Shown here: one piece after another, positions 1-64,000 of the stretch
Position numbering within the stretch: position 1 is the stretch's first letter
Layout: each line of letters begins with the position of its first letter
Source of the DNA: Actinobacteria bacterium IMCC26207
Lineage (GTDB): Bacteria; Actinomycetota; Acidimicrobiia; Acidimicrobiales; Microtrichaceae
Assembly (NCBI GenBank): GCA_001025035.1
Contig: LCZK01000004.1
Span: 1 to 64,000, forward strand
DNA: 64,000 nucleotides
Direction of reading: 5' to 3'
Program-made: the position numbers and the translations under genes
Notes under the pieces: generated by a model
Seen by the model: the letters and a program-made list of their open reading frames with translations, nothing else
What the model was told of the DNA's origin: nothing
The model's database searches: none

Positions 1-182
1 ACGCCACCGGCTCGGGCCAGTGCGTCCATCCGCAACGCGTCGGAACCACCCTCGGCCAGCAGTCGCTCGGCGGCGTCCAGCAGTAGCTGCCGTCGCTGCG
101 CCGGGGGCGTGCGTGGTGCTCTGGCGCTGCCGACGTGCCCGGTGTCCGCCATTCTCTGCGTCGCCTGCTTCATCCCAGTCAT
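1..182 (-). CDS. TetR-family transcriptional regulator, N-terminal part (cut by window edge)
   Basis: The first ~60 residues read on the minus strand give a low-complexity leader followed by QLLLDAAERLLAEGG and ALRMDALARAGG, the usual first helix and start of the helix-turn-helix of TetR regulators. The rest of the protein lies outside the window. The start is uncertain: ATG at 182, 173 or 152 are in frame, and none has a strong ribosome site. A perfect inverted repeat lies a few bases upstream of the farthest start, as expected for an autoregulated TetR gene. The ligand cannot be told. The gene faces away from the lipid-metabolism genes to its right, which it might control. Confidence 0.8.
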   Translation of the reverse strand, partial: MTGMKQATQRMADTGHVGSARAPRTPPAQRRQLLLDAAERLLAEGGSDALRMDALARAGG

Positions 183-184
183 CG

Positions 185-203
185 TACCTACATCTCGTAG
201 GTA
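185..203. promoter_or_regulatory. Operator-like inverted repeat before the TetR gene
   Basis: The sequence shows a perfect palindrome TACCTAC-N5-GTAGGTA immediately upstream of the TetR start at 182. TetR-family dimers typically bind such 15-20 bp palindromes next to their own gene. The role as autorepressor site is inference. Confidence 0.55.
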
Positions 204-370
204 GTCAAGGAAAGGGGATGAGTCCGGGATCGAGAGCGCCCCGGGCATCCACCATGCCGCCACCGCAAGACGCGAGCATCAGTGGAGGGTTTGACCCGCG
301 AGGAGGCGAGAAGGCAGCTTTTTAGGCGACTTTCATCTCACCTTGCTGCCGAACTCAGGTGCGCGTGAGT

Positions 371-970
371 TCAGGTGTGGTGTACATAGAGCTCAATGGC
401 AACGATGCACAGCCCAATCAGGGTTGCTGCACCGACAAACATCACGCCACCTAAGAACGTGCTCTGAGAGCGTTGCGCTGCGATCAGACCCATCCACATC
501 AGTGCAAGAACTGCAAGGGCCAGAGAGATTCTGATTGCCGCTACGGGTGAGATCAGGCCCAAATCGGCCACAAGAAACGTCACGAGTGCGGGCACAGCGG
601 CAAGCATGATCCGCCAGGAGTGACTGAGTTGTTTGCCGATTTCACCACTGCGTGCCGGCCGCCTGAGGCGCACGTGTAGTGCCATCACTGCCGAGAAAGA
701 ATGCGCCAGCAGCGTCGCAAATGTGACTCCAATAATGACTGCAATTGCCTCTCGAGGAACGGGCGCAGTGAGCGATCCGCCGAGGGCTCCAAGGGCCACG
801 AGTACCGTGATGGTGCCGTAGACAAACTCCTGCAACTCGGCGGCATAGGCCTCGTCTTCGGCCTTCTGGGCGGCTGTGCGATCGTCCACCTCTAGGTCGT
901 CCACTTCTAAAGCCGGGGTCGCAGATAGTCGCTGCTGCGGCTGCCTCTGGGGGTCCTGAGAATCAGTCAT
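371..970 (-). CDS. Hypothetical multi-pass membrane protein
   Basis: This 199-residue protein is not recognised. Residues 1-45 are hydrophilic and rich in Gln, Asp and Ala. About four hydrophobic segments follow, starting with FVYGTITVLVALGALGGSL, then one ending in LLAHSFSAVMALHV, AVPALVTFLVADLGLI and two near the C-terminus. The protein ends with YVHHT. It is a stand-alone gene; the next gene is divergent. A short inverted repeat (GAACTCA/TGAGTTC, 351-372) spans its stop codon and might help termination. No function can be assigned. Confidence 0.75.
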   Translation of the reverse strand: MTDSQDPQRQPQQRLSATPALEVDDLEVDDRTAAQKAEDEAYAAELQEFVYGTITVLVALGALGGSLTAPVPREAIAVIIGVTFATLLAHSFSAVMALHVRLRRPARSGEIGKQLSHSWRIMLAAVPALVTFLVADLGLISPVAAIRISLALAVLALMWMGLIAAQRSQSTFLGGVMFVGAATLIGLCIVAIELYVHHT

Positions 971-1099
971 TGCCTCTAGTGAATCAGTCCACGATGTTGA
1001 ACTGTGTCAACTGAGCAGTAACTTGAAGTTTGTACATGTTGTGCCGAAGCCCCAATGGCCTGCGCTCGAACCGACAACCCTAAGCACGGGAGAACTTCC

Positions 1100-2311
1100 A
1101 TGGACCTGACAGTTGTTGCAATCCCAGGGTTCTTTGCCTCAATGGGGTACGAGGCATGGTGGCTTGACCGCCGCGCCAAATCCGAGGGTCCATCGGCTGT
1201 TGACTACGAACGCAATGACACGCTCGCTAGCTTGGCCATGGGAACCGGCAGTTTGTTTATTCCACTGGCCACCAAAAAGTTGGCGCAAAACTTTGCAGTA
1301 GGTTCAGGAAAATGGGCCAAGCCGTTACTGGGCCTAGCCGGGGCAGCGGCCCTGACTGCAGTGGTAGCTGATGCAGTTGGCCGTGCCAATGAACAAGACA
1401 GCGGGCAACTTCCCAAATATCGCCTTGACCCGGACAATGCAGAGGGTCCGCTTGGTGCAGTTGGGGCCCCTCAGGCCGCTGATGCTGAACATCAACCAAA
1501 TCGCAAGTGGGCACGAAGGGTAAAGAAACTGGCGGGCAACAGTGTGGTTGGCGCAGTAGCCGCAGGTGGACTGGTAGCCGCCTCTACTTGGGCCGCGCAA
1601 ACCTCTGCACAGAAGCTCTTCAAGAAGCGTGTGCTTCCAGACTTGGGCAATGGACCGCTTGCGCTCGGCGCAGCAATTCTCGGCTGGGACTTTATCTATT
1701 ACTGGAACCACCGCTTCATGCATGAGACCAGATTTATGTGGGCAATTCACGTGGTGCATCACTCGAGTGAGAAGTACAACTTGTCGACTGCGTTGCGACA
1801 GACCTGGGCGGACTCACTCGGACTGTTTGTGCCCTACGGGCTGCTTTCGCTACTTGGTATCCGACCCGAGGTCATCGAGACCTCTCGGCAGATCAACCTG
1901 ATCTATCAATACTGGATTCATACCGATGCAATCCGAACCATCGGCCCTCTTGAAGAAGTACTCAATACTGCATCTCATCACCGGGTGCACCACGGTGTAA
2001 ATAAGCAGTACCTAGATAAAAACCACGGCAGCATTTTAATTCTCTGGGACCGACTCTTTGGCACCTTTGAGCGAGAGGATGAGCCCGTGGTCTACGGACT
2101 CACCACCAACATCAACACGTTTAACCCCTTGCGAATAGCTGCTCATGAGCACGACCAAATCCGCAAAGACGTAGCCGCTGCAGACAACTGGCATGACCGT
2201 CTGTCGTACATATTTCGAGGTCCTGGATGGGCCTATTCGCAACATCGCGGCGTAGCCGGTGGCGAGGACGGTGCTGTGGAAGTCTCGGCACACCTCGCAA
2301 CAACTGCCTGA
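1100..2311 (+). CDS. Sterol desaturase / fatty acid hydroxylase superfamily membrane protein
   Basis: This 403-residue protein belongs to the di-iron membrane hydroxylases (ERG3/SCS7-like). The eight-histidine signature is visible: HRFMH, then HVVHHSS, then SHHRVHHG near the C-terminus. These histidines ligate two irons that hydroxylate or desaturate a lipid C-H bond in the membrane. N-terminal segments around residues 1-25, 45-80 and 140-165 are hydrophobic. I chose ATG 1100 because GGGAGA precedes it by about 7 nt; an in-frame upstream start at 1055 lacks such a site. It sits next to a thiolase and other acyl-CoA genes, so a sterol or fatty-acyl substrate is plausible. The substrate is unknown. 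Confidence 0.88.
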   Translation: MDLTVVAIPGFFASMGYEAWWLDRRAKSEGPSAVDYERNDTLASLAMGTGSLFIPLATKKLAQNFAVGSGKWAKPLLGLAGAAALTAVVADAVGRANEQDSGQLPKYRLDPDNAEGPLGAVGAPQAADAEHQPNRKWARRVKKLAGNSVVGAVAAGGLVAASTWAAQTSAQKLFKKRVLPDLGNGPLALGAAILGWDFIYYWNHRFMHETRFMWAIHVVHHSSEKYNLSTALRQTWADSLGLFVPYGLLSLLGIRPEVIETSRQINLIYQYWIHTDAIRTIGPLEEVLNTASHHRVHHGVNKQYLDKNHGSILILWDRLFGTFEREDEPVVYGLTTNINTFNPLRIAAHEHDQIRKDVAAADNWHDRLSYIFRGPGWAYSQHRGVAGGEDGAVEVSAHLATTA

Positions 2312-2411
2312 GGATCACTCCCCCTGCCCCGACTGCACTCCAGAGCAGTAGCAGTTGAGCGTCATGAGTGAAGGCCTCAGAGTTTTGTTCTGGGCCCAAG
2401 AAGTGCCACTA

Positions 2412-2428
2412 TCTGACGCACTGTCAGA
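2412..2428. promoter_or_regulatory. Palindromic operator before thiolase (TCTGAC-N5-GTCAGA)
   Basis: A perfect 6-5-6 inverted repeat ends 20 nt before the thiolase start. The same motif occurs 22 nt before the acyl-CoA synthetase start (5762-5778). Two matched palindromes in front of two acyl-CoA genes suggest binding by a common TetR-type repressor. It differs from the TACCTAC palindrome at 185-203. Confidence 0.55.
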
Positions 2429-2448
2429 CTCGTACCGAGGAGATTCCC

Positions 2449-3609
2449 ATGTCTACCGATGTTGTCATCGTTTCAGCCGCTCGCACCCCAATCGCAACCT
2501 CATATAAAGGCTCGCTCGCTGGAGTGGATGCTTTCACATTGGCCGAGATTGCAATGGGTGCTGCAGTGGAGCGTTCAGGCGTACCCGTTGAACTCATTGA
2601 AGACATCGGCTTTGGCGAATCAATGCAGGGTGGCGGCAACATCGGCCGCTATGCAGCGAACCAACTCGGCATGATCAACCTGCCCGGTGTGGCCATGCAG
2701 CGTTGGTGCGCTTCGGGTATGGCAGCCACGCAGTGGATCGCAGCCAACATTGCTGCTGGCATGATCGACGCCGGAATCGGTGGCGGTGTGGAATCTATGT
2801 CCACCGCTCCTGGCACCTCGAAGCCTGGCCCCGATGGTCAGCCAACTTTTTGGCTCTCCCCAGCAAACCTAGAGACCGAGGATGCTCCGCCGTTCAACAC
2901 TGCCAAGGGAGTTGGAGACAACGCCGCCCGCATGGCCGGGGTGACTCGAGAAGAGGCAGATGCTTGGGCATACCGCTCGCACATGAATGCCATCCGAGCA
3001 ATTGACGAGGGTCGCTTCGATAATGAGATCGTTCCCGTACCCCTCGCTGATGGATCCACCTTTAGTGTGGATGAACACCCACGCCGCAACTCCACGCTCG
3101 AGAAGTTGGCAACGCTTGGCCTCCTCAACCCATTTGACGAAGGGGCAACCACCACTGCCGGAAACGCCTCCGGGTTGAACGATGCTGCAGCAGCCCTCGT
3201 GCTTGTCAGCCGCGAGTTTGCAGAGGCACATGGTCTGAAGCCATTGGCAATCATTCGCGGATGGGCATCCACCTCGCTCACACCAGCCGAAACAGGTCTG
3301 AGCCCCACAACTGCAATCCCGAAGGCACTCGCCAAGGCCGGACTCAGCATCTCGGACATCTCATCGTTCGAAATCAACGAGGCTTTCGCATCGGTTCCTG
3401 TCGCAGCAGTCAAGATTCTGGGGCTGAACGAAGAGATCGTGAATGTGAACGGTTCAGGCTGCTCACTCGGCCACCCAATTGGGTGTACCGGTGCGCGCAT
3501 GATCGTGACCATGATCAACGAGCTAGAGCGCTGCGATGGTCAGTTCGGCGCAGTGGCCATGTGCGCTGCCGGAGGCATGGGCTCGGCAACGATCATCGAG
3601 CGGGTCTAG
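2449..3609 (+). CDS. Acetyl-CoA C-acyltransferase (thiolase)
   Basis: This 386-residue thiolase carries out thiolytic cleavage of 3-ketoacyl-CoA, or the reverse condensation, in the cytoplasm. The nucleophilic cysteine is in QRWCASGM (Cys87). The NEAFA motif, the GHPIGCTGAR histidine motif and the C-terminal CAAGGMGSA cysteine motif are all present, so the active site looks complete. The ATG at 2449 is preceded by GAGGAG at a good distance. An upstream in-frame start at 2368 would run through the operator palindrome and is unlikely. The shared palindrome with the acyl-CoA synthetase at 5801 suggests joint control of a beta-oxidation-type pathway. Biosynthetic and degradative roles cannot be separated. 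Confidence 0.93.
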   Translation: MSTDVVIVSAARTPIATSYKGSLAGVDAFTLAEIAMGAAVERSGVPVELIEDIGFGESMQGGGNIGRYAANQLGMINLPGVAMQRWCASGMAATQWIAANIAAGMIDAGIGGGVESMSTAPGTSKPGPDGQPTFWLSPANLETEDAPPFNTAKGVGDNAARMAGVTREEADAWAYRSHMNAIRAIDEGRFDNEIVPVPLADGSTFSVDEHPRRNSTLEKLATLGLLNPFDEGATTTAGNASGLNDAAAALVLVSREFAEAHGLKPLAIIRGWASTSLTPAETGLSPTTAIPKALAKAGLSISDISSFEINEAFASVPVAAVKILGLNEEIVNVNGSGCSLGHPIGCTGARMIVTMINELERCDGQFGAVAMCAAGGMGSATIIERV

Positions 3610-3629
3610 CTCCCTAGATCCCTAGACCC
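3602..3629. terminator. Hairpin between convergent thiolase and phosphotransferase genes
   Basis: GGGTCTAG (3602-3609) pairs with CTAGACCC (3622-3629) around a 12-nt loop. It overlaps the thiolase stop and touches the stop of the convergent gene, so it could end transcription from both sides. There is no T-run. Confidence 0.4.
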
Positions 3630-4787
3630 CTAGAGCACGCGCTCCCAATACGTTCCCTCGAGCATCTGCTCGAGAGTCGCTCGATGCATGATGAGGTCAT
3701 CAATATCTTCAGGCGTCTCGGCCTGACCAAATTTGATTGCCCGCCGCTGCACTTGGCTCATAATCACGCCATGACGAAGCGCTGCGTACATGGTGTAAAA
3801 GTCCATGTCCCGAGGGGCGTACCCGGACTTTTCCTGGTACATCTTCTCGATCTGCGTCCGGTGCATGAACTCTGGCATGCCCGGCAGGCCCATCGAGTTT
3901 GCGATGTCTTCGAAGAAGCGGTGCAAGAAGATCATCCAGGCTAAGTCCACCTCTCGCGGAGCAATCCCGGCCATCTCCCAATCCAACACGGCGATCGGCT
4001 GGAAGTCCTCGTACATGGTGTTACCGATTCGGGCATCTCCCCAGCTGAGACCTGCGGGCCCTTCTTGGTCGGGCCAGTTTGCCTCGAGCCAATCGAAACA
4101 CTTTTCGATCAGAGGTGAACGAATACCATCAGTAGTCACCCATGCGTAATACCCACGTAGTTCTTCTACATGGCGCTGCAGTGGCGTGTCACCCTGAGCA
4201 GAGGAAGCTAGGAAATCAAAGTTGGTTTCGGCATCGGGTATGGCGTGCAGGGCGACAAGCGCATCCACGGTGGTCTCTTGCAGTTTTAGCTGGTTCTCGG
4301 GGGAAGCATCAAAGAGCCAATTGTCGCCAAAGTCATAGGGCAAGACATCAGGCGGCACAACGCCGTAAGCCCTACTCATCACGAAGAATGGCGCTCCAAT
4401 ATGGCTGGCTTCTTCTTCAAGCCAAAACACCTCGGGTACGGGAACCTCGGAAAGTTCTCCCACCTTCGCCATGACCCGGAACTGGGCGTCAAAGTCGTAC
4501 TTCTGAAACACGGGCACTGCTGCCTCGTCTGGCGCAATTCGAAACACCAACGGCCGATCGACCCGCTCGCCGTCTACAACCCAAGTTGCGTCAACGAGCA
4601 CCGTCTCACTTGACATGCCGTTCGACTCAGGCACATGCACCTCATCAACTTTGGGATCGCTCCCTGCTTCAAGGGTGCCTGCCAACCAATTCTGAATATC
4701 CACCTTGGTCTTCTCGGGATCTCGGCGGGACAAATCTGGTCGAGCGGCCTGAGCCGAATCGACGGTTACCTCATGTTGTTCTTCCAT
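3630..4787 (-). CDS. Aminoglycoside-phosphotransferase-fold kinase (ACAD10/11 N-domain-like)
   Basis: This 385-residue protein has the APH/choline kinase fold. The catalytic loop reads LSWGDARIGN and is followed by AVLDWEMAGIAPREVDLAW, which carries the metal-binding Asp. The N-terminal lobe has the usual VDATWVVDG...LVFRIAP region. Homologues beside acyl-CoA genes in actinobacteria resemble the kinase domain of human ACAD10/11, which phosphorylates 4-hydroxyacyl-CoA. That substrate is an inference from fold and context, not shown here. ATG 4787 follows AAGGAAG; a TTG codon just before it (4790) is the alternative. True antibiotic resistance is unlikely. Confidence 0.85.
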   Translation of the reverse strand: MEEQHEVTVDSAQAARPDLSRRDPEKTKVDIQNWLAGTLEAGSDPKVDEVHVPESNGMSSETVLVDATWVVDGERVDRPLVFRIAPDEAAVPVFQKYDFDAQFRVMAKVGELSEVPVPEVFWLEEEASHIGAPFFVMSRAYGVVPPDVLPYDFGDNWLFDASPENQLKLQETTVDALVALHAIPDAETNFDFLASSAQGDTPLQRHVEELRGYYAWVTTDGIRSPLIEKCFDWLEANWPDQEGPAGLSWGDARIGNTMYEDFQPIAVLDWEMAGIAPREVDLAWMIFLHRFFEDIANSMGLPGMPEFMHRTQIEKMYQEKSGYAPRDMDFYTMYAALRHGVIMSQVQRRAIKFGQAETPEDIDDLIMHRATLEQMLEGTYWERVL

Positions 4788-4894
4788 CAAACTTCCTTCG
4801 AGTCGAGGACCAGATCTGCTGAGATTCTGTAGTGCAGTTTTGGGGCGTGTTGTTGTTTAGTGCAGGAATTAGTGCTGCGAGCGTCAGCTAGCAA

Positions 4895-5662
4895 TCAACC
4901 AACGGTCAAGCCAAGGTCGCTCGAGAGGATGCTTCCGTGCATGTTCTTGCCATCATCCGATGCAACAAATGCAAACAGCGAAGCAATGTCGTCTGGGTCG
5001 CCCATTCCCCTAAATCCCATATACGGAATCATCAGGTCCAGATCCACTCCCTCGGGTATATGAAACGCATTGGTCAACCCCGTCGTGATACCACCAGGGG
5101 CGATGGCGTTGACTCGCAACTTCGTCTTGGCATATTCCATGGCCAAGCCCTTCGTGAGTTGCACAATCGCACCCTTAGTCATGGCATAAGCCACGGTGTA
5201 AGCGGTTCCCATCAGCCCAGCATTTGAAGCAATGTTGATGATGTTTCCATCAACCTTCAGAAGGTGAGGAATCGCTGCTTGGCACAAGAAATACGGCCCG
5301 TCGGTATTGACCGCCATCATCCTGCGGTAGTGCTCTTCGGACAGCTCAGGGAAATGCTCAGCTCTAGAGACTCCAGCGATATTTCCTAGAACATCCAACT
5401 GCTCAAAGTCTGCAACGCACTGCTCGACCGCTGCAAAGCACTCATCGTGATCGGCAATTGAGCCGGTGCGAGTGATGATCGTTCCCGAGGCCGCCGCAAC
5501 CTCGTCCTGCAGCGTGGCCAGACCAGCAGCATCGACGTCTACTGCAAAGACCTTTGCCCCCTCGGCCGCAAGGCGCAGTGCTGTCGCCCGCCCGATGCCA
5601 GAAGCAGCTCCCGTGAGCAACGCCACCTTGTTCGTAAATCTTCCTGAAACTAGCTCGGCCAT
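4895..5662 (-). CDS. Short-chain dehydrogenase/reductase (SDR)
   Basis: This 255-residue classical SDR has the NAD(P)-binding glycine motif TGAASGIG, the Asp of FAVDVD suggesting NAD preference, the NIAG motif, and the catalytic Ser and YAMTK (YxxxK). It would oxidise or reduce an alcohol or ketone, for instance a 3-hydroxyacyl-CoA or steroid. ATG 5662 is chosen because AGGAG lies 9 nt upstream; the longer reading to 5701 adds a non-conserved leader. It is divergent from the acyl-CoA synthetase at 5801, and the two share a 138-bp promoter region that holds the GTCAG palindrome. Confidence 0.92.
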   Translation of the reverse strand: MAELVSGRFTNKVALLTGAASGIGRATALRLAAEGAKVFAVDVDAAGLATLQDEVAAASGTIITRTGSIADHDECFAAVEQCVADFEQLDVLGNIAGVSRAEHFPELSEEHYRRMMAVNTDGPYFLCQAAIPHLLKVDGNIINIASNAGLMGTAYTVAYAMTKGAIVQLTKGLAMEYAKTKLRVNAIAPGGITTGLTNAFHIPEGVDLDLMIPYMGFRGMGDPDDIASLFAFVASDDGKNMHGSILSSDLGLTVG

Positions 5663-5761
5663 GTGTTGGGTCTCCTGGGGTCGGTTGGGGGATGCGGGCA
5701 CAGAGGGTGCTGGACGACTTCCTGCCCCCTTCGTCTAGTCTCCACGCTGAACGATGACCAA

Positions 5762-5778
5762 TCTGACACATCGTCAGG
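5762..5778. promoter_or_regulatory. Palindromic operator before acyl-CoA synthetase (TCTGAC-N5-GTCAGG)
   Basis: This is the second copy of the 6-5-6 palindrome seen before the thiolase, 22 nt upstream of the acyl-CoA synthetase start. One outer base pair is not conserved. It lies in the divergent region shared with the SDR, so one regulator may control both genes. Confidence 0.55.
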
Positions 5779-5800
5779 TTCTTTGCCACGAGGGAGCACA

Positions 5801-7540
5801 ATGGGAACCGAAGAAGCCACAGCATCATCGACTGCAGCATCATCGACTGCAGCATCATCGACTGCTGCATCATCGACTGCAGCATCATCGACTGCTGGGC
5901 GCGAACAGTTCAACCTGGCTCTAGTCAGCGAGGTTGTTGCCGCTGCAGTGCCAGACCGCGAAGCACTTGTCTTTGGTGATCGTCGCTTTACCTTCGGCCA
6001 ACTTGCCGAGCGCACGAGGCGCTTGGCCTCGTACCTGCATGAACAAGGCCTGGGTTGCCATACCGAGCGCGACACTCTTGAACGCCATGAGTCTGGCCAA
6101 GACCACGTTGCTCTTTACATGTACAACGGCAACGAGTACATCGAGGGAATGCTCGGCTGCTACAAAGCCAGAGCTGCGCCATTCAATGTGAACTACCGCT
6201 ACGTCGAGGAGGAACTGCGCTACCTGCTCGAGGATGCCAACACCAAAGCAGTCATTTATCACGCTGTGTTCGCACCTGCCATGGCTCATGTGCTGAAAGA
6301 CCTGCCGGGTATTCACACTCTCATCCAGGTTGCAGATGACTCTGGCGAACCATTGCTTGAGGGTGCTGTGGATTACGAGCAGGTGATCGCCGACGCTGAT
6401 CCGGCTGGGCCAGCAGTCCTACCCTCCCCCGAAGATTTGTACATCGTCTACACGGGTGGAACCACGGGCATGCCCAAGGGCGTGCTCTGGCGACAAGACG
6501 ACATCTTTATGAATGCCATGGGTGGCAAAGAGGTGGGTACTTGGATTGAGGTCAGCACGGCCGAGGAGATTGCCGAAAAAGCTCGTAACAACTCCGGGTT
6601 CCGACTTATGCCACTCCCGCCGCTCATGCACGGCGCTGCGCAATGGGCGGGGTTCATGATGCTCAACGCTGGTTCCACACTCATCATGACCACCGGTCAC
6701 AATCTGGATGCGAAAGAGGTCTGGACCACTGTCGCTCGAGAAGGAGTCATGTCGATCGTCGTGGTAGGCGATGCCATGGCCCGGCCGCTGCTTGAGGAGT
6801 TGAAGGCAGGCGAGTACGACGTGAGCAGCATGTTCGTTCTGGGGAACGGCGGTGCGCCACTCAGCGCCGCAATCAAAGAAGAGTTTCTTGAACTCCTACC
6901 AAACTTGATGATCAACGATTCGCTCGGATCCTCTGAAACGGGCGCTCAGGCAACACACCTTTCAGTCAAAGGCGGAGTCTCTACCGGACAGTTCAAACCG
7001 GGCCCGGGCGCAGATGTGGTCTCTGAGGACCTGCAAGTAGTGCTCACTGCAGGCCATGACGGAATCGGCTGGCTCGCTCAGGCTGGCAGCGTGCCGCTGG
7101 GCTATCTAGGCGATGCCCCAAAGACTGCTCGAACCTTTCCCACGATTCAGGGCGTGCGCTACTCAGTACCTGGCGACCGAGCCATCAAGCGTGAGGACGG
7201 CGAAATCGACCTGCTCGGCCGTGACTCGCAGTGCATCAACTCAGGCGGCGAAAAAATCTTTGTCGAAGAGGTTGAGATGGCAATCATCTCTCACCCGGCT
7301 GTGACCGATGTGCTGGTATGCGGGCGGCCAAGCGAGCGTTGGGGGGCAGAGGTGGTGGCAGTGGTTCAACTCGTTCCGGGGGCTGCTGTCGAGGAATCTG
7401 AGTTGTCGGCCCATGCAAACTTGTCGGTTGCCCGTTACAAGCTGCCCAAGGGCTGGATCTTTGTTGATTCAGTGCAGCGCTCCCCTTCTGGCAAGGCGGA
7501 CTACCGCTGGGCCAAAGAACTAGCAGCACAGTCGGAATAG
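5801..7540 (+). CDS. Acyl-CoA synthetase (AMP-dependent, FadD-like)
   Basis: This 579-residue ANL-superfamily enzyme activates a carboxylate as acyl-AMP and then acyl-CoA. The P-loop YTGGTTGMPKG, the NSGGEKIF region and the C-terminal catalytic lysine motif SPSGKADYR are present. The N-terminus (about residues 8-33) is an ASSTA repeat encoded by five 15-bp units; the recognisable fold begins afterwards at FNLALVSEVV. ATG 5801 follows GAGGGAG at about 6 nt. An earlier in-frame start at 5663 would read through the operator and is rejected. The chain-length or steroid side-chain substrate is not known. Confidence 0.92.
   Translation: MGTEEATASSTAASSTAASSTAASSTAASSTAGREQFNLALVSEVVAAAVPDREALVFGDRRFTFGQLAERTRRLASYLHEQGLGCHTERDTLERHESGQDHVALYMYNGNEYIEGMLGCYKARAAPFNVNYRYVEEELRYLLEDANTKAVIYHAVFAPAMAHVLKDLPGIHTLIQVADDSGEPLLEGAVDYEQVIADADPAGPAVLPSPEDLYIVYTGGTTGMPKGVLWRQDDIFMNAMGGKEVGTWIEVSTAEEIAEKARNNSGFRLMPLPPLMHGAAQWAGFMMLNAGSTLIMTTGHNLDAKEVWTTVAREGVMSIVVVGDAMARPLLEELKAGEYDVSSMFVLGNGGAPLSAAIKEEFLELLPNLMINDSLGSSETGAQATHLSVKGGVSTGQFKPGPGADVVSEDLQVVLTAGHDGIGWLAQAGSVPLGYLGDAPKTARTFPTIQGVRYSVPGDRAIKREDGEIDLLGRDSQCINSGGEKIFVEEVEMAIISHPAVTDVLVCGRPSERWGAEVVAVVQLVPGAAVEESELSAHANLSVARYKLPKGWIFVDSVQRSPSGKADYRWAKELAAQSE
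5821..5895 (+). repeat. 15-bp tandem repeat, five units, in acyl-CoA synthetase N-terminus
   Basis: Five consecutive copies of AGCATCATCGACTGC are seen, with one base differing in the fourth. They keep frame and encode Ala-Ser-Ser-Thr-Ala repeats, so gain or loss of units would only change the length of a flexible leader. Confidence 0.95.
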
Positions 7541-7580
7541 TTCAGCTCAGTCGGTCTAGCCGAATCAGCGGATTCTGGCT

Positions 7581-7625
7581 ATTGGGTTGCGTAGCTGTCG
7601 CAGATCCACCGCCCTGCAACCCAAT
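7581..7625. repeat. 45-bp nested palindrome, copy 1
   Basis: ATTGGGTTGC at the left pairs with GCAACCCAAT at the right. The 25-bp centre resembles that of copies 2 and 3 but its inner stem is imperfect. ATTCTGGCT precedes it, as it does copy 2, giving a 70-bp period between copies 1 and 2. The gap between acyl-CoA synthetase and the AbiEi/DUF559 gene consists mostly of these two copies. Confidence 0.9.
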
Positions 7626-7650
7626 CGGACCGGCTCGGCGCATTCTGGCT

Positions 7651-7695
7651 ATTGGGTTGCGTAGCGGTCGCAGATCGACCCCCGTGCAACCCAAT
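7651..7695. repeat. 45-bp nested palindrome, copy 2
   Basis: This is the most complete copy. Its outer arms extend to 13 bp (7648-7660 with 7686-7698). Inside lies a second stem GGTCG-CAGAT-CGACC, so single-stranded DNA or RNA could fold into a two-level hairpin. It is in the same orientation as copies 1 and 3. Confidence 0.92.
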
Positions 7696-7817
7696 AGCTG
7701 AATTGGACCTGCTCGGAAAGAGGGGGTGCCCTCCCCGCTGACAAATCGGCAGCTTGGCAGCAGGCTGCTGTGGTGAATTCCCGTACCGCAGCCAAAGTTG
7801 GGCCACCCACAAATCCC

Positions 7818-8756
7818 ATGGCTGCGCTACTCAAAAAGGCTGGCTCGCAACACGGAGTGTTCACATCTGCTCAGGCAAGGGAGTTTGGTGTCAGTCGCTC
7901 GCAGCTGAGAACTGCAGTTCGGCGCGGCACCGTGCAACAGCCTGGCCGAGGACTCTTTCTGGTAAGCGGCGCGCCTCGGACTTGGGAGCAGGAAGTCATG
8001 TTGGCCGTGTGCTCGCTCGGTGGTGTTGCCTCACATCGTTGCGCTGCAAGGTTGCATGGTCTCGACGGATTCGCTCATGCACCAGTAGAGATCACCATGG
8101 CCCATTCGGGCAGTCGTAAAATCGCTAAGTTTTTGACCCACCGGTCCAGGCAGTTCGACCAGATTACGCCTGTGCTCATGAGCGGGATTCCGACTACCTC
8201 GGTAGCTCGCACGCTGGTTGACCTTGGCGCTGTCGTGGATGATGACAAGGTGGAACAGGCACTCGATGATTCAATTCGCCGCGGATTCAACCTGCGCTGG
8301 ATCAACGAAACGCTTGAGCAGTTCATGCGACCAGGAGTCACCGGCTGTGGCGCCCTACTGAGGGTCCTTGCTCGACCAGATCGCCGGGGGCCGATCCCCG
8401 ATTCAACCTTTGAACGACTGGTCCAACGAGTCATCAAGGCGAAGGGGCTTGCCGCGCCGGAGCGGCAGATCATCGTGAAGTGTCTCGGACAAAAGAAGGG
8501 GTATTCGATTGATTGTGCTTGGCCGGAATTCAAGCTTGGCTTAGAAGCCGATTCAGAATTGTGGCACTGGGGGCCCAGACGCGGACGGGTCGCCCGGCAA
8601 CGCCACAATCGTCTGACTGCCGCTGGCTGGGAAATGATTTACGCAAGCTGGCAAGACCTCGAGGACTCCCGGGAACTAATCCAGCAACTCAGGTTGGCCT
8701 TGAATAGGCATTGGGTTGCACAGAGGTCGCTGATCGACCCCCCTGCAACCCAATAG
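7818..8756 (+). CDS. AbiEi-type wHTH plus DUF559 (Vsr-like) endonuclease-fold protein
   Basis: This 312-residue protein is not linked to a toxin gene. Residues 1-60 match the winged-helix antitoxin domain of the AbiEi type (VFTSAQAREFGVSRSQLRTAV, then GLFLVSGAP). The C-terminal ~90 residues look like DUF559/Vsr: IDCAWPEFKLGLEADS, WHWG, then RQRHNRLTAAGWEMIYASW. The Asp and Glu of a PD-(D/E)xK-type site are visible. The motif lacks the usual lysine at a clear position, so activity is uncertain. ATG 7818 matches where the family normally begins; GTG 7770 is the alternative. Neither has a ribosome site. The last ~15 residues and the stop codon come from a 45-bp palindromic repeat, and two more copies lie just upstream. 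Confidence 0.75.
   Translation: MAALLKKAGSQHGVFTSAQAREFGVSRSQLRTAVRRGTVQQPGRGLFLVSGAPRTWEQEVMLAVCSLGGVASHRCAARLHGLDGFAHAPVEITMAHSGSRKIAKFLTHRSRQFDQITPVLMSGIPTTSVARTLVDLGAVVDDDKVEQALDDSIRRGFNLRWINETLEQFMRPGVTGCGALLRVLARPDRRGPIPDSTFERLVQRVIKAKGLAAPERQIIVKCLGQKKGYSIDCAWPEFKLGLEADSELWHWGPRRGRVARQRHNRLTAAGWEMIYASWQDLEDSRELIQQLRLALNRHWVAQRSLIDPPATQ
8710..8754. repeat. 45-bp nested palindrome, copy 3, inside the 3' end of the nuclease gene
   Basis: ATTGGGTTGC and GCAACCCAAT enclose an inner GGTCG-CTGAT-CGACC stem. The right arm contributes the T of the TAG stop codon of the AbiEi/DUF559 gene. Read in frame, the element encodes the final residues VAQRSLIDPPATQ. Confidence 0.92.
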
Positions 8757-8858
8757 CTCAGGAGGGGACGGGGCTTTGCGGGACGGGCTGTGCGGGGTCG
8801 GGACGGTTGGGCTTGAGCCTGCCTTGCTCCGAGGCTCAACGCGTACAACAGTTAGAGA

Positions 8859-10040
8859 ATGCAGGACTCCGAGAACCGCCCGTTCGATGCAGACAACCAC
8901 TACTACGAAGCTATTGATGCGTTCACACGCCACCTTGATCCCAGCTGGGGGCCACGCACCTTGCAGTGGGCAGAGATCAACGGCCGGCAGTACAACGTTC
9001 TGGGCGGAAAAGTTTCTCGGGCTGTGGTCAACCCCACGTTCGACCCGGTGGCAAGCCCTGGGGTACTGAAGGACTACTTCCGCGGTAACCCCAACGGGGA
9101 TAACCCACTGGAACTTCTCAAAGCCCGCGACCGGGTCAAAGACGAGTACCGCAACCGTGATGCGCGGCTGCTGACCATGGACTCCCACGGACTTGAGAAA
9201 ATCTGGCTCTTCCCGACCCTAGGAATGGTTTATGAGGAAGAACTCCGTACCGATCCTGAGGCCGTAGCGGTGCTGTTTCGGGCATTCAATCGTTGGGTCG
9301 AAGAGGATTGGGGATTCAATTATCAAAACCGCATCTTTGCCGCCCCGTACATCACTCTGGCCGATCTCGACTTCGCCATCAGCGAACTGGAGTGGGCTCT
9401 GGACAAAGGGGCACGGACAATCGTCATGCGTCCGGCTGCGCCAACAACCTTGCTGGGTCGGCGATCACCAACCGACACGCAGTTCGACCCGTTCTGGGCG
9501 CGAGTCAACGAGGCTGGAATCACCGTGGTCGTCCACGCCGGCGACGCAGGGTACTCAGCGAATGGTTACGCGACGGACGGGTTTAGCTCAAACTTCAGCA
9601 ACTCGGTTCCTCAACCCATCAAGATGCTGCAGCTCGAACGTCCGATTGAGGATTTCTTGGCCTCGCTCATCACTGACCAACTCTTTCATCGCTTTCCTAA
9701 CCTTCGCATCGCCTCGGTGGAGAACGGCGCAGGGTTTCTTCGCGGATTGTTCCACCGCTTAGACGCATTGGGCCACAAAATGTCGGGTTGGTTCCCGGAA
9801 GACCCAATCGAAACGTTTCGTCGGCATATTTGGATCAACCCATTCTGGGAGGACAACGTGCATGAACTCCTGGAACTGATGGGTCCCGAGCGAGTGATCT
9901 TTGGTTCTGACTGGCCACATATCGAGGGTATGCCAGTGCCACTGGATTACTTGGAAGAACTGACTGGCCTAGAACAAAAAGTTGTGGACCTAGTCACCCG
10001 GGAGAACACAGCGGAATTGAACGAACTACGCCCGAGCTAA
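8859..10040 (+). CDS. Amidohydrolase-2 family metal-dependent hydrolase (ACMSD-like)
   Basis: This 393-residue protein has a TIM-barrel amidohydrolase pattern. FDADNHYYE at the start carries the first metal ligands, a histidine sits in VVVHAGD in the middle, and FGSDWPHIEG near the C-terminus carries the catalytic Asp. Family members are decarboxylases or hydrolases of ring-cleavage products. In actinobacteria many copies lie among acyl-CoA and steroid genes, as here. ATG 8859 fits the family start; the preceding ~100 bp are G-rich with short repeats and hold no gene. Substrate unknown. Confidence 0.88.
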   Translation: MQDSENRPFDADNHYYEAIDAFTRHLDPSWGPRTLQWAEINGRQYNVLGGKVSRAVVNPTFDPVASPGVLKDYFRGNPNGDNPLELLKARDRVKDEYRNRDARLLTMDSHGLEKIWLFPTLGMVYEEELRTDPEAVAVLFRAFNRWVEEDWGFNYQNRIFAAPYITLADLDFAISELEWALDKGARTIVMRPAAPTTLLGRRSPTDTQFDPFWARVNEAGITVVVHAGDAGYSANGYATDGFSSNFSNSVPQPIKMLQLERPIEDFLASLITDQLFHRFPNLRIASVENGAGFLRGLFHRLDALGHKMSGWFPEDPIETFRRHIWINPFWEDNVHELLELMGPERVIFGSDWPHIEGMPVPLDYLEELTGLEQKVVDLVTRENTAELNELRPS

Positions 10041-10161
10041 GCCTCAGAACCGAATCTTCTGGAACAAAACTGTGCTTTTGCTTGCACAAAGACGATTCTG
10101 GCGTTTAACTTTCCAATCAGCGGATTCCGCAGAAAGCGGACTTATCATTTTGGGGGGCCAA

Positions 10162-10575
10162 GTGAATCGTTCCAGAAATCTGGTTGTTCTTTCTGTGGTT
10201 TTGGCTGCGCTCGCGGCTGGGCTGGGTGCGTGCTCTCCCATGACGCCTCCGAGCGGTGATTGGCTGGCCGCAGGCTGCTACAACTCAGCTGCTGCTGGCG
10301 CACCTGACTTTGCCTTTAGCGGAACCCCTAACGTAAAGGGCAACCTGACAGTCGCACTCGATATTGCATCGCTGTCACTGTCGGAAAACGGGAGCTGCGC
10401 TGGAATCCCGCTCGCAGCGCCGTATGCCTTCACTCTGGTGCGTGCCAGTGGCGAGCTTGTGGCTAGCGCAACTTGTTCAGGACTCGGTCTTGGAGATGGC
10501 GTAGGGCAGATTCAGTTGGACTACCCGGCGTTCCCTGCCGATGCGTGGGTTTGCAATCCACCTGCAACAACCTGA
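10162..10575 (+). CDS. Small predicted lipoprotein
   Basis: The 137-residue product starts at GTG with a GGGGGG tract 5 nt before. The first ~22 residues are a signal peptide (VNRSRNLVVLSVVLAALAAG) ending in the lipobox LGAC, so the mature protein should be lipid-anchored on the outside of the membrane. The mature part of ~115 residues contains four further cysteines and no recognised domain. It is monocistronic. Function unknown. Confidence 0.72.
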   Translation: MNRSRNLVVLSVVLAALAAGLGACSPMTPPSGDWLAAGCYNSAAAGAPDFAFSGTPNVKGNLTVALDIASLSLSENGSCAGIPLAAPYAFTLVRASGELVASATCSGLGLGDGVGQIQLDYPAFPADAWVCNPPATT

Positions 10576-10680
10576 GCGAACAACAGCGCTGAACAAGCAG
10601 AAGCGCTGCACAACCCGAAGCGCTGGGTACCAGTTAACGCTGGTCTTGCGCAGATCTGACTGCGATAGCCCACTGCTGCG

Positions 10681-11460
10681 TTAGTTCGTTCTGGACAATT
10701 TGAGGATGCGATTGTCCCGAGTGGTGAGCTTGGCAAGGGTTCCTAAGCCAGTGATGCTCGCAGCAATAACTACCCCGGCAAGAATCACGTACATCAACGC
10801 GAGTTGAGTACGAACAGCGGCAAACGGTTCAACCCCAGCCAGAATCAGCCCAGTCATGGTGCCGGGTAGAACAATTATTCCCAGCGCTGCAGTCTGTTCC
10901 ACCTGCGGGGAAATTGCCGTGCGTAAAGAGGATCGAATGAACCGACGTGATGCCAACTTGACGGTCATCCCTAGTGCAAGACCGGCTTCAATCTCGCTTC
11001 GTTGATTAGCCACCGATTCGCTTACCCGATTGGATGCAACCACGGCTGAATTCATTGAGTTCCCGATAAGCATCCCTGCTACAGGAACCAGGGTTCGACC
11101 CTGCAACTCAAACACGCCGAGGCCAAAGACAATCGCCAACCCAACGAATCCAACGGCACCGAGCGCTAGTAGAGCAAGAGAAAACATTCCGGGGATCTCT
11201 CTGGTTCTCCTCGCAGTGGTGACTGCTGCGAACACCACAATGACTAGCACCCAGAGCCAGGACCAGATCATTGGGGTCTGCGGATTCACAATTGGCACCA
11301 GCACGAACCCGACTAGTGCCATCTGAGCTAAAGAGCGAACTAGAGCAACCAGAATTGGCTTGGTTAACCCCAGATGCTCGCCTGCAGTAACTGCCAGAGC
11401 AATGAGCACAAACACCAAGGACACGATGAGCGAACTCCAACCCACCACTTGCTCACTCAT
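10681..11460 (-). CDS. fetB: FetB/UPF0014-family ABC transporter permease
   Basis: This 259-residue integral membrane protein has about seven hydrophobic segments. It carries the family signature GMLIGNSMNSAVVASNR followed by VKLASRRFIRSSLRTAISPQVEQTAALGIIVLPGTMTG. In E. coli FetAB exports iron and protects against oxidative stress. The transported metal here is inferred from the family. It lies 12 nt downstream of the ATPase gene in the same operon. Between its stop and the convergent lipoprotein gene there are three AGCGCTG copies and a weak ACCAG/CTGGT hairpin. Confidence 0.88.
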   Translation of the reverse strand: MSEQVVGWSSLIVSLVFVLIALAVTAGEHLGLTKPILVALVRSLAQMALVGFVLVPIVNPQTPMIWSWLWVLVIVVFAAVTTARRTREIPGMFSLALLALGAVGFVGLAIVFGLGVFELQGRTLVPVAGMLIGNSMNSAVVASNRVSESVANQRSEIEAGLALGMTVKLASRRFIRSSLRTAISPQVEQTAALGIIVLPGTMTGLILAGVEPFAAVRTQLALMYVILAGVVIAASITGLGTLAKLTTRDNRILKLSRTN

Positions 11461-11472
11461 GTAACTGCCCCA

Positions 11473-12171
11473 CTATTCCTCCTTGTTGAACCATGACTCA
11501 TCGATTGCACTCGCCGCATCAGGGTCATCTGCCGAACCAGAAAACAGCAGTTCGCCAGACTTGAGCACCACTAGATGCTGAGCCAGTCGACTGATCTGTG
11601 CTCGATCGTGTGTCACCCACACCACTGCGATGCCCTGATCGAGCAGCGACAGAGCAAGTTCCTCCATGCGCTCAGTGGAATCGCCATCGAGCGCAGATGT
11701 GGGCTCGTCGGCGAGTAGCACTTTCGGCTGTGCTGCCAGCGCTCGAGCGATCACCATTCTCTGGGCTTCGCCACCCGAGAGTGTGTCCGCCTCGCGATCG
11801 AGGAGGTCACGCTTGATCGATACTCGATCGCACAATTCCTCTGCAGCCTGAACCGAGAGTCCCGGGCTGGCGGCCTGCAGATTGTCAAGGACCGAGCCTG
11901 GGAAGGTGACTGGATGTTGAAACACCATTGCCACTCGACGGCGGTGTAGTAACGGGTCGAGTGATGCAATCTCTTGTCCCAGATAACTCACCGTCCCCGC
12001 ACTCGGAACCTCAAGGCGGTTGCAGCAGCGAAGCAGAGTGGACTTTCCTGATCCAGAAGCACCCGCAATGACAGTGAGCTTGGAGTCGGGAATCACCAAA
12101 CTGATCCGGTGCAGTACCTCTGAACCAGCAATGCTCACGCTCAGGTTGCGGAACTCAAAGAGCGGCGTCAC
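11473..12171 (-). CDS. fetA: FetA-like ABC transporter ATP-binding protein
   Basis: This 232-residue ATPase drives the FetB-like permease. Walker A is GASGSGKST, the signature is LSGGEAQRM, Walker B is VLLADEPTSALD, and the H-loop is WVTHD, so all nucleotide-binding elements are present. The start is GTG 12171 with no strong ribosome site. It is the first gene of a two-gene operon and is divergent from the esterase at 12266. Confidence 0.9.
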   Translation of the reverse strand: MTPLFEFRNLSVSIAGSEVLHRISLVIPDSKLTVIAGASGSGKSTLLRCCNRLEVPSAGTVSYLGQEIASLDPLLHRRRVAMVFQHPVTFPGSVLDNLQAASPGLSVQAAEELCDRVSIKRDLLDREADTLSGGEAQRMVIARALAAQPKVLLADEPTSALDGDSTERMEELALSLLDQGIAVVWVTHDRAQISRLAQHLVVLKSGELLFSGSADDPDAASAIDESWFNKEE

Positions 12172-12265
12172 TCGTAGCAGTGCGTTCCGATAAGAATCAC
12201 TCTGTAACGCTATCTCGCGGATTCACCGTGCCGACGGACTGCCAACCGGCCTACTGTTTGGGAAT

Positions 12266-13315
12266 ATGAGCGAACGCAGAAGCTTGGCAACCCGTGTCGT
12301 CCAAGCCATCTTGGCATTGCCTGACCCAATTATTGATCGACTGATTAGCGCTCCGCCCATTGTTCTAGATGGTCGGGTGCTCAACCGGCGCGTTCAGGCC
12401 ATGCTTGTTCTGTCCGAGCGCCTGGGCATTCGTAGTGATGGCCAGCCGGAGTCAGTAGCGGAGCGACGCACTGCTATGCGCCGAGGAGCTGCTCTTGGTA
12501 TGCCAGTGCGCACAGGGCTGCATGTGGTCGACCGCAGAGTCCCCGGCCCTGCAGGAGATATACCCGTTCGGATCTATCGACGATTTGGCTTGCCCGAAAC
12601 TGCTCCTGCAATCGTGTACTTGCACGGCGGCGGCTGGGTTACTGGCGACCTGGACACCCACGACGGGTCCTGCCGCCTACTCGCCGATGAGAGCGAATGC
12701 ATCGTGGTTGCAGTGGACTACCGGCTAGCACCCGAACACCCCTTCCCTGCAGGGATTGATGATGCCGTGGCTGCCTACAGGTGGGTGAATGATCACGCAT
12801 CTGAGCTCTCAATCGAGCCAGGCCGCGTCGGGGTCATGGGCGACAGCGCTGGTGCCAACCTTGCCGCAGTGGTTGCTCAAGTCACTCGGGATACTGATGT
12901 ACCGGCCCCAGTGGCGCAGTGTCTGATCTATCCCGCTACTGACGCCTACCTTCGCGAGGCCTCGCATGAGATCTTTGCGAAAGGGTTCTTCCTGACCCGA
13001 GATTCCATGGAGTTCTTTCGGTCAACCTATTTGCCCGATCCGAGCGATTGGGACTCACCTCTTGCCTCGCCGATTGAACAGACTGATCTGGCGGGAGTCG
13101 CCCCCGCACTGATTGTCACAGCTGGATTTGATCCACTGCGAGACGAAGGTCGACGCTATGCAGAGATGCTCGTCGAGGCCGGTGTACCGACTCGCTACCG
13201 GTGTTATGACGACATGGTGCACGGGTTCTTTGGAATGGGAATCCTGCCCGGGGGCATGGCGATGGCTACCGAGATTTGTCTCGGAATGGGCGACCTCATG
13301 CACGACACGCCCTAA
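12266..13315 (+). CDS. Alpha/beta hydrolase (hormone-sensitive-lipase-type esterase)
   Basis: This 349-residue enzyme hydrolyses carboxyl esters. It has the HSL-family oxyanion motif YLHGGGWVTGD, the nucleophile elbow GDSAGAN, the Asp in ADPLRDEG-type context (GFDPLRDEG) and the catalytic His in VHGFFGMG. Length and order match the family. It is a single gene facing a convergent SDR. A 24-bp duplication follows directly after its stop codon. Confidence 0.92.
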   Translation: MSERRSLATRVVQAILALPDPIIDRLISAPPIVLDGRVLNRRVQAMLVLSERLGIRSDGQPESVAERRTAMRRGAALGMPVRTGLHVVDRRVPGPAGDIPVRIYRRFGLPETAPAIVYLHGGGWVTGDLDTHDGSCRLLADESECIVVAVDYRLAPEHPFPAGIDDAVAAYRWVNDHASELSIEPGRVGVMGDSAGANLAAVVAQVTRDTDVPAPVAQCLIYPATDAYLREASHEIFAKGFFLTRDSMEFFRSTYLPDPSDWDSPLASPIEQTDLAGVAPALIVTAGFDPLRDEGRRYAEMLVEAGVPTRYRCYDDMVHGFFGMGILPGGMAMATEICLGMGDLMHDTP

Positions 13316-13321
13316 CGCAGC

Positions 13322-13369
13322 GCAGGCTCTAACGCAGGCACAGGCGCAGGCTCTAACGCAGGCACAGGG
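13322..13369 (+). repeat. 24-bp tandem duplication after esterase stop
   Basis: Two adjacent 24-bp units beginning GCAGGCTCTAACGCAGG differ only in the last base. A partial related unit (TAACGCAG) overlaps the stop codon of the esterase. The repeat fills the gap before the convergent SDR. No terminator-like hairpin is evident. Confidence 0.9.
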
Positions 13370-13380
13370 TTCTGAGAGCT

Positions 13381-14160
13381 TCAGGAATTGCTGCGAGTAT
13401 CCGTCATGTCCGCTGTTCCAGCTCGACGCTGGATCATGGATGAAAGTCCGGGGGCCAAGCTTCCGAGCGTGGCTGCCAAGCGCAGTTCGATCGGAGCTAC
13501 GAATGCTTCGGCGGGATTCGATTCGATGGTCTTAGCCACGCAGCGGCCAACATCGGCCGGTGTCTTCTTTCGCACGGCAGCCGGTAACTCAATCCCCGAG
13601 GTGGCAAACATTCCGGCCTCGGAAATGAACCCGGGCTCCACGATCGAGACGCCAATACCGGCACTCGACAAGTCTTCTCGCAGCGAGAGTGAGAACCCGC
13701 GAAGCCCGAACTTGGTTGCGTTGTACATCCGAGTATTCGGAGTAGCGATCACGCCAGAGAGCGACCCAATGAAGACAATCTGCCCGCTGGCCTGCCGCTC
13801 CATGTGCGCTTGGGCAAAGGCCGTAGCCATCAGAATTGGGCCACGCAGGTTGACATCAATTGATCGATCGACCTCTTGCGCAGTCATCTCGGCAATCGCT
13901 ACATCGGAACCCATGCCGGCGTTTGCGATCAGCACATCGCAGTCACGTGATGCCTCGACGAGTTGCTCAAGGCCAGCAGGATCGCACAGATCCGCAACGA
14001 GCACCTGAGCCTGGGTTTGTTCAGCGAGCGCCTCAAGTTCCTCGACACGCCGACCAGTGAGCGTGAGTCTGGCTCCGCGCTGATGCAGTTCTTTGGCTAT
14101 GGCCTGACCGAGTCCGCCGCTCGCACCTGTCAGCAGCACATTTCGACCGTAAATATTCAT
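13381..14160 (-). CDS. Short-chain dehydrogenase/reductase (SDR)
   Basis: This 259-residue classical SDR has the cofactor motif TGASGGLG, the NADP-type TGRR after the second strand, IANAG, an active-site Ser in GSLSG and MYNATK (YxxxK). Substrate unknown. I place the start at ATG 14160 (MNIYGRNVLLTG), where the family begins, with GAGG 4-5 nt upstream. The longer frame to 14280 runs back into the upstream gene. It follows the small membrane protein gene by 26 nt and is probably co-transcribed with it. Confidence 0.9.
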   Translation of the reverse strand: MNIYGRNVLLTGASGGLGQAIAKELHQRGARLTLTGRRVEELEALAEQTQAQVLVADLCDPAGLEQLVEASRDCDVLIANAGMGSDVAIAEMTAQEVDRSIDVNLRGPILMATAFAQAHMERQASGQIVFIGSLSGVIATPNTRMYNATKFGLRGFSLSLREDLSSAGIGVSIVEPGFISEAGMFATSGIELPAAVRKKTPADVGRCVAKTIESNPAEAFVAPIELRLAATLGSLAPGLSSMIQRRAGTADMTDTRSNS

Positions 14161-14186
14161 TGCCTCAACGTAGCCCCTTCCCCGGG

Positions 14187-14597
14187 TTAGAGAAGAAACA
14201 GCTCGCGGATGTCGAAGAGTGCCATGACGGCAAGGGCCACAAAAATACTGCCACCAACGATTGAGTAGCCCCACCGCCACTTATGGTTTGAGGCAAAGAA
14301 CCTGCGCATTGATAATGCAATTGCCGTCATTGAGATAGCACCCAGCAGCAACCCAACAATTGGCTTGGTGACTCCGTGAGTGAGATCAACAATTGGAGCG
14401 AGGAGTGGCAACAAGAGGTACGTAACGGTGCATCGCATGGCAGAGACTGCGATTGATTTCCCAAAGGCATTCTCGGATCCAAAAATGCTCTTCGGCGGGG
14501 CATCCGGGTTGATCCGCAGAAATCGGAGCATCGCAAGGTCGGCGGCGGAACGCTGCGGTGGGAGGGGGTCTGCCGATGCTGCCTTGACTGATTCCAT
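14187..14597 (-). CDS. Hypothetical small membrane protein
   Basis: The 136-residue product has a hydrophilic first third (residues 1-45) and three or four hydrophobic segments, the last being GGSIFVALAVMALFDI. It is not recognised. It is first in a two-gene unit with the SDR and divergent from the diguanylate cyclase gene; the 187-bp gap shows no clear gene. Confidence 0.65.
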   Translation of the reverse strand: MESVKAASADPLPPQRSAADLAMLRFLRINPDAPPKSIFGSENAFGKSIAVSAMRCTVTYLLLPLLAPIVDLTHGVTKPIVGLLLGAISMTAIALSMRRFFASNHKWRWGYSIVGGSIFVALAVMALFDIRELFLL

Positions 14598-14784
14598 TAG
14601 GGATCGACTTTACGCTGAGCACAGAACATACGCACATCGCACTGCTCAGAATCTGCCTGAGACGCACCGGGTACTCAGCCAAGATGCTGTGCCAAACGAC
14701 TCTAAAACACGCGAAGCAACTCGTAGCAGTAGAAATCCTCAGCGAATTATCAACAAGTGCCGCTAAGTGGGCGATACTTAAACA

Positions 14785-16143
14785 GTGCGTGAACGATCAG
14801 AAGCTGAATCAGAAGAGCAGCTTCTTCGGCTTGGAAGAGCAGTGTCTCGGGCCAACGGTCACTTCTCGGTCATGATCGACCGAAATTTTCAAATCGAATG
14901 GGCCTCTGAGACTTCCTACCTGATCTTTGGGTGGTCAACTCTTGTGGGTCGAAACATGACCGAATTGATTCATCCTGAAGACTTTGAGTTAGCCGCTCAG
15001 TCCATTGAGTTCCACGTGGATCACGCTTCGGATTATCAGGCGAACTTTGATCCTTCTTGGAGACCGGATTCCACGAGCATTCGAATCGCAACTGCAGAGG
15101 GCGATTACGTGCGCGCCGATGTGCAGCTCTGCAACTTTCTTGAAGACCCAGAGATTGGAGGCCTGCTCGGCCTTGGTCGCTTTGGCCGTGACCTGAGCGA
15201 CCTTGCAACTGCGATTGACCTACTTGGCCAGAGTGCGCCACTCGACAGCGTCCTCCCCGTACTTGCTCGCCTAGTGGACTGCAGCGTTGATGGCACCCGC
15301 ACACAGATTGTCTACTGGGAAGACGGGGCCACTACCTCCCACGTCGCTCCAGATTCTGAGGACCTGCCCGATGCGCCGACTGAGTTGTTGACTCTGGCGC
15401 GAGAGACGGGTCAGGTTCAGCAGATCCTTGATCTGCAGAGGCAGGCAACCAAAGGGCTAGGAGAGAAGTTCGGTGCCGTGAGTCTGCTTCCCGTGGCGCT
15501 GCCAGGATCAGAGCAAATCGGAGCATGCATTGTTCTGTGGAGCGAGCCCGCCATGGGTTTAATCTCGGGTCCTCAGCGCCTGATACACCAAGCAGTCCGG
15601 CTCACGGCTCTGGCTGTAGCGGACCATCAGTCAAAGGGTGCGCTGCGCTTTGATGCCCAGCACGATGGACTAACGGGGCTCCTGAATCGTAAAGGTTTGA
15701 GTCAAGTATTTGCAGCCCAGCAAGGTCCTATTGCAGTGCTCTATATCGACCTCGATGACTTCAAACCCGTCAACGACGAGTACGGCCATGAGGTAGGCGA
15801 TCTGATGCTGGTCGAAATTTCTCGGCGTATCAACGACTCAGTTCGGGAAATCGATTTTGTGGCTCGCCTAGGCGGTGATGAGTTCGCAGTTCTCTGCCCT
15901 GGAATCACTGACTCGAGCGAGGCTGCCGAGATAGCAGAACGACTCATTAGCGCCGTGGCTCTGCCAGCCGCTGTTGGGGAATTCACCGGCAAGATCGGTG
16001 CGAGCGCAGGAGTTGCTTTGGGCGACGGCAAGAGCGAACCTGCCACCCTCCTTCGAACAGCTGATGTTGCGCTCTACCAAGCCAAGACGGGTGGCAAGCA
16101 GCGCGTTGCTGTATCCAACGATGCAACTACGACGGTGGGTTAG
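14785..16143 (+). CDS. PAS-GGDEF diguanylate cyclase
   Basis: This 452-residue soluble protein should make cyclic di-GMP from GTP. Residues ~25-130 are PAS-like (FSVMIDRNFQIEWASETS, HPEDFE). Residues ~140-275 look GAF-like. A GGDEF domain starts near DGLTGLLNRKG. The active site is intact (GGDEF at 363-367), and an RxxD motif (354-357) lies five residues before it, the usual product-inhibition site. There is no EAL domain and no membrane segment, so the signal is probably cytosolic. The start is GTG 14785, without a strong ribosome site. Confidence 0.92.
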   Translation: MRERSEAESEEQLLRLGRAVSRANGHFSVMIDRNFQIEWASETSYLIFGWSTLVGRNMTELIHPEDFELAAQSIEFHVDHASDYQANFDPSWRPDSTSIRIATAEGDYVRADVQLCNFLEDPEIGGLLGLGRFGRDLSDLATAIDLLGQSAPLDSVLPVLARLVDCSVDGTRTQIVYWEDGATTSHVAPDSEDLPDAPTELLTLARETGQVQQILDLQRQATKGLGEKFGAVSLLPVALPGSEQIGACIVLWSEPAMGLISGPQRLIHQAVRLTALAVADHQSKGALRFDAQHDGLTGLLNRKGLSQVFAAQQGPIAVLYIDLDDFKPVNDEYGHEVGDLMLVEISRRINDSVREIDFVARLGGDEFAVLCPGITDSSEAAEIAERLISAVALPAAVGEFTGKIGASAGVALGDGKSEPATLLRTADVALYQAKTGGKQRVAVSNDATTTVG

Positions 16144-16193
16144 CGCAGTCGTTAGTCCTGCCACTTGGCAGTACTAGACCTGCTGGGGGTTGG

Positions 16194-16901
16194 TTAGACC
16201 TCTTCAGGCCGATCAAGCTTGTTGACGTCCACCCGAATCCCAGGCCCCATGGTTGAAGACAGCGTGACCTTCTTGAAGTAGCGCCCCTTCGAGGAGGAGG
16301 GCTTTGCCTTCTGAAGTTCCTCGATCACTGCCAAGAAGTTCTCGCTCAGCGCAGTCGGCTCAAAGCTGGCACGCCCGATTGGCACATGCACGTTGCCGTG
16401 GCGGTCTGTGCGGTACTCAACCTTGCCGCCCTTGAACTCCTCGACTGCTTTGGCAGGGTCGGGGGTTACGGTGCCGGTCTTTGGGTTAGGCATCAAGCCA
16501 CGCGGCCCGAGTGCTCTACCGAGGCGGCCGACTAGCGGCATCAGGTCTGGGGTGGCAATGGTGACGTCAAAGTCCATCATGCCGCCCTCGATGAGGGCTG
16601 CAAGGTCTTCAGCACCTACGTACTCTGCGCCAGCAGCAAGTGCTGCCGCAGCAGCCTCACCCTGAGCAAACACGGCCACTCGGACGTCCTTGCCTGTTCC
16701 TGCCGGCAAAGCAACTGTGCCACGCACCATCTGATCGGGCTTGCGAGGGTCAACGCCTAGGCGGATTGCAAGGTCAATGGACTCGTCAAAGTTCTTGGTG
16801 GCGATTGTCTTGACTACTGCCACGGCCTCGGCCGGCGTGTGGAAGTTGTCTCGGTCGAAACGCTTTGCGGCGTCATCAAACTTTTTGCCATGAAATGCCA
16901 T
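16194..16901 (-). CDS. rplA: 50S ribosomal protein L1
   Basis: This 235-residue protein is full length for L1 and has the conserved core [12 protein letters not shown] and the C-terminal [13 protein letters not shown]. It binds 23S rRNA at the L1 stalk and usually represses translation of its own rplK-rplA mRNA. AGGAG precedes ATG 16901 by 8 nt. It is the last gene of secE-nusG-rplK-rplA. A weak CTGCC/GGCAG hairpin (16158-16171) lies beyond its stop. Confidence 0.98.
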
Positions 16902-17000
16902 GTCGATCTCCTAAATGGATGGTCTCCCTCATGTCGGCGGGTCTGGAGGCGAGGTCTTCCTCTCGGGGCCGTACTGCTATGAACTTATTGCCTGAACGAA

Positions 17001-17429
17001 TTACTCAGCGATGCGGATACCCATTGAGCGAGCAGTACCGGCGATCTGAAGCTTGGCAGCCTCAAGATCGTCAGTGTTCAGGTCGGGCAGCTTAATTTTT
17101 GCGATGTCTTCAAGCTGGCTGTCGGTGATCTCTGCGATTGATCCACGACCTGGGGTCTCAGAACCCTTATCCAAACCAAGCGCCTCGCGGATCAGCACAG
17201 GGGCTGGTGGAGTCTTGGTAACGAAACTAAAGGTGCGATCCTCAAAGATAGAGATCTCGACCGGAACAATTGTTCCGCGCTGTGCTTCGGTTCTTGCGTT
17301 GTACTCCTTGCAGAAGTCCATAATCGCCACACCGTGGGGACCGAGCGCGGTTCCTACGGGCGGAGCAGGCGAGGCCTGTCCGGCGGGAATCTGGATCTTT
17401 ACAAGGGCTACGACCTTTTTCTTGGCCAT
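17001..17429 (-). CDS. rplK: 50S ribosomal protein L11
   Basis: This 142-residue protein is typical of L11: [30 protein letters not shown] at the N-terminus contains the conserved Pro-rich loop that contacts the GTPase centre, and the C-terminal domain binds 23S rRNA. It lies between nusG and rplA. The 99-nt gap to rplA and the 132-nt leader from nusG may hold L1-binding structures, which I cannot define. Confidence 0.98.
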
Positions 17430-17527
17430 TTTTCACTTCCTGCAGAAGGGCAACCATCCGGACGCAAACGCGCTACGGGGCCCAGGGACGACGTGTAAGT
17501 GTGGTGCATAGAGTGCACCTGTAGCAA

Positions 17528-17544
17528 CCCGGCGACCTGCCGGG
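17528..17544 (-). promoter_or_regulatory. Hairpin in the nusG-rplK intergenic leader
   Basis: CCCGGC and GCCGGG form a perfect 6-bp stem with a 5-nt loop in the 132-nt gap between nusG and rplK. A second small hairpin (GTGCA/TGCAC) lies further toward rplK. No T-run follows, so it is more likely a leader structure or processing site than a terminator. Its role is not known. Confidence 0.3.
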
Positions 17545-17561
17545 GCCACAATAAGCTCAAG

Positions 17562-18362
17562 TTAGAGCTTTGCTACCTGAGAGAATTCGAGTTCAACAGG
17601 GGTTTCACGGCCGAAGATATTGACGAGGACCTTCATCTTCATATGGTCCTCATCGATGTCGACTACCGATCCGGAGAAGTCAGCAAACGGACCTTCCTTG
17701 ACGCGCACTGTCTCGTTCAATTCGTATTCAAGACGAGGACGTGCACGCTTGGGCGAGTCATCGGTGGGGCTATCCGCAGTGCGAATAAACTCTTCGACCT
17801 CTCTGCGAGACAGCGGAGAGGGCTTGTTTCCGGCACCGACAAAGCCAGTGACTCCTGGAGTATTGCGAATCACGTACCAGCTGTCATCGTCGAGCGAGCA
17901 GCGGATAATCAAGTAGCCGGGGAACATCTTTTTCTGTGCGATGACCTTCTTGCCAGCTTTGAATTCGGTCACTTCTTCCATGGGAATGGCGACCTCGTGG
18001 ATCTTTGCATCCATTGCCATCGACCGGGTTCGGGCCTCGATGTTTTGGCGAACCTTGTTCTCATATCCCGACTGGGTATGTAGGACGTACCACTTGCCCG
18101 GCTTGTCATAAGGCGAAATTGCAGCCTCGGCTGCAGCAGCGGCCGCTTGCGCTAGCAGTTCCTCCTCTGCGAGGACCTCGGCCACCTCCTCGGCAACGAT
18201 CTCTTCAACAATCGCTTCCTCGATCAACTCTTCAACAATCTCTTCAACGATCGCTTCTTCGATCAGTTCTTCAACGATCTCTTCAACAATCTCTTCCTCG
18301 ATCAGTTCTTCAACGATCTCTTGTTCACTATCAGTCACGCTTGCTCCGTCATCATCAGTCAT
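17562..18362 (-). CDS. nusG: Transcription termination/antitermination factor NusG with acidic repeat extension
   Basis: The 266-residue product has a normal NusG core of ~180 residues: the NGN domain from KWYVLHTQSGYE to the KMFPGYLII region, then the KOW domain VRVKEGPFADFSGSV ending EFSQVAKL. NusG binds RNA polymerase and couples it to ribosomes or Rho. The first ~85 residues are unusual: an acidic helix built of three 13-residue repeats (IVEELIEEAIVEE) and an Ala-rich linker. ATG 18362 with GGAGA 9 nt upstream is preferred to ATG 18413. It follows secE by 72 nt. Confidence 0.97.
   Translation of the reverse strand: MTDDDGASVTDSEQEIVEELIEEEIVEEIVEELIEEAIVEEIVEELIEEAIVEEIVAEEVAEVLAEEELLAQAAAAAAEAAISPYDKPGKWYVLHTQSGYENKVRQNIEARTRSMAMDAKIHEVAIPMEEVTEFKAGKKVIAQKKMFPGYLIIRCSLDDDSWYVIRNTPGVTGFVGAGNKPSPLSRREVEEFIRTADSPTDDSPKRARPRLEYELNETVRVKEGPFADFSGSVVDIDEDHMKMKVLVNIFGRETPVELEFSQVAKL
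18201..18317 (-). repeat. 39-bp tandem repeat, three units, in nusG
   Basis: Three 39-bp units each encode a 13-residue acidic stretch (IVEELIEE then A or E, then IVEE) at residues 16-54 of NusG. A degenerate fourth unit follows. Frame is kept, so unit number could vary without disrupting the core domains. Confidence 0.9.
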
Positions 18363-18434
18363 TCGTTCAGATTCTCCGTGGTCAGCACTGTCGGCTTCGG
18401 CAGGCCTCATCATTCAGGGTGGATGGTTCGATGG

Positions 18435-18800
18435 CTAGTAGCCGCTAGCTGCAAAGGCCGAGACTTGGCTCACCGTGGCGGCGAGAGCACCTTCAGCTGC
18501 AGGATCGGTAATAAATCTGAACAGCCGCTCGAAGAGGAAGTCGATCCCAAATACGAAGGCAGTAAAGACAATGAGGGCTGCCAGCACAATGATGGAATAC
18601 CGACGCACCTCGTCCCGAGTCGGCCAAGCAACCTTTTTGAGCTCAGCTCGCACCTCTCGGAGGAACTGCATGGGCTTTGTGCGCTCAGACTTCAGATGCT
18701 GAGTGGGTGCCTTTCGGTCACGCACAGCAGTTTGGGAGCCGTCAGGATTAACCTGACCACCCTTCTGCGCAGCTCGTTTTTGCTCTCGGTTCATCGACAC
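18435..18800 (-). CDS. secE: Preprotein translocase subunit SecE
   Basis: This ~121-residue protein has a hydrophilic, basic N-terminus, the conserved amphipathic stretch REVRAELKKVAWPTRDEVRRY and one membrane helix (SIIVLAALIVFTAFVFGID). SecE clamps SecY in the translocon. GTG 18800 is preferred because GGAGAGG lies 8 nt before it; ATG 18794 is the close alternative. Longer readings run into tRNA-Trp and are false. The gene lies directly downstream of tRNA-Trp and upstream of nusG. Confidence 0.95.
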   Translation of the reverse strand: MSMNREQKRAAQKGGQVNPDGSQTAVRDRKAPTQHLKSERTKPMQFLREVRAELKKVAWPTRDEVRRYSIIVLAALIVFTAFVFGIDFLFERLFRFITDPAAEGALAATVSQVSAFAASGY

Positions 18801-18880
18801 GGCGAGTACCTCTCCGGAAGTTAATAATTCTGCTGAATACCAGGCCCGAAAGCCCCAACAAACAACAGCAACAAGTGAGC

Positions 18881-18953
18881 AGGGCAGGTGGGACTCGAAC
18901 CCACAACCGCCGGTGTTGGAGACCGGTGCTCTAGCCAATTGAGCCACTGCCCT
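18881..18953 (-). tRNA. tRNA-Trp (CCA)
   Basis: A 73-nt cloverleaf reads on the minus strand: acceptor AGGGCAG with CTGCCCT, D arm GGCTCAATTGGCTAGAGC, anticodon loop CTCCAAC (anticodon CCA), T arm GTGGGTTCGAGTCCCAC. It is placed before secE, as in other actinobacteria. CCA is not encoded. Confidence 0.97.
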
Positions 18954-19088
18954 TTGTACTGCTCTAGCCCATAACGAAACCAAGGTCTCGCGTCCAAGCC
19001 AGATCAGACTCCTCTAGGTTAGACCGTGAAAGGCCGAAGGGCTACATGAGAGCCTGTCTTGCTCCGAACTTCTCGCCGTTGCGGCCCG

Positions 19089-19119
19089 CTGTCAGGCTGC
19101 TGTCATGCTGCTGTCAGGC
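19089..19119. repeat. 11-bp tandem repeat across anti-sigma stop
   Basis: Three units of CTGTCAGGCTG follow each other, with one mismatch in the second. The right-most unit contains the stop codon of the anti-sigma gene. It lies in the 160-bp gap before tRNA-Trp, where I see no other gene. Confidence 0.8.
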
Positions 19120-19473
19120 AGGGGCAGGCCGACGAGCCCGTGCTGCAAGAGCAATCGCTCCCGCTGCAGTTGCTGCCGCTGCCGTCGCTGTAACTGCTGC
19201 AACATAGGCGACACGATGCCGATCCCAAGCTGACTGAATAGGGTTGCGAGACGTACGACTCTGCAAATACTGGAGAATCTCCGTAACCATTTGTGGCCCG
19301 GGATCAATCTCTGCTGATCGCAGGGAACTCATACCGCGAAACACCTTCTTGTACTGAGCTTGCTCTGCTTGGCAGCGAAGGCACCGATCAACATGACGTG
19401 CCGCTGTTTTGGGCATCGGCAATTCAGCCTCGATCGATTCCGATACTGCCACCGCAGCGTCCTCACACCGCAC
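19114..19473 (-). CDS. Anti-sigma factor (zinc-finger type, membrane anchored)
   Basis: The 119-residue product carries the zinc anti-sigma motif HVDRCLRCQ (HxxxCxxC) near residue 30. A hydrophobic Ala-rich segment near the C-terminus (VAYVAAVTATAAAATAAGAIALA) probably anchors it in the membrane. It should sequester the ECF sigma factor encoded just upstream. The start GTG 19473 overlaps the sigma gene by 11 nt, which implies coupled translation. Longer readings of this frame lie within the sigma gene. Confidence 0.82.
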   Translation of the reverse strand: MRCEDAAVAVSESIEAELPMPKTAARHVDRCLRCQAEQAQYKKVFRGMSSLRSAEIDPGPQMVTEILQYLQSRTSRNPIQSAWDRHRVAYVAAVTATAAAATAAGAIALAARARRPAPA

Positions 19474-20107
19474 GGGATTGCACCTGATCAAGTTCGGGGA
19501 ACAACTCTGAGCGCAAGCGATGTCTGGCTCGATGCAAGCGAACCTTTGCAGCTGTGGTTGAAATCCCCAGTTCGGAAGCGATGTCCTCATGGGACATCTC
19601 ATAGACATCTCTCAGCACTACTACTGCACGAAGCTTGGGCGGCAAGGTGTCGAGCGCAACTAGGAGGCGGTTTCGTAGGTCCCCAGCTTCTGCCCGAAGC
19701 TCGGGGTTGTACTCACTGCGCAGATCAATAAGTTCATCCGTCTCTGGCAGCTTTGCGTGCCGGTGGCGACCACGGCGTTGCATCTGCGTAGAGGCACAGT
19801 TCGCTGTCACTCGGTACATCCAGGTGGAGAATTGAGACTCGCCGCGAAACTTTGGCAGAGCTCGGTACGCCCTGAGATAAGCCTCCTGCGTAACGTCTCG
19901 CGCATCTTCGGAATTGCCCGTCAGGCGAACCGCCAACGTGTAGGTCTGCACGTATGTGGCCTGAACGAGTAGTTCGAAAGCTGATTCATCACCCTGTTGG
20001 GCCGCAGCAACCAAACTAGAGAGTTCATCCTGCACTCGAGGCAGCGGTCGCTCCACTAGGGCAGAGGAGTCGTCTGTGTCTGCAGGCTTTCGAGTTCGAG
20101 GCTGCAT
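19463..20107 (-). CDS. ECF-type RNA polymerase sigma factor
   Basis: The 214-residue protein has sigma region 2 (SAFELLVQATYVQTYTLAVRLTGN, DVTQEAYLRAYRAL, STWMYRVTANC) and region 4 (LPPKLRAVVVLRDVYEMSHEDIASELGIS...VRLHRARHRL), with no region 1 or 3. It is a group 4 (ECF) factor paired with a zinc anti-sigma gene, like the SigE/SigH/RpoE redox or envelope-stress modules. ATG 20107 is taken; GTG 20110 adjoins it. It lies 26 nt downstream of rpmG and may be read from the rpmG promoter as well as its own. Confidence 0.93.
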   Translation of the reverse strand: MQPRTRKPADTDDSSALVERPLPRVQDELSSLVAAAQQGDESAFELLVQATYVQTYTLAVRLTGNSEDARDVTQEAYLRAYRALPKFRGESQFSTWMYRVTANCASTQMQRRGRHRHAKLPETDELIDLRSEYNPELRAEAGDLRNRLLVALDTLPPKLRAVVVLRDVYEMSHEDIASELGISTTAAKVRLHRARHRLRSELFPELDQVQSRAV

Positions 20108-20133
20108 CACAGGCCTAGAAACAGTGCTTGTCT

Positions 20134-20295
20134 CTAGCGCGTTTCTTTGTGCATGGTGTGCTTGCGATCGAACCGGCAGTACTTGTTCAGTTCGATGCGT
20201 TCGCGGTCATTCACCTTGGACTTCTTGGTGATGTAGTTACGACGCTTGCACTCGGTGCACTCGAGCGTCACTTTGATGCGCTTGTCGGAGGCCAT
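20134..20295 (-). CDS. rpmG: 50S ribosomal protein L33
   Basis: This 53-residue protein begins [20 protein letters not shown] and continues [20 protein letters not shown], typical of L33. Only two of the four zinc-type cysteines form a CxxC at the start and one further Cys remains near residue 40. GGAG lies 8 nt before ATG 20295. It follows tRNA-Met and tRNA-Thr in the order common in actinobacteria. Confidence 0.96.
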
Positions 20296-20320
20296 CTGGT
20301 ATTGCTCCTGTAAAGAGAGT

Positions 20321-20480
20321 TCAGCCTGGCCGATCGGCTACAAGGCAGGCCCATAGTGTGGCGGCAACTGCGCCCAAGAACAAACCGAAGATTCCCGAGC
20401 TGCCAAGACTGGCCCCAGAAACACCGAAAACAGCCAGATAAACAACCCATCCCCCAAGGTTGCAGGGGTGGATTATTCAT
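20321..20480 (-). pseudogene. Small membrane protein broken by a 1-base shift in a G5 run
   Basis: From ATG 20480 the frame reads MNNPPLQPWG and then degenerates. If one G is removed from the GGGGG run near 20453, it continues WVVYLAVFGVSGASLGSSG and then a second hydrophobic stretch ending [11 protein letters not shown] before a TGA at 20321. The joined 52-residue product would have two short membrane helices. It ends 25 nt before rpmG. It may be a sequencing error, a decayed gene or programmed slippage. Confidence 0.4.
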
Positions 20481-20517
20481 TCTGGCTTGATTGCTACAGG
20501 CATGACTACTGAGTTAG

Positions 20518-20591
20518 TAGCGGCGGCCGGACTTGAACCGGCGACCCCTCGATTATGAGCCGAGTGCTCTGACCATCTGAGCTACGCCGCC
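20518..20591 (-). tRNA. tRNA-Met (CAT)
   Basis: A 74-nt cloverleaf on the minus strand starts GGCGGCGTAGCTCAGATGG. The anticodon loop is CTCATAA (CAT) and the T arm is GCCGGTTCAAGTCCGGC. The first acceptor pair is a G-U wobble. It appears to be an elongator by its acceptor and D arm. It is part of the tRNA-Thr/tRNA-Met/rpmG block. Confidence 0.95.
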
Positions 20592-20646
20592 CTGTGGGCA
20601 CAGTTCACTTTACTCTTGGCCCCGGATTACTCAGGGCCGAACTGCG

Positions 20647-20719
20647 AGCCCCCTGTCAGAATTGAACTGACGACCTCTTCCTTACCATGGAAGCGCTCTA
20701 CCGACTGAGCTAAGGGGGC
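20647..20719 (-). tRNA. tRNA-Thr (GGT)
   Basis: A 73-nt cloverleaf on the minus strand has acceptor GCCCCCT/AGGGGGC, anticodon loop ATGGTAA (GGT) and T arm GTCAGTTCAATTCTGAC. It lies 55 bp upstream of tRNA-Met. Confidence 0.96.
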
Positions 20720-20854
20720 GTGGCCATCGCACGAGGCTTGGGACCGGATGCCGAGACTAGCGGGACAAGGTCGGGGGCGACAAGAACCCGAAGGAATTGA
20801 GGCCGGAATTCGTTCGCACTCAAGGATGGCGGCCGAGCTGTCGATACAGCAGCT

Positions 20855-22153
20855 GTGCAGTTCGAACGCCTTGTCATTGAATCTGGAGACAACAGCATCT
20901 CGTTTGACCTACATCCGCGTCTGACCGTCATTGCAGGGTTGAGCCAGATGGAACGAGATGGGCTGGTCAATGAGTTTGTCGGTGCGTTGGGAAACTCTCG
21001 CAGTGGGGTGCACCTGGAACTGCTCGCCGCTAACGGCAATCGATTCGCCATCTTTCGGCCAGACAACTCCGCCCACCGAGTGATTGACGTTGATGCTCGA
21101 CTTGATGTGACTGCTCAGTTCACGGACGCAACTGGAGCGATCAACCTGTTATCGCGTGCTGGTCTTGACCATCACCGAGCCCGACGTGCCATGCGATTCA
21201 ATGCTCAGGATTTGGCCGAATCTGCAGCACGCGATGAATTCATCCAACAACTTGCGCGAGTGGACCAAAAACAACTCTGGGTAGCGGCAGAAGCACTCAG
21301 CACGGCTCAACGAAGGCTTGAGGAAGAGGCAGACGCTGTTGGTTCTAGCGTGGAGGATGCAGCCGTCATCGAACGCATCGAGACGCACCACGAGAACTTT
21401 GAGCGCAGTCAGGATCAGAATGAATCGGTGCGCAGAGCCACGTTCATGGTGGCAGGATTTGCTGCGCTGCTCTCGGTGCCGACGGCCAGGCTTGCTGGAA
21501 CACTCGGAGTGATTCCGCTTGCCGCGATTGCCTGCGGCGCAGTGTTGGTCTCACTGGTCTATTGGCGTCGCATGGAATCAGCACGCAAACGAGAGGCCGC
21601 TGCGCTAGCCGAGGCTGGAGCACATTCGTATCTGGGGTTCCATTTGCAGCGAGTCAATAGTCTGCTGTCTTCCGATACTGGTCGCCGCCGTCTGATCGCC
21701 GCTGCCGAGGAACACCGCTTTGCCACTCAGCAATGGGCTGCCCTAGCGGGGAGTATCGACGTGCAATGGGCCGGAGAGAATTACCAAGAGATTGCTGCGG
21801 CCGCAAAGCTTCGCCAGGAGGTCCATCCAGCAGGGGGCGAAGAAGACCACCACGCCCTAGACGACACAGCCGCAACTGCTCACGCGCTAGTGACGCATCT
21901 GGGAAACCTTCGCAACTTGGCCGTGTCCGGGGAAAGCTTTCCTGCATTGTTTGACGAGCCGTTCGTCAACATCGAGTCTGGAGTGCTCCCCGCACTGCTC
22001 GAAGTGATGGTTCGAGGCTCGCAACACCAACAGATCATCCTGCTAACGGACTCGCCAAGCGTGACCTCTTGGGCGCAACTTGAAGAGATGACCGGTGCAC
22101 TCAAGATCATTGAACCCACGGCCATCCTGAACGCCGCCCCAACTCCCCTCTGA
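20855..22153 (+). CDS. SMC/RecN-like ATPase remnant with internal membrane segments
   Basis: The 432-residue protein starts like an SMC-type ATPase: FERLVIESGDNSISFDLHPRLTVIAGLS. The P-loop lysine is missing, because the usual GxxGxGKS is replaced by AGLSQMERDG. A helical region with Glu and Gln (residues ~120-190) is followed by two hydrophobic segments (about 195-235) and another helical region. Near the C-terminus LFDEPFVNIESG and IILLTDSPSVTSW resemble Walker B/D-loop and the H-loop region. It therefore looks like a membrane-tethered, ATP-binding-deficient relative. The start is GTG 20855 with no ribosome site. Function unknown. Confidence 0.6.
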   Translation: MQFERLVIESGDNSISFDLHPRLTVIAGLSQMERDGLVNEFVGALGNSRSGVHLELLAANGNRFAIFRPDNSAHRVIDVDARLDVTAQFTDATGAINLLSRAGLDHHRARRAMRFNAQDLAESAARDEFIQQLARVDQKQLWVAAEALSTAQRRLEEEADAVGSSVEDAAVIERIETHHENFERSQDQNESVRRATFMVAGFAALLSVPTARLAGTLGVIPLAAIACGAVLVSLVYWRRMESARKREAAALAEAGAHSYLGFHLQRVNSLLSSDTGRRRLIAAAEEHRFATQQWAALAGSIDVQWAGENYQEIAAAAKLRQEVHPAGGEEDHHALDDTAATAHALVTHLGNLRNLAVSGESFPALFDEPFVNIESGVLPALLEVMVRGSQHQQIILLTDSPSVTSWAQLEEMTGALKIIEPTAILNAAPTPL

Positions 22154-22196
22154 GCCCAACCACACCTAGGCCTCTCTGCGGGGGTACCTTTCCATC

Positions 22197-22685
22197 GTGC
22201 AGATCAGACCCGCTGTTGCCCAAGACGCCTCAGAGATGATGGCTATCTACAACCCTGTTGTGCTCACCTCTACTGCCACGTTCGATTTGGTACCGCGCAG
22301 TTTGGCCGAACAAGAGGAGTGGATCGAGGATCGATCAGGGGCGCGAATCGTTCTGGTTGCCGTGAACGAGGATGGCCGCGTTATGGGCTACTCGGCGCTC
22401 TCTCCCTACCGAGACCGAGCCGCATACTCAACCACTGTCGAAGACTCGGTGTATGTGCATGATGACTTTCAGCAACTCGGAGTTGGCAAGCTCTTGTTGG
22501 GCTCCCTAGTACAAACAGCACGAGCACATGGATTTCACGCCGTGATGGCCAGAATCGTTGCCAGCCACGAAGCCTCTATTGCGCTGCATGCACAGTGCGG
22601 ATTCGAAGCGGTGGGTCATGAACGCGAAGTGGGAAGAAAGTTTGGCAAGTGGCTTGATGTCACGCTGATGGAGCTTCTGCTCTGA
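22197..22685 (+). CDS. GNAT N-acetyltransferase (phosphinothricin acetyltransferase-like)
   Basis: The 162-residue protein matches the Pat/YncA group: IRPAVAQDASEMMAIYNPVV, TATFDLVPRSLAEQEEWI, VEDSVYVHDDFQQLGVGKLLL (acetyl-CoA-binding motif A, Q/RxxGxG/A) and ALHAQCGFEAVGHEREVGRKFGKWLDV. It should transfer acetyl from acetyl-CoA to an amino group, perhaps of methionine sulfoximine-like compounds. The start is GTG 22197. It is preceded by the SMC-like gene in the same direction by 43 nt. Confidence 0.88.
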   Translation: MQIRPAVAQDASEMMAIYNPVVLTSTATFDLVPRSLAEQEEWIEDRSGARIVLVAVNEDGRVMGYSALSPYRDRAAYSTTVEDSVYVHDDFQQLGVGKLLLGSLVQTARAHGFHAVMARIVASHEASIALHAQCGFEAVGHEREVGRKFGKWLDVTLMELLL

Positions 22686-22712
22686 GCCTGGCGGCCAAGG
22701 TCAACAGCAGCT

Positions 22713-22747
22713 GCCAAAAACAAACGACGCCCCCGAAGAGGCGTCGT
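22713..22747 (-). terminator. Rho-independent terminator after tRNA-Tyr
   Basis: ACGACGCC and GGCGTCGT make a perfect 8-bp stem (22724-22731 with 22740-22747, loop 8 nt). On the minus strand it is followed by a T-rich run (TTTGTTTTTGG). It begins 3 nt after tRNA-Tyr ends. Confidence 0.85.
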
Positions 22748-22749
22748 AG

Positions 22750-22831
22750 TGGGCCGGGAAGGATTCGAACCTTCGTAGGCAATGCCGGCAGGTTTACAGC
22801 CTGCTCCCTTTGGCCGCTCGGGCACCGACCC
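22750..22831 (-). tRNA. tRNA-Tyr (GTA)
   Basis: An 82-nt class II tRNA reads on the minus strand: acceptor GGGTCGG/CCGGCCC, anticodon loop CTGTAAA (GTA), a long variable arm and T arm GAAGGTTCGAATCCTTC. A strong terminator follows. Confidence 0.96.
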
Positions 22832-23003
22832 GTGGGCGGTCACGATAGCGTTGCTCAGCCTTGTGCAGAAAGCTGAGCGCTGAGTCTTCTTTCATTCCCG
22901 CCAGAATCCGGGGAATTTATTAGAATCTCTGACAAGATCACAGCAGTTCCAAGCACCAAGTAATTTCTTCATCTTTCCGCTACCACGAGAAGGCCAAGCC
23001 CTC

Positions 23004-23492
23004 ATGCCCAGCTTCGACATCACCTCAGAAGTAGATCATCAAGAGATCCGCAACGCCGTAGATCAGGCAATGCGCGAGATTGTCAATCGATTCGACTTCA
23101 AGAACACCAACTCAACAATCGAACTCGAAGAAGCAACCATCACGCTTCGCTCAGCAAGCACCGACCGCCTCGGAGCAGTCAGGCAAGTCCTCGAAGAGAA
23201 GCTCGTGAAACGCCAGGTTTCCCTCAAAGCTGTCAGCTACGAAAAAGTTGAAGAGGCTTCCGGTGGCACGGCGAGACAGATTGTGAATCTGGTTGCTGGC
23301 ATTAGTTCTGACAAGGCTCGGCAGTTGAACAAGTTCATCAAGGAGCTTGGCATCAAGGGTTCACAATCTCAGACCCAAGGCGAGCAGATTCGAGTCACTG
23401 CAAAGAAGCGAGATGACCTGCAAGGGATCATTGCAGCCTGCAAGGAACACGATTTTGAAATCCCTCTACAGTTCGGAAACTTTCGCGATTAA
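23004..23492 (+). CDS. yajQ: YajQ family nucleotide-binding protein
   Basis: This 162-residue protein begins MPSFDITSEVDHQEIRNAVDQ and contains FDFKNTNSTIELEE and QTQGEQIRVTAKKRDDLQ, hallmarks of YajQ/DUF520. Family members bind nucleotides; the Xanthomonas member binds cyclic di-GMP. A diguanylate cyclase gene is present at 14785, but no direct link is shown. Its stop codon overlaps that of the convergent htpX by 4 nt. Confidence 0.95.
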   Translation: MPSFDITSEVDHQEIRNAVDQAMREIVNRFDFKNTNSTIELEEATITLRSASTDRLGAVRQVLEEKLVKRQVSLKAVSYEKVEEASGGTARQIVNLVAGISSDKARQLNKFIKELGIKGSQSQTQGEQIRVTAKKRDDLQGIIAACKEHDFEIPLQFGNFRD

Positions 23493-24340
23493 CCCAGCCA
23501 GGAGTTACTTCGGAGCCGAGCAATTCTGTCGGCGGCTGGAGGATGAGTCGAGAAGAGATTTCCTAACATTTCGCTGCGGAGCGGATTCACGATGTAGGCA
23601 GAGGCCTCGGCCGGATTTACATTCGAGGGAATCCTTTGCGCACCCGACTCCAACTTTTCTAGTGCGCGAGCCAGAGACTCACCCGTGCCCAGCATGCGAG
23701 CGGCCGAAGCATCGGCTTCGTACTCGCGACTGCGACTAATTGATGAGCGAATGAGCGCTGCCGCAACTGGCGCCAGAATCATCATGAGGAGCGCAGCAAG
23801 GGGGTTGCTGTCTCGGCCGTTGCCCTTGCTACGTCCCCCAAAAATGAGCGCCCAGCGAGCCATGCTCGCCGCAAAGGTGATTCCCATGGCTATTGCGGCA
23901 GCAACCGAGCCAATCAGAATGTCCCGATTCCGCACATGCGAGAGTTCATGGGCGAGCACACCTTGGATCTCCTCCCATGTCAGGGTTTGCAGCAAACCTT
24001 CAGTCACACAGACAGCCGCGTGGTGCGGGTTGCGGCCAGTGGCAAAGGCGTTTGGCTGCGGGTTTTTAGAGACGTAGAGCCCCGGCTTCGGCATATTCAC
24101 GCATCGGCACAAGTCTTGAACGATCTGGTGATACTGCGGCATCTGCTCAGCGCTCACTGGGATTGCTTGGGCCGACCGAAGAGCCAGCTTTTCAGATCCC
24201 CAGTACGAGGCCCCGCACATGCCCAAGCCGATCAGCAGGCCGATGGTCATACCACTAGGCCCAGCCAACAGATAGCCAACCGCCATACAAAGCCCGCCGA
24301 GTCCAGCCAAGAGCGCTGCTGTTTTCAGATTGTTCATCAT
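23489..24340 (-). CDS. htpX: M48 zinc metalloprotease HtpX
   Basis: This ~283-residue inner-membrane protease has two N-terminal helices (about residues 5-45), the zinc motif HELSH in VLAHELSHVRNRD, two further hydrophobic segments and the third ligand Glu in SREYEADASAA. It degrades misfolded membrane proteins. I take ATG 24340, where homologues start; 24337 and a longer frame to 24439 are alternatives. It ends tail-to-tail with yajQ. Confidence 0.93.
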   Translation of the reverse strand: MMNNLKTAALLAGLGGLCMAVGYLLAGPSGMTIGLLIGLGMCGASYWGSEKLALRSAQAIPVSAEQMPQYHQIVQDLCRCVNMPKPGLYVSKNPQPNAFATGRNPHHAAVCVTEGLLQTLTWEEIQGVLAHELSHVRNRDILIGSVAAAIAMGITFAASMARWALIFGGRSKGNGRDSNPLAALLMMILAPVAAALIRSSISRSREYEADASAARMLGTGESLARALEKLESGAQRIPSNVNPAEASAYIVNPLRSEMLGNLFSTHPPAADRIARLRSNSWLG

Positions 24341-24480
24341 GGGTTCGGCTAACTCATCAGACTCGGCGGTGCGGGTGATTGGCCAAGTTAGAGCGATTTT
24401 GACCCCAAGCCGGTGCAGAACGTAGACCCACTGAAGCAATCCTCAGCTTTTTGGGGCTAGATCCTTCTCGAAGTGTTCGA

Positions 24481-24927
24481 CTATTCGTAATAACCCGAGT
24501 GGATATACACGCACGGCACACCCTCGGCATGAAACATGCGCACGTTTCTAGGGTCATCTTCAAAGGCAAGGCGAAGGTCAAAGCCACGCTGTCGCAACTC
24601 GCGCACTGTGCGTTGCTTAAAGGCTCGAGCCGCCATGTAATCGCCGAATTCACGCATGATGAGTGCGTCCCAGCGCAGGCCGTAGCGTTCAAGCCAGCCC
24701 AATGTCTGAGGCTGAACCTTCATCGGCCGGGCAGTCAGCAAGACAATGCGATGATCCGAATCGATCACCTCGAGCAGACGGGCAACCTCATCGATGACTG
24801 CATCGTCGCCGCAAGCATGAAAGAAGGCATCCCAGTCGGCAAACGGTTCGTTGATGTAGTGCTGCCTTGTGCTGGCATCCGCCAGCACCCCATCTATATC
24901 GAACACAACCGTTGGGCCATCGCTCAT
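24481..24927 (-). CDS. HAD-superfamily phosphatase (acid phosphatase / polynucleotide phosphatase-like)
   Basis: The 148-residue protein has the HAD motifs: FDIDGVLAD (nucleophile and acid Asp), LLTARP (motif II Thr), a Lys in FKQRTVREL and LAFEDDPRN (motif III/IV). The small size resembles the 3'-phosphatase domain of polynucleotide kinases. Substrate unknown. ATG 24927 is used because the FDIDG motif then starts near residue 9, as usual. The gene stands alone between htpX and acsA. Confidence 0.85.
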   Translation of the reverse strand: MSDGPTVVFDIDGVLADASTRQHYINEPFADWDAFFHACGDDAVIDEVARLLEVIDSDHRIVLLTARPMKVQPQTLGWLERYGLRWDALIMREFGDYMAARAFKQRTVRELRQRGFDLRLAFEDDPRNVRMFHAEGVPCVYIHSGYYE

Positions 24928-25058
24928 TGATTGCTCTCGCCAGAGCCAGTTTGAATATGTCTGATCCCAGATCGGCACAACTGCAGGTTAGCAACGGTGC
25001 GCAACACCCCCGTTCCGTCCGCCTTGGGATCCTCCTCAGGTGGGATAGGGATAGGGGG

Positions 25059-27089
25059 CTAGTCCTCGTCGGAGGAGTCGGCCTGGGCGCGTTCTCGGAT
25101 TGCGTCGACGACTGAAGCGTCAGCCAAGGTGGTCGTATCTCCAAGGGCGCGGCCCTCAACAACATCGCGGAGCAATCTTCGCATGATCTTTCCGGAGCGG
25201 GTCTTGGGTAGGTCAGGAACGATAATCACTGCACGAGGGCGGGCGATTGCACCGAGTTTGGTATCAACGTGGCGGCGAATCTGCTCGCGTAGTTCCTCGC
25301 TGGGCTCGAACGTTCCCCGCAGAATGACGTACCCAACGATGGCTTGGCCAGTGGTCGGATCTGAGGCTCCAACTACTGCGGCCTCTGCCACTGCTGGGTG
25401 GTCAACGAGTGCAGACTCAACCTCGGTTGTAGAGATGCGGTGGCCCGAGATGTTCATGACATCATCAACACGGCCGAGCAGCCAGAGGTAGCCATCTTCA
25501 TCGATCTTTGCTCCGTCCCCAGCAAAATAACGACCGGGGAATCGGGACCAGTAGGTCTCTTCGTAGCGCTCTGGTGCATTCCAGATTCCACGCAACATTG
25601 CAGGCCATGGCTGCGAAATAGTCAGGTATCCGCCACCTACGGTGAGCACCTCTCCGGCATCATCAACGAGTTCAACTCCAATACCGGGGAGCGCCGCACA
25701 TGCTGAACCTGGTTTGGTTGCAGTGATTCCTGGCAGTGGGGTGATCATGTGCGCACCAGTCTCAGTTTGCCACCACGTATCAACAATCGGGCAGCGCTCA
25801 GATCCAATGTGTTGGTGATACCACATCCAAGCCTCTGGATTGATGGGCTCTCCCACGCTGCCTAGCACTCTCAGAGAACTCAGATCGTGACGGGCTGGCT
25901 CCTGTTCACCCCACTTCATAAATGTGCGGATTGCTGTGGGCGCCGTATACAACTGTGTGACTTTGTAGCGCTCAATGATGTCCCAGAAGCGGTCTTTGGG
26001 CCACAGGGTTGGGTCATCACCTCGCTCTGACTCGCGAGGCGTATCCGGAGTGCCCTCGTACATGACAGTGGTCGCGCCGTTTGTGAGTGGGCCGTAGACG
26101 ATGTAGCTGTGTCCGGTCACCCAACCAACATCGGCGGCGCACCAGTACACGTCGGATTCCGCCTTCAGGTCAAAGACCTGCCGGTGACTCCAAGCCGCCT
26201 GAGTCAGATAACCCCCAGTGGTGTGCACAATCCCTTTTGGTTTGGCTGTCGTCCCCGAGGTGTAGAGGATGTACAGAACCTGCTCGCTATCAAGGTGGGC
26301 CGGAGGACAAATCGGATTCGCCTCTGAGACCAGTTCATCCCACCAGTGGTCTCGTCCCGAGGTCATCTCGATGTCCGTACCGCAGCGATCGACCACAACG
26401 ACGCTGCGCAAACTCGGACAGGCTGGTAAGGCCAGATCAAGATTCGCCTTGAGTGGCGATGGTTGACCGCGCCGATACCCGGCATCTGCAGTGATGGCCA
26501 CCACTGCACCGGCATCATTAATGCGGTCCACAAGTGAATCTGGGCTGAATCCGCCAAAGACCAAGGTATGAATGGCGCCAATTCTGGTGCAAGCGAGCAT
26601 GGCAATGACGGCCTCTGGGATCATGGGCATGTATAAGCAGATCCGGTCGTCACGTTGTACGCCGAGGCCAAGCAACACGTTCGCAAAGCGCTGCACCTGA
26701 TCCAACAAGTCCGAGTAGGTCAGGGTTCGAGTATCGCCAGGCTCGCCTTCCCAATGGAGGGCAACCTTCTGACCCAAACCAGCCTCGACATGGCGATCGA
26801 GACAGTTATATGAGACGTTCAATTTGCCGCCCAAGAACCACTTGGCGTTTGGTAGATCCCATTCAAGAGTCGTATGAAAGTCCTGGAACCAAGTCAGGGA
26901 ATCTCGAGCTTGCGCAGCCCAAAAAGCCTCTGGGTCCTGTGCTGCAGTGGCGTAAACCGTTGGGTCTGAGAGGTTGGCGGCAGCTACAAAAGCCTCAGAA
27001 GGAGCAAAGGTTCGGTTCTCGTGGAAGTAGTCCTCGATGGTGGCGGCCTCGGTGGCGCTGCTATCAGGTGTATTCGTTTGGTCCGACAT
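25059..27089 (-). CDS. acsA: Acetyl-CoA synthetase
   Basis: This 676-residue enzyme turns acetate, ATP and CoA into acetyl-CoA. It carries the N-terminal ACS extension (FHENRTFAP...WFQDFHTTLEWDLPNAKWF), the P-loop YTSGTTAKPKG, DTWWQTETG and the C-terminal PKTRSGKIMRR lysine motif that is the usual target of protein acetylation. It is full length. It is divergent from the MDMPI-domain gene and probably monocistronic. Confidence 0.97.
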   Translation of the reverse strand: MSDQTNTPDSSATEAATIEDYFHENRTFAPSEAFVAAANLSDPTVYATAAQDPEAFWAAQARDSLTWFQDFHTTLEWDLPNAKWFLGGKLNVSYNCLDRHVEAGLGQKVALHWEGEPGDTRTLTYSDLLDQVQRFANVLLGLGVQRDDRICLYMPMIPEAVIAMLACTRIGAIHTLVFGGFSPDSLVDRINDAGAVVAITADAGYRRGQPSPLKANLDLALPACPSLRSVVVVDRCGTDIEMTSGRDHWWDELVSEANPICPPAHLDSEQVLYILYTSGTTAKPKGIVHTTGGYLTQAAWSHRQVFDLKAESDVYWCAADVGWVTGHSYIVYGPLTNGATTVMYEGTPDTPRESERGDDPTLWPKDRFWDIIERYKVTQLYTAPTAIRTFMKWGEQEPARHDLSSLRVLGSVGEPINPEAWMWYHQHIGSERCPIVDTWWQTETGAHMITPLPGITATKPGSACAALPGIGVELVDDAGEVLTVGGGYLTISQPWPAMLRGIWNAPERYEETYWSRFPGRYFAGDGAKIDEDGYLWLLGRVDDVMNISGHRISTTEVESALVDHPAVAEAAVVGASDPTTGQAIVGYVILRGTFEPSEELREQIRRHVDTKLGAIARPRAVIIVPDLPKTRSGKIMRRLLRDVVEGRALGDTTTLADASVVDAIRERAQADSSDED

Positions 27090-27201
27090 CTAGTCCCCTA
27101 CTGCTCGTGCACTGAGCTTCGAATGCTAGAGGAAACACCGAAGCCGTGTCGGGTGCCGGCGACACCTGAAACTCCGAATGCCGAGGCTACGGTTCGTGCA
27201 C

Positions 27202-27906
27202 ATGAACCTGATCGAGAGATACCAGTTCAACCGAACAAGCTTTCAACTCCTTGGCCGCAGCTTGAGTGAGTCCCAGGGGCAGGTCAACGTTGCGGCCACT
27301 CCAGAGTGGACAGTGTCTGACATCTTTGCCCACATGGCAGGAGTGGCAGATGACATCTTGGCCGGTCGCCTAGAAGGTGTCGCTACGGATCCATGGACTG
27401 AGACTCAGGTTCAGGCCCGGCGGGGTCGTTCCTTGAGCGAACTCCTCGAAGAGTGGGAATCAAAAGCTCCTGCCTTAGAAGAACTGCTCATGCCTATGGC
27501 AGACCAGATAGATCCACGTTTGGTCATTGACCTGTGGACCCACGAACAAGATGTCCGAGGTGCCCTCGGAATTCCAGGGGGCGACCGCGACAAGACGCTG
27601 AACTGGATTGTTGAACAGATTGTTGCTGGCTGGCTGAAGCAAATTGAACGCTCTGATCTGAACGCTCTGCAGATCGAAATTTGGCCCGCCCCCGCTGACC
27701 TTCAGGCCCAGAGCGACCCAATGACATCTGGGGAAACAGCCGGCTCGCTGCGCATTGCCCCGTTTGAGGCTGCTCGACTAGCTCTTGGCCGGCGAAGTCG
27801 TCAGCAAATACTGAACTACAACTGGTCAGGTGTGGCTGACCCTGCCGCCTACATCGACTTGCTAGTGGTGTTCAGTCCTGCGATTCAAGACATCATCGAG
27901 GCCTAG
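27202..27906 (+). CDS. Mycothiol-dependent maleylpyruvate isomerase N-domain protein (TIGR03083 type)
   Basis: The 234-residue protein resembles the DinB-like metal-binding domain of mycothiol-dependent enzymes: ERYQFNRTSFQLLG, WTVSDIFAHMAGVADD (first His) and LWTHEQDVRGALG (second ligand region). Such proteins are typical of actinobacteria that make mycothiol. The C-terminal half looks like the SCP2-like domain often fused to it. The reaction is unknown. ATG 27202 is used although no clear ribosome site is seen; the frame is open back to 27178. Confidence 0.8.
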   Translation: MNLIERYQFNRTSFQLLGRSLSESQGQVNVAATPEWTVSDIFAHMAGVADDILAGRLEGVATDPWTETQVQARRGRSLSELLEEWESKAPALEELLMPMADQIDPRLVIDLWTHEQDVRGALGIPGGDRDKTLNWIVEQIVAGWLKQIERSDLNALQIEIWPAPADLQAQSDPMTSGETAGSLRIAPFEAARLALGRRSRQQILNYNWSGVADPAAYIDLLVVFSPAIQDIIEA

Positions 27907-27942
27907 AGCGCAGGTCGCTCCTGTATCCCTACGGGGCAGAGG

Positions 27943-29028
27943 TCAGCTTGTGGGCAAAGAGCAGATAAATCCAGTACGAGGATCCACGCCACCAGCAAGA
28001 AGCTGCAAGTAGGCCGCCGTTACGGCATCGGCCCCCTGAACGTCTTGGTACTCGACCCAGCTAGTGCTCCACTCAACGTAGTTGTCCCATGCGCTGCTGA
28101 CGCTGGCGTCGAGCCGTTCGGATCCCCAGTCTTTGGTTCGCTTTGCTATTTGGGTTGGGGCAAAAAAGAATTGAGGTGCTGGGGCAGGAATCTGTTGTCC
28201 CGCAGAATCTGCTGAGTGATCCCAATGGGTGCCACCTACGGTCATCGAGTGTTCAAGAAGGCCACTCAAATGAGTGTGCACAGCTAGCAGCACATCTTGG
28301 TTACCGGCTATGTCGACGTAGACCGAGGGCCTGATCGCAATCTGATCAATCTGCGCGTAGGAATACACTTGGTCATACACATCCAAGACCTTGGTGAACT
28401 CGAGGTTGGCCGCCGAGGTCAGTCCACAGACCTTCACCCCTCGCTCCCGTGCAAGATAGGCAACGCCGATCGCAGTCTTGCTAGAGGCGCTCGAGATGAC
28501 CATCTGCTCTGAACCAAACTCGGCCTGGTCAAGCAGGAAATCATCAATCAAAAAAGCCGTAAAGAACAACGGGTACAACAACATGTGCTGCTGCTCGCGG
28601 TCTGAACGGTAGATGGGGTCAGCAACACAGCGGGTGTAACGGCTGTAGGCAGACGCAAGAGCAGTTCGATGAGGAGAGATATCGGTGATACCTCGTTCAT
28701 CAGCGCGCCCAGGGAGGATGATCAACTCAGAGGACATCGGAAAATACCCATAGAAAAGTTCGCCGACTACAGCATCTGCCGACTTGCTCTCGACTACTTC
28801 ACCAAACCCCCAGACTGGAATACGGCCCCAGTCAGCAGCGTCAGATTTGTTCACCGGGAAGAACTCCCAGTAGCTCAACATGTCTCCGAAAACCGCATAC
28901 GTGATGTTGTTTGATGACAGGGCAAAGGCCTTGACTCGCAGGCGAACTTGGCCTTCTTCAAGGGGGCAATCCTGTGCTTGCTCGACTCGCACTTGCGACA
29001 GATTTTGCTTGGCAACTTCGATGTTCAT
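27943..29028 (-). CDS. DUF2855 family protein (MDR-like)
   Basis: The 361-residue protein begins MNIEVAKQNLSQVRVEQ and shows the DUF2855 pattern: LSSNNITYAVFGDMLSYWEFFP, WGRIPVWGFGEV, LFYGYFPMSS and QMVISSASSKTAIGVAYL (a zinc-free alcohol-dehydrogenase-like fold). No function is established for the family. ATG 29028 has AGGA 6-7 nt upstream; ATG 29043 is five codons earlier. It lies 37 nt after MidA and may be the last gene of the nuo transcription unit. Confidence 0.85.
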   Translation of the reverse strand: MNIEVAKQNLSQVRVEQAQDCPLEEGQVRLRVKAFALSSNNITYAVFGDMLSYWEFFPVNKSDAADWGRIPVWGFGEVVESKSADAVVGELFYGYFPMSSELIILPGRADERGITDISPHRTALASAYSRYTRCVADPIYRSDREQQHMLLYPLFFTAFLIDDFLLDQAEFGSEQMVISSASSKTAIGVAYLARERGVKVCGLTSAANLEFTKVLDVYDQVYSYAQIDQIAIRPSVYVDIAGNQDVLLAVHTHLSGLLEHSMTVGGTHWDHSADSAGQQIPAPAPQFFFAPTQIAKRTKDWGSERLDASVSSAWDNYVEWSTSWVEYQDVQGADAVTAAYLQLLAGGVDPRTGFICSLPTS

Positions 29029-29065
29029 CTCTGGTCCTGTCATATTGCGAAGTTCAGATATGCCA

Positions 29066-30214
29066 TCAGCCTATGTGCCACTCCAACACCTGAAAGTCCC
29101 CTAGGCCTGCAGGGTCAAGTAACGCTTCTGCCTCGATGACTCGACTGCGGCCTCGCACTGCTTCCAAACTTCCCTCGCTGGCACCTTCGCTCCAGATCTG
29201 GCGACCAACCTCGACAAGACGGTCAATCCCCCACTGCGACAACCAGTCTGCTTGTCTTGAGGACTGCAGACCCGGAGCTACGCGTTGCAGTTGATCTAGA
29301 GCAACCTCGCAGGTGATGTCTTGGCTACCCGGGGCGTGCAGGGGGTGCTGGCCTCGCTTGTGTGCCTGATAGGTGCGCAACCACTCAGCACTCGAGCGCT
29401 CTGACAAACCGGCGGAATCTGCGCAGTAGTCAATTACCAGAACAGAACCCTTTCGCAGGAGCGACAGGGCCCGATACAGCCAGTCTGCTGCCTGTGTCTG
29501 CAACGGTATCCGTGCCCCCAACAGCGCGTGTGGAAGCAGTTCATTTGCTAGGCGGTCAGTTACTGGCTCCGCTGGCACGAGCAACTCCGATAACTCGCCA
29601 TCTTGAACAGTGACCCGGAGTTCCAACCAGCCAGCGTGTCCGCGCTCGAGGATTCGAACTGGCAGATTGTCGAGTAGTTCATTCGCAATCACCACCCCAA
29701 CCACTGATTCCGCTGGCAGGTCAGCAAGCGAACAGAACAAGGGGCCTGCACCCTGATCAACTGTGACTAGGGCTTGGTCCTCGTCCGTCGCCGGTCCGAA
29801 GACCTCATAAGGCTGCACCAAGGGTAGGTAGTCCCCCTGACGCTCTCTGAGTGCCTCGGACCGCTCGACGAGCACGTAGCGCAGAGCAGGAGCACATGCA
29901 GGGTAAGCAGCACGGACTGCTATGGCGAGAGCACCTCGGCCTGCAGCAGCTTCGACCACAACAAACGGGTCGGGGCAGCCAAGCTCTTGCCACCGGGCAT
30001 CAAGAAACTCTGCCAAGACCGCACCGAATAGCGGGCCTACTTCGGGGCTAGTCAGAAAGTCCGCTCCAGCACGGCCGGCTCCGCCACCGCTAGAAAAAAA
30101 TCCGCCCGAGGGGTGATAAAGGGCAAGCTCCATGAACTCATCAAAGCGAATCGAACCGTTTCGAGAAATCCTCTCGAGTAGGTCTTCAAGCAGCGGCTTC
30201 GGTTGTTCGACCAC
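29066..30214 (-). CDS. MidA/NDUFAF7-like SAM-dependent methyltransferase
   Basis: The 382-residue protein matches the MidA/DUF185 methyltransferase family: IRFDEFMELALYHPSGGFFSS, DFLTSPEVGPLFGAVLAEFL, VVEAAAGRGALAIAVR (SAM-binding), then VIANELLDNLPVR. In mitochondria NDUFAF7 dimethylates an arginine of the 49-kDa complex I subunit and is needed for assembly. Here the gene starts at GTG 9 nt after nuoN, and the homologous arginine is present in NuoD (HRGYEKL, Arg69). A role in assembling this complex I is a strong inference. Confidence 0.88.
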   Translation of the reverse strand: MVEQPKPLLEDLLERISRNGSIRFDEFMELALYHPSGGFFSSGGGAGRAGADFLTSPEVGPLFGAVLAEFLDARWQELGCPDPFVVVEAAAGRGALAIAVRAAYPACAPALRYVLVERSEALRERQGDYLPLVQPYEVFGPATDEDQALVTVDQGAGPLFCSLADLPAESVVGVVIANELLDNLPVRILERGHAGWLELRVTVQDGELSELLVPAEPVTDRLANELLPHALLGARIPLQTQAADWLYRALSLLRKGSVLVIDYCADSAGLSERSSAEWLRTYQAHKRGQHPLHAPGSQDITCEVALDQLQRVAPGLQSSRQADWLSQWGIDRLVEVGRQIWSEGASEGSLEAVRGRSRVIEAEALLDPAGLGDFQVLEWHIG

Positions 30215-30223
30215 TAGGTCGCC

Positions 30224-31747
30224 CTAGCGGCCGAGGGCTGCAGCTACTGGACTGAAATCGCTGATGTTGGTGAGGAGCCCAGGCAACACGCCGAACAATA
30301 CGGTTGCAACCACTGTGATTCCCATAGCGCCTATCAAGGTGAACGGAATCTTGACTGGGGCGGTGTCTCCATCTGGGGCTTCATCGAACCACATGGTCTT
30401 AGCCACGTTCAGGTAGTAGTAGGCGGCCACAACGGTGTTGATAGCCATGATGATTGCCAGTGCGTAGCCAAGCGCTGTGTTTCCACCGATCAGGGCCTGC
30501 CAGACGCCGAACTTGGCATACCAGCCACCGAAGGGTGGGATTCCTGCGAGTGATGCCAAGAAGATGGTCATCACTACGGTGAGGCCAGGCATGTAACTGA
30601 ACAGGCCACCGAGTGAACTGATTTCGGCCGAGCGAGTCTTGCGAGTGATGGCAATGATGACGGCGAAGGCGCCCAAGTTCATGGCCGCATAAATCACTAG
30701 GTAGATCACGATTGAGGACAAAGCCTGCTCTCGATTGGTCTCGATCACAGCGAATGGAGCCAACATGAACCCAGCTTGGGCAATACCTGAGTATGCCAAC
30801 ATGCGAACCACGTTGGTCTGCTTGAGCGCAATCAGGTTGCCCACTGTCATAGAGAGAATCGCCAGTACTGCAAACACGGGTTGGATAATGTCGGGACGAG
30901 CAGCGAAGCAGTAAAAGACGATCTGGATGAGCGCAACAAACCCGGCAGTCTTTGACGCAACGGCCAAGAAGGCTGTTACAGGAGTGGGCGCACCCTCGTA
31001 TGTATCTGGAGCCCATGTATGGAAGGGCACTGCCGATACCTTGAATGCAAAGCCGATGATCACAAAAATCATGGCCAGAGTCACAATCGGGGCGCCGCGC
31101 CCATCACCGATTCGCACCAGATTTTCGGCAATGACATCGAGGCGAGTTGAGCGACCGACGCCGTACATCAGCGACATGCCGTACAGCAGCACTGCTGAAG
31201 CGAATACACCCATCAGGTAGTACTTCAGTCCAGCCTCGTTCGACTTCTCGTCACCCTTGCGCCAAGCCGCGAGCATGTACGCCGGGATAGAGAGCAGTTC
31301 GAGCGCAACAAAGATCATGAGCAGATCGCGAGCCGAGCACATCACCAGCATGCCCAAGACAGCGGCCACAATCAGGGAGTAGTACTCGCTCTCCCAGTAG
31401 TCGCCGTCTGCCACATAGTTCGTGGACATCAGCACGACGATGTAAGCCGAGACTAAGAACAGCGCCTTGAGTACCAACGACATGGAATCAACAACGTAGG
31501 AACCACCAAAGAGCACCCTTGTGCTGCCATCTATGGCCAAGGTAATGACGGGGATCATGGCTCCGAGCAATACCAAACTTGCCAGCGTGGGCATGAACGG
31601 CTTGGCCTTGTCCAACTTGATTGAGTCCAAGAGGATCAGAACCAAGCTTCCTACCAGAATCACCATTTCGGGCGCGATGGCATGCCAGTCAATGGTCGGC
31701 GACAAGAAGTCCGCCTCTGGAAGGAGTTGCAGGAGTGTGGCGATCAC
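30224..31747 (-). CDS. nuoN: NADH-quinone oxidoreductase subunit N
   Basis: This 507-residue antiporter-like proton-pumping subunit of complex I has ~14 membrane helices. Typical sequences include FHTWAPDTYEGAPTPVTAFL, MLAYSGIAQAGFML and GGWYAKFGVW. It is the last nuo gene, 6 nt after nuoM, and is followed by the MidA gene. The start is GTG. Confidence 0.97.
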   Translation of the reverse strand: MIATLLQLLPEADFLSPTIDWHAIAPEMVILVGSLVLILLDSIKLDKAKPFMPTLASLVLLGAMIPVITLAIDGSTRVLFGGSYVVDSMSLVLKALFLVSAYIVVLMSTNYVADGDYWESEYYSLIVAAVLGMLVMCSARDLLMIFVALELLSIPAYMLAAWRKGDEKSNEAGLKYYLMGVFASAVLLYGMSLMYGVGRSTRLDVIAENLVRIGDGRGAPIVTLAMIFVIIGFAFKVSAVPFHTWAPDTYEGAPTPVTAFLAVASKTAGFVALIQIVFYCFAARPDIIQPVFAVLAILSMTVGNLIALKQTNVVRMLAYSGIAQAGFMLAPFAVIETNREQALSSIVIYLVIYAAMNLGAFAVIIAITRKTRSAEISSLGGLFSYMPGLTVVMTIFLASLAGIPPFGGWYAKFGVWQALIGGNTALGYALAIIMAINTVVAAYYYLNVAKTMWFDEAPDGDTAPVKIPFTLIGAMGITVVATVLFGVLPGLLTNISDFSPVAAALGR

Positions 31748-31753
31748 TGAGGA

Positions 31754-33358
31754 TCAGCCCCCGACCGTTCGGGCAATGACTTCAACAGCAGGGCCAGCGA
31801 CATTAAAGATCAGGCCCGGGAAGAACCCGAGAATGACAATGCCTGCCAGAATTGGAGACCATGCCAACCACTCAAACTTGTTCACGTCGGTGATGTTGGG
31901 GTCATTCGCAAACTCTTCGCTTGGAGTCCCAAACGCAGTGCGCTGATACAGCCAGAGCAGGTAGCCAGCAGCCAATACTGTGCCAACAGCGGCCAGCACC
32001 ATGAGAGTGCGGAACAGCACCACGTTCAGGCCGACTGCAGGGTCATAGGCAGAAAGGATTGCTGGGAACTCGCCCCAGAAACCGGCCAGACCAGGAAGGC
32101 CGAGTGATGCCATGGTGGCGAAACCTAGAATCCAGCCCATCTTGGGCGCCGAGATGAGCAGCCCGCCGAGGCGCTTGATGTCGAGCGTGTGGTACCGCTC
32201 CTTGACCGAGCCGGCCACGAAGAACAACAGCCCAGTGATCAGGCCGTGAGCCACCATGCCGAACACGGCGGCGTTCAAGCCAAAGGCAGTCAGGGTAGAT
32301 ATTCCTAACATGGTGTAGCCCATATGGGACACCGAAGAGAATGCAATCAGCCGCTTCATATCTGTCTGAGCCAGACAGCCAAGGGCACCGTAGATGATGC
32401 CAATCACGGCCAAGATGCCAATAATTGGGGCCCAAGCTCGAGCCGCAACGGGGATAATTGGAATAGCGATTCGGATGAATCCGTAGGTACCCAACTTGAG
32501 CAAGACCGCAGCAAGGATGACCGAGCCCTGCGTGGGGGCTTGGGTGTGAGCATCGGGCAACCAGGTATGGAACGGGAACATAGGCACCTTGATGCCGAAG
32601 CCCAAGAACATGCCACCAAAGATGACAATGGCAGTGGTCTTGGCAATACCTGCGGCGCCCGAATAGGTGAGCGCCTGCATTCCAAAGCTGTGAAGCGGAT
32701 CCCCCGCTTGCATATCTGCGTAACTTCCACCTAGGGCTCGCAATTGTTCAAGTGCGATTCCAGTAGGAGCCTTCGCTAGGAAGTACAGCGCAACGAAAGC
32801 AACGATCATAAACGCTGATCCAAAGAGTGTGTACAAGAAGAACTTGATCGAGGCGTAGCGGCGTTGCTCGCCACCCCAGACCCCGATCAGGAAGTACATC
32901 GGCAGCAGCGTGACCTCGAAGAACACGAAGAACAGAATCAGGTCCTGCGCAAGGAACGATCCGATCATCGCTGTCTCAAGAATCAGCATGAGCGTGAAGA
33001 ATGCTTTGGGGTTGCCAGGGTTTGGCACATGCTGCCAGCTGTAGATCACTACCAGCGGAACAATGAACAAAGTCAGCGCTAACAGCGGCAACGAGAGCCC
33101 ATCAAGGCCCAGAATAAAGTTGCTGTTGATCAACTCAATCCAGTTCTTGTTGACCATGAACTGCAGGTGTTCTGAATCGCCGTAGTCAAAGTTGAGCATC
33201 AACAAGATGCCCATGGCGGCCGCTGCTAACGGAGCGCCAAGAGCCACAAGTTTGATGGCACCCTCGGATTGTTTGGGTATGGCCATCATCACTAACGCCC
33301 CTGCCAACGGCAAGAAAATAGTGAGGACAAGACCCCAGTCGTTCAAGAAATTCATCAT
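31754..33358 (-). CDS. nuoM: NADH-quinone oxidoreductase subunit M
   Basis: The 534-residue antiporter-like subunit contains the conserved FHTWLPDAHTQAPTQGSVILA and LIAFSSVSHMGYTMLG helices with key Lys and His of the proton channel. It lies 25 nt after nuoL. Length and order are normal. Confidence 0.97.
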   Translation of the reverse strand: MMNFLNDWGLVLTIFLPLAGALVMMAIPKQSEGAIKLVALGAPLAAAAMGILLMLNFDYGDSEHLQFMVNKNWIELINSNFILGLDGLSLPLLALTLFIVPLVVIYSWQHVPNPGNPKAFFTLMLILETAMIGSFLAQDLILFFVFFEVTLLPMYFLIGVWGGEQRRYASIKFFLYTLFGSAFMIVAFVALYFLAKAPTGIALEQLRALGGSYADMQAGDPLHSFGMQALTYSGAAGIAKTTAIVIFGGMFLGFGIKVPMFPFHTWLPDAHTQAPTQGSVILAAVLLKLGTYGFIRIAIPIIPVAARAWAPIIGILAVIGIIYGALGCLAQTDMKRLIAFSSVSHMGYTMLGISTLTAFGLNAAVFGMVAHGLITGLLFFVAGSVKERYHTLDIKRLGGLLISAPKMGWILGFATMASLGLPGLAGFWGEFPAILSAYDPAVGLNVVLFRTLMVLAAVGTVLAAGYLLWLYQRTAFGTPSEEFANDPNITDVNKFEWLAWSPILAGIVILGFFPGLIFNVAGPAVEVIARTVGG

Positions 33359-33383
33359 CGGATTCGGCTCTCCCTGTCGTTCA

Positions 33384-35603
33384 TCAGCCGATTACCACCA
33401 CGAACACGCCGGCCAAAATTGCTACAGCGGCGAAGAACAGTGCTGCGTACTGCTGGATCCGTCCGGTCTGAGTGAGACGCAGCATTGCGCCGACACCACT
33501 CGCAGATGACCCGGCACCATTAACGGCGCCGTCGACGACCTTTTGGTCGACGTTCTTATAGACCCAATTGCCCGAGCCAACTGCAGTCTTTCCGACCAGG
33601 TTCACAAGGCCATCAATGACGTTGGCGCTGAACCAGTTGGCTGCCCGGGCGAGCGGGCCTTTCACAAATCCCACGATGACTGTGGTGTACAGCCAATCGA
33701 AGTAGTACTTGTTGACGAGAATGTTCTTGAAGAACGCTGCAACCTTGTTGCGCTCCGCCAAACCATGCAGACCGGCAAAGGCATCCTTGAAGAAGTACAG
33801 GTAGGCCAACCCAATCCCAGCCAGTCCAACCAAGACCGAGACCACTGCAAGCGCAGGGTTAAATCCTGCGTGTGTGATTGCGGGGAAGTACAACCCGACG
33901 GGCTCGACATAGTGCTCGAAGCGAGTTTGAGCACCCTCGGGCAAGAAATCGAAAGCAGCGGGAAGGTTCACAATGCCTGCGATTGCTCCAAGCGAGGCCA
34001 AGATGATGAGCGGGGTCGTAATCCTTGGCCCGGACTCATGGGGGGTTCCATGGCCGCGGTACTCGCCGTAGAAGGCGTACCAAATCGTTCGGGTCATGTA
34101 GGCAGCAGTGCAGAAAGCGGCAAGCAACAGCATCACCAACATGACGTGGTACTCACCATTGGCACCTTGGGTACCGGGGAAGGATCCGGTTCCAGCGAGG
34201 ATCTCGTCCTTTGACCAGAACCCGGACAGCGGGAATACCCCAGCTAGTGCTGCAGTAGCCACCAAGTAGGTCCAGAACGTCTTCGGCATGATCTTTCGGA
34301 GTCCGCCCATGTCATCGACCATGTTGAAGCTGTGGTGACAAGCGTGGCTGAGCGAGCCAGCGCCGAGGAACAGGCAGGCCTTAAAGAATGCGTGTGTAAA
34401 CAAGTGGAACAGTGCTGCAGTCCAAGCACCGACGCCCAATGCCGTGACCATAAAGCCAAGCTGGGAGACTGTTGAGTAGGCCAGCACCTTCTTGATGTCC
34501 TTCTGCACGAAAGCCAACATGGCGCCAAAGAGTGCCGTGATTGCCCCGATCATGGACAGCGCGTTGACCGAGGATCCAGAGATGGACAGGCCCTCAAAGA
34601 ACACAGGGTACAGACGAGCCACCATGTACACGCCCGCTACCACCATGGTGGCGGCGTGAATAAGCGCAGAGACTGGGGTCGGGCCAGCCATGGCATCGGG
34701 AAGCCAGGTATGCAGGATGAACTGCCCGGACTTGGACATGACTGCCGTGATGAGGCACAACGAACCAATCAGCAGCAAGTTGTGAGAAATTCCGCCCTCA
34801 TTCGCCAAGATGTTGAGGTCCAGAATCGAGAACGACTTGCCAGCAGCGAAGTACAACACGATGACGCCCACCAGCAAACCAATATCGCCCACACGGTTCG
34901 TCAGGAATGCCTTGAGCGCAGCATCAGAGTTCGGCTTTTCTTCCCACCAATGGCCGATCAACGCAAAGGAGCAGACTCCAACCAACTCCCAACCAACAAT
35001 CATCTGCAGGGTGTTCTCGCTGAGCACGAAGAACAACATCGAGGCGGTGAACAAGCTGAGGAAAGCGAAGTAGTGGGTGTATCGACGATCCCCGTGCACG
35101 TAGTCGGTGCTGAATACGTGGACCAACAGCGAGATCAGCGTGACGACAATGAGCAACAGCACGGACTGGCCGTCCACCAGCGTGCCAATCGAAATAGTCT
35201 GATCACCATTCTCGAACCAGTTGACGCAAGAGACCACTGGCCGCGTCGCAACTTCTTCGTGGCCACCCTTCTCTGCACCTGCGGGCTCGGAAGCTGCAGT
35301 TTTGCCCTCTACTTGTTCGACGCCCTCGCCGACAGCTGCAGCTTCTGCGGCCACGCTTGAACAACTCGGATCTACGTTGGCTAGTGCAGCACCTTCTGCC
35401 GCAGGCCCATGGCCTTCAGGGTTGTCGTTGCTCCAAGCAATCCAGTTGCCTCCAGTGAGCAGAGCAAGCACAAAAGCTGCCCCTACAAAGACAATTCCGA
35501 TCTCTGCACCCTTCTTGGGCATCTTCTTGCCGAAGAACAAGATGAGCAGGAAGGACAGCGCCATAAGCGCCGGGATAATCCAGACATGCGTGAAGAACCA
35601 CAT
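33384..35603 (-). CDS. nuoL: NADH-quinone oxidoreductase subunit L
   Basis: The 739-residue largest antiporter-like subunit has the expected core (VGWELVGVCSFALIGHWW, FILHTWLPDAMAGPTPVSALIHAATMV, VLAYSTVSQLGFM) and the long C-terminal lateral helix region. An outward loop between the second and third helices (residues ~60-125) is expanded with Ala, Glu and Gly and holds two cysteines, larger than in E. coli (613 residues). It is 5 nt after nuoK. Confidence 0.96.
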   Translation of the reverse strand: MWFFTHVWIIPALMALSFLLILFFGKKMPKKGAEIGIVFVGAAFVLALLTGGNWIAWSNDNPEGHGPAAEGAALANVDPSCSSVAAEAAAVGEGVEQVEGKTAASEPAGAEKGGHEEVATRPVVSCVNWFENGDQTISIGTLVDGQSVLLLIVVTLISLLVHVFSTDYVHGDRRYTHYFAFLSLFTASMLFFVLSENTLQMIVGWELVGVCSFALIGHWWEEKPNSDAALKAFLTNRVGDIGLLVGVIVLYFAAGKSFSILDLNILANEGGISHNLLLIGSLCLITAVMSKSGQFILHTWLPDAMAGPTPVSALIHAATMVVAGVYMVARLYPVFFEGLSISGSSVNALSMIGAITALFGAMLAFVQKDIKKVLAYSTVSQLGFMVTALGVGAWTAALFHLFTHAFFKACLFLGAGSLSHACHHSFNMVDDMGGLRKIMPKTFWTYLVATAALAGVFPLSGFWSKDEILAGTGSFPGTQGANGEYHVMLVMLLLAAFCTAAYMTRTIWYAFYGEYRGHGTPHESGPRITTPLIILASLGAIAGIVNLPAAFDFLPEGAQTRFEHYVEPVGLYFPAITHAGFNPALAVVSVLVGLAGIGLAYLYFFKDAFAGLHGLAERNKVAAFFKNILVNKYYFDWLYTTVIVGFVKGPLARAANWFSANVIDGLVNLVGKTAVGSGNWVYKNVDQKVVDGAVNGAGSSASGVGAMLRLTQTGRIQQYAALFFAAVAILAGVFVVVIG

Positions 35604-35608
35604 ACCGT

Positions 35609-35905
35609 TCAGCCCTTCATCTCGTCGAGCTCGTCGATATCAACTGAGCGTTGGTTCCGATAAATCAGCAACACGATGGCCAAGCCCACGCCGACCTCGG
35701 CTGCGGCAATGGCAATCGTGAACAAGGCAAACACCTGACCAGCGATTCCCCAGTAGGTACTGAAGACAATCAAGTTGATATTGACGGCGTTGAGCACAAG
35801 TTCAATCGACATCAACACCAGCACGCCATTCTTACGAACGATGACGCCATAGACACCAATGGTGAACAGAATCGCGGACAACAAAAGGAATTGATTCAGC
35901 AGCAT
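35609..35905 (-). CDS. nuoK: NADH-quinone oxidoreductase subunit K
   Basis: This 98-residue membrane subunit has three helices, with the conserved glutamates in [13 protein letters not shown] and [17 protein letters not shown]. It lies 17 nt after nuoJ. Confidence 0.96.
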
Positions 35906-35922
35906 GATTCGGTGTCCTCCCC

Positions 35923-36504
35923 TCAGTCCCGGCGCGCCAGGACGATGGCCCCAATTAGGGCGGCGAGTAGGAGCAGGGACAGCATTTCAAATGGAATCAA
36001 GTACTGCCCAAAAATGGCATCCGAAACGGCTTGGGTCCGGCCGTTGGTATTTGGTCCAGCAACACCCTCGTAAGCAGCGAAGGTGAGTTCGGAACGACCA
36101 AAGGATTCAATCAGCGCATAGGACAGAACGGCTAGTAGCGCCACCCCAACCCCGATGCCGATCTTCTTTTGATTGTTGTCCAGGTCATCGGAGACACCGA
36201 GTGGCGCCCGGGTCAACATCACGCCGAAGAGGAACAGCACGATGACAGCACCGAGGTACACCAAGAACTGGGTAACCGCCACAAACTCGGCCTGTAGAAG
36301 TATGTAATTCAGTCCTACTCCGCCGAGCACGACCACCAACCAGAGGGCTGCGTGCACAATGTTTTTGGTGGTTACAACGCGAAGAGCTGCGAAAATCATC
36401 ACCACTGCCTGCACGGCGAATACCACATTCGCCGGAACGTCGAAGGTGGTCTCAGGCGTCACAAGCGGGACAACCTCAGCAATGATCAGCGCAGCGGAGT
36501 TCAT
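35923..36504 (-). CDS. nuoJ: NADH-quinone oxidoreductase subunit J
   Basis: This 193-residue membrane subunit has five helices, including [23 protein letters not shown] and [22 protein letters not shown], which contains the conserved Tyr and Gly of the NuoJ pi-bulge helix. ATG 36504 overlaps the nuoI stop by 4 nt. Confidence 0.95.
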
Positions 36505-37043
36505 CGCGGCACCTTCTTCACTTTTACCTCGGAGCCTGCTTCGAGGGGTTCAAAATCTGGAACCGTTTCCATCCACTCATCAAGTCGAGACTTGTCATGA
36601 AGGAGGTCCTGAATGCGCACCTCGGAGTACTCGTATTCGGGGGACCAGAACAGTGCTTCGAAGGGGCAGACCTCTACGCAGATCCCGCAATACATGCAGA
36701 GCGAGTAATCAATATCAAAGCGATCAAGGGCATTGACCGAGCGAGGCTTCCCGCCTTCTCGCCGCGGTGGAGCGAGTGTCTTGTGCGCCTCGATATAGAT
36801 ACACCAGTCCGGGCATTCGCGAGCGCAGAGCATGCACGAGGTGCAGTTCTCTTCCTTCAGCGCAATCACGCCGCGGGCACGAGCAACGGGTTCTTCTTTT
36901 TCGTGGGGATACTGCACAGTTGCAGCACCCTTTGCCGGCGAGGGCGGACGAAGCAGACCATCAGGAAACATCGTTTCCACAGCTGTCTTCATGGTGATTC
37001 CAAGACCTTTGACAATCCCTGGAACTTTGGGCTTGTTTGCCAT
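36501..37043 (-). CDS. nuoI: NADH-quinone oxidoreductase subunit I (2 x 4Fe-4S)
   Basis: This 180-residue peripheral subunit binds clusters N6a and N6b through CTSCMLCARECPDW and CMYCGICVEVCPFEAL. ATG 37043 overlaps the nuoH stop by one base (TAATG); the longer frame to 37112 is a shadow of nuoH. The rest of the N-terminus is basic, as expected for contact with the membrane arm. Confidence 0.96.
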   Translation of the reverse strand: MANKPKVPGIVKGLGITMKTAVETMFPDGLLRPPSPAKGAATVQYPHEKEEPVARARGVIALKEENCTSCMLCARECPDWCIYIEAHKTLAPPRREGGKPRSVNALDRFDIDYSLCMYCGICVEVCPFEALFWSPEYEYSEVRIQDLLHDKSRLDEWMETVPDFEPLEAGSEVKVKKVPR

Positions 37044-38095
37044 TAGAACACCACCTTCATGACACCGGTTACCACGATATTTGCCAAGGCCAAGGGAATG
37101 AGGACCTTCCAAGCAAGCTTCTGCAACTGGTCCTCACGAAAGCGAGGAAGGCTGAAGCGAACCCAGAACACTACGCCCACTAGGAGCACTGCCTTGGTAG
37201 AGATCATGATTGGCCCGATTGCATTCATGGCGCCGTCAGAAATTCCCCAAGCACCGGGCAATTGCCATCCACCTAGGAACAGAGTCGAGGCCACAGCTGC
37301 GAACGCCACTGCAGTTGCAAACTCAGCAATGAAATACACCAGGAACCGAATTCCGGTGTATTCCACCTGATAACCAGCGACGAGTTCGGACTCGGCAATG
37401 GGCATATCGAACGGGGTCTGGGTGAGCTCAGCCTGCACCGCAATTAAGAAGATGGTGAAGCCAACAATCTGAGTGAGGATGTAGGGATTTCCGATACCCG
37501 TCCACCCAAAAATTGCTCCGTCAGACTGCGCTGCGACGATGTCTTGCAAGTTCAGGCTGCCGGCAGAAATGACTACGCCGACTACGGCAAGGATCAAGGG
37601 AAGTTCATACGCTATGAGCTGCCCACCCGCTCGTAGTGCACCCATGAGCGCATACTTATTGGCCGAGGCCCAGCCAGCCATCAGAATGCCAATCACCGAC
37701 AGCGACGACATGGCTAGGACGAAGTAGATGCCTGTCCCGAGGTCAGCCACCACTGCGTTCGGGCCTGCGGGAATGACCACGAACATCAAAAACGTCGAGG
37801 CCAACACCACTGCAGGAGCGATTCCAAAGATGAACTTGTCCGAGTCCTCGGTGAAGATATCTTCCTTCTGAAGCCACTTGCCGACCTCTGCGAGCAACTG
37901 CATCGAGCCATACGGCCCAGCCTCCATCGGGCCTAGCCTGCTCTGCATAAAGCTCACGAACTTGAACAAGTACAGATACACGGCGCCGCCGGTCAGCAGC
38001 AGCAGAGCAACGAGTCCCAACAGGACGCGAATCGTCGTCTCTTGCCAGTAGGCAAGTTCAAGTCCCAAGATCGGATGCAGGACTGCCTGGGTCAT
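37043..38095 (-). CDS. nuoH: NADH-quinone oxidoreductase subunit H
   Basis: This 350-residue subunit forms part of the quinone channel with eight helices. It has the conserved SRLGPMEAGPYGSMQLLAE and LTQTPFDMPIAESELVAGYQVEYTG. The latter holds the glutamates lining the E-channel. ATG 38095 overlaps the nuoD stop by 4 nt. Confidence 0.97.
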   Translation of the reverse strand: MTQAVLHPILGLELAYWQETTIRVLLGLVALLLLTGGAVYLYLFKFVSFMQSRLGPMEAGPYGSMQLLAEVGKWLQKEDIFTEDSDKFIFGIAPAVVLASTFLMFVVIPAGPNAVVADLGTGIYFVLAMSSLSVIGILMAGWASANKYALMGALRAGGQLIAYELPLILAVVGVVISAGSLNLQDIVAAQSDGAIFGWTGIGNPYILTQIVGFTIFLIAVQAELTQTPFDMPIAESELVAGYQVEYTGIRFLVYFIAEFATAVAFAAVASTLFLGGWQLPGAWGISDGAMNAIGPIMISTKAVLLVGVVFWVRFSLPRFREDQLQKLAWKVLIPLALANIVVTGVMKVVF

Positions 38096-39264
38096 CGGTC
38101 GATGTCTCCCAGGATGAAATAGAGCGAAGCCAAGATGGTGATGATGTCGGGAACGTACACGCCGCGCAAAAGCCACGGGGTGATCGAGACGTTGTTAAAG
38201 CTGGCAGAACGAATCTTGACTCTGAACGGAGTGAGTTCGCCCTTTGAGACAACGTAGAAACCCATCTCTCCGAGCGGGTTCTCTGTGGCCACATAGGCTT
38301 CACCAGCAGGCACCTTGATGATGCGCGGAACCTTGGCCATGATCGGCCCGCCGGGCACACCATCACAGATCTGATCGATCATCTTGGTCGACTCACGAAC
38401 CTCTTGCAGACGCACCCAGAACCGAGCGAACGAATCGCCATCGGGATGCGTCCAGACCTTCCAGTCAAGCTCTGGGTAGACAAAACCAAATGGCGCGTCG
38501 CGACGCAGATCCCAGTCAATGCCTGATGCTCGAGCATTCGCACCCGAGAGTCCGTACTGCATTGCAACGTCTGTTGGAATGACACCAATGCCGCGAGTTC
38601 GACTGGCAAAGATCTCTGCGTTCATGAAGAGACCCTCGATCTCATCGCAGAACGAACGCACCTTGTTCATGACGTTCTTGGTCTCTACCAACCAGCCCTT
38701 GGGAAGGTCGTCCTTCAGGCCGCCGATGCGGTCAAAGTTCGGATGGAAACGTCCGCCGGTCACAGCCTCGATTTGATCGAGCACAAACTCGCGATCGCGG
38801 AAAGCATAAAAGGCTGGAGTGACGGCTCCGAGCTGCACGCCCATATCGCCTAGGAACAGAATCAGGTTTGCAACCCGGGACATCTCAAAGAGCAGGGTGC
38901 GAATCCACTGAGCGCGAGGCGGTGCTTCGATGCCCATGAGTTGCTCAGAGGCCAAGATGAAGGGCACCTCGTTTGCAAAGCTGCCTAGCCAATCAATGCG
39001 ATTCACTAAGGCCGTAATCTGCGGGTAAGTACGAACCTCGGTCAGCTTCTCGTACCCGCGGTGCATGTAGCCCGCTATTGGCTCCGCAGCCACGACTTGC
39101 TCGCCATCTAGCTTGGCAACAATTCTGAGCGTGCCGTGAGTGGCAGGGTGCTGAGGACCCATGTTCAGGATCATGCCCTCTGTCTCGAGCTCAACGTTGA
39201 CCCGAGCATCAGCGGCCTTGGCCGCGATGTACTGCAATTTTTGCCGGTCAGTTATCGCAGTCAT
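38092..39264 (-). CDS. nuoD: NADH-quinone oxidoreductase subunit D (49-kDa homologue)
   Basis: This 390-residue subunit carries the quinone-site elements [12 protein letters not shown] and [10 protein letters not shown], the second of which contains Arg69, equivalent to the arginine dimethylated by NDUFAF7 in mammals. It ends with [10 protein letters not shown]. It overlaps nuoC by 4 nt and nuoH by 4 nt, implying coupled translation. C and D are separate genes, unlike the E. coli fusion. Confidence 0.97.
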
Positions 39265-40088
39265 GCGTCTGCCCCTTCGGCTGTGCCAGCTTCAGCTGGG
39301 CCAGTTCCCTCTGGGCCAATTTCTTCTGGGCCAGTTTCTTCGGCTGCATCTGAGTCACTTGTTGGCATTTGTTCAACGTCCACAATTCCAGGCCAAGGCT
39401 TGACGTGGCGCGCAAGGAGTGGGAAGTCCTTCCGTAGCGGATGGCCCTCGAATCCCGTTGGCAAATACATGTTGCGCAGAGCAGGGTGGCCCGTGAAGTC
39501 AATCCCGAACATCTCATGAGCTTCGCGCTCATGCCAGTCTGCACCTGCGTACACCTTGGTCCACGTGCTCAGGGCCAAGAGGTCATCGGGTACATCAACT
39601 TTGAGTGTGACTCCCCAGTTACTGCCCTGCTCGCCAATATGAGCAACTCTGGCAAAGACTTGGAATCGAGTCCCGCCTCCGGCGAATCCATGTTCAAAGC
39701 CCTGATCTGGTTCCGAGTTGGTTGAGGCTTGAGCAGCATCTGGCTCTTCAGTCTCGGCAGCAGCTACCTCGAGAAGGCGGTCCACCTCTGAATCCATAGA
39801 ACGACCAAACGGAGAGGGCATCCAGTCAATAGCGGACAAGAAACCGAAGTACCGGGCCTGCAACTGGTTGCGCGCCACCTGGCCCGCTTCATGCCACGCA
39901 TCTGCGGACACTCGAATCCAGAGGTCCTTATCAACCACGATGTGGGAATCGACCACTGCATCGCCGAGTGCCTCGACAAACCTGCCAAGCAGCGCTTCGC
40001 GTGCCTCATCTACGGGGCCTTCTGGCTCCACCGGTTCAACTTCGGCAGCATCATTGTTTTCTAGGGGAGTTTCGCTTTGGTCAGACAT
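39261..40088 (-). CDS. nuoC: NADH-quinone oxidoreductase subunit C (30-kDa homologue)
   Basis: The 275-residue protein has the core of the 30-kDa subunit, seen as [19 protein letters not shown] and [13 protein letters not shown]. Both ends are extended. The first ~30 residues are acidic and Pro-rich. The last ~30 are a Glu-Gly-Thr-Pro repeat ([15 protein letters not shown]) encoded by 15-bp units around 39295-39340. An internal acidic insertion with EEPDAAQAS also separates conserved blocks. It lies 6 nt after nuoB. Confidence 0.95.
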
Positions 40089-40094
40089 GGGTGC

Positions 40095-40601
40095 TCACTC
40101 GACCACGAGTGGCGCACCGCGCCAGCGCTCGGCCATGTCTTCATGCAGGATGCGCTCCTGCAACATGACAACTCCTTCAAGCAGCGCCTCTGGGCGCGGC
40201 GGGCAACCGGGAACGTAGACGTCGACCGGAATGATCTGATCTACGCCCTTGGTGACGGAGTAACTATCCCAGTAGGGCCCGCCGCAGTTAGCGCAGGATC
40301 CCATTGAGATCACGTACTTCGGATCGGGCATTTGCTCGTAGAGCCGACGAATCGAAGGTGCCATCTTGTCTGTCACGGTGCCAGAAATAACCACCAAGTC
40401 TGTCTGACGCGGTCCGGCAGGCAGCGGAATGACACCCAAACGCATGACGTCATACCTGGGGGAAGCAAAAGCGGCGCCCATCTCGATGGCACAGCAGGCA
40501 AGGCCCCATTGATATACCCAGATTGAGTATTTGCGAGACATGTTCAGCAGCGTGGTCAGCGGCTTTGGCATTTTTCCGCTCTCGACGAGTCCTAGGCCCA
40601 T
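40095..40601 (-). CDS. nuoB: NADH-quinone oxidoreductase subunit B (N2 cluster)
   Basis: This 168-residue subunit holds the terminal N2 4Fe-4S cluster. The four ligands are visible: the tandem cysteines of GLACCAIEM, the first of CANCGG and that of PGCPPRP. It overlaps the end of nuoA by 10 nt. Confidence 0.97.
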
Positions 40602-40969
40602 TTCAGAACTCCCTTACGCCAGGCGTACACCAGCCCAAGCAATAGAACTCCGATAAACACGAACATTTCGATAAGACCGAAATAGCCATAGGCCTCGAGG
40701 CGAGTAGCCCACGGGAAGATGAAGACTGCTTCAACGTCGAACATGACGAATAGCAGCGCAAAGATGTAGTAGCGAACCTGACTCTGCGACCACATCGTGC
40801 CCACTGGGTCAACACCAGACTCATAGGTCTTGTACTTACCGGCCTGTGGTCGGTTCGGCCGCAGTGCCCACGAGATCAGCAGGAGAAGACCAAACAGCAA
40901 AAAGCTGAGGCCCACGAAGATCCCGACGGTGAGATAGGAGCGGAGGAAGTCGCTAAGCGGATTCGCCAT
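40592..40969 (-). CDS. nuoA: NADH-quinone oxidoreductase subunit A
   Basis: This 125-residue membrane subunit has three helices, the [13 protein letters not shown] loop with the Cys replaced by other residues, and [12 protein letters not shown]. It is the first gene of the nuo operon. The 192-bp region between it and the divergent aminotransferase at 41162 should contain both promoters, but I cannot assign -35/-10 boxes with confidence. Confidence 0.96.
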
Positions 40970-41161
40970 CGGCTGGGAGACTACTCAGGACCGCGACCCG
41001 AGGCCAAAGCAGAGACCCCAAAAATTGCAAATATTTGTTGAAGCCGCCTTGGCGAAAACGCAAAACGCAGCTTTCGCAGTAGATTCAGACAAGTAGCTCA
41101 GAGAATTCCGAGCAGGATTCGGCTCGTGCCGAAAAGCGCAAAACAAGGGGTGGCCACATAT

Positions 41162-42313
41162 ATGTCAGCAAATGAAATTCGTTTTTCTGCCCCAGACATT
41201 GGCCGTGCCGAAGTAGAAGCTGCTGAGCGGGCGCTGTTGAGCGGCTGGATCACCACTGGTGAGGAATGCAAGTCTCTCGAGGCGGAGCTAGCTGAATACC
41301 TCGGCGTTGAGCACGTCATTGCAATGTCTTCGTGCACAGCTGCCCTCGAGATTGCCGCAGCGCATCTCGGCCTGCCTGAAGGGTCCCGCATCGGGGTCCC
41401 GACCTGGACCTTCGTCTCGACTGCAATTGCTCCGTTTCACCGCGGGCTGCGGCCAGTCCCGCTCGATATTGAATCCGACACGTTCAACCTATCCCCGACA
41501 GCGCTTGCAGCCGCTCTTGAGGACGGTGGTCTGGATGCCGTGATTGGGGTGCATTTCTCTGGCACGCCACTCTCGACGCAAATACATCAGCTCTGCGCCG
41601 ATGCAGGCGTACCTCTGATCGAGGATGCAGCTCACGCTCTTGGCGCACAAGACGAGCGGGGCATGATCGGTGGCAAAGGTACCGCCGGATGCTGTTTCTC
41701 TTTCTACGCCACAAAGAACCTGACTTCAGCCGAAGGCGGTGCGCTAGCAACCGATGACCCAGAGCTTGCAGCCTTCGCTCAGTCATTTCGACTCCACGGC
41801 CTGAGTCGAGATGCTTGGGCGCGCTACACGCCCGGGGCGAAGACAGAGGGATATGACATTTTGGGAGACGGCCTGAAAGCCAATCTGCCGGACGTACTCG
41901 CTGCCATTGCTCGAGCCCAACTTGTTCGATTCTCTGACCTTCAGGCCCGCAGACGGGAGTTGGCTCTGCAATACCGTGAGCAACTCGGCAGCATTGAGGG
42001 TTTACAGATTGTGCCAAAGGAGCTTCCCGAGGGTGGGGCCGATCACCTGATGGTTGTTCTGCTTCCAGAAGGGGAGGATCGATCACTGGTTCAGAAGCAA
42101 CTCTCGGCAGAGTCCATCGGATCAAGCGTGCATTTCCGACCCCTTCATACCTTTAATTGGTTTGCAGATAACGGGCTGACTTCTGGCCCCGGCGGAACCC
42201 CTGTTGCCGACACATACGCAGATCGAGCACTGAGCCTGCCGTTTCACACGATGCTCAGTTCTTCAGACGTGGAGCGAGTGTGTTCCGTGCTGAGCCGCGC
42301 CCTAACAACTTGA
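41162..42313 (+). CDS. DegT/DnrJ/EryC1/StrS-family aminotransferase
   Basis: The 383-residue PLP enzyme aminates a nucleotide-linked keto sugar. The PLP lysine is Lys185 in FYATKNLTSAEGG, and the PLP-phosphate and ring contacts are in SSCTAALEIA and VPLIEDAAHALGA. It is close in type to PglE/PseC-like enzymes that make amino sugars for surface glycans. ATG 41162 has GGTGG 8 nt upstream; GTG 41126 is an unlikely alternative. It is the first of three closely linked plus-strand genes. Confidence 0.93.
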   Translation: MSANEIRFSAPDIGRAEVEAAERALLSGWITTGEECKSLEAELAEYLGVEHVIAMSSCTAALEIAAAHLGLPEGSRIGVPTWTFVSTAIAPFHRGLRPVPLDIESDTFNLSPTALAAALEDGGLDAVIGVHFSGTPLSTQIHQLCADAGVPLIEDAAHALGAQDERGMIGGKGTAGCCFSFYATKNLTSAEGGALATDDPELAAFAQSFRLHGLSRDAWARYTPGAKTEGYDILGDGLKANLPDVLAAIARAQLVRFSDLQARRRELALQYREQLGSIEGLQIVPKELPEGGADHLMVVLLPEGEDRSLVQKQLSAESIGSSVHFRPLHTFNWFADNGLTSGPGGTPVADTYADRALSLPFHTMLSSSDVERVCSVLSRALTT

Positions 42314-42326
42314 GGTGAGGAGTCCA

Positions 42327-43019
42327 ATGTCGACATGGCTCTCTATCCGTCTCTTTGTTGACCGTATTCTCGGAGCGATTCTTGCAGTGCTGACGGCACC
42401 CCTCGTGGGGGTACTCGCTGTTCTGGTGCGTCGCCATGATGGAGATGCACCGCTGATCACCGTCCCACGAGTTGGAGTAAACGGCCAAACCTTTGGCATG
42501 TGGAAAATCCGCTCCATGCGAGTGGACACCGCCGATGGACACGCATCCGGCCTTGCGCTCACCAGCACAAACGATCAGCGAATCACCCCAATTGGTGCTC
42601 GCATGCGTTCGCTACACCTTGACGAATTGCCACAGCTGTACAACGTTGCGCTGGGCCAGATGTGCTTGCTGGGACCACGCCCCGAAGCCCCCGAGTTTGT
42701 AGACCTAAAGAATCCGGTCTGGCGGCAGGTGCTCACTGTCCCACCGGGAATTGCCGGCCCCACTCAACTAATCGTGGGCGATTGGGAGCGGAGTGAAATC
42801 GACAAAGACAACAACGGCGACGCGTACCAGCGAGTAGTTGTCCCTGTGAAGCTAGCGATCGACCGCTGGTACCTTACGAATGCCTCTCCCCGTCTCGACC
42901 TGTTGGTGGTAACCAGCTTGATTCGACATGTGTTGCCCGGTGGAGAGTCCAAGCGGCTACAAGAAGTAGTCGCCGCGTCAGTTCCCGAATCCTCCCTGCC
43001 AATTTTGAGCCACCCCTGA
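42327..43019 (+). CDS. Monotopic phosphoglycosyl transferase (bacterial sugar transferase, PglC/WcaJ-like)
   Basis: This 230-residue enzyme should start glycan assembly by moving a sugar-1-phosphate to undecaprenyl phosphate. One N-terminal reentrant helix (LFVDRILGAILAVLTAPLVG) is followed by the conserved GMWKIRSM, the catalytic Asp-Glu pair in LHLDELPQLYN and GPRPE. ATG 42327 follows GGTGAGGAG by 4 nt. It lies 13 nt after the aminotransferase gene and its stop overlaps the start of the phosphatase gene. Confidence 0.92.
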   Translation: MSTWLSIRLFVDRILGAILAVLTAPLVGVLAVLVRRHDGDAPLITVPRVGVNGQTFGMWKIRSMRVDTADGHASGLALTSTNDQRITPIGARMRSLHLDELPQLYNVALGQMCLLGPRPEAPEFVDLKNPVWRQVLTVPPGIAGPTQLIVGDWERSEIDKDNNGDAYQRVVVPVKLAIDRWYLTNASPRLDLLVVTSLIRHVLPGGESKRLQEVVAASVPESSLPILSHP

Positions 43020-43576
43020 TGAGCGTCTTCAGACTGCTCTGCATGTGCACCGCCAACCAGTGCCGCTCACCAATGGCAGAAGTCATCGCTGCGAATCAGC
43101 TTATGGAGCGCGGCGTTGACGCTGTGGTGGTCTCTTCTGGGATGCTCGAGGGAGGCATGCCCGCAACGAGCGGCTCGGTCAACACCATGCGCACTCGTGG
43201 CTTTGACCTAAGCATGCACGAGAGCAGGCAGATCGACCCCGACACCATCGGTGCAGCAGATCTGATCCTGACCATGGAACGCCGGCACCTGACTGCTATT
43301 GCCGAGCTTGATGTTGACGCTGTGCTTAAGTCGTTCCCACTCAAGGAACTCGCAGAGCTTGCTCCAATCGTTGGGTGGCGGTCGACCACAGTTTCGGTGA
43401 GCGACTGGATCCGCCAAGCGAACGCTCTGCGGCTACCTGGTTCAGTCCTATCTCGGGAAACGCAGTTCGACGTGGCAGACCCCATGGGAGGGTCGAAGCG
43501 CAACTATGCCAAAGCCGCTGATGAGATCAGCGAGCTTCTCGAGACAGTGTTTCGGTTTCTGTTTCCGGTTCGCTAG
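43019..43576 (+). CDS. Low-molecular-weight protein-tyrosine phosphatase
   Basis: The 185-residue protein has the P-loop CTANQCRS (Cys10-x5-Arg16) and a candidate general-acid Asp in VADPMGG, with NTMRTRGFDLSMHESRQI as in Wzb-like phosphatases. In capsule loci the partner is a BY-kinase, and one is encoded at 54543. The start overlaps the previous stop (TGATG). The last 50 nt overlap the 3' end of the PAP2 gene on the other strand. Confidence 0.92.
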   Translation: MSVFRLLCMCTANQCRSPMAEVIAANQLMERGVDAVVVSSGMLEGGMPATSGSVNTMRTRGFDLSMHESRQIDPDTIGAADLILTMERRHLTAIAELDVDAVLKSFPLKELAELAPIVGWRSTTVSVSDWIRQANALRLPGSVLSRETQFDVADPMGGSKRNYAKAADEISELLETVFRFLFPVR

Positions 43577-44444
43577 GCAGTCTCGGGCACCCGAGAATCT
43601 GAGCAAACACGAACACCGAAGCCATGCCGAGCAGGCAACAGGTCAGTACCGCCACAATGAAGCTCAACAGGGAATGGCTCGGATTCGAGGTGGGGTTTTG
43701 TAGCAAGAAAAGCATGACCACGGCGCCGAGTGACACAAGGCCCGCTACTCGAAAAGGCTGCAGCAACACTCTTTGAACTGGTTCTGCGAGGTTCTTGTCG
43801 AACCACCCTGGGTTGCCAACCGGGTTTGCAGAATCCTCAAATAGTGAGAGCCGAGTTGCAGTGGCGATGGATGTGACGGCAACAGCCAGGGACATGCCGG
43901 CTACGACGTCACTGGGCCTGTGCCACCCAGATCCAATGAGAGCAGTCACATATATCGCAGCGAGCACTGCCGCCACCGGAGCAAGAAAAGCTCGAGTGGA
44001 CAGCTGACAAGCAGACACTGCGGCTAGAAGCACAGCCATGACGGCTGCCGCGTGACCACTTGGGAGCGTGTTGCGCGAATTTGAATAGGCAAGTTCAACA
44101 AGCTCCGGGCGAATCAAGACACCTTTTAGGAAGCGAGCACTTACCACCGTGAGTGCAACTGAAATCAGCGCTACGACCCCGGTACGCCACCACCCCCTGC
44201 GAACGGTGTCCACTGCAATCCATGCACACCCCAACAGCACTGACGGGATGGTCAGAATGTGCACCAAAAAGGTCGCCAAGCGTCGGACAGGGAGTCGGGT
44301 GGCTTTGCGGCCTTCAAAGGCAATGTCGTCAAATCGTTGCCCTGGAGCAGTGCGCAGAAAGACCAAATACAAACACAAGAGCACAGCGGTTGCGAGTAAC
44401 CCGAGCAGCAGCAACTGCAAAGCTTGGCGGTGCCGCGTCAGCAT
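43527..44444 (-). CDS. PAP2-superfamily membrane phosphatase
   Basis: This 305-residue integral membrane protein has the three PAP2 motifs: KGVLIRP (KxxxxxRP-like), PSGH and a GSGWHRPSD motif with the catalytic His. It likely hydrolyses a lipid phosphate, for example undecaprenyl pyrophosphate needed for glycan export. About seven hydrophobic segments are seen. The C-terminus (SEPETETETLSREAR) is acidic and encoded opposite the LMW phosphatase. Its start lies within a duplicated 14-bp unit that also repeats the ribosome site. Confidence 0.9.
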   Translation of the reverse strand: MLTRHRQALQLLLLGLLATAVLLCLYLVFLRTAPGQRFDDIAFEGRKATRLPVRRLATFLVHILTIPSVLLGCAWIAVDTVRRGWWRTGVVALISVALTVVSARFLKGVLIRPELVELAYSNSRNTLPSGHAAAVMAVLLAAVSACQLSTRAFLAPVAAVLAAIYVTALIGSGWHRPSDVVAGMSLAVAVTSIATATRLSLFEDSANPVGNPGWFDKNLAEPVQRVLLQPFRVAGLVSLGAVVMLFLLQNPTSNPSHSLLSFIVAVLTCCLLGMASVFVFAQILGCPRLPSEPETETETLSREAR

Positions 44445-44472
44445 GAATTCCTCAGCATGAATTCCTCAGCAT
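44438..44472 (-). repeat. 14-bp repeat duplicating the PAP2 ribosome site and start codon
   Basis: The unit TCAGCATGAATTCC occurs twice plus half. On the minus strand each copy reads GAGGAATTCATGCTG, so a Shine-Dalgarno-like GAGGA and an ATG recur at 44472, 44458 and 44444. Only the last ATG is in frame with PAP2; the other two open six-codon frames that stop at TGA. Confidence 0.85.
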
Positions 44473-44479
44473 CTGTGCG

Positions 44480-45244
44480 TCAGGCTGGGTCTTGCTCTGC
44501 GGCAGCATCGGCATCGGCGTCGGCATCAACATCAAGTGCCAAGGTCATACGGCCGACCCAACTTCCGTTTGGTTCATTGAGTTCAACCCATCCGAGCGAG
44601 CGATAGAACGCCACTGCAGAAACGTTCGTGGGATGAACCGTTAGGTGCATAGCAAGAAACCCTTGCGCAGTTGCCCTTGTAGTTGCTTCAGCCATCAGAA
44701 TCGCGCCGAGTCCTTGGCCCTGAGATGTCGGGTCTACAGCAATAGCGAGCACGCCGAAAGATCTGCGCGGAACCGCATCGGGCTTTTCAGCCACTGCTGT
44801 TTGTGACCTGCGAAGAAGCAGTCGGAGGCCTAGAGAGATCCGCTTCCAGCCCACACCCCTGAGCAGGATGCCTGGATGCCGCGCTACGCGAGAGACCAGG
44901 AACCATCGCTCAGCCTTGACGAACCCAATAGTTGAACCACGAAACACCCCACCGAAAAGGAAGCCGGTAACGGTGCCGTCTTGAGTGGTAACCAGAGCAG
45001 TCAAATCATGAGGCCCAGTCAGTTGCCACTTGTAACTTCGCCGGACGGCTTCAACACCGAGTTCTCCGAGCACGCTGCCAGGAAAGGCATGAACATGTAG
45101 CGCCGCAACTGCAGCAAGGTCTTGCTCGGTAGCAGTGCGGACGGCTACCGCTCCTGCAGTCCCCTCACTCTGCACCTGTCCTTCCACAATCACTCCCCGG
45201 CTTCTTCTGAGTAGTCCCCCGAACAAATTCCTCACGGATTTCAA
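44480..45244 (-). CDS. GNAT N-acetyltransferase
   Basis: The 254-residue protein has a GNAT core at residues ~33-235: VRTATEQDLAAVAALHVHAF, VLAIAVDPTSQGQGLGAILMAEA (motif A, QGQGLG) and VSAVAFYRSLGWVELN. The C-terminal tail is an Asp-Ala repeat from short DNA repeats. The position between a glycosyltransferase and PAP2 suggests acetylation of a sugar or peptide in glycan assembly, but the substrate is unknown. TTG 45244 is assumed, 9 nt after the previous gene; GTG 45235 is possible. Confidence 0.82.
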   Translation of the reverse strand: MKSVRNLFGGLLRRSRGVIVEGQVQSEGTAGAVAVRTATEQDLAAVAALHVHAFPGSVLGELGVEAVRRSYKWQLTGPHDLTALVTTQDGTVTGFLFGGVFRGSTIGFVKAERWFLVSRVARHPGILLRGVGWKRISLGLRLLLRRSQTAVAEKPDAVPRRSFGVLAIAVDPTSQGQGLGAILMAEATTRATAQGFLAMHLTVHPTNVSAVAFYRSLGWVELNEPNGSWVGRMTLALDVDADADADAAAEQDPA

Positions 45245-45253
45245 GGGAGTCCA

Positions 45254-46339
45254 TCATGGGCTTGCAACCCCTGGCAGCAGCAAGGATATCTCCTCCTCCC
45301 AGCGCTCTCTCACCTGAGGCCAAGAGGACTTCTCGGCAAGCGCCCGAGCAGCAGCAGAAGTTTCCGAATACCGACCAGGGTTACTCAATAGATCGCATAC
45401 AGCTTGAGCCATGGCCTCGTCATCGCCGGACTCCACAAGGACCCCATCATGGCCATCGGTGACTAAGGCTGGTATCCCGCCAACGGCAGTGGCAACCGGA
45501 ACAAGCCCAGATGCGCAGGCTTCGAGCAGGCTGACGGGCATGTTGTCTACAACGTTGGTGTTCAAGAAAATATCGTTTTCTGCGAAGGCACGCCGCTTGG
45601 CCTCGGCGAGCATGTAACCGGGGAATTGAATTTGCGAATCAACTCCTAGGCGGCGCGCCTCGGCTCGGGTGGCTTCTAGCAGTCCGTGGTCTGCACCCCC
45701 CATCGTCATCTTGGCCTCTGGAAACCTTTCGAGAACCCGCGCAAAAACTCGGACTGCCATCGTGGGGTCATAGTGCTCATGAAAGGTTCGCATCCACAAA
45801 AGATTTGGACGTGGCTCGGTGCGGACGGTGTAGTCATAGTTTTCTATCGCAAGCACATTCGGAATCACTCTGACATCTACCCCCCAGTCACGGAAGGTCT
45901 CTGCCAGAAACTCAGAGGGAGCAAGCACAAGGTCGGCCCGGTCAAAGACCCGCTCCACCCACTCCCGGCGCTCCGGGCCGAATACGGGAAGATTGCCGCC
46001 ATGCAAAAAAAGCACCATTCGTTTCCCAGTGAGCCTTCCCAGGCGAGTAGCTAGCTCAGCAATCCAGAAGGAGGTGCCAGAAAACACTGCAATGACCAAC
46101 ATATCCACCCTGCGCCACAACAGAATGGCAAGAATCTGATGAGCAGTTCGCAGCGGTGGGTTCTTGATTGAAGACGCCCGCCGAATGCGGTACCCCGACT
46201 GCTGAAACAACCTTCCGAGCGTTTCGTTCTGACTGACTGGCTGCTCCTTTCGACCGCCGGAATGAATTCCTACGAACCCAATCCGCGGACCGATGGCAGC
46301 GAATCGATCATCAAAGCGATTGCTTAGTCGGAACCTCAT
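45254..46339 (-). CDS. Glycosyltransferase family 4
   Basis: The 361-residue GT-B enzyme shows FVGIHSGGRKEQPVSQNETLG at the N-terminus, VLFLHGGNL, APSEFLAETFRDWG, RVIPNVLAIENY and the C-terminal donor-site NMPVSLLEACASGLVPVATAVGGIPALV (E-x7-E). It adds a sugar from a nucleotide donor in the cytoplasm. It overlaps the CapK-like gene by 4 nt and belongs to the same minus-strand operon. Confidence 0.92.
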   Translation of the reverse strand: MRFRLSNRFDDRFAAIGPRIGFVGIHSGGRKEQPVSQNETLGRLFQQSGYRIRRASSIKNPPLRTAHQILAILLWRRVDMLVIAVFSGTSFWIAELATRLGRLTGKRMVLFLHGGNLPVFGPERREWVERVFDRADLVLAPSEFLAETFRDWGVDVRVIPNVLAIENYDYTVRTEPRPNLLWMRTFHEHYDPTMAVRVFARVLERFPEAKMTMGGADHGLLEATRAEARRLGVDSQIQFPGYMLAEAKRRAFAENDIFLNTNVVDNMPVSLLEACASGLVPVATAVGGIPALVTDGHDGVLVESGDDEAMAQAVCDLLSNPGRYSETSAAARALAEKSSWPQVRERWEEEISLLLPGVASP

Positions 46340-47727
46340 TGCGAACCCGTATCAGGGGTCAAAGAGGACACGACGAGTCGCTCTTTGCCACCAGAAGTTC
46401 TGGGCACCGTTGGTACTTTCTCAACGAGCAGCCGAATCGATGGGCCGAGACGCTTTCGCAACTCGCCCACCAGAAACTCTTCGTCCCCGCTGCTAAAGGC
46501 CGTATCGACTTCGAGCAGCACGGTGATCTCTTCTAGAGAATCTTGACGGACTTGTGCGCGGCGCAGGTTGGGAACTCGCTGAAAGGCCAAGCTCATTGGT
46601 GCAGGACCTACCGTCGCTCCCTCAGGAGTCCGAACCACATCGTCCACGCGACCGATGATTTCGCTCACTCGAGGCAACCCGCGGCCGCAGGCTGAAGGTT
46701 CTGGATCAGCCGGTATGGCAAGGTCGCCGGTTCGGTAGCGAAGGAGCGGCATTCCCTTGTTAATCAGGCCCGTGGCGATAATTTCGCGTCCCGGCCCTGC
46801 GGCGTTCTCGGCCAACTCCACGATGCCGTACGAGGTACTGATATGAAGCTCACCGTGGTCGCATTCAGAGATAAAAGCGACCAGTTCACCAAGGCTGTAA
46901 GCATTGGTCACCCTGCAGCCAAAGGCCGTTTGGATGTCTTCTCTCACCGCCGGTGTGAGGGTTTCTGAACTCACGAGGATCGCTGTTGGTTGCACCCGCC
47001 CAATATCTCCTGCATCAAGCAACCCTCGAGCGATGCGATGCACTGCAGAGGTGTAGCCGGCAATGACCTGAGGTTGGAATTTCTCCAGCTGCCCCACGTA
47101 GTCGGCCAAGGTCAGCGAGTTCAGGTGATAGACCGAGAAGTAGACCTGATTGAATGCAAGGTTGCGACGCCAGTAGGGCCCGCCTGACTGTGATTCAGGA
47201 ATGATCGGCTGCCCATGGAATGAGGCCATCCGCTGCCCAAGGCGCACTCCAGCCCAGGAACGACAACGCGCCTCGTAGGTGGCGTAATTGGCCCGAACCG
47301 CTGCCAGAGTTGCCCAGTACCGCACAGGGGTTCCCGTTGTGCCACCAGTAGTTTGAGCAATCAACTTGGGCCGAGGCTCATCTGGTAAGAATCGATCGGG
47401 GTCAGCCCGGACAATTTCCTTATCGAGGATGGGCAGCTGAGACAAGTCCGCTGCAGTGCGAATCTCGCGTGGGTCAAGGCCAAGTTCACCAAAAATGTCA
47501 CGATAGTAAGGAACTCTCGCAGCACACCAAGTCACCATGGAGCGAAGGCGCGAGTCCTGATCGAGCAGCAGTTCCTCCTCCGGCCACCACTGCCGGACGT
47601 TCAGGTCGAACACTTCTCTCCGGAACTGGCCGCCATGTCGTCGCGGAAGTTCCTTCATGCCATAGCCAGTGGCAAATGCATTCTGAACGGGCACCGGTGC
47701 ACGCTGATACAGATCGGAAAGGTTCAT
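46336..47727 (-). CDS. CapK/phenylacetate-CoA-ligase-like adenylating enzyme
   Basis: The 463-residue protein has the ANL-type phosphate loop TTGGTTGTPVRYW, AYSLGE at the adenine site and the LLRYRTGDLA hinge. Members inside capsule loci are called CapK; their substrate is not established. It could activate an acid that decorates the glycan. It is translationally coupled on both sides by 4-nt overlaps with two glycosyltransferase genes. Confidence 0.88.
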   Translation of the reverse strand: MNLSDLYQRAPVPVQNAFATGYGMKELPRRHGGQFRREVFDLNVRQWWPEEELLLDQDSRLRSMVTWCAARVPYYRDIFGELGLDPREIRTAADLSQLPILDKEIVRADPDRFLPDEPRPKLIAQTTGGTTGTPVRYWATLAAVRANYATYEARCRSWAGVRLGQRMASFHGQPIIPESQSGGPYWRRNLAFNQVYFSVYHLNSLTLADYVGQLEKFQPQVIAGYTSAVHRIARGLLDAGDIGRVQPTAILVSSETLTPAVREDIQTAFGCRVTNAYSLGELVAFISECDHGELHISTSYGIVELAENAAGPGREIIATGLINKGMPLLRYRTGDLAIPADPEPSACGRGLPRVSEIIGRVDDVVRTPEGATVGPAPMSLAFQRVPNLRRAQVRQDSLEEITVLLEVDTAFSSGDEEFLVGELRKRLGPSIRLLVEKVPTVPRTSGGKERLVVSSLTPDTGSQ

Positions 47728-49010
47728 CGCGATACCTCTTGGTCTGTGGCAGCAGCTACGCCCACTCCTGCTACATCAATCTGGTCAAGTTGCTCAAGCC
47801 AGTTTCCAACGAGTTGATGCCAACTGGCATTGGACTCAATCCAGTTCCGACCAGCCGCACCGAGTTCCGCGGCTCGCTCTGGAGAGGAAATTAACAGTCG
47901 AACAGCCTCGGCCAAATCTGCGCCATCGCCCGGTTTAGTCACGATCCCTGCCCCTGCTGCTGCGACGAGTCGTGACCCCTCGTCATCTCCGCTATAAATC
48001 ACCGGCAGGCAGCTCGACATGGTTGGGAGCATTTTTGCTGAGCGGATAGTGCGGTACACATCGCCTTCACGAACAGTCGCCAAGCCAGCGGTGCATGATC
48101 GGAGCAGTCGCGCAACCTCTTCTGGCGGCACGGGATCAAGAAAGGTCACATTTTGAAGCCCGCGGGTAGCTGCTTGCTCCTGCAGGGACTCCTTCTCGGA
48201 ACCTCCGCCGACCAACACAAAGCGGACCGGTTCATCCACAAGTTCTTGAGCCGCATCAAGCACCACCTCAAGGCCATGGACATAGCCGTGCGTTCCGGCA
48301 TACAAGAACAGATGCTCACCTGGAGCAAGGCCAAGTTCGGCTCGGACTGCAAGGTCCTGAGGTCCTGGCGAGAACATTTCGGTGTCCGCACCATTGGGGA
48401 GCCAGGTCATCTGCTTTGTCGTTACCCCCTTTTGCAGCAGGGCATCACGAACTCCTTCGGTAACTGCAGTGACTGCGTCAGCTTGGCGCAGCATGACGCG
48501 CTCGGCCCATCGGAGCAACGCAACCACGCGGCCATCAGAAATCGTTCCGATCTCGACGATGGAGTCCACCCACAAGTCGGCCACGATGATAACAATCCGC
48601 TGCCGCCTCATTTTTGCGCAGAGGACTGCGGGTAGCGCGCCAAAGAGAGTCGGGTATTCGACAATGACCCAGTGAGACTTTCGCGCAACTCCAATGCCGA
48701 GCACTGACATCACGCCGAAGGACAAGTAGTTCAGGATTCGCCCTAACCCCGAACCCATCGAGGCCCAGACCCAGACACGGCGAATCTTTGCACCGTTCTC
48801 GGACCGTGATTGAAGCGGTCGGTGAGACCAGCCTGGAAAGATCTTTCCGAGTGGATAGTTCGGTAAAGCCGTCACCACATCGACTCGGTTTCCACGGCCG
48901 ACAAGGTCAGCCACGATCGAACCCAGTCGGACCTGCGCCGCACCTCTCTCTGGTGGAAAGTACTGAGTAACTAGCGTAAAGCTATTGCTCCCCCGAGGCT
49001 TCTGGGTCAC
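47724..49010 (-). CDS. Glycosyltransferase family 4 (WbuB-like)
   Basis: The 428-residue GT-B protein begins FTLVTQYFPPERGAAQVRLGSIVADL, typical of WbuB-type fucosyl or aminosugar transferases. It has VTEGVRDALLQKG, WLPNGADTEMF and the donor loop IRSAKMLPTMSSCLPVIYSG. GTG 49010 overlaps the previous stop by 4 nt (GTGA); the longer frame to 49055 lies inside that gene. Confidence 0.9.
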   Translation of the reverse strand: MTQKPRGSNSFTLVTQYFPPERGAAQVRLGSIVADLVGRGNRVDVVTALPNYPLGKIFPGWSHRPLQSRSENGAKIRRVWVWASMGSGLGRILNYLSFGVMSVLGIGVARKSHWVIVEYPTLFGALPAVLCAKMRRQRIVIIVADLWVDSIVEIGTISDGRVVALLRWAERVMLRQADAVTAVTEGVRDALLQKGVTTKQMTWLPNGADTEMFSPGPQDLAVRAELGLAPGEHLFLYAGTHGYVHGLEVVLDAAQELVDEPVRFVLVGGGSEKESLQEQAATRGLQNVTFLDPVPPEEVARLLRSCTAGLATVREGDVYRTIRSAKMLPTMSSCLPVIYSGDDEGSRLVAAAGAGIVTKPGDGADLAEAVRLLISSPERAAELGAAGRNWIESNASWHQLVGNWLEQLDQIDVAGVGVAAATDQEVSR

Positions 49011-50203
49011 TTGGACCCACCTGCTGAACCAGGGTCGCGTAGCGTGACGCCCCACTGCCGCTGCAGCATCTCTCGCACCCGATCCTGGAAGGCTTCAAGG
49101 GTCATCGTGGCGGCGTAGTCGCGAGCGGCCACTGCCATCTGCGCCCAACGCTCACGGTCATTGATCAAGGCAATGACCAACTCAGAGAGACGCTCCGAAT
49201 CATCTGAAGGAAACACCAATCCTCGACTGCCCTCACCCGAAATTTCGCCAGAGACCGGACTCTTGCCAAACACAGGAACCGTTGCGTGGACCATACTTTC
49301 GAGTAGCACTTTGCCGTAGCCCTCTTGGCGAGTGGAGAGCAGATTCAAGTCTCCGTTTGCAAAGGCCTCCATGACATCCCCATGGCTCACCGAGCCGTGG
49401 AACGTAACGAGTTCTGCCACCCCAAGGTCACTCGCAAGTTTCTCCAATTCGCCGAGGCAGGGGCCATCCCCATACACATCAAGTGTTACTTGTAGGTCGC
49501 CCTGCACGATCGCTGGAAGTGACCGGATGATGGTTTGCTGGTTCTTGTTCGGGGTCAATCGCCCCACCGTGACGAGGCGCCACGGCCCATGAAAACTCGA
49601 ATCTTGGATTCGCAAAATTTTGGCATCGGAGCTGGGTCTTGCGCTCTCAATATCGGCGCTTGAGAACGACGGACTGAAGAACGGTTCGAGGTGGCCGAGC
49701 GCAGGATTCTTATCGGCGTACACACTGACTGGGCCGCCAAACCACTTGCTTCCTAGCAGTTTGCGTTGAAGCCGAAAGAAGCGCGGCTCGCCTACATAGT
49801 CATGCCAGACACCGGCATACATGGCGTATCGAAGTGCCCCCGCCTTCCAAGTCGAAAAAATCGCTACCAAACCAATGTTGCAGGGGCAGCGCAAGTGAAC
49901 GGCATCCACAGAGCGGGCGACGCGGCGAGTAGTCCTAGCCCATGGAATCAAATGGCCGAGCAGTCCAAACTTTGCCGCCCGGGTATTGCCCCCTGCTTTC
50001 TGCAAGGGTTCAATGCTGAGATTCGTTGACTTGTAGGGGCCGAACCCGGCGGGCGGCGGGCCAGGATCAAGCGGTGCACACAGGACAACCTCATCGAATA
50101 ACTCAGCCCAACGGTCAAGCTGGTTCACTACGGGTTCTAGCGCGCAGAGTCTGCCCTCGCTATCTCGATAATGCTGGGTATCACCAATTACAGCGAGTCG
50201 CAC
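49007..50203 (-). CDS. Glycosyltransferase family 4/1
   Basis: The 398-residue protein begins VRLAVIGDTQHYRDSEGRL and shows the GT-B donor region: LVTVGRLTPNKNQQTIIRSLP, VYGDGPCLGELEKLASDLGV, FHGSVSHGDVMEAFANGDLNLLSTRQEGYGKVLLESM. GTG 50203 has GGGGAGGG close upstream. Open sequence continuing to 50452 overlaps the upstream gene and is not used. The acceptor is unknown. Confidence 0.9.
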   Translation of the reverse strand: MRLAVIGDTQHYRDSEGRLCALEPVVNQLDRWAELFDEVVLCAPLDPGPPPAGFGPYKSTNLSIEPLQKAGGNTRAAKFGLLGHLIPWARTTRRVARSVDAVHLRCPCNIGLVAIFSTWKAGALRYAMYAGVWHDYVGEPRFFRLQRKLLGSKWFGGPVSVYADKNPALGHLEPFFSPSFSSADIESARPSSDAKILRIQDSSFHGPWRLVTVGRLTPNKNQQTIIRSLPAIVQGDLQVTLDVYGDGPCLGELEKLASDLGVAELVTFHGSVSHGDVMEAFANGDLNLLSTRQEGYGKVLLESMVHATVPVFGKSPVSGEISGEGSRGLVFPSDDSERLSELVIALINDRERWAQMAVAARDYAATMTLEAFQDRVREMLQRQWGVTLRDPGSAGGSK

Positions 50204-50273
50204 AACCCTCCCCTCAGACAAAATCCGATGCCAAAAACCTGCTGCTGAAAACTTTGGCGCAGTTTGGGCACCC

Positions 50274-51896
50274 TCACAGCTTAGGGATTCGAGGCCCGTC
50301 CTCCACCATCTCGTCAGCAATGTGCAAGGAGGCGCGCACGCGCTTGACGGTCGAGGGCAGGTGCACCACTTCGCCCGCAACAAAGCCCAGCCACTGCCGA
50401 GGTGAGGCCCGCCGCTTGAGTTCGTAGGGGACGATTGATTGGGACAAACCAATCACTAGGTCTTCGCGAACCTGCCGCTTGGAGTGGTAACGCTTGGTGT
50501 AATACACCATCGAAGGCAACGGAAGGGGTGAGGTCCGGTCGCGGTGTCGGAAGCCATCTAGGGAGCCAAAGGTCCGAAGGCCACCTTCTTGAGCCTTGAG
50601 GTGTACACGAATCGCATGAGGGTTATGGATGACTAAACAGCCGCCAAGTTGGACGCGTAAGCCAAACTCGGCGTCGCCTCTGCGCTGCCGGTCGAACTGC
50701 TGATCAAAAAGCCCAAAGCGTTCGAGAAGGCTTCGATGACACATTCCGTTGCCAGAGTCCCACTGATCAGCCACACGGAAGAACGCATAATTCTCTGGGA
50801 TCGGAGCACCGATCACGGCTAGAGATGCCCCAGTAGAAAGATCGGCATCGTAACGATGCAGACCCTCAAGGTGCTGCTCTAAAAAGTCCGGGCCTACCTC
50901 TGAGTCATCGTCTACAAACGCAATCCACTCACCAGTTGCTTGCTCAACTGCTGCGTTGCGTGCCAGCCACTGGCCGCGCTCTACCTGAAAAATCACCTCA
51001 AGGTTGAGATCCGCGAACTCCTCATAGATTGCGTGATCGCGCTTGTCGATGTCGTTCTGATCCACAACTATTACTTGTTGTGCCATCAAGGTCTGCTTGC
51101 GGAGTTGTTCGAGGACTGGCCGCAACAACTCATATCGACCAAGGGTTGGTAAGACCACCGTGATAGCAGGATTCTCGGGGCTTATGACGCTGTCTCTCGT
51201 GACTACCCGATCGGTACTTCCAGGACGCGGGGTAGCACTTGTGGAAGCGGCCGAACTTTTTAGGGCGGAGCGGACTTTCAGGGGGCGAAGGTGAGCCATC
51301 GATCGACGTGCCGCCGCGTACCGCACCCACTTTCGACCAAAGACCCTGCGAAGAAACACGAACCTGTCGTGCTCACTCAACCGGTCTGACAACGTGCCTC
51401 GGCCGTTCACCAAGCGTGGCGTATGCATCACCACGGCACCTCGGTCGATCATTCGGCGGCCAAGCTCAAGGCCTGCACCAGTAGTTCCCTCGAATGCAGC
51501 GTCAAGACCTCCGAGTGTGCGGAGCACCTGCGTCTTGACAAGAAATGCCGAGAGGGTGAGGCGCCAAGACACCGAATCAATCGATGCATCGGCGTCCAGA
51601 GCAAGCGGCCAAATCGGGTGGATGTAGTCATGCTCCTCTGGCTCGCCGGCTAACCCAAAGCAAAGCCCTGCGTGCCAAGCATCGGCACGCTCTTGCAGAA
51701 GAGCAGCAATCAAATCAAGGTCGGGCTCACCAAGCATTGGATCCCAAAAGAGCAACCATTCAGCCTGCGTCGTAGAGAGGACGTCATCAATTTCTGCTGC
51801 TGCACGAGGAATGCTTGAGGAGAGAGACGTCACCGACCCGAGTGGCCAGTTCTGCTTCCACTTGCCCCAAACGAGCAGATCTACTGTTTCAGCCAC
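50274..51896 (-). CDS. Two-domain glycosyltransferase family 2 protein
   Basis: The ~540-residue protein contains two GT-A-like parts. The first (about residues 1-215) keeps an outline of a GT2 fold (WLLFWDPMLGEPD, AFLVKTQVLRTLGGLDAAFEG) but its DxD is weak. The second (from about 240) is canonical: ITVVLPTLGRYELLRPVLEQL, IVVDQND, WIAFVDDDSEVGPDFLEQHL and RRGDAEFGLRV. The start is uncertain; GTG 51896 follows GGGGGG, while the frame is open to 51995. It is probably the first gene of the minus-strand glycan operon. Confidence 0.85.
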   Translation of the reverse strand: MAETVDLLVWGKWKQNWPLGSVTSLSSSIPRAAAEIDDVLSTTQAEWLLFWDPMLGEPDLDLIAALLQERADAWHAGLCFGLAGEPEEHDYIHPIWPLALDADASIDSVSWRLTLSAFLVKTQVLRTLGGLDAAFEGTTGAGLELGRRMIDRGAVVMHTPRLVNGRGTLSDRLSEHDRFVFLRRVFGRKWVRYAAARRSMAHLRPLKVRSALKSSAASTSATPRPGSTDRVVTRDSVISPENPAITVVLPTLGRYELLRPVLEQLRKQTLMAQQVIVVDQNDIDKRDHAIYEEFADLNLEVIFQVERGQWLARNAAVEQATGEWIAFVDDDSEVGPDFLEQHLEGLHRYDADLSTGASLAVIGAPIPENYAFFRVADQWDSGNGMCHRSLLERFGLFDQQFDRQRRGDAEFGLRVQLGGCLVIHNPHAIRVHLKAQEGGLRTFGSLDGFRHRDRTSPLPLPSMVYYTKRYHSKRQVREDLVIGLSQSIVPYELKRRASPRQWLGFVAGEVVHLPSTVKRVRASLHIADEMVEDGPRIPKL

Positions 51897-51918
51897 TGGC
51901 CCCCCGTGTGTCGTTCTG

Positions 51919-51966
51919 TGTGCTTGAACTTCTGTGTGCTCGAACTTCTGTGTGCTCGAACTTCTG
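51919..51966. repeat. 16-bp tandem repeat, three units
   Basis: Three units of TGTGCTCGAACTTCTG (one C/T difference in the first) lie in the 218-bp divergent region between two glycosyltransferase genes. No reading frame there is convincing. The repeat may lie in the promoter or leader of the minus-strand operon. Confidence 0.9.
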
Positions 51967-52114
51967 TTGCTGAGAAACCAAGCTGCACTCGTCATCGGCC
52001 CTACCGTGGCTTCGGTTCTAGAGCACGAGGTTTCTCAACCTACTCAGGATACGATACGCCGAGTCGATTGCGATCCCTCTTCTTCATGCACCTCAGTCTT
52101 GTGACTGCACTCCT

Positions 52115-53275
52115 ATGACCACTGAGCAAGCCACCACTCCTCGTACCCGCTACCCCCGTGCCCAGTGCGAGGTCTCTGTTGCCCTCTGCACGCTCAACGG
52201 ATCGCAGTGGATTGAAGAACTTCTTCACTCGATCGCGGCTCAAGAACTCCTGCCTGATGAGATCGTCATCCAAGACGACTGCTCCGAGGACGACACGGTG
52301 GAACTCATTGAGAAGTTCGCAGGCCAAGCACCATTCGCCATTCGTCTAGAAGTGAATCAGTTCCGACTTGGATCCACGGCGAACTTCGCTACGGCTCTGG
52401 CTCGCTGTCACGGACGTTTCATCGCTCTTGCCGACCAGGATGATGTTTGGTACCCAATAAAACTTCGTCGCCTGATTGACGAACTTGAGTTAGACCCCAC
52501 CGTCACCATGGTGTTCTCTGACGCCGACTTGATCGGACCAGATGGTCAAGATTTAGGCCAACGCCTGTGGGACACCCGCCTGATCGGGCGGACTCTCAGA
52601 AAACGGGCGGTTGTGCCAGAAGAGCTTTTCGCTCGCCGAGCACTGACTACTGGTTGCACGATGGCGGTTCGCAGGCGCGCTGTTGCTGCATCGCTGCCCT
52701 TTCCCGAGGCTCTCGAGAACGAGGCTGCACCGATGCGCCACGATCGTTGGCTCTCGCTCGTGGCAGCTTCGGTGGGAACCGTTCGGGCACTTCCCGATTC
52801 GCTCCTTGGGTTTCGGGTCCACCCCGATCAAGAAACTGGAGTTCTCGTTGGAGCGCAACTCACACATGCTTTGGGGCGCGCAGCATCCGCTGTGTTTATC
52901 GCTCCAGTAGGCCAGAGCAACGAGTCTCACCTAGCGCGTGCGAATCAACTCGAGGCAGCGGCAGAGCGGGCCAACGAGATGGGTGACTTTGAAGAGGCAT
53001 TGACGCTGGAGGCAATCGCAGCCCACCACCGCAGCAGAGTCCAAACTTCAGGATCCCTGCTTGACCGACTCCGCTGCATCGCCGAGGGAGTTCGAGTTGG
53101 TGCCTATGGCTGGGACCGACTCGGGATGGTGGCAGTCGCAGGGGATACCGTGCGCTCGGTCCGACCCGGACGTGGCGCACAGTGCGAGCCAGCCATCCAC
53201 AGCGACCCAGCCATCCACAGCGAGTCAGCCCCTGGCAGCGCGCCAGGCCCCGAGAAGCAGATTGAGGGCAGCTAA
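52115..53275 (+). CDS. Glycosyltransferase family 2
   Basis: The 386-residue GT-A enzyme has VSVALCTLNGSQWIEELLHSI, IVIQDDCSEDDT, the metal site ALADQDDVWYP and acceptor region TTGCTMAVRR, resembling rhamnosyl- or capsular transferases. The C-terminus is a low-complexity tail with a six-residue repeat (PAIHSD/PAIHSE) from an 18-bp duplication at 53190-53225. Its stop overlaps the next start (TAATG). It begins a plus-strand operon running to 58180. Confidence 0.92.
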   Translation: MTTEQATTPRTRYPRAQCEVSVALCTLNGSQWIEELLHSIAAQELLPDEIVIQDDCSEDDTVELIEKFAGQAPFAIRLEVNQFRLGSTANFATALARCHGRFIALADQDDVWYPIKLRRLIDELELDPTVTMVFSDADLIGPDGQDLGQRLWDTRLIGRTLRKRAVVPEELFARRALTTGCTMAVRRRAVAASLPFPEALENEAAPMRHDRWLSLVAASVGTVRALPDSLLGFRVHPDQETGVLVGAQLTHALGRAASAVFIAPVGQSNESHLARANQLEAAAERANEMGDFEEALTLEAIAAHHRSRVQTSGSLLDRLRCIAEGVRVGAYGWDRLGMVAVAGDTVRSVRPGRGAQCEPAIHSDPAIHSESAPGSAPGPEKQIEGS

Positions 53276-54453
53276 TGCTCCGCAAGATGAAGGTCATGAT
53301 GGTGACTGACTCACTTCAGGTGGGCGGTGCCGAACAAGTTGCAGTAGATATCGCTAACAGCTTGGACCGAGATACCCATCAGGTTTATTTCTGCGCCACT
53401 CGAACAGACGGCCTGCTTCGCTCAAGCCTAAAATCCGATGTTGAAATCATGGTTCTTGAACGTTCAGCAACTTGGGATTTGCTGAAGCTGCTGGCATTTG
53501 GAAAGTACGTGCGCAGCGAAGGAATCGACGTTCTGCATAGCCATGGACGCGGCACCATGCGCTTCATTGCGCTCTGCAAAGCTCTCGGGATCATTCAAGC
53601 TCAGCATGTTTTTCATGACCATTTCGGGCGCCTCCATCTTGACCGCAGCGCCGGACCTGGAATGAAAGTCCCCCTGCATCGCGGTGTGGATGCCTATATC
53701 GGTGTTGAATCTCGGCTCTGCAGATGGGCAATCGACACGGTTGGGCTGCCCGAGGCCAAAGTGAGTTTGGTGAGGAGTGGGGTTGACCTTGAGCGCTTCT
53801 CCACTGCCCCGGCTATCAACCTTCGAGACGAGTTCGATCTTGGCGAGGGCAATCTTGTCCTGCTGATGGTTGCCAACTTTCGCCCACAGAAGGATCACCC
53901 CACTCTGTTTCGGGCAATCGCAGAGCTCGCCCCGGCCCAGCAAGAGAGCATTCGACTTGTTGTCTGCGGCAGCACAACCGCAGACCCAGCCTATTTTGAG
54001 GGCTGTATGGCGATGCTTGAGCGGCTCAAGATTGACCACCTCGTGCGAACTATTGGCGTGAGGAATGACGCGCCCTCTCTGATGGCCGGTGCAGACGCTG
54101 GCGTCTTTTCATCTAAGAACGAATCGGGCCCGCTGGTGATCTTGGAATACATGGCAAGCAGGCTTCCCTTTGTAGCAACCGAAACGGGCGAGATTGCGCA
54201 TGCCGTTAAGGATGAGGGCGTGGGCATCCTGACTGAGCCCCGCGACTACCTAGCTTTGGCTGACGGCCTGGCGGCACTGCTTGACATGACAGCTGAGGAG
54301 CGTGCCGCTATGGGCGAGCGTGGCCGGCAACTCGTTATTGAGGAATTTGAGCAACAGGTAGTAGTCCGCCAAGTGGAGGCAATTTATGATCACCTCCTTG
54401 GCCTCAGCAGCCAGAGTTCCGACTCCAAAAAATCTAACCTAGCGAACGGGTAA
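53275..54453 (+). CDS. Glycosyltransferase family 4
   Basis: The 392-residue GT-B enzyme has VMMVTDSLQVGGAEQVAVDIAN, VLHSHGRGTMRF, RSGVDLERF, LMVANFRPQKDHPTLFRAI and the donor motif ESGPLVILEYMASRLPFVATE. It lies between a GT2 gene and the BY-kinase. An internal ATG at 53287 (MKVMMV) could be the true start. Confidence 0.92.
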   Translation: MLRKMKVMMVTDSLQVGGAEQVAVDIANSLDRDTHQVYFCATRTDGLLRSSLKSDVEIMVLERSATWDLLKLLAFGKYVRSEGIDVLHSHGRGTMRFIALCKALGIIQAQHVFHDHFGRLHLDRSAGPGMKVPLHRGVDAYIGVESRLCRWAIDTVGLPEAKVSLVRSGVDLERFSTAPAINLRDEFDLGEGNLVLLMVANFRPQKDHPTLFRAIAELAPAQQESIRLVVCGSTTADPAYFEGCMAMLERLKIDHLVRTIGVRNDAPSLMAGADAGVFSSKNESGPLVILEYMASRLPFVATETGEIAHAVKDEGVGILTEPRDYLALADGLAALLDMTAEERAAMGERGRQLVIEEFEQQVVVRQVEAIYDHLLGLSSQSSDSKKSNLANG

Positions 54454-54542
54454 TTTTACTCTGGCTCGTTTTCAGCCATTCCCGGCATACTTATGATGAC
54501 TGTTGTCTGCGTAGCGCCGACAAGTAGGGGGAAGTAGCACGT

Positions 54543-56333
54543 ATGGAACCAATGCAGGATCGAACTGAGACCAATATCGGCGAGTACATCGCGGTATTGC
54601 GGCGTCGTTGGATGGTCATTGCAGGAACCATGATTCTGGTCATCGCAATTGTCGCAGCCCTAGATTTTTCGAAGACCCCGATTTACGAAGCATCTTCACA
54701 ATTGCTCCTGCAGCCAAAGCAGTCCGAGTCAATCTTCTCTCCGGCTGTTTCCTCGGTAGACCCGACCAGAGCAGTGCAGAATGAACTGAAGATCATCAAT
54801 TCCCTAGCGGTGCGCACGGCCGTGGCCAAGGCTTATGGCGAGAAGATCTCTATCTCTGCTGTTTCCGGTGGCGATGACGACGTCATTATCCTTTCTGCTA
54901 CGGATTCCAGCCCCAAAGATGCCGCTCGAAAAGTCAATGTGTACGCCGAGACGTACCAGTCGGAGAGATTCAACGCGATTGTTGATGACCTCACGCAGTC
55001 CAAGCTTGTCTTGCAACAGCAGATCGACGATTTCCAAAAAGAGATCGACTCGATCAACAAGCCGCTGGCCGCACTTGACGAGAAACTCGCAGCGACTCCG
55101 ACCACTGACCCGACCTATGCAGACCTCAGCGCCGAGCGCGAGCGGCTTGACCAGCAAATTCAAGTACGGCGTGCCGATATGGAAAGTCAGCTGAGTGACT
55201 ACCAGCAGCGCCTGCAAGTACTTCAGCTCTCTGAGCGTCTAACTACGACCGGTGGTGTTCAGATTCTTAATCCGGCCACGGTCCCCTCCTCACCCATCTC
55301 TCCGAACATCATTCGAGATCTGGTGCAGGCAGCACTGATCGGCTTCTTCTTGGGAGTCGGTTTGGCCCTGATGCTCGAGCAGGTGGATGACTCTATCCGC
55401 AGCCCTGGTGACCTTGAGCGTGCCACGAAGGGCATTCCGACATTAGGCCTCATCCCCCTTGATGATGGGTGGAAAAACAAAGACGAACCCCGGCTGACCA
55501 CGCTGGCAGCGCCCATGTCAGCGACTGCCGAGGCCTATCGCGGCCTCCGCACCACGCTGCAGTATTTGGCGTTGCACCGCCCCATGGGGGTCGTGCAGAT
55601 TACGAGCGCAAGCGCCCATGAGGGAAAGACCTCCACCATGGCAAACCTAGCGATTGCCTTTGCCGAAGCAGGTATGCCAGTTGCAGTGGTTGGTTGCGAC
55701 CTTCGACGACCCCGTGCGCATAGCTTCTTACAAGTTGACGGGGCCATCGGTCTGACTTCGGTTCTGCTGGGCGAGGTTCCCCTTGAGGTTGCCCTGCAAC
55801 AGTCACCAGTTCACCCCAACATTCGAGTTCTACCGTCAGGTCCTCGGCCGCCGAACCCTTCCGAGCTTCTGAGCTTGGACCGTACCTCGGAGTTGATTCA
55901 CTCCCTACTCGATAACCACTCCATCGTGTTTTTGGATTGCCCGCCGGTTCTTCCAGTGACGGACTCACTCGTGCTCTCGCGGTGCGTAGATGCTTCACTG
56001 TTTATTGCAAAGGCGAACAGCACCTCAAAGCGAGAGGTCAAGCGGTCACTTGAACGTCTCACTCAGGTCAACAACCCACTTGTGGGCACAATTCTGAACG
56101 GTGTAGATGCCGAGGGTGCCTACGGATCACTCTACGACTACTACGGATACTCCAAAGAGACTCGCAGTCGGTTCTTACCCAAGCTCTTCAAGCGCAGCGT
56201 TCCAGATATTCCCAAGCTTGATCAAGCAGTTCTGCCGGGCATGGAATCAGATGGCAGCACCCCGGTCGACAGCTTCGGGAATGACCAAAACGATGGGGAC
56301 CAGGTCTCTGGCCCAGCACCTCTCAGCAGCTGA
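54543..56333 (+). CDS. Polysaccharide chain-length regulator / tyrosine autokinase (Wzz-BY-kinase)
   Basis: The 596-residue protein is a fused Wzz and bacterial tyrosine kinase. Residues ~12-265 are the Wzz part, with helices at ~24-40 and ~258-278 and a periplasmic-side coiled coil between. The kinase has Walker A SASAHEGKTS (~354-363), Walker A' VVGCDLRRP (~382-390) and Walker B IVFLD (~461-465). A tyrosine cluster at the C-terminus (Tyr527-536) is the likely autophosphorylation site. It controls polymer length and export; the LMW phosphatase at 43019 is the likely antagonist. GGGGAAG lies ~9 nt upstream. Confidence 0.95.
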   Translation: MEPMQDRTETNIGEYIAVLRRRWMVIAGTMILVIAIVAALDFSKTPIYEASSQLLLQPKQSESIFSPAVSSVDPTRAVQNELKIINSLAVRTAVAKAYGEKISISAVSGGDDDVIILSATDSSPKDAARKVNVYAETYQSERFNAIVDDLTQSKLVLQQQIDDFQKEIDSINKPLAALDEKLAATPTTDPTYADLSAERERLDQQIQVRRADMESQLSDYQQRLQVLQLSERLTTTGGVQILNPATVPSSPISPNIIRDLVQAALIGFFLGVGLALMLEQVDDSIRSPGDLERATKGIPTLGLIPLDDGWKNKDEPRLTTLAAPMSATAEAYRGLRTTLQYLALHRPMGVVQITSASAHEGKTSTMANLAIAFAEAGMPVAVVGCDLRRPRAHSFLQVDGAIGLTSVLLGEVPLEVALQQSPVHPNIRVLPSGPRPPNPSELLSLDRTSELIHSLLDNHSIVFLDCPPVLPVTDSLVLSRCVDASLFIAKANSTSKREVKRSLERLTQVNNPLVGTILNGVDAEGAYGSLYDYYGYSKETRSRFLPKLFKRSVPDIPKLDQAVLPGMESDGSTPVDSFGNDQNDGDQVSGPAPLSS

Positions 56334-56336
56334 CGT

Positions 56337-57518
56337 GTGATCCGGCCACTCGTCAGGTTCCTTGCACATGGCGCCGAGCGGAGCGGCCCTCCGATCTATC
56401 TACTTCGGCTGTTTCGTTACTGGAATGAAAACCCGGCTGCCTTTGACACAGAACTTGTTCTTGCTCGGCCCGGTGAACTGGTCTCGCAGTTTGCTGGACT
56501 GACCAACACAACCGTCGCACGCCTTGACCAACGATCTCCTGAGATGGTTTTTCAGAGTCTGACTCGGGCTGCGCATGTAGGCGGGCTCGGCGCGAGTGCT
56601 GTGGGCTATGCCAGCCGGGCAAGAGTCAGAGGCAACCCCTTCAGCGCCACGCGACGTCAAGCAGATATCACCATTGTCAACGGGGCAACAGCGCCCACCG
56701 TCGAACTCCTGCGTCAGCTTCGCTCCCCTGCTCCGATTCTGACCATTGCGCATGAGCTCTCCACGGGCTGGTACGGCAACCTAGACAGCAAAGACCGTCA
56801 GTTTCTGCTGGCAAAGACAGACCGATACCTAGCAGTGTCTGAAGCAGTCAAAAGCTTCCTGATTGATGACCTTGGAGTCAGGCCAGACAACGTCACCATG
56901 GTCCACCCTCCTGTTGACCTCAGTGAATACCAAGACCCAAAATCAACTCGGCCCAATGACGGAATTCTGCAGGTAGGCGGCAGCGGCATGACCGATTGGC
57001 GAAAGGCACCCGAGATTTGGCTCAGGATTGCAGCCGAGTTGCGAGACATGTTGCCCAAAGAGACTCTACGCTTTACGTGGCAGGGTGGAGATAGTCCGCA
57101 CTCCCCTGCATTCTGGCCGTTGGAGCATGAGATGAGACAACTGGGATTATCTGAGCAGGTGACCTTCACGGGTCAGATACCAAATACTGCTCCTGCCATG
57201 AGTCAGTTCGATATTTTTGTCTCCACTGCGCGAGAAGATGCCTACCCCCTTGCCTGCGCTGAGGCGATCTCGCTCGGCGTGGCAGTCGTTGGCTTTGATA
57301 GCGGCGGCTTATCGGAGATGGCAGAGGAGTCGGGCTGCGCCCTAGTGGTGCCCTATCCGGATCATGGTCTGATCAGCCAGACAGTCGCCGACCTACTCGG
57401 TGACCCCAATAGGCGGGCCGAACTTTCTCAGAAGGGTATTGAGTTTGGTCGCACCCAACTCGATGTTTCACATATCGCTCCGGCCGTGGCCGATTGGATT
57501 ATGAGGGCTGCAGCATGA
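56337..57518 (+). CDS. Glycosyltransferase family 4
   Basis: The 393-residue GT-B enzyme shows FLAHGAERSGPPIYLLRLF, IAHELSTGWYG, YLAVSEAVKSFLIDDLGV, VHPPVDLSEYQD and the donor region STAREDAYPLACAEAISLGVAVVGFDSGGL. The start is GTG, 3 nt after the kinase stop. It overlaps the next gene by 4 nt. It belongs to the plus-strand glycan operon. Confidence 0.91.
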   Translation: MIRPLVRFLAHGAERSGPPIYLLRLFRYWNENPAAFDTELVLARPGELVSQFAGLTNTTVARLDQRSPEMVFQSLTRAAHVGGLGASAVGYASRARVRGNPFSATRRQADITIVNGATAPTVELLRQLRSPAPILTIAHELSTGWYGNLDSKDRQFLLAKTDRYLAVSEAVKSFLIDDLGVRPDNVTMVHPPVDLSEYQDPKSTRPNDGILQVGGSGMTDWRKAPEIWLRIAAELRDMLPKETLRFTWQGGDSPHSPAFWPLEHEMRQLGLSEQVTFTGQIPNTAPAMSQFDIFVSTAREDAYPLACAEAISLGVAVVGFDSGGLSEMAEESGCALVVPYPDHGLISQTVADLLGDPNRRAELSQKGIEFGRTQLDVSHIAPAVADWIMRAAA

Positions 57519-58180
57519 CCCCGCTCCGCTGGTGGGGAGTGTTTGCCGTTGCAGTCATCTTGTCTGCGGCAATCCTGCTCACGACCCTGGGATCAAATGG
57601 TGAGATCCGCGTTGACCAGTCTGCATCCGCCCCGGGTTTTGACGGCAAGGATCGAGAAATCGACCGCTCAGAGTTCTCCTTTGCAGCCCCCTCCACCACT
57701 GCAGGACCAACCACAGTGCCGAGAGGTAAACGCCCGGCCGGGTCCCGACGCACGACAACGACATCCACGACAACTACGACCACCATCCCTCCTGCGACCA
57801 CAACTGTTCCGCCTAGCGCTCTGTTCTTGCCAGAAACTTCTAGCGTGGAGTCACTGTGCGACATGGTGAAGTCGGTCGAGTCACTTCAACTCATCTTCAC
57901 GGATCCGTCCGTGAACGCCGAGCAGACAATGTTGAGAATCCTCAGCAACTTTGACCGCTATCTGCAGGTATCCCCGCCAGAACTGACCTCCAACATCATT
58001 GGCATTCGCGAGTCCCTAGTACTCCTCAGAAATCAACTCAGGGACGCAGCCTGGAACGGCGCCAACCCTTCTCTTCGACCGATACTTGACGGATTTCGCT
58101 ACGAGAAGGCACCTGTTGCAAACTTCCAACAACAGATCAGAGAAATCGAGTTCTACAACGCCGCAACCTGCCCGGCCTAG
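57515..58180 (+). CDS. Membrane-anchored protein with Thr-rich linker
   Basis: The 221-residue product has one N-terminal membrane helix (WWGVFAVAVILSAAILLTTLG), then a disordered Thr/Pro-rich linker (about residues 65-105, with TTTTSTTTTTTIPPATTT) and a ~110-residue helical domain with two cysteines (SLCDM and the C-terminal TCPA). It should stand outside the membrane like a stalked protein, and the Thr stretch might be O-glycosylated. No family is recognised. ATG 57515 overlaps the glycosyltransferase stop by 4 nt. Confidence 0.75.
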   Translation: MTPLRWWGVFAVAVILSAAILLTTLGSNGEIRVDQSASAPGFDGKDREIDRSEFSFAAPSTTAGPTTVPRGKRPAGSRRTTTTSTTTTTTIPPATTTVPPSALFLPETSSVESLCDMVKSVESLQLIFTDPSVNAEQTMLRILSNFDRYLQVSPPELTSNIIGIRESLVLLRNQLRDAAWNGANPSLRPILDGFRYEKAPVANFQQQIREIEFYNAATCPA

Positions 58181-58219
58181 CCCGACATCCTGGGGTTAGC
58201 TAGGTAGTCAGCCGCAGCG

Positions 58220-58993
58220 TTAGCTGGGCCAGGGTTCTTCGGCCAACACTGACGGGCCTTTGGGACGATGAGGAGGCTGGTGGGTAAACGGGAAGTCATC
58301 CGCCAGGCGGTACCGCCATTTTTGGCCCTGCTCATCAGTGAAGAAGTAAAGGAAATCAGCCGTTTCAGAGACAAAGCCCAGTGCCATAACGATGCGCAGG
58401 TGGTCAGACTTGTTCTCACTTGAACTATGGATCAGGGCGTTGTGAAAAATCACCGCTTCACCGGGCTTGGTGGTTACGTTGACGAACCCGTGCAGGTACG
58501 GCTCAATCGAGGTGGGCGGTGTTCCGCGATAGGGCAGATCAAGGCGATGACTCCCAGGCACCACGCTCAGACCGCCGTTGAACTCATCCGTTGCCTCCAA
58601 TGGAAACCAAAGTGCCCCGCTGACGTGGCGAGTCTCGTCAACGAACGACCAATCCTGGTGAGCGTCAATTGGACTCCCCTCCCCAGGAGACTTGACCCAG
58701 AGACTGCCCACATAGAAGCGGTGGTTACACATGATGGAATCGGCGAAGGGCTGCAGTTCTTTGCGGACTGCGGCATCTATTGTCCGGCGGAGTTCAGGGG
58801 TGTCATGTTTATAGAGAGTAAAAAACGGGCCGCTGTCCGGGGGAATGAGTTCTGACATTCGCTCACGCAGAGCGTCCAAGCGCTCGGGATCAACTAGAGG
58901 AACAACGGTGAACCCCTGCTCGCGAAACTCTTGATCAGCCGACTCACTCAGCAAAAGCGGAACCCGATCCACGCCGTCACTCACTCGTGTCAT
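58220..58993 (-). CDS. Phytanoyl-CoA dioxygenase-like Fe(II)/2OG oxygenase (PhyH 1)
   Basis: The 257-residue protein has the PhyH double-stranded beta-helix: FREQGFTVVPLVDPERL, the iron ligands HQD (His112, Asp114) in DAHQDWSFVDE, WFPLEATDEFNGGLSVVPGSHR, and His189 with Arg200 for 2-oxoglutarate. The facial triad looks intact. It would hydroxylate or otherwise oxidise an unknown substrate. It is on the minus strand, divergent from a second PhyH gene 79 bp away. Its place in a glycan locus suggests a sugar or lipid-linked substrate rather than phytanoyl-CoA. Confidence 0.88.
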   Translation of the reverse strand: MTRVSDGVDRVPLLLSESADQEFREQGFTVVPLVDPERLDALRERMSELIPPDSGPFFTLYKHDTPELRRTIDAAVRKELQPFADSIMCNHRFYVGSLWVKSPGEGSPIDAHQDWSFVDETRHVSGALWFPLEATDEFNGGLSVVPGSHRLDLPYRGTPPTSIEPYLHGFVNVTTKPGEAVIFHNALIHSSSENKSDHLRIVMALGFVSETADFLYFFTDEQGQKWRYRLADDFPFTHQPPHRPKGPSVLAEEPWPS

Positions 58994-59072
58994 ACGGCAA
59001 GCTTACCGTCGCTGCTACGAACTGGCACACAGCGGCAGCCGATTCTGAAGGCATTCCCTGTACCATACGGTT

Positions 59073-59933
59073 ATGCGGAATTGGTTCGATAGCTTGCGTG
59101 GACGGAGCCGCGACCGACGCTCTGACTCACCGGTTGCTGCGCCTCGGCGCACAACGCTGCGTGACCCTGAGCTGCAACGGGAGTTTGAGGAGTCCGGGTT
59201 TGTGGTGGTCGACCTGATCGACCCCGAAACTGTTGTGGCCCTGAGCCAGCGCTATGACTCGATGGACCACGAACAGCGGACACAGTTCGATTGGGTGGAT
59301 GGATTCGATACGTCTATTTACGACAAGCGTCCGGAGTACCGATCCGAGGTCTTCGAGTTGATGCAGGAGCAGTTCAGCCCTGCTTTAGAGCGCGTGCTGA
59401 ACGATTACGAGATCATGTTTGCGAACTTCATCGTGAAGTACCCGCATTCCGACATGGTGCCGCCACACGTAGATTGGACGTTTCTCGATGAGGAACAGTT
59501 CAGTTCGGCCACCGTCTGGTGCCCGCTTGTTGATACGACGCCAGCCAACGGAACTCTGGGGGTGGTGTCGGGCTCGCATCAACGGATCGACTTTCTCCGA
59601 CCGTCCAACGTCCCCACCTATGAGCGTTGCGAGCTAGCGGTTGCCGATATTGAGGACCGGCCGGTGATCTCACTGCGAGCGGGCCAAGCAATCATCATGG
59701 ACAACCGCGTCGTTCATTTTTCTCCGCCTAACACCACTGAGCTTGACCGAGTTGCCGTGGGCTGCGTGGTCGGGCCGAGAGAGGCCGAGTTGCATCATTA
59801 CTGGGTGAATGAAGATTCTGAACTCATGAAATACCAGATTGACCGGTCTTTCTACTTGGACTTCGTTATCGGCGCGCCTCCAACAGAATCAGGCGGCGTG
59901 CTCAGCGCCAGCGTCGTATCTACCAGTGTTTGA
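59073..59933 (+). CDS. Phytanoyl-CoA dioxygenase-like Fe(II)/2OG oxygenase (PhyH 2)
   Basis: The 286-residue protein has FEESGFVVVDLIDPETV, the HxD in PPHVDWTFLDE (His132, Asp134), CPLVDTTPANGTLGVVSGSHQ, His215 and Arg226. The triad is complete. It differs strongly from its two neighbours, so these are not recent copies. A basic N-terminus (RGRSRDRR) precedes the fold. The first unit of a 16-bp repeat array contains its stop codon. Confidence 0.88.
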   Translation: MRNWFDSLRGRSRDRRSDSPVAAPRRTTLRDPELQREFEESGFVVVDLIDPETVVALSQRYDSMDHEQRTQFDWVDGFDTSIYDKRPEYRSEVFELMQEQFSPALERVLNDYEIMFANFIVKYPHSDMVPPHVDWTFLDEEQFSSATVWCPLVDTTPANGTLGVVSGSHQRIDFLRPSNVPTYERCELAVADIEDRPVISLRAGQAIIMDNRVVHFSPPNTTELDRVAVGCVVGPREAELHHYWVNEDSELMKYQIDRSFYLDFVIGAPPTESGGVLSASVVSTSV

Positions 59934-59989
59934 TTTTTGCTGTGTTTGATTTTTGCTGTGTTTGATTTTTGCTGTGTTTGATTTTTGCT
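59926..59989 (+). repeat. 16-bp tandem repeat, four units, between PhyH genes
   Basis: Four perfect units of GTGTTTGATTTTTGCT run from the end of PhyH 2 into the gap. Each contains a T5 run. A stop TGA recurs in each unit. They occupy most of the 93-bp gap before PhyH 3. Confidence 0.95.
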
Positions 59990-60026
59990 GCACATTCCCC
60001 CGAAAGAGAACTAGTTCTGGAGTGAG

Positions 60027-60965
60027 ATGACTACACCTGTCTACGAAGGATTCGAGCGTCAAGAAGACGGTCGGATTAGACCGCCCAAGATGTTCAACGA
60101 CGAAGGCCTCGATGCCGCCTTCTGGGCGAACGGATTCGTGAAAGTGCCCCTCCTTTCGGTGGAGGAGATGAGCAGCCTTCGCGAGAACTTCGCTGAGCTC
60201 TCACCCACAGACGGCTTCGACCCGCGGAACCTAGAAAATCCCCGTTGCGAGTACCACTGCACTTTTCTTGATCCGAATCTTGAGTACAGAAAACAGTCTG
60301 ATCACCTTGTCCGAACTGCGATGGCTGAGCAAATCAAGGCAGTTCTGCCTGGCTACCGAATCCTGACGAGCAACGTCTACGTCAAGCCAGCCGGCACCGG
60401 GCGATTTGAGATACACCAGAACTGGCCCACCATCGAAGACATCGATATTCCTACCGTGACGGTATGGGCACCCTTGCAAGACACTGGGTTCAAGAACGGA
60501 ACTATTCGCGTTGTTCCCGGCGGTCACAGGATTTTCCCAGATATTGCCGCAGCAACCTCGGACCGTTTCTTTGATGAATTCGAGACTGAACTCATCGAGA
60601 CCTACCTTGAGCCCGTCAATGTTGCTGCCGGTGAGGCCTTGATTTTTGACGATTCCCTGCTGCATTGGTCCAGCGACAACCTGTCCGAGAACCCTCGCAT
60701 CACCTTTCAGATCGAGATGGTTCCTCAGGACGCTCAGACCGTGCTCTGGATCCGTAACCCGGACGACCCAACTCAGTTTGACCTGTGGGAGGCTGCCACT
60801 GACTTCTGGCTCGAATATGACATGGAGTCGGTGCTTGGGCGCCCCGAAGGATTGAAGTTCTTGGGAACCCGACCAAACCCGAATCAACACCTGAGCTTGG
60901 AAGAGTTCGATGCCCGCATGCAGCGGGCGAACGAAATCCGGCGGGCCAAGTACGTACTTGACTGA
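60027..60965 (+). CDS. Phytanoyl-CoA dioxygenase-like protein with HxN (PhyH 3)
   Basis: The 312-residue protein keeps the PhyH outline: FWANGFVKVPLLSVEEM, VWAPLQDTGFKNGTIRVVPGGHR, His213 in LLHWSS and Arg224. The proximal iron motif reads EIHQNWP, so the usual Asp is Asn132. Some PhyH relatives also have HQN, but loss of the carboxylate could change or abolish oxygenase chemistry. The C-terminus is ~40 residues longer than in its neighbours. ATG 60027 has GGAGTGAG upstream. It lies 10 nt before the next gene. Confidence 0.86.
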   Translation: MTTPVYEGFERQEDGRIRPPKMFNDEGLDAAFWANGFVKVPLLSVEEMSSLRENFAELSPTDGFDPRNLENPRCEYHCTFLDPNLEYRKQSDHLVRTAMAEQIKAVLPGYRILTSNVYVKPAGTGRFEIHQNWPTIEDIDIPTVTVWAPLQDTGFKNGTIRVVPGGHRIFPDIAAATSDRFFDEFETELIETYLEPVNVAAGEALIFDDSLLHWSSDNLSENPRITFQIEMVPQDAQTVLWIRNPDDPTQFDLWEAATDFWLEYDMESVLGRPEGLKFLGTRPNPNQHLSLEEFDARMQRANEIRRAKYVLD

Positions 60966-60975
60966 GACCACAGAA

Positions 60976-63846
60976 ATGCCCAAATCTCGAATCACGCAAG
61001 TAGCTTCTTCTGGGTCAGTCATCGTTGTTGCGTGGGGGCTTGCTTGCTTACAGGCGCTCCTTGACCTAGTTGCGAGGAAGGCGCGAATTAGCGCTGAGCC
61101 CGCGCTGATCTCGCTTCAGATCGCTGTGATTGTCTCTGCACTCCTGCTGTGGTCTCTGGTCGCTCGCCACCTTGAGAATCGGGGACTCGATGAGGCCACG
61201 TCCCGGCCAGTCTGGCGTCTCTGTCTTTCTCTGGTGAGCTTGCTCTGCTGTATTGCGTTGCGCATAGTGATCTCCCCCATCGAGCCGAGCGTTATGTGGC
61301 TCGCGCCTGCACTTCTGGTTGCGCCCGTACTTCTGGGTTTTGAGCTTCTCAGTTTTTGCCGAACAGGTGCCCGAATGAGCAGGGTATTCATGGAGCGGCT
61401 GGCTGCAACCTGGAGCGGGATTGCAGCGGTGCTCATTCTGGCTATCGCGGCTGGACCCCTGACATGGGCTCAGGTGCACGTTCGAGTAGTGGAGTTGCAC
61501 TTTGTTGCACTGAGTGTGGTTCTTACTGCTGGCTCAGCAGCCCTTTCAGCAGCCTCGCGAAGGCACTGGAGTGGCAGCATTAGATTTGTTTTTATTGCAA
61601 CTGCGGCGGCCTTCGCTGGACTGTGGACCAGCACAGTCGATAACAGTTTCACAAGAATCTGGCCGACCTTTGTTGCAGTTCTAGTCATCCTGTTCGCTCT
61701 TGCCATCCCAGGGGGCGCCATCGGTTCTGCCGCAGCGGCGACGAAGATTTGGGCGGGCCAGGGTGTTCGGATTACCAGATCCTCCGCGACGCGAGCCCAA
61801 CACGGTGTAGGTAGGGCAGCTCGAGCCTGCATCGGCTTGTGGCACCGGCTAGAACTCTTTGCCAGTTCGCCTCAACCGAGATCAAGGCCACTGCTGACAC
61901 GCAGCGACCGAATTGGTGCAACTGTCATGGCGTTTCTGGCTATGGCTTATGTGGCAAGTGGTGCAATCTGGTCGTACCGAATCGGATGGCAACCAACTGC
62001 ACACGCTGCGACAATCATGGCCCGAGCATTCGACGTGGGCACCGTCAACCATCCACTCGTCGGGATGGCGACAAGCTTGGGGCAGGTTGGGTCGGCATCA
62101 CACCCCGGTCCCCTGAGCATGGATCTGCTTGCACCGTTTGTACGCCTATTGGGTCTTCAGAACGGAGCCCGTGCAGGTGCTGCGTTTGTGGTCCTCACCT
62201 GTTGGTCAGTATCTGTCTGGTCAGCCTGGCGTGCAGCAGGTCGAGTAGCTGCTCTCGGGGCATGGATGATGTGTGCCGTCATCTTGCAGGTGGCCGCATT
62301 TGGTGCAGTCTGGGAAGCCAACAACGTCACAATCACAATTTTGGCCATGTTCGCCGCCGTCCTGGCTAGTTGGGCTGCGGCGACTGGAACTTGGAGAGCC
62401 TGGTGGTGGGCAGTGGGCCTTGGCAGCCTCTGCGCCCAGAGCTACCTGCCGCACGCCCTGATCGTTCTGGGTCCCATCCTGTGGGCTGGACTCGCTGTTG
62501 CAGGTGCAGCCCGTTTGGCGACTGATACACACCAGGCACGACGGGCTCGACAGGCTGTTCGCGTGGGATGGGGCATTGCGCTGCTTGCATGGGCTCAACC
62601 GGCGCTTGACGTAGTGATCAACAACGGTGGCAATGTCCGGGCGCTGATCGGAGAGATCAGCAGTCCGCGCCCACCAGTCGGACCGATTGGGTTTCCTCGA
62701 GCCATTGCCTGGATCTGCTCAATACCGCCCCGCTGGGGAGAAGTCACCAGGAGCTTTGCTCAGGCCGGCTCAGCGAACGAACTCATCAGAGGACCCTTCA
62801 TTTCCGGAACAATTGTTGCCCTTGCCCTGTGCTTTATCTGTGTAAGGACTAGAAAGACAACTCCTCCTCATGAGCGGCAACTTCGAATCATCATTCTGCT
62901 CCTAGTGGTCGGCGCAGCAGTGAACACCACGCAACTTCCACAGGATTATCTCCGAGCTTTTCAGATTGGCTGGCTAGTAGTTGCCTCTGCCTGCCTCTGG
63001 TATGCCGTTGGGATTTCGACCGTTTTCGCAGTTCAACGCAAACTCGGGTCAGGGGTCTCGGATTGGGTTTCGCTATCCCTCAAAGTCTCTGCGCTCGCTA
63101 TCGGTGCTTTGGTTATCCTTGCCGCAGGCCTTGCTCGACCCGAGCGCATCGAGGATGCGAAAAGTCCTGCTTTCACAATCGACGCCATGGTCGAGCCCGC
63201 AGTTGACCAGACCATGGAAAAGGTTGACTCCAGCAACCCGATTTTAGTACTCAGCCTAGATAATCAACTCGTTGAGTCTGCAACCGACACCATTGTTTCT
63301 AACCTCATTGTCAAAGGCCTTGACTCTCGAACTGAGTCAAGGGGCGAGCACTACGGAGAGCGACGAGTCGTGAAGCACTGGCGCGGCCCCATGCTGTGGG
63401 TCGCGAGCGGTTTAGCACCGGTTAAGCCGAATGGAGACTTGCTTGCTTCGGTCTCCATGCCCGGATGGTCGAGGGCAAAGTTCGACGCCCTCGCTGAGAA
63501 GGTCTCTTCGGATGCAAAAGCTGGATCGGGTGTGCGGCTTCAGCCTTGGGTCGAAGAACTCTTGCCGCGCTATCTGGCTGGGTGGATGGGTCCCGAATCC
63601 TGCCGTATTGCAAAAGGGATTGTTGACGGAACCTACCCGGTGGAGTCGCTTCCACCCGGATTACTGCTCACTTTGTATGGTGATCAAGCAATAGCTAGCC
63701 CTGCATTGCCCCCAGAGACTCAAGAAGAGGCCTCGGCCCTACTCGGCCAAGCACCGCTCGAGGTTTGGTCGGTGAATCAGAAAACAGAAACCGCAACGGA
63801 CACAGCAACCCTGCTACGCGATGGGTCACGCTGCCCTGCCGCCTAG
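60976..63846 (+). CDS. Large polytopic membrane protein, GT-C glycosyltransferase-like
   Basis: The 956-residue protein has about 14 or more hydrophobic helices up to residue ~760 and then a soluble C-terminal domain of ~190 residues. After the region at ~360-400 a conserved-looking loop reads FDVGTVNHPLVGMATSLGQV...SHPGPLSMDLLAPFV, similar to the first outward loop of lipid-linked-sugar (GT-C) transferases in actinobacteria. It may transfer sugars from polyprenyl donors outside the membrane. No exact family is claimed. ATG 60976 is chosen; the open frame back to 60910 overlaps PhyH 3. Confidence 0.72.
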   Translation: MPKSRITQVASSGSVIVVAWGLACLQALLDLVARKARISAEPALISLQIAVIVSALLLWSLVARHLENRGLDEATSRPVWRLCLSLVSLLCCIALRIVISPIEPSVMWLAPALLVAPVLLGFELLSFCRTGARMSRVFMERLAATWSGIAAVLILAIAAGPLTWAQVHVRVVELHFVALSVVLTAGSAALSAASRRHWSGSIRFVFIATAAAFAGLWTSTVDNSFTRIWPTFVAVLVILFALAIPGGAIGSAAAATKIWAGQGVRITRSSATRAQHGVGRAARACIGLWHRLELFASSPQPRSRPLLTRSDRIGATVMAFLAMAYVASGAIWSYRIGWQPTAHAATIMARAFDVGTVNHPLVGMATSLGQVGSASHPGPLSMDLLAPFVRLLGLQNGARAGAAFVVLTCWSVSVWSAWRAAGRVAALGAWMMCAVILQVAAFGAVWEANNVTITILAMFAAVLASWAAATGTWRAWWWAVGLGSLCAQSYLPHALIVLGPILWAGLAVAGAARLATDTHQARRARQAVRVGWGIALLAWAQPALDVVINNGGNVRALIGEISSPRPPVGPIGFPRAIAWICSIPPRWGEVTRSFAQAGSANELIRGPFISGTIVALALCFICVRTRKTTPPHERQLRIIILLLVVGAAVNTTQLPQDYLRAFQIGWLVVASACLWYAVGISTVFAVQRKLGSGVSDWVSLSLKVSALAIGALVILAAGLARPERIEDAKSPAFTIDAMVEPAVDQTMEKVDSSNPILVLSLDNQLVESATDTIVSNLIVKGLDSRTESRGEHYGERRVVKHWRGPMLWVASGLAPVKPNGDLLASVSMPGWSRAKFDALAEKVSSDAKAGSGVRLQPWVEELLPRYLAGWMGPESCRIAKGIVDGTYPVESLPPGLLLTLYGDQAIASPALPPETQEEASALLGQAPLEVWSVNQKTETATDTATLLRDGSRCPAA

Positions 63847-63862
63847 GCCTATCTTGAACTGG

Positions 63863-64000
63863 CTACTTGCTCTTGCGGAGGCTTGGTCCGATTCTGGCAA
63901 GATCGCGAACCCCGTCCCGAATCGAACTCATAGAAGACAGGGTCGAGGTTCCCACCGATCGGGGGAAATAGTCCACACCAATCTGTTGAAGTTTCGCTCC
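63863..64000 (-). CDS. C-terminal end of a glycosyltransferase (family 2-like), cut by window edge
   Basis: The last 45 residues read KLQQIGVDYFPRSVGTSTLSS followed by SIRDGVRDLARIGPSLRKSK and a TAG stop. The HxPR-GxSxxS-like pattern ahead of a terminal helix is common at the end of dolichyl-phosphate-mannose-type GT2 enzymes. The start lies beyond the window. It is convergent with the GT-C-like gene, 16 nt apart. Confidence 0.55.
   Translation of the reverse strand, partial: GAKLQQIGVDYFPRSVGTSTLSSMSSIRDGVRDLARIGPSLRKSK

Follow-up and report, generated by a model that had tools for sequence, protein, structure and literature searches.

Cognate palindromes bracket AbiEi–EDxHD nuclease genes in Actinomycetota: a probable REPtron-like class

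In a 64,000-nucleotide stretch of the genome of Actinobacteria bacterium IMCC26207 (contig LCZK01000004.1, positions 1 to 64,000; hereafter the window), a gene for a predicted AbiEi–nuclease fusion lies between copies of a 45-bp palindrome, P1. This locus is probably a member of a widespread nuclease–palindrome class, REPtron-like, in which each enzyme has its own cognate palindrome. Extragenic palindromes for which no enzyme is known are frequent yet lack an explanation; AbiEi/DUF559 proteins, for which orphan antitoxin is the usual annotation, are plentiful in Actinomycetota. Should the pairing prove functional, a large annotation class would take on a new meaning, REP-like dispersal would have evolved with an unrelated nuclease, and every genome would supply its own enzyme–site pair with which to test specificity and the rapid turnover of specificity. 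In the open-access literature, to which the search was confined, no description of an AbiEi/DUF559–palindrome pairing was found; the pairing thus appears provisionally to be new, though it would act in a way akin to a known kind.

P1 palindromes at the window locus and in the genus

Three copies of P1 surround the AbiEi/DUF559 gene (Table 1), as an earlier note made from the sequence alone had claimed, and P1-type matches occurred in 0 of 100 shuffles of the window. The unit consists of outer arms ATTGGGTTGC/GCAACCCAAT, usually longer (GGCTATTGGGTTGCA/TGCAACCCAATAGCC), and an inner stem GGTCG/CGACC, which is present in the family, as that note had described it, but broken in copy 1. The note was also correct that the upstream copies form a tandem pair, the 70-bp period of which takes in flanking sequence (88% over 66 nt), and that all three copies share one orientation (direct score 36.5 versus 23 inverted). 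Copy 3 runs along the 3' end of the gene, overlapping its last 15 codons, and ends with a T that is the first base of the stop codon. When folded as single-stranded DNA, copies 2 and 3 perform far better than shuffles, while the weaker folding of copy 1 goes with its damaged inner stem. There was no Rfam RNA match in 7000-9500.

Table 1. Coordinates of the genes, domains and palindromes (window numbering unless a contig, C, is given)
Feature	Position	Strand	Remarks
Tandem array of two ~66-nt units holding P1 copies 1 and 2	7560..7695	+	70-bp period
P1 copy 1	7581..7625	+	upstream of gene; inner stem degraded; fold z -2.6
P1 copy 2	7651..7695	+	upstream, intact; arms reach 7648-7698; fold z -7.4
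AbiEi-EDxHD gene (AbiEi_4 + MTES_1575/DUF559)	7770..8756	+	328 aa; start GTG 7770 or ATG 7818
AbiEi-like region, winged helix and AbiEi C-terminal domain	7821..8288	+	residues 18-173
Vsr/EDxHD-type nuclease domain	8409..8660	+	residues 214-297
Ala275 codon	8592..8594	+	Asp in 52/56 homologues
P1 copy 3	8710..8754	+	gene 3' end; fold z -6.7
P2 copy before C7 gene	C7:63190-63234
C7 AbiEi/DUF559 gene	C7:63307-64179		flanked by P2
P2 copy after C7 gene	C7:64215-64259
C9 AbiEi/DUF559 gene	C9:313308-314366		between two copies of P4
P3 sites in G000	C4:173811; C9:4061; C9:6677; C8:50357; C7:190637		C7 site: L062 ~4634-4682

With a covariance model based on 41 copies, 12 P1 copies are found in the window's genome (24 matches when both strands are counted), and each of five further genomes of the genus has between 2 and 10, so that the proposed REP-like dispersed family does exist. 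In the 41 copies, the core of the outer arms is for the most part invariant and the inner 25 bases are variable; the loops are less conserved than the suggestion of conserved loops between conserved stems implied. The inner stem carries two paired compensatory changes (GGTC/GACC to GAGC/GCTC), but doubly changed pairs are equally many in shuffles, and these changes are taken as support for symmetry only. Weak matches of the model in other genera (best 24 bits) proved to be other palindromes.

P1 sites are mostly orthologous across congeners, and the size of the arrays differs between species: upstream of the window gene there is one unit in G002 and G003, two in G005 and at least two in G004, and elsewhere there are one or two at site E and two or three at site G. 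The genes that follow a given palindrome are not the same in every species. Synteny breaks were observed at or beside P1 in L065 relative to L074/L075 (site F), in L062 relative to L045 (site C), and among L066, L053 and L070 (site H).

The window protein

The window gene appears to encode AbiEi fused to an EDxHD nuclease of the Vsr/I-Bth0305I-like kind. Its N-terminal region matches Pfam AbiEi_4 (1.6e-10) and PADLOC AbiEi (5.7e-28), and its C-terminal region matches REase_MTES_1575/DUF559 in both collections. With an AlphaFold2 model of pLDDT 92.6, Foldseek relates the N-terminus to AbiEi (6y8q, E 1e-7) and also to Rv2827c, and the C-terminus to the EDxHD homing endonuclease I-Bth0305I (3r3p, TM 0.80 on the target); sequence profiles also match I-Bth0305I, PvuRts1I and Vsr. 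The predicted structure thus agrees with the earlier proposal of a Vsr/DUF559 fold joined to an antitoxin-type winged helix. The family motif comprises E215, D248, E259, H266 and D275, and most of the 56 homologues have it. The window protein keeps the first four of these residues and carries Ala at 275, in common with its orthologues L054 and L162, which leaves its EDxHD motif incomplete. A dN/dS of about 0.10-0.14 against congeners (dS relative to G003 and G007 is saturated) indicates that the protein is kept under purifying selection. Taken together with Ala275, this suggests that what selection retains in the window protein may be something other than nuclease activity.

The neighbours of the window gene are an AMP-binding ligase and an amidohydrolase (Amidohydro_2), and those of the C9 gene are HNH and GNAT. 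No AbiEii/DUF1814 nucleotidyltransferase toxin gene adjoins either gene, consistent with the earlier remark that a toxin partner is not nearby. The window gene is found at the same locus in G002-G005 (the G001 assembly is 62% complete). A phage origin was rejected, as there was no PHROG match. Two contigs of metagenome-assembled genomes, L037 (CAMDAT010000129.1) and L040 (CAMDLX010000022.1), are titled Bifidobacterium breve; these titles look wrong, as the contigs have 96-97% protein identity with, and the same locus as, this genus. Elsewhere in the window, a NusG-like ORF (17562-18413, minus strand) carries near its N-terminus a long acidic repeat (EEIVEELIEEAIVEE...), and the N-terminus of the AMP-binding ligase ORF has a short in-frame repeat of ASSTA units at ~5800-5880.

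Bracketing in the genome and across the phylum

The window's genome has three AbiEi/DUF559 genes, and all three are bracketed by matching palindromes, P1 for the window gene, P2 (ATTGGCGCCGGTAAGC N13 GCTTACCGGCGCCAAT, 45 bp) for the C7 gene and P4 (CAACCCGGATGATT..) for the C9 gene. These palindromes are mutually unrelated in sequence, and P2 and P4 are, like P1, also dispersed through the genome. In 1.26 Mb of genome sequence, sampled by region, 641 genes with lengths of 600-1500 bp were predicted. Six of them have matching flanks: the three AbiEi/DUF559 genes and 3 of the other 638, the repeats of which belong to none of P1-P4.

The earlier note had proposed that P1 copies be mapped relative to DUF559 genes. 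None of the other P1 copies in the genome adjoins another AbiEi/DUF559 gene, and on P1 alone the idea of a class of repeats with a nuclease would fail. Since the palindrome family differs from one DUF559 gene to the next, however, mapping the P1 consensus would have led to its wrongful rejection; the association of AbiEi/DUF559 genes with palindromes as such is strong. The non-autonomous copies occur singly, as solo units.

The association also reaches far beyond the window locus. Homologues were taken from further genera, families and classes. When the 400 nt preceding the start were compared with the region around the stop, 60 of 117 homologues proved to share a flank repeat at a score of at least 20 (39/68 in the order set, 21/49 in the phylum set), a proportion that is no unbiased estimate, the loci having been picked by match quality. 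In contrast, this score was reached by 0 of 1,170 mismatched-pair controls and 0 of 165 shifted-window controls per orientation. The remaining 57 homologues are without a matching bracket in the 400-nt windows. Of the 60 brackets, 45 score as palindromes beyond the 95th percentile of shuffles; their median length is 48 bp (interquartile range 43-51). The flanks fit better as direct repeats at 40 genes and as inverted repeats at 20, P2 at C7 among them, which rules out that all brackets are direct repeats. A plasmid search for a named example yielded partial, distant matches only.

Cognate dispersal, turnover and placement

When 14 bracket palindromes were compared with six genomes, each genome, among the matches listed, matched only its own palindromes. 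Among these same listed matches, the palindromes lie at about 20 places in G016, at 10 and 7 for two families in G009, at 9 and 5 in G035 and, in the case of P2, at about 20 places in the window's genome.

Orthologous genes have differing brackets. The window gene and L162, which is from another genus and 60% identical, lie after one and the same AMP ligase (identical at 168 of 216 residues), and their brackets are unrelated. Similarly, L068, L164 and L192, from three genera, share the thiolase upstream, and two of them the downstream gene, with three unrelated brackets. The clades concerned have support of 0.94-0.96. The gene is thus inherited at a fixed position, whereas its two flanking copies change jointly and the new sequence comes to lie at scattered sites of that genome. 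Independent point mutations, at a dozen sites or more, could not give such a joint change, but copying of the palindrome can, and this is the main, if indirect, argument for a putative mobilisation of the palindromes by the nuclease.

The dispersed copies are mainly extragenic: 28 of the 30 copies of P1-P4 in the sampled sequence, about 90% of which is coding, are intergenic. Within the genus, the interspecies variation seen consists of array copy number and one clear 2.4-kb segment between two P2 copies. This segment, at C6:110755-113218 in G000 (on the L061 contig), carries a phd/PIN-like toxin-antitoxin pair; G002 and G005 have a single P2 at its site, and part of the segment adjoins a P2 elsewhere in G005 (loci L234, L235 and L238). 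The earlier note had envisaged a comparison of empty and filled sites, but no clean empty site, of a solo palindrome or of a gene-bearing segment, was found within the genus. One candidate, P2b at G005 and G003, is really one repeat fewer in a partial tandem duplication, and at two others, G005 site F and G003 site D, the sequence stops at contig ends.

A proposed mechanism and its alternatives

The bracketing, the cognate dispersal and the joint change of flanking copies are probably explained by a REPtron-like mechanism. The AbiEi-type domain would bind the inverted repeat of ~45-50 bp, with two monomers on the palindrome or on its extruded hairpin. The bound enzyme would nick or cut the palindrome or hairpin, and repair or replication at the cut would copy the palindrome, giving rise to arrays and new intergenic sites. 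AbiEi recognises a pair of 23-bp inverted repeats separated by 3 bp (PMC7319586), and the target on which I-Bth0305I forms a dimer is nearly 60 bp long (PMC3943268); these site sizes fit a dimer on a palindrome of ~48 bp. That the protein binds and cuts its palindrome, and so causes the dispersal, is what we infer. Counting against this reading are the failure to find a clean empty site of a solo palindrome within the genus, the shared orthology of most P1 sites, the 57 homologues with no matching bracket in the 400-nt windows, Ala275 in a protein under purifying selection, and the dispersal of a further family, P3, for which no partner gene was found. In the window enzyme one conserved acidic residue is missing, so that P1 may still be bound there but hardly mobilised any more. 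The chances seem evenly poised that AbiEi-EDxHD proteins are a second, independently evolved class of palindrome-spreading enzymes, convergent with RAYT, with co-evolving palindromes of ~48 bp that also serve as junctions for segment exchange.

The main rival is that the palindromes are operators, with the AbiEi-type domain acting at the upstream copy to control its own gene, the downstream copy ending transcription and the dispersed copies forming a regulon. AbiEi and Rv2827c repress their own operons via inverted repeats of similar size (PMC7319586), and the N-terminal fold of the window protein matches AbiEi. Commonly, ~40 nt separate the end of the upstream copy from the inferred start, and the window protein is under purifying selection despite its lost catalytic residue. 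An operator role could also hold for the upstream copy. Nevertheless, the same palindrome is also found after the stop codon, and 7400-9000 contains no terminator-like site or T tract. None of the 11 intergenic P1 copies lies in a divergent promoter gap, although such gaps make up 33% of intergenic length; they sit in tandem or convergent gaps, each downstream of at least one gene. P2 copies are found in divergent gaps too. Tandem arrays, fast sequence turnover between orthologues and lineage-specific scatter are likewise atypical of a regulon, and the operator explanation as a whole is judged unlikely.

A homing-type mobile unit, in which solo palindromes are cut by the nuclease and repair, with the palindromes as homology, brings in a copy of the gene, is more doubtful still. 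The fold of the nuclease domain is closest to that of a homing endonuclease, the P1-adjacent genes differ between species at sites F and H, and the 2.4-kb P2-bounded segment, with its single-P2 counterparts, could be read as such a unit. That segment, however, was exchanged without an AbiEi/DUF559 gene, and ordinary recombination between repeats would suffice and may explain both the exchange and the changed P1 neighbours. Furthermore, the gene is fixed across genera (between thiolase and, on the other side, recR in one case, and beside the AMP ligase in the other) while the palindromes change, and a gene-free palindrome was not seen at the thiolase and AMP ligase loci. As the gene stays in place, homing-type movement is less likely.

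Finally, it is very improbable that the protein has nothing to do with the palindromes and that these are ordinary structures of 3' ends, serving as bidirectional terminators or mRNA stabilisers. This reading is consistent with the position of P1 near gene ends in tandem or convergent gaps, with the good folding of the sequences and with the compensatory inner-stem changes. The bracketing statistics for the genome and the phylum contradict it, however; it also leaves unexplained the invariant arm sequence and the gene-specific families, and it is at odds with the missing terminator.

Comparison with known systems

The preferred reading, a nuclease that spreads its own palindrome, has its closest parallel in the REP/RAYT systems. 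In these, each palindrome type goes with a single nuclease gene that has copies of it at its flanks, further copies of 21-65 nt are scattered between genes, the gene is seemingly immobile as a unit, and several types occur per genome (PMC6006769). The AbiEi-EDxHD gene is similarly flanked by its own repeat (3/3 in the genome, 60/117 across the phylum), has dispersed, mostly extragenic copies in the same genome, occurs with several palindrome types per genome and seemingly does not move as a unit. The enzymes differ, being AbiEi + EDxHD here and HuH/Y1 there. The RAYT HuH/Y1 transposase (PF01797) was found in 0 of 6 genus genomes, with controls positive in 5 of 14, which confirms the earlier claim that RAYT is missing and rules out that one was overlooked at first reading. 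Moreover, a GTAG or CGTC foot is present in 0 of 45 palindromes, and the palindromes are longer than those of REP/RAYT and wholly replaced in sequence between genera. The system would, therefore, work like REP/RAYT but is no member of it, as the HuH/Y1 enzyme and the tag feet are absent. REP-like palindromes with no known RAYT partner have been described as GTAG/CGTC repeats (PMC3733652); those are defined by tags that are absent here, and no AbiEi/DUF559 partner is reported in the passages of that paper that were searched.

With AbiE type IV toxin-antitoxin systems, the window protein shares the N-terminal two-domain AbiEi fold (Foldseek, PADLOC), and known AbiEi proteins bind paired inverted repeats. 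Unlike in AbiE, a C-terminal nuclease is added, the AbiEii/DUF1814 toxin is absent from the side of the gene, and the palindromes are also downstream and genome-wide. It is thus not an AbiE toxin-antitoxin pair, the toxin gene being absent at the window and C9 loci. With EDxHD homing endonucleases and Vsr it shares the nuclease fold and the E..D..E..H..D motif of the family. Unlike EDxHD homing endonucleases, it is encoded by a free-standing chromosomal gene fused to AbiEi, with no intron and at a fixed locus, whereas Vsr differs in acting on T:G mismatches. Integron attC sites were also considered, on account of the tandem palindromes and cassette-like genes, and set aside, since the arms have GTT at the 5' end and AAC at the 3' end, and the core sites of attC have the reverse arrangement.

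Further observations on dispersed palindromes

P3 (TCTGGAGCGG..TCGACAcatacTGTCGA..CGCTCCAGA) is a further dispersed palindrome family, present in all genomes of the genus. No AbiEi/DUF559 partner gene was found for it, and it is either an orphan family or one with another enzyme. By eye, the P2 copies at C9:1349, C7:68368 and C6:110755 lie directly downstream of apparent serine tRNA genes.

Follow-up and report, generated by a model that had tools for sequence, protein, structure and literature searches.

In this study we focus on a glycan region of Actinobacteria bacterium IMCC26207 in which three genes of the PhyH family (PF05721) lie side by side. The window, i.e. the whole stretch of DNA analysed, comprises 64,000 nucleotides (C4:1-64000, contig LCZK01000004.1) of a 3.3 Mb genome. 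The three genes, referred to as A, B and C, were located as open reading frames of 257 to 312 residues, in agreement with the original prediction of adjacent Fe(II)/2OG oxygenase-type proteins, and all of them pass the PF05721 gathering cut-off of 22 bits (Table 1). The motifs read for them (HQD, HVD and HQN) were borne out, as were the distal His and the Arg at the 2OG position, invariant across A, B and C. Their pairwise identity is 26-32%, hence they are not fresh duplicates, as had been supposed, and since A is transcribed divergently from B and C, the three genes do not form one operon. The HxD/E...H iron triad is present in A and B and absent from C, as well as from a second HQN gene, E, described below; with HQN in place of HxD/E, C is filed, on its sequence, as a PhyH-fold variant rather than a canonical PhyH enzyme. 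The AlphaFold2 model of C has a pLDDT of 89.4 and a pTM of 0.91.

Table 1. Features of the glycan region and of the PhyH array (positions on contig C4; those of the last five rows lie beyond the window).
Feature	Position	Strand	Basis
DegT aminotransferase and bacterial sugar transferase (initiating type), same glycan region	41126..43019	+	PF01041, PF02397
Glycosyltransferases and AMP-ligase-like gene, left half of glycan region	45254..54453	.	
Wzz/BY-kinase-like chain-length protein	54543..56333	+	PF02706, PF01656, PF13807
Glycosyltransferase, group 1	56337..57518	+	PF00534, PF13692
Conserved protein without Pfam match	57494..58180	+	homolog adjoins A in L064
PhyH A, 257 aa, HQD triad	58220..58993	-	ORF, PF05721 84.2 bits
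PhyH B, 286 aa, HVD triad	59073..59933	+	ORF, PF05721 72.1 bits
PhyH C, 312 aa, HQN	60027..60965	+	ORF, PF05721 57.3 bits
K120 codon in C, invariant Lys	60384..60386	+	clade alignment
H130-Q131-N132 codons in C, altered HxD motif	60414..60422	+	clade alignment
D209 codon in C, distal His-4; proposed relocated carboxylate	60651..60653	+	clade alignment
His213 codon in C, predicted distal iron-ligand His	60663..60665	+	clade alignment
Arg224 codon in C, predicted 2OG-binding Arg	60696..60698	+	clade alignment
978-aa, mostly helical, presumed membrane protein	60910..63846	+	no family match
PhyH D, fused behind ~370-aa N-terminal domain	C4:68690-70681		
WelO5-family protein	C4:70791-71774		
PhyH E, second HQN	C4:71790-72689		
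PhyH F	C4:73905-74762		
PhyH G	C4:74948-75838		

At their right, A, B and C continue into an array that totals seven PhyH genes. The genome contains 11 PhyH matches, seven of them within C4:58-76 kb and the other four scattered on contigs C8 and C9. Within the array, A, B, D, F and G are of the HxD type, while C and E are of the HQN type; for the N-terminal domain of D, only squalene-cyclase-like or TED-like matches were found, weak and below cut-off. Beyond the window edge, D is preceded by a GT2 glycosyltransferase, a NodU-type carbamoyltransferase and a GDSL protein, and G is followed by Wzt, Wzm, AsnB, a C-terminally extended UbiA protein (a UbiA-GT protein with weak NCBIfam matches and no PDB match), a radical SAM/SPASM protein, another GDSL protein and another NodU. 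Thus the three PhyH genes of the original prediction are real, but they belong to a set of seven that is accompanied, outside the window, by Wzm/Wzt, carbamoyltransferases and a WelO5-family enzyme. As for the flanks, the Wzz-kinase call was confirmed by its domains, whereas the GT-C-like call was not, as the 978-residue neighbour has no Pfam, NCBIfam or PDB match and its predicted model (pLDDT 40) is unusable. The ATG used for this neighbour overlaps the end of C, and its true start may be later.

The Wzm/Wzt pair consists of an ABC-2 permease (PF01061) and an ATPase (PF00005) beside glycosyltransferases. The Wzt ATPase, with 409 residues, is long enough for a C-terminal carbohydrate-binding domain, and no domain match was found past the ATPase. 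Together with the Wzz-kinase, the glycosyltransferases, the DegT aminotransferase and the initiating sugar transferase, this pair indicates, as judged by gene content, that the locus is a polysaccharide locus with ABC export.

The array is conserved in the five other species of the genus. C is present in all five other genomes, with 87-96% identity, and A, B and C do co-occur in relatives: they are linked, with synteny kept and the A ortholog adjoining the B ortholog, in G002, G003 and G004, while the contigs of G001 and G005 break off next to C. E carries HQN in G001, G003, G004 and G005. Between G000 and G003, dN/dS is 0.065 for C, 0.053 for E and 0.050-0.121 for the other five PhyH genes, so that HQN and HxD genes are under comparable constraint, and the HQN proteins are under strong purifying selection. 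Synteny in three genomes and the dN/dS of A, B and C (0.065-0.098) point to more than chance. Fresh duplication and pseudogenes were ruled out for the array as a whole by identities of 20-34% among the seven PhyH and dN/dS of 0.05-0.12, as were a one-off HQN or a sequencing error, the motif being kept in the genus and beyond.

Arrays of strong matches occur, by our reading of the match table, in 17 genomes of seven genera (99 relatives searched, own genome included). A pattern search recovered 24 loci in Ilumatobacteraceae and Microthrixaceae MAGs, Bacteroidota (Flavobacteriales, Crocinitomicaceae, Chitinophagales and Saprospiraceae), Rhodanobacteraceae and a Chthonomonas MAG; the patterns contained HQN or a second motif, and these loci are therefore enriched for HQN. 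Most of them hold several PhyH, with ten domains of the tree set in L109, and many lie near Wzm/Wzt, UbiA, radical SAM or NodU relatives, while L100, L106, L110 and L117 have no further PhyH domain on the pieces examined. Because of this bias, the search was repeated by profile in 299 Flavobacteriales genomes, using a profile itself built from HQN rows. Nine genomes matched at E<=1e-30, six of which carry HQN, all with E<1e-60; the three others do not (G463, with none, G616, and G622, which appears to have lost HQN). The other motif-bearing PhyH domains of the Flavobacteriales loci fetched are HxD. G566, G604 and G650 each have Wzm and Wzt separated by five consecutive PhyH, the second being HQN; an in-frame TAA splits the HQN gene of G604. 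HQN is regular inside array loci, though some arrays are without it.

We then placed 113 PhyH domains from the 24 sets of loci in a tree, ten domain matches that were short or motif-less having been dropped beforehand. The 21 HQN rows and one HHH row form one clade (SH-aLRT 94), composed of a C-type branch (99) with members from the genus itself, Ilumatobacteraceae, Saprospiraceae, Rhodanobacteraceae and Chthonomonas, and an E-type branch (91) with Acidimicrobiia-type MAGs and Bacteroidota; each branch crosses phyla. Six HQH/HHH rows form a second, separate clade (99). In a tree built by a quick method without the motif columns and column 209, the N rows are still one group (85), and 20 of the 21 HQN rows hold together with the HHH row at 95. 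The B type clusters with Bacteroidota HQD proteins, several of which adjoin HQN genes. The original prediction had named as evidence against it that HQN be a common active variant and the genes unlinked in relatives; HxN was found in none of 47 background PhyH domains (8 of 54 background loci, which gave no domain spanning both motif sites, are uncounted), and the genes are linked. HxN marks a conserved cross-phylum subfamily and is no oddity of one gene.

Residues K120, H130, H213 and R224 (C numbering) are kept in the HQN clade and in the 85 HxD rows, the Lys, both His and the Arg being present in 21/21 HQN rows. Besides N132, the sites specific to the HQN clade are L107, N116, G125, I206, D209 and Q228. 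Position 209, four residues before the distal His, is Asp in 21/21 HQN rows versus 2/85 HxD rows, most of which have Asn, His, Ser or Gln there. Out of sample, it is Asp in 10/10 HQN and 0/52 HxD rows (identical domain strings counted once; with overlapping pieces per genome, near-duplicates may remain), and in the background set it is Asp in 2/47 HxD domains, giving a total of 31/31 HQN versus 4/184 HxD domains. In HxH rows, it is Asn in 6/7. Protein B, with D134 and with N211 four residues before its distal H215, is the mirror image of C. As the coupling of N132 and D209 is confined to one clade, it represents a single event or very few, and is suggestive rather than a proof; N116, G125, I206 and Q228, likewise peculiar to this clade, also count against reading too much into it.

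According to PMC13168262, human AspH is an active 2OG hydroxylase in which H679 and H725 are the only protein ligands of the iron; a water molecule fills the carboxylate site, held by the second-sphere D721, and the D721A variant is substantially less active. D721 is located four residues before H725, the same spacing as between D209 and H213 in C. Like AspH, the HQN proteins have no carboxylate at the HxD site and a 2OG Arg after the distal His; unlike AspH, whose substrates are EGF-like domains, they carry an Asn at the former ligand place. The likeness concerns how the site would work and not the sequence family, since among Pfam families C matches PhyH alone; AspH is not in the list of fold matches for C, which is no evidence of absence. 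On account of the shared spacing we read C and E as AspH-like, and most likely active, oxygenases, a prediction made by analogy. The original prediction had left the HxN member as either structural or altered in its chemistry; a structural role becomes less likely with both His, the 2OG Arg and the Lys invariant and an Asp at the AspH position.

The array contains another departure from the HxD motif. The WelO5-family protein matches PF22814 with 339.8 bits (cut-off 27; E 1.8e-101), and its HTA motif aligns with HVG of WelO5. Halogenases usually carry Ala or Gly instead of the carboxylate (PMC8407142). Array copies show HTA in the genus and HxG in most others, the exceptions being HCE in a second copy of G367 and HIH in G370; the distal His and the Arg are kept in all of them, and none of the contexts printed has Asp four residues before the distal His, this position being taken by Gly, Asn or Ser. 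Among relatives, WelO5-type proteins (E<1e-40) occur in 7 of 80 genera, the same seven that have arrays; hypergeometric values for this linkage take no account of how closely the genomes are related. In the 299 Flavobacteriales they occur in six genomes, all among the nine array genomes, with the gene on the array contig in 5/6, while 296 genomes of the phylum gave no strong WelO5-type match outside the own genome. WelO5 and AmbO5 are halogenases of free substrates, and the known members of the family act on hapalindole-type alkaloids, whereas the array copies sit in glycan loci; for a target on a sugar ring there is a precedent in AdeV, whose substrate is 2'-dAMP. Halogenation by the WelO5-family member is possible.

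We propose, with a probability of roughly 0.55, that the locus encodes a tailoring array for a surface polysaccharide exported by Wzm/Wzt, with HxD members as ordinary and HQN members as AspH-type oxygenases. The PhyH enzymes, the carbamoyltransferases and the radical-SAM enzymes would modify sugars before ABC export. In A, B, D, F and G the chemistry would be the ordinary one. In C and E, two His would hold the iron, with water or, weakly, Asn132 in the carboxylate site and Asp209 supplying the charge from the second sphere; the WelO5-family member would leave its carboxylate site open for a halide. The product is likely an ABC-exported surface polysaccharide with several oxidations and possibly a halogenation. 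Wzt may recognise the end of the modified chain, as outlined for other systems in PMC9445017. Less in keeping with the proposal are the arrays without HQN (G463, and G622 with its apparent loss) and the C-type HQN of G466, which stands apart from PhyH and Wzm/Wzt genes. Oxidative glycan tailoring in several steps, the core of the original prediction, is in this way supported and its set of candidate enzymes extended to seven.

Fold neighbours of the C model in the PDB include SnoN, SnoK, HygX, KanJ and EvdO2, which share its fold at about 15-20% identity and act on sugars or sugar-bearing substrates. These are natural-product enzymes of antibiotic pathways and are not known from polysaccharide export loci. 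A PhyH gene clustered with wzm and wzt is found in the LPS cluster of Xanthomonas citri (XAC3597, PMC3130047); the part of this source at hand describes a single PhyH gene and mentions no array, HQN or WelO5-type gene.

A broader reading, which we offer tentatively and regard as doubtful in its entirety, is that loci of this kind across phyla make multiply oxidised, halogenated glycans by HxD, AspH-like HxN and WelO5-type HxG/A chemistries, an AspH-like iron site having arisen in PhyH separately from that of AspH. A literature search with partial coverage (titles and abstract openings) returned no report of such PhyH arrays, of HxN PhyH enzymes or of bacterial halogenated glycans. If true, the iron-binding carboxylate of 2OG oxygenases would be movable to the second sphere in PhyH and kept there across phyla, a natural test of what the carboxylate ligand is for. 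Furthermore, WelO5-type halogenases would gain a home outside alkaloid clusters, and the loci would hint at uncommon sugars, some perhaps halogenated, in the surface glycans of bacteria.

Other explanations have to be weighed against the AspH-type one. The HQN proteins could be non-catalytic partners forming heterodimers with a neighbouring HxD PhyH, as TlxI does with TlxJ, a PhyH-fold pair of non-equivalent members from fungal meroterpenoid synthesis. For 18 of 32 HQN domains, a further PhyH domain, usually HxD, lies within 400 bp (one of these neighbours being the other half of the split gene of G604 and one being HHH), L082, L083 and L085 encode HxH and HxD domains together in a single open frame, and TlxIJ (7vbq) is a fold neighbour with a Z of 16.2. 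PMC12141560 presents TlxI as auxiliary, but also as being without the 2OG Arg that, with the Lys and both His, every HQN row retains, which lowers the case for a TlxI-like dead subunit. Moreover, a partner would have no need of the Asp acquired at the AspH position, and the C-type HQN of G466 has no PhyH or Wzm/Wzt within about 9-10 kb. A partner role is less likely than catalysis, though conceivable. Slightly more probable is a variant of the AspH-type explanation, in which N132 itself binds the iron through its side-chain oxygen while D209 only orients N132, so that the enzyme would be an ordinary hydroxylase whose third ligand is neutral. The invariance of Asn at this site in the HQN clade, where halogenases have Gly or Ala, and the reciprocal pattern in B speak for it; AspH, however, works with water at that site (PMC13168262), and we favour neutral ligation by N132 only as a hesitant second choice to an AspH-type site.

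At the level of the locus, the product could instead be an exported small oligosaccharide antibiotic of the orthosomycin type, with PhyH enzymes closing orthoesters. The closest experimental structures include EvdO2, HygX, KanJ, SnoK and SnoN, the likeness to orthosomycin oxygenases being one of fold and weak sequence similarity only, and carbamoyltransferases and radical SAM enzymes are also found in orthosomycin-type pathways. Wzm/Wzt, Wzz, the initiating sugar transferase and the many glycosyltransferases nevertheless fit a polymer, as does the position of Flavobacteriales arrays between Wzm and Wzt, and an antibiotic is improbable. That the PhyH genes of the array came together by chance and serve unrelated functions is hardly credible. 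PhyH genes are common in the own order, and G038 has eight, but these are scattered; at E<=1e-15, at least three PhyH within 20 kb were found, as read from the tables, in none of 60 phylum genomes other than G000, and in none of 60 genomes of the order of G372 other than G372. A tailoring array is in line with both the synteny in the genus and the recurrence of the array across phyla.

In other species of the genus, two genes, one for a radical-SAM protein and one GT2-like, separate the PhyH gene C, which carries HQN in place of the HxD iron motif, from the 978-aa protein. Both are absent from IMCC26207, whose 978-aa protein shares just 45-47% identity with its counterparts in those species; together, these observations hint at replacement. 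Four sibling species carry an eighth PhyH (motif HRD) with Wzm on one side and AsnB on the other; IMCC26207 has no such gene. Three MAG contigs titled 'Bifidobacterium breve' (L098, L114 and L117) carry array genes more than 90% identical to those of the genus (93% for the HQN gene E of L098, 95-96% for the C orthologs), and thus these titles are apparently incorrect.

A second variant PhyH clade (L072, L074, L082, L083, L085 and L090) displays HQH or HHH, with His at the Asp position, possibly forming a three-His iron site. In L082, L083 and L085, a domain of this clade shares a single open frame with an HxD domain. The 370-aa domain preceding PhyH D, which gives only weak squalene-cyclase or TED-like matches, occurs as a stand-alone protein in other loci, L078 and L110 among them; in L110 it adjoins a C-type HQN gene. 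In genome G466, from the Flavobacteriales search, the C-type HQN gene has no other PhyH or Wzm/Wzt anywhere on the 20 kb piece, and is immediately adjoined by a short-chain dehydrogenase. The WelO5-family protein of IMCC26207 harbours HTA where HxD is expected, most other copies having HxG.

Coordinates of the features discussed
Feature	Position	Context
WelO5-family protein	L009:15791-16774 (C4:70791-71774)	outside window, within glycan array
PhyH D with 370-aa domain	L009:13690-15681	
Stand-alone 370-aa homologs	L078:16992-18179; L110:10861-11922	
Radical-SAM and GT2-like genes	L063:15721-17864	other species of genus
Same interval, IMCC26207	window 60965-60976	both genes absent
Eighth PhyH	L062:13542; L067:5608; L069:5196; L070:1021	
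C-type HQN gene and dehydrogenase	L193:8041-9781	G466
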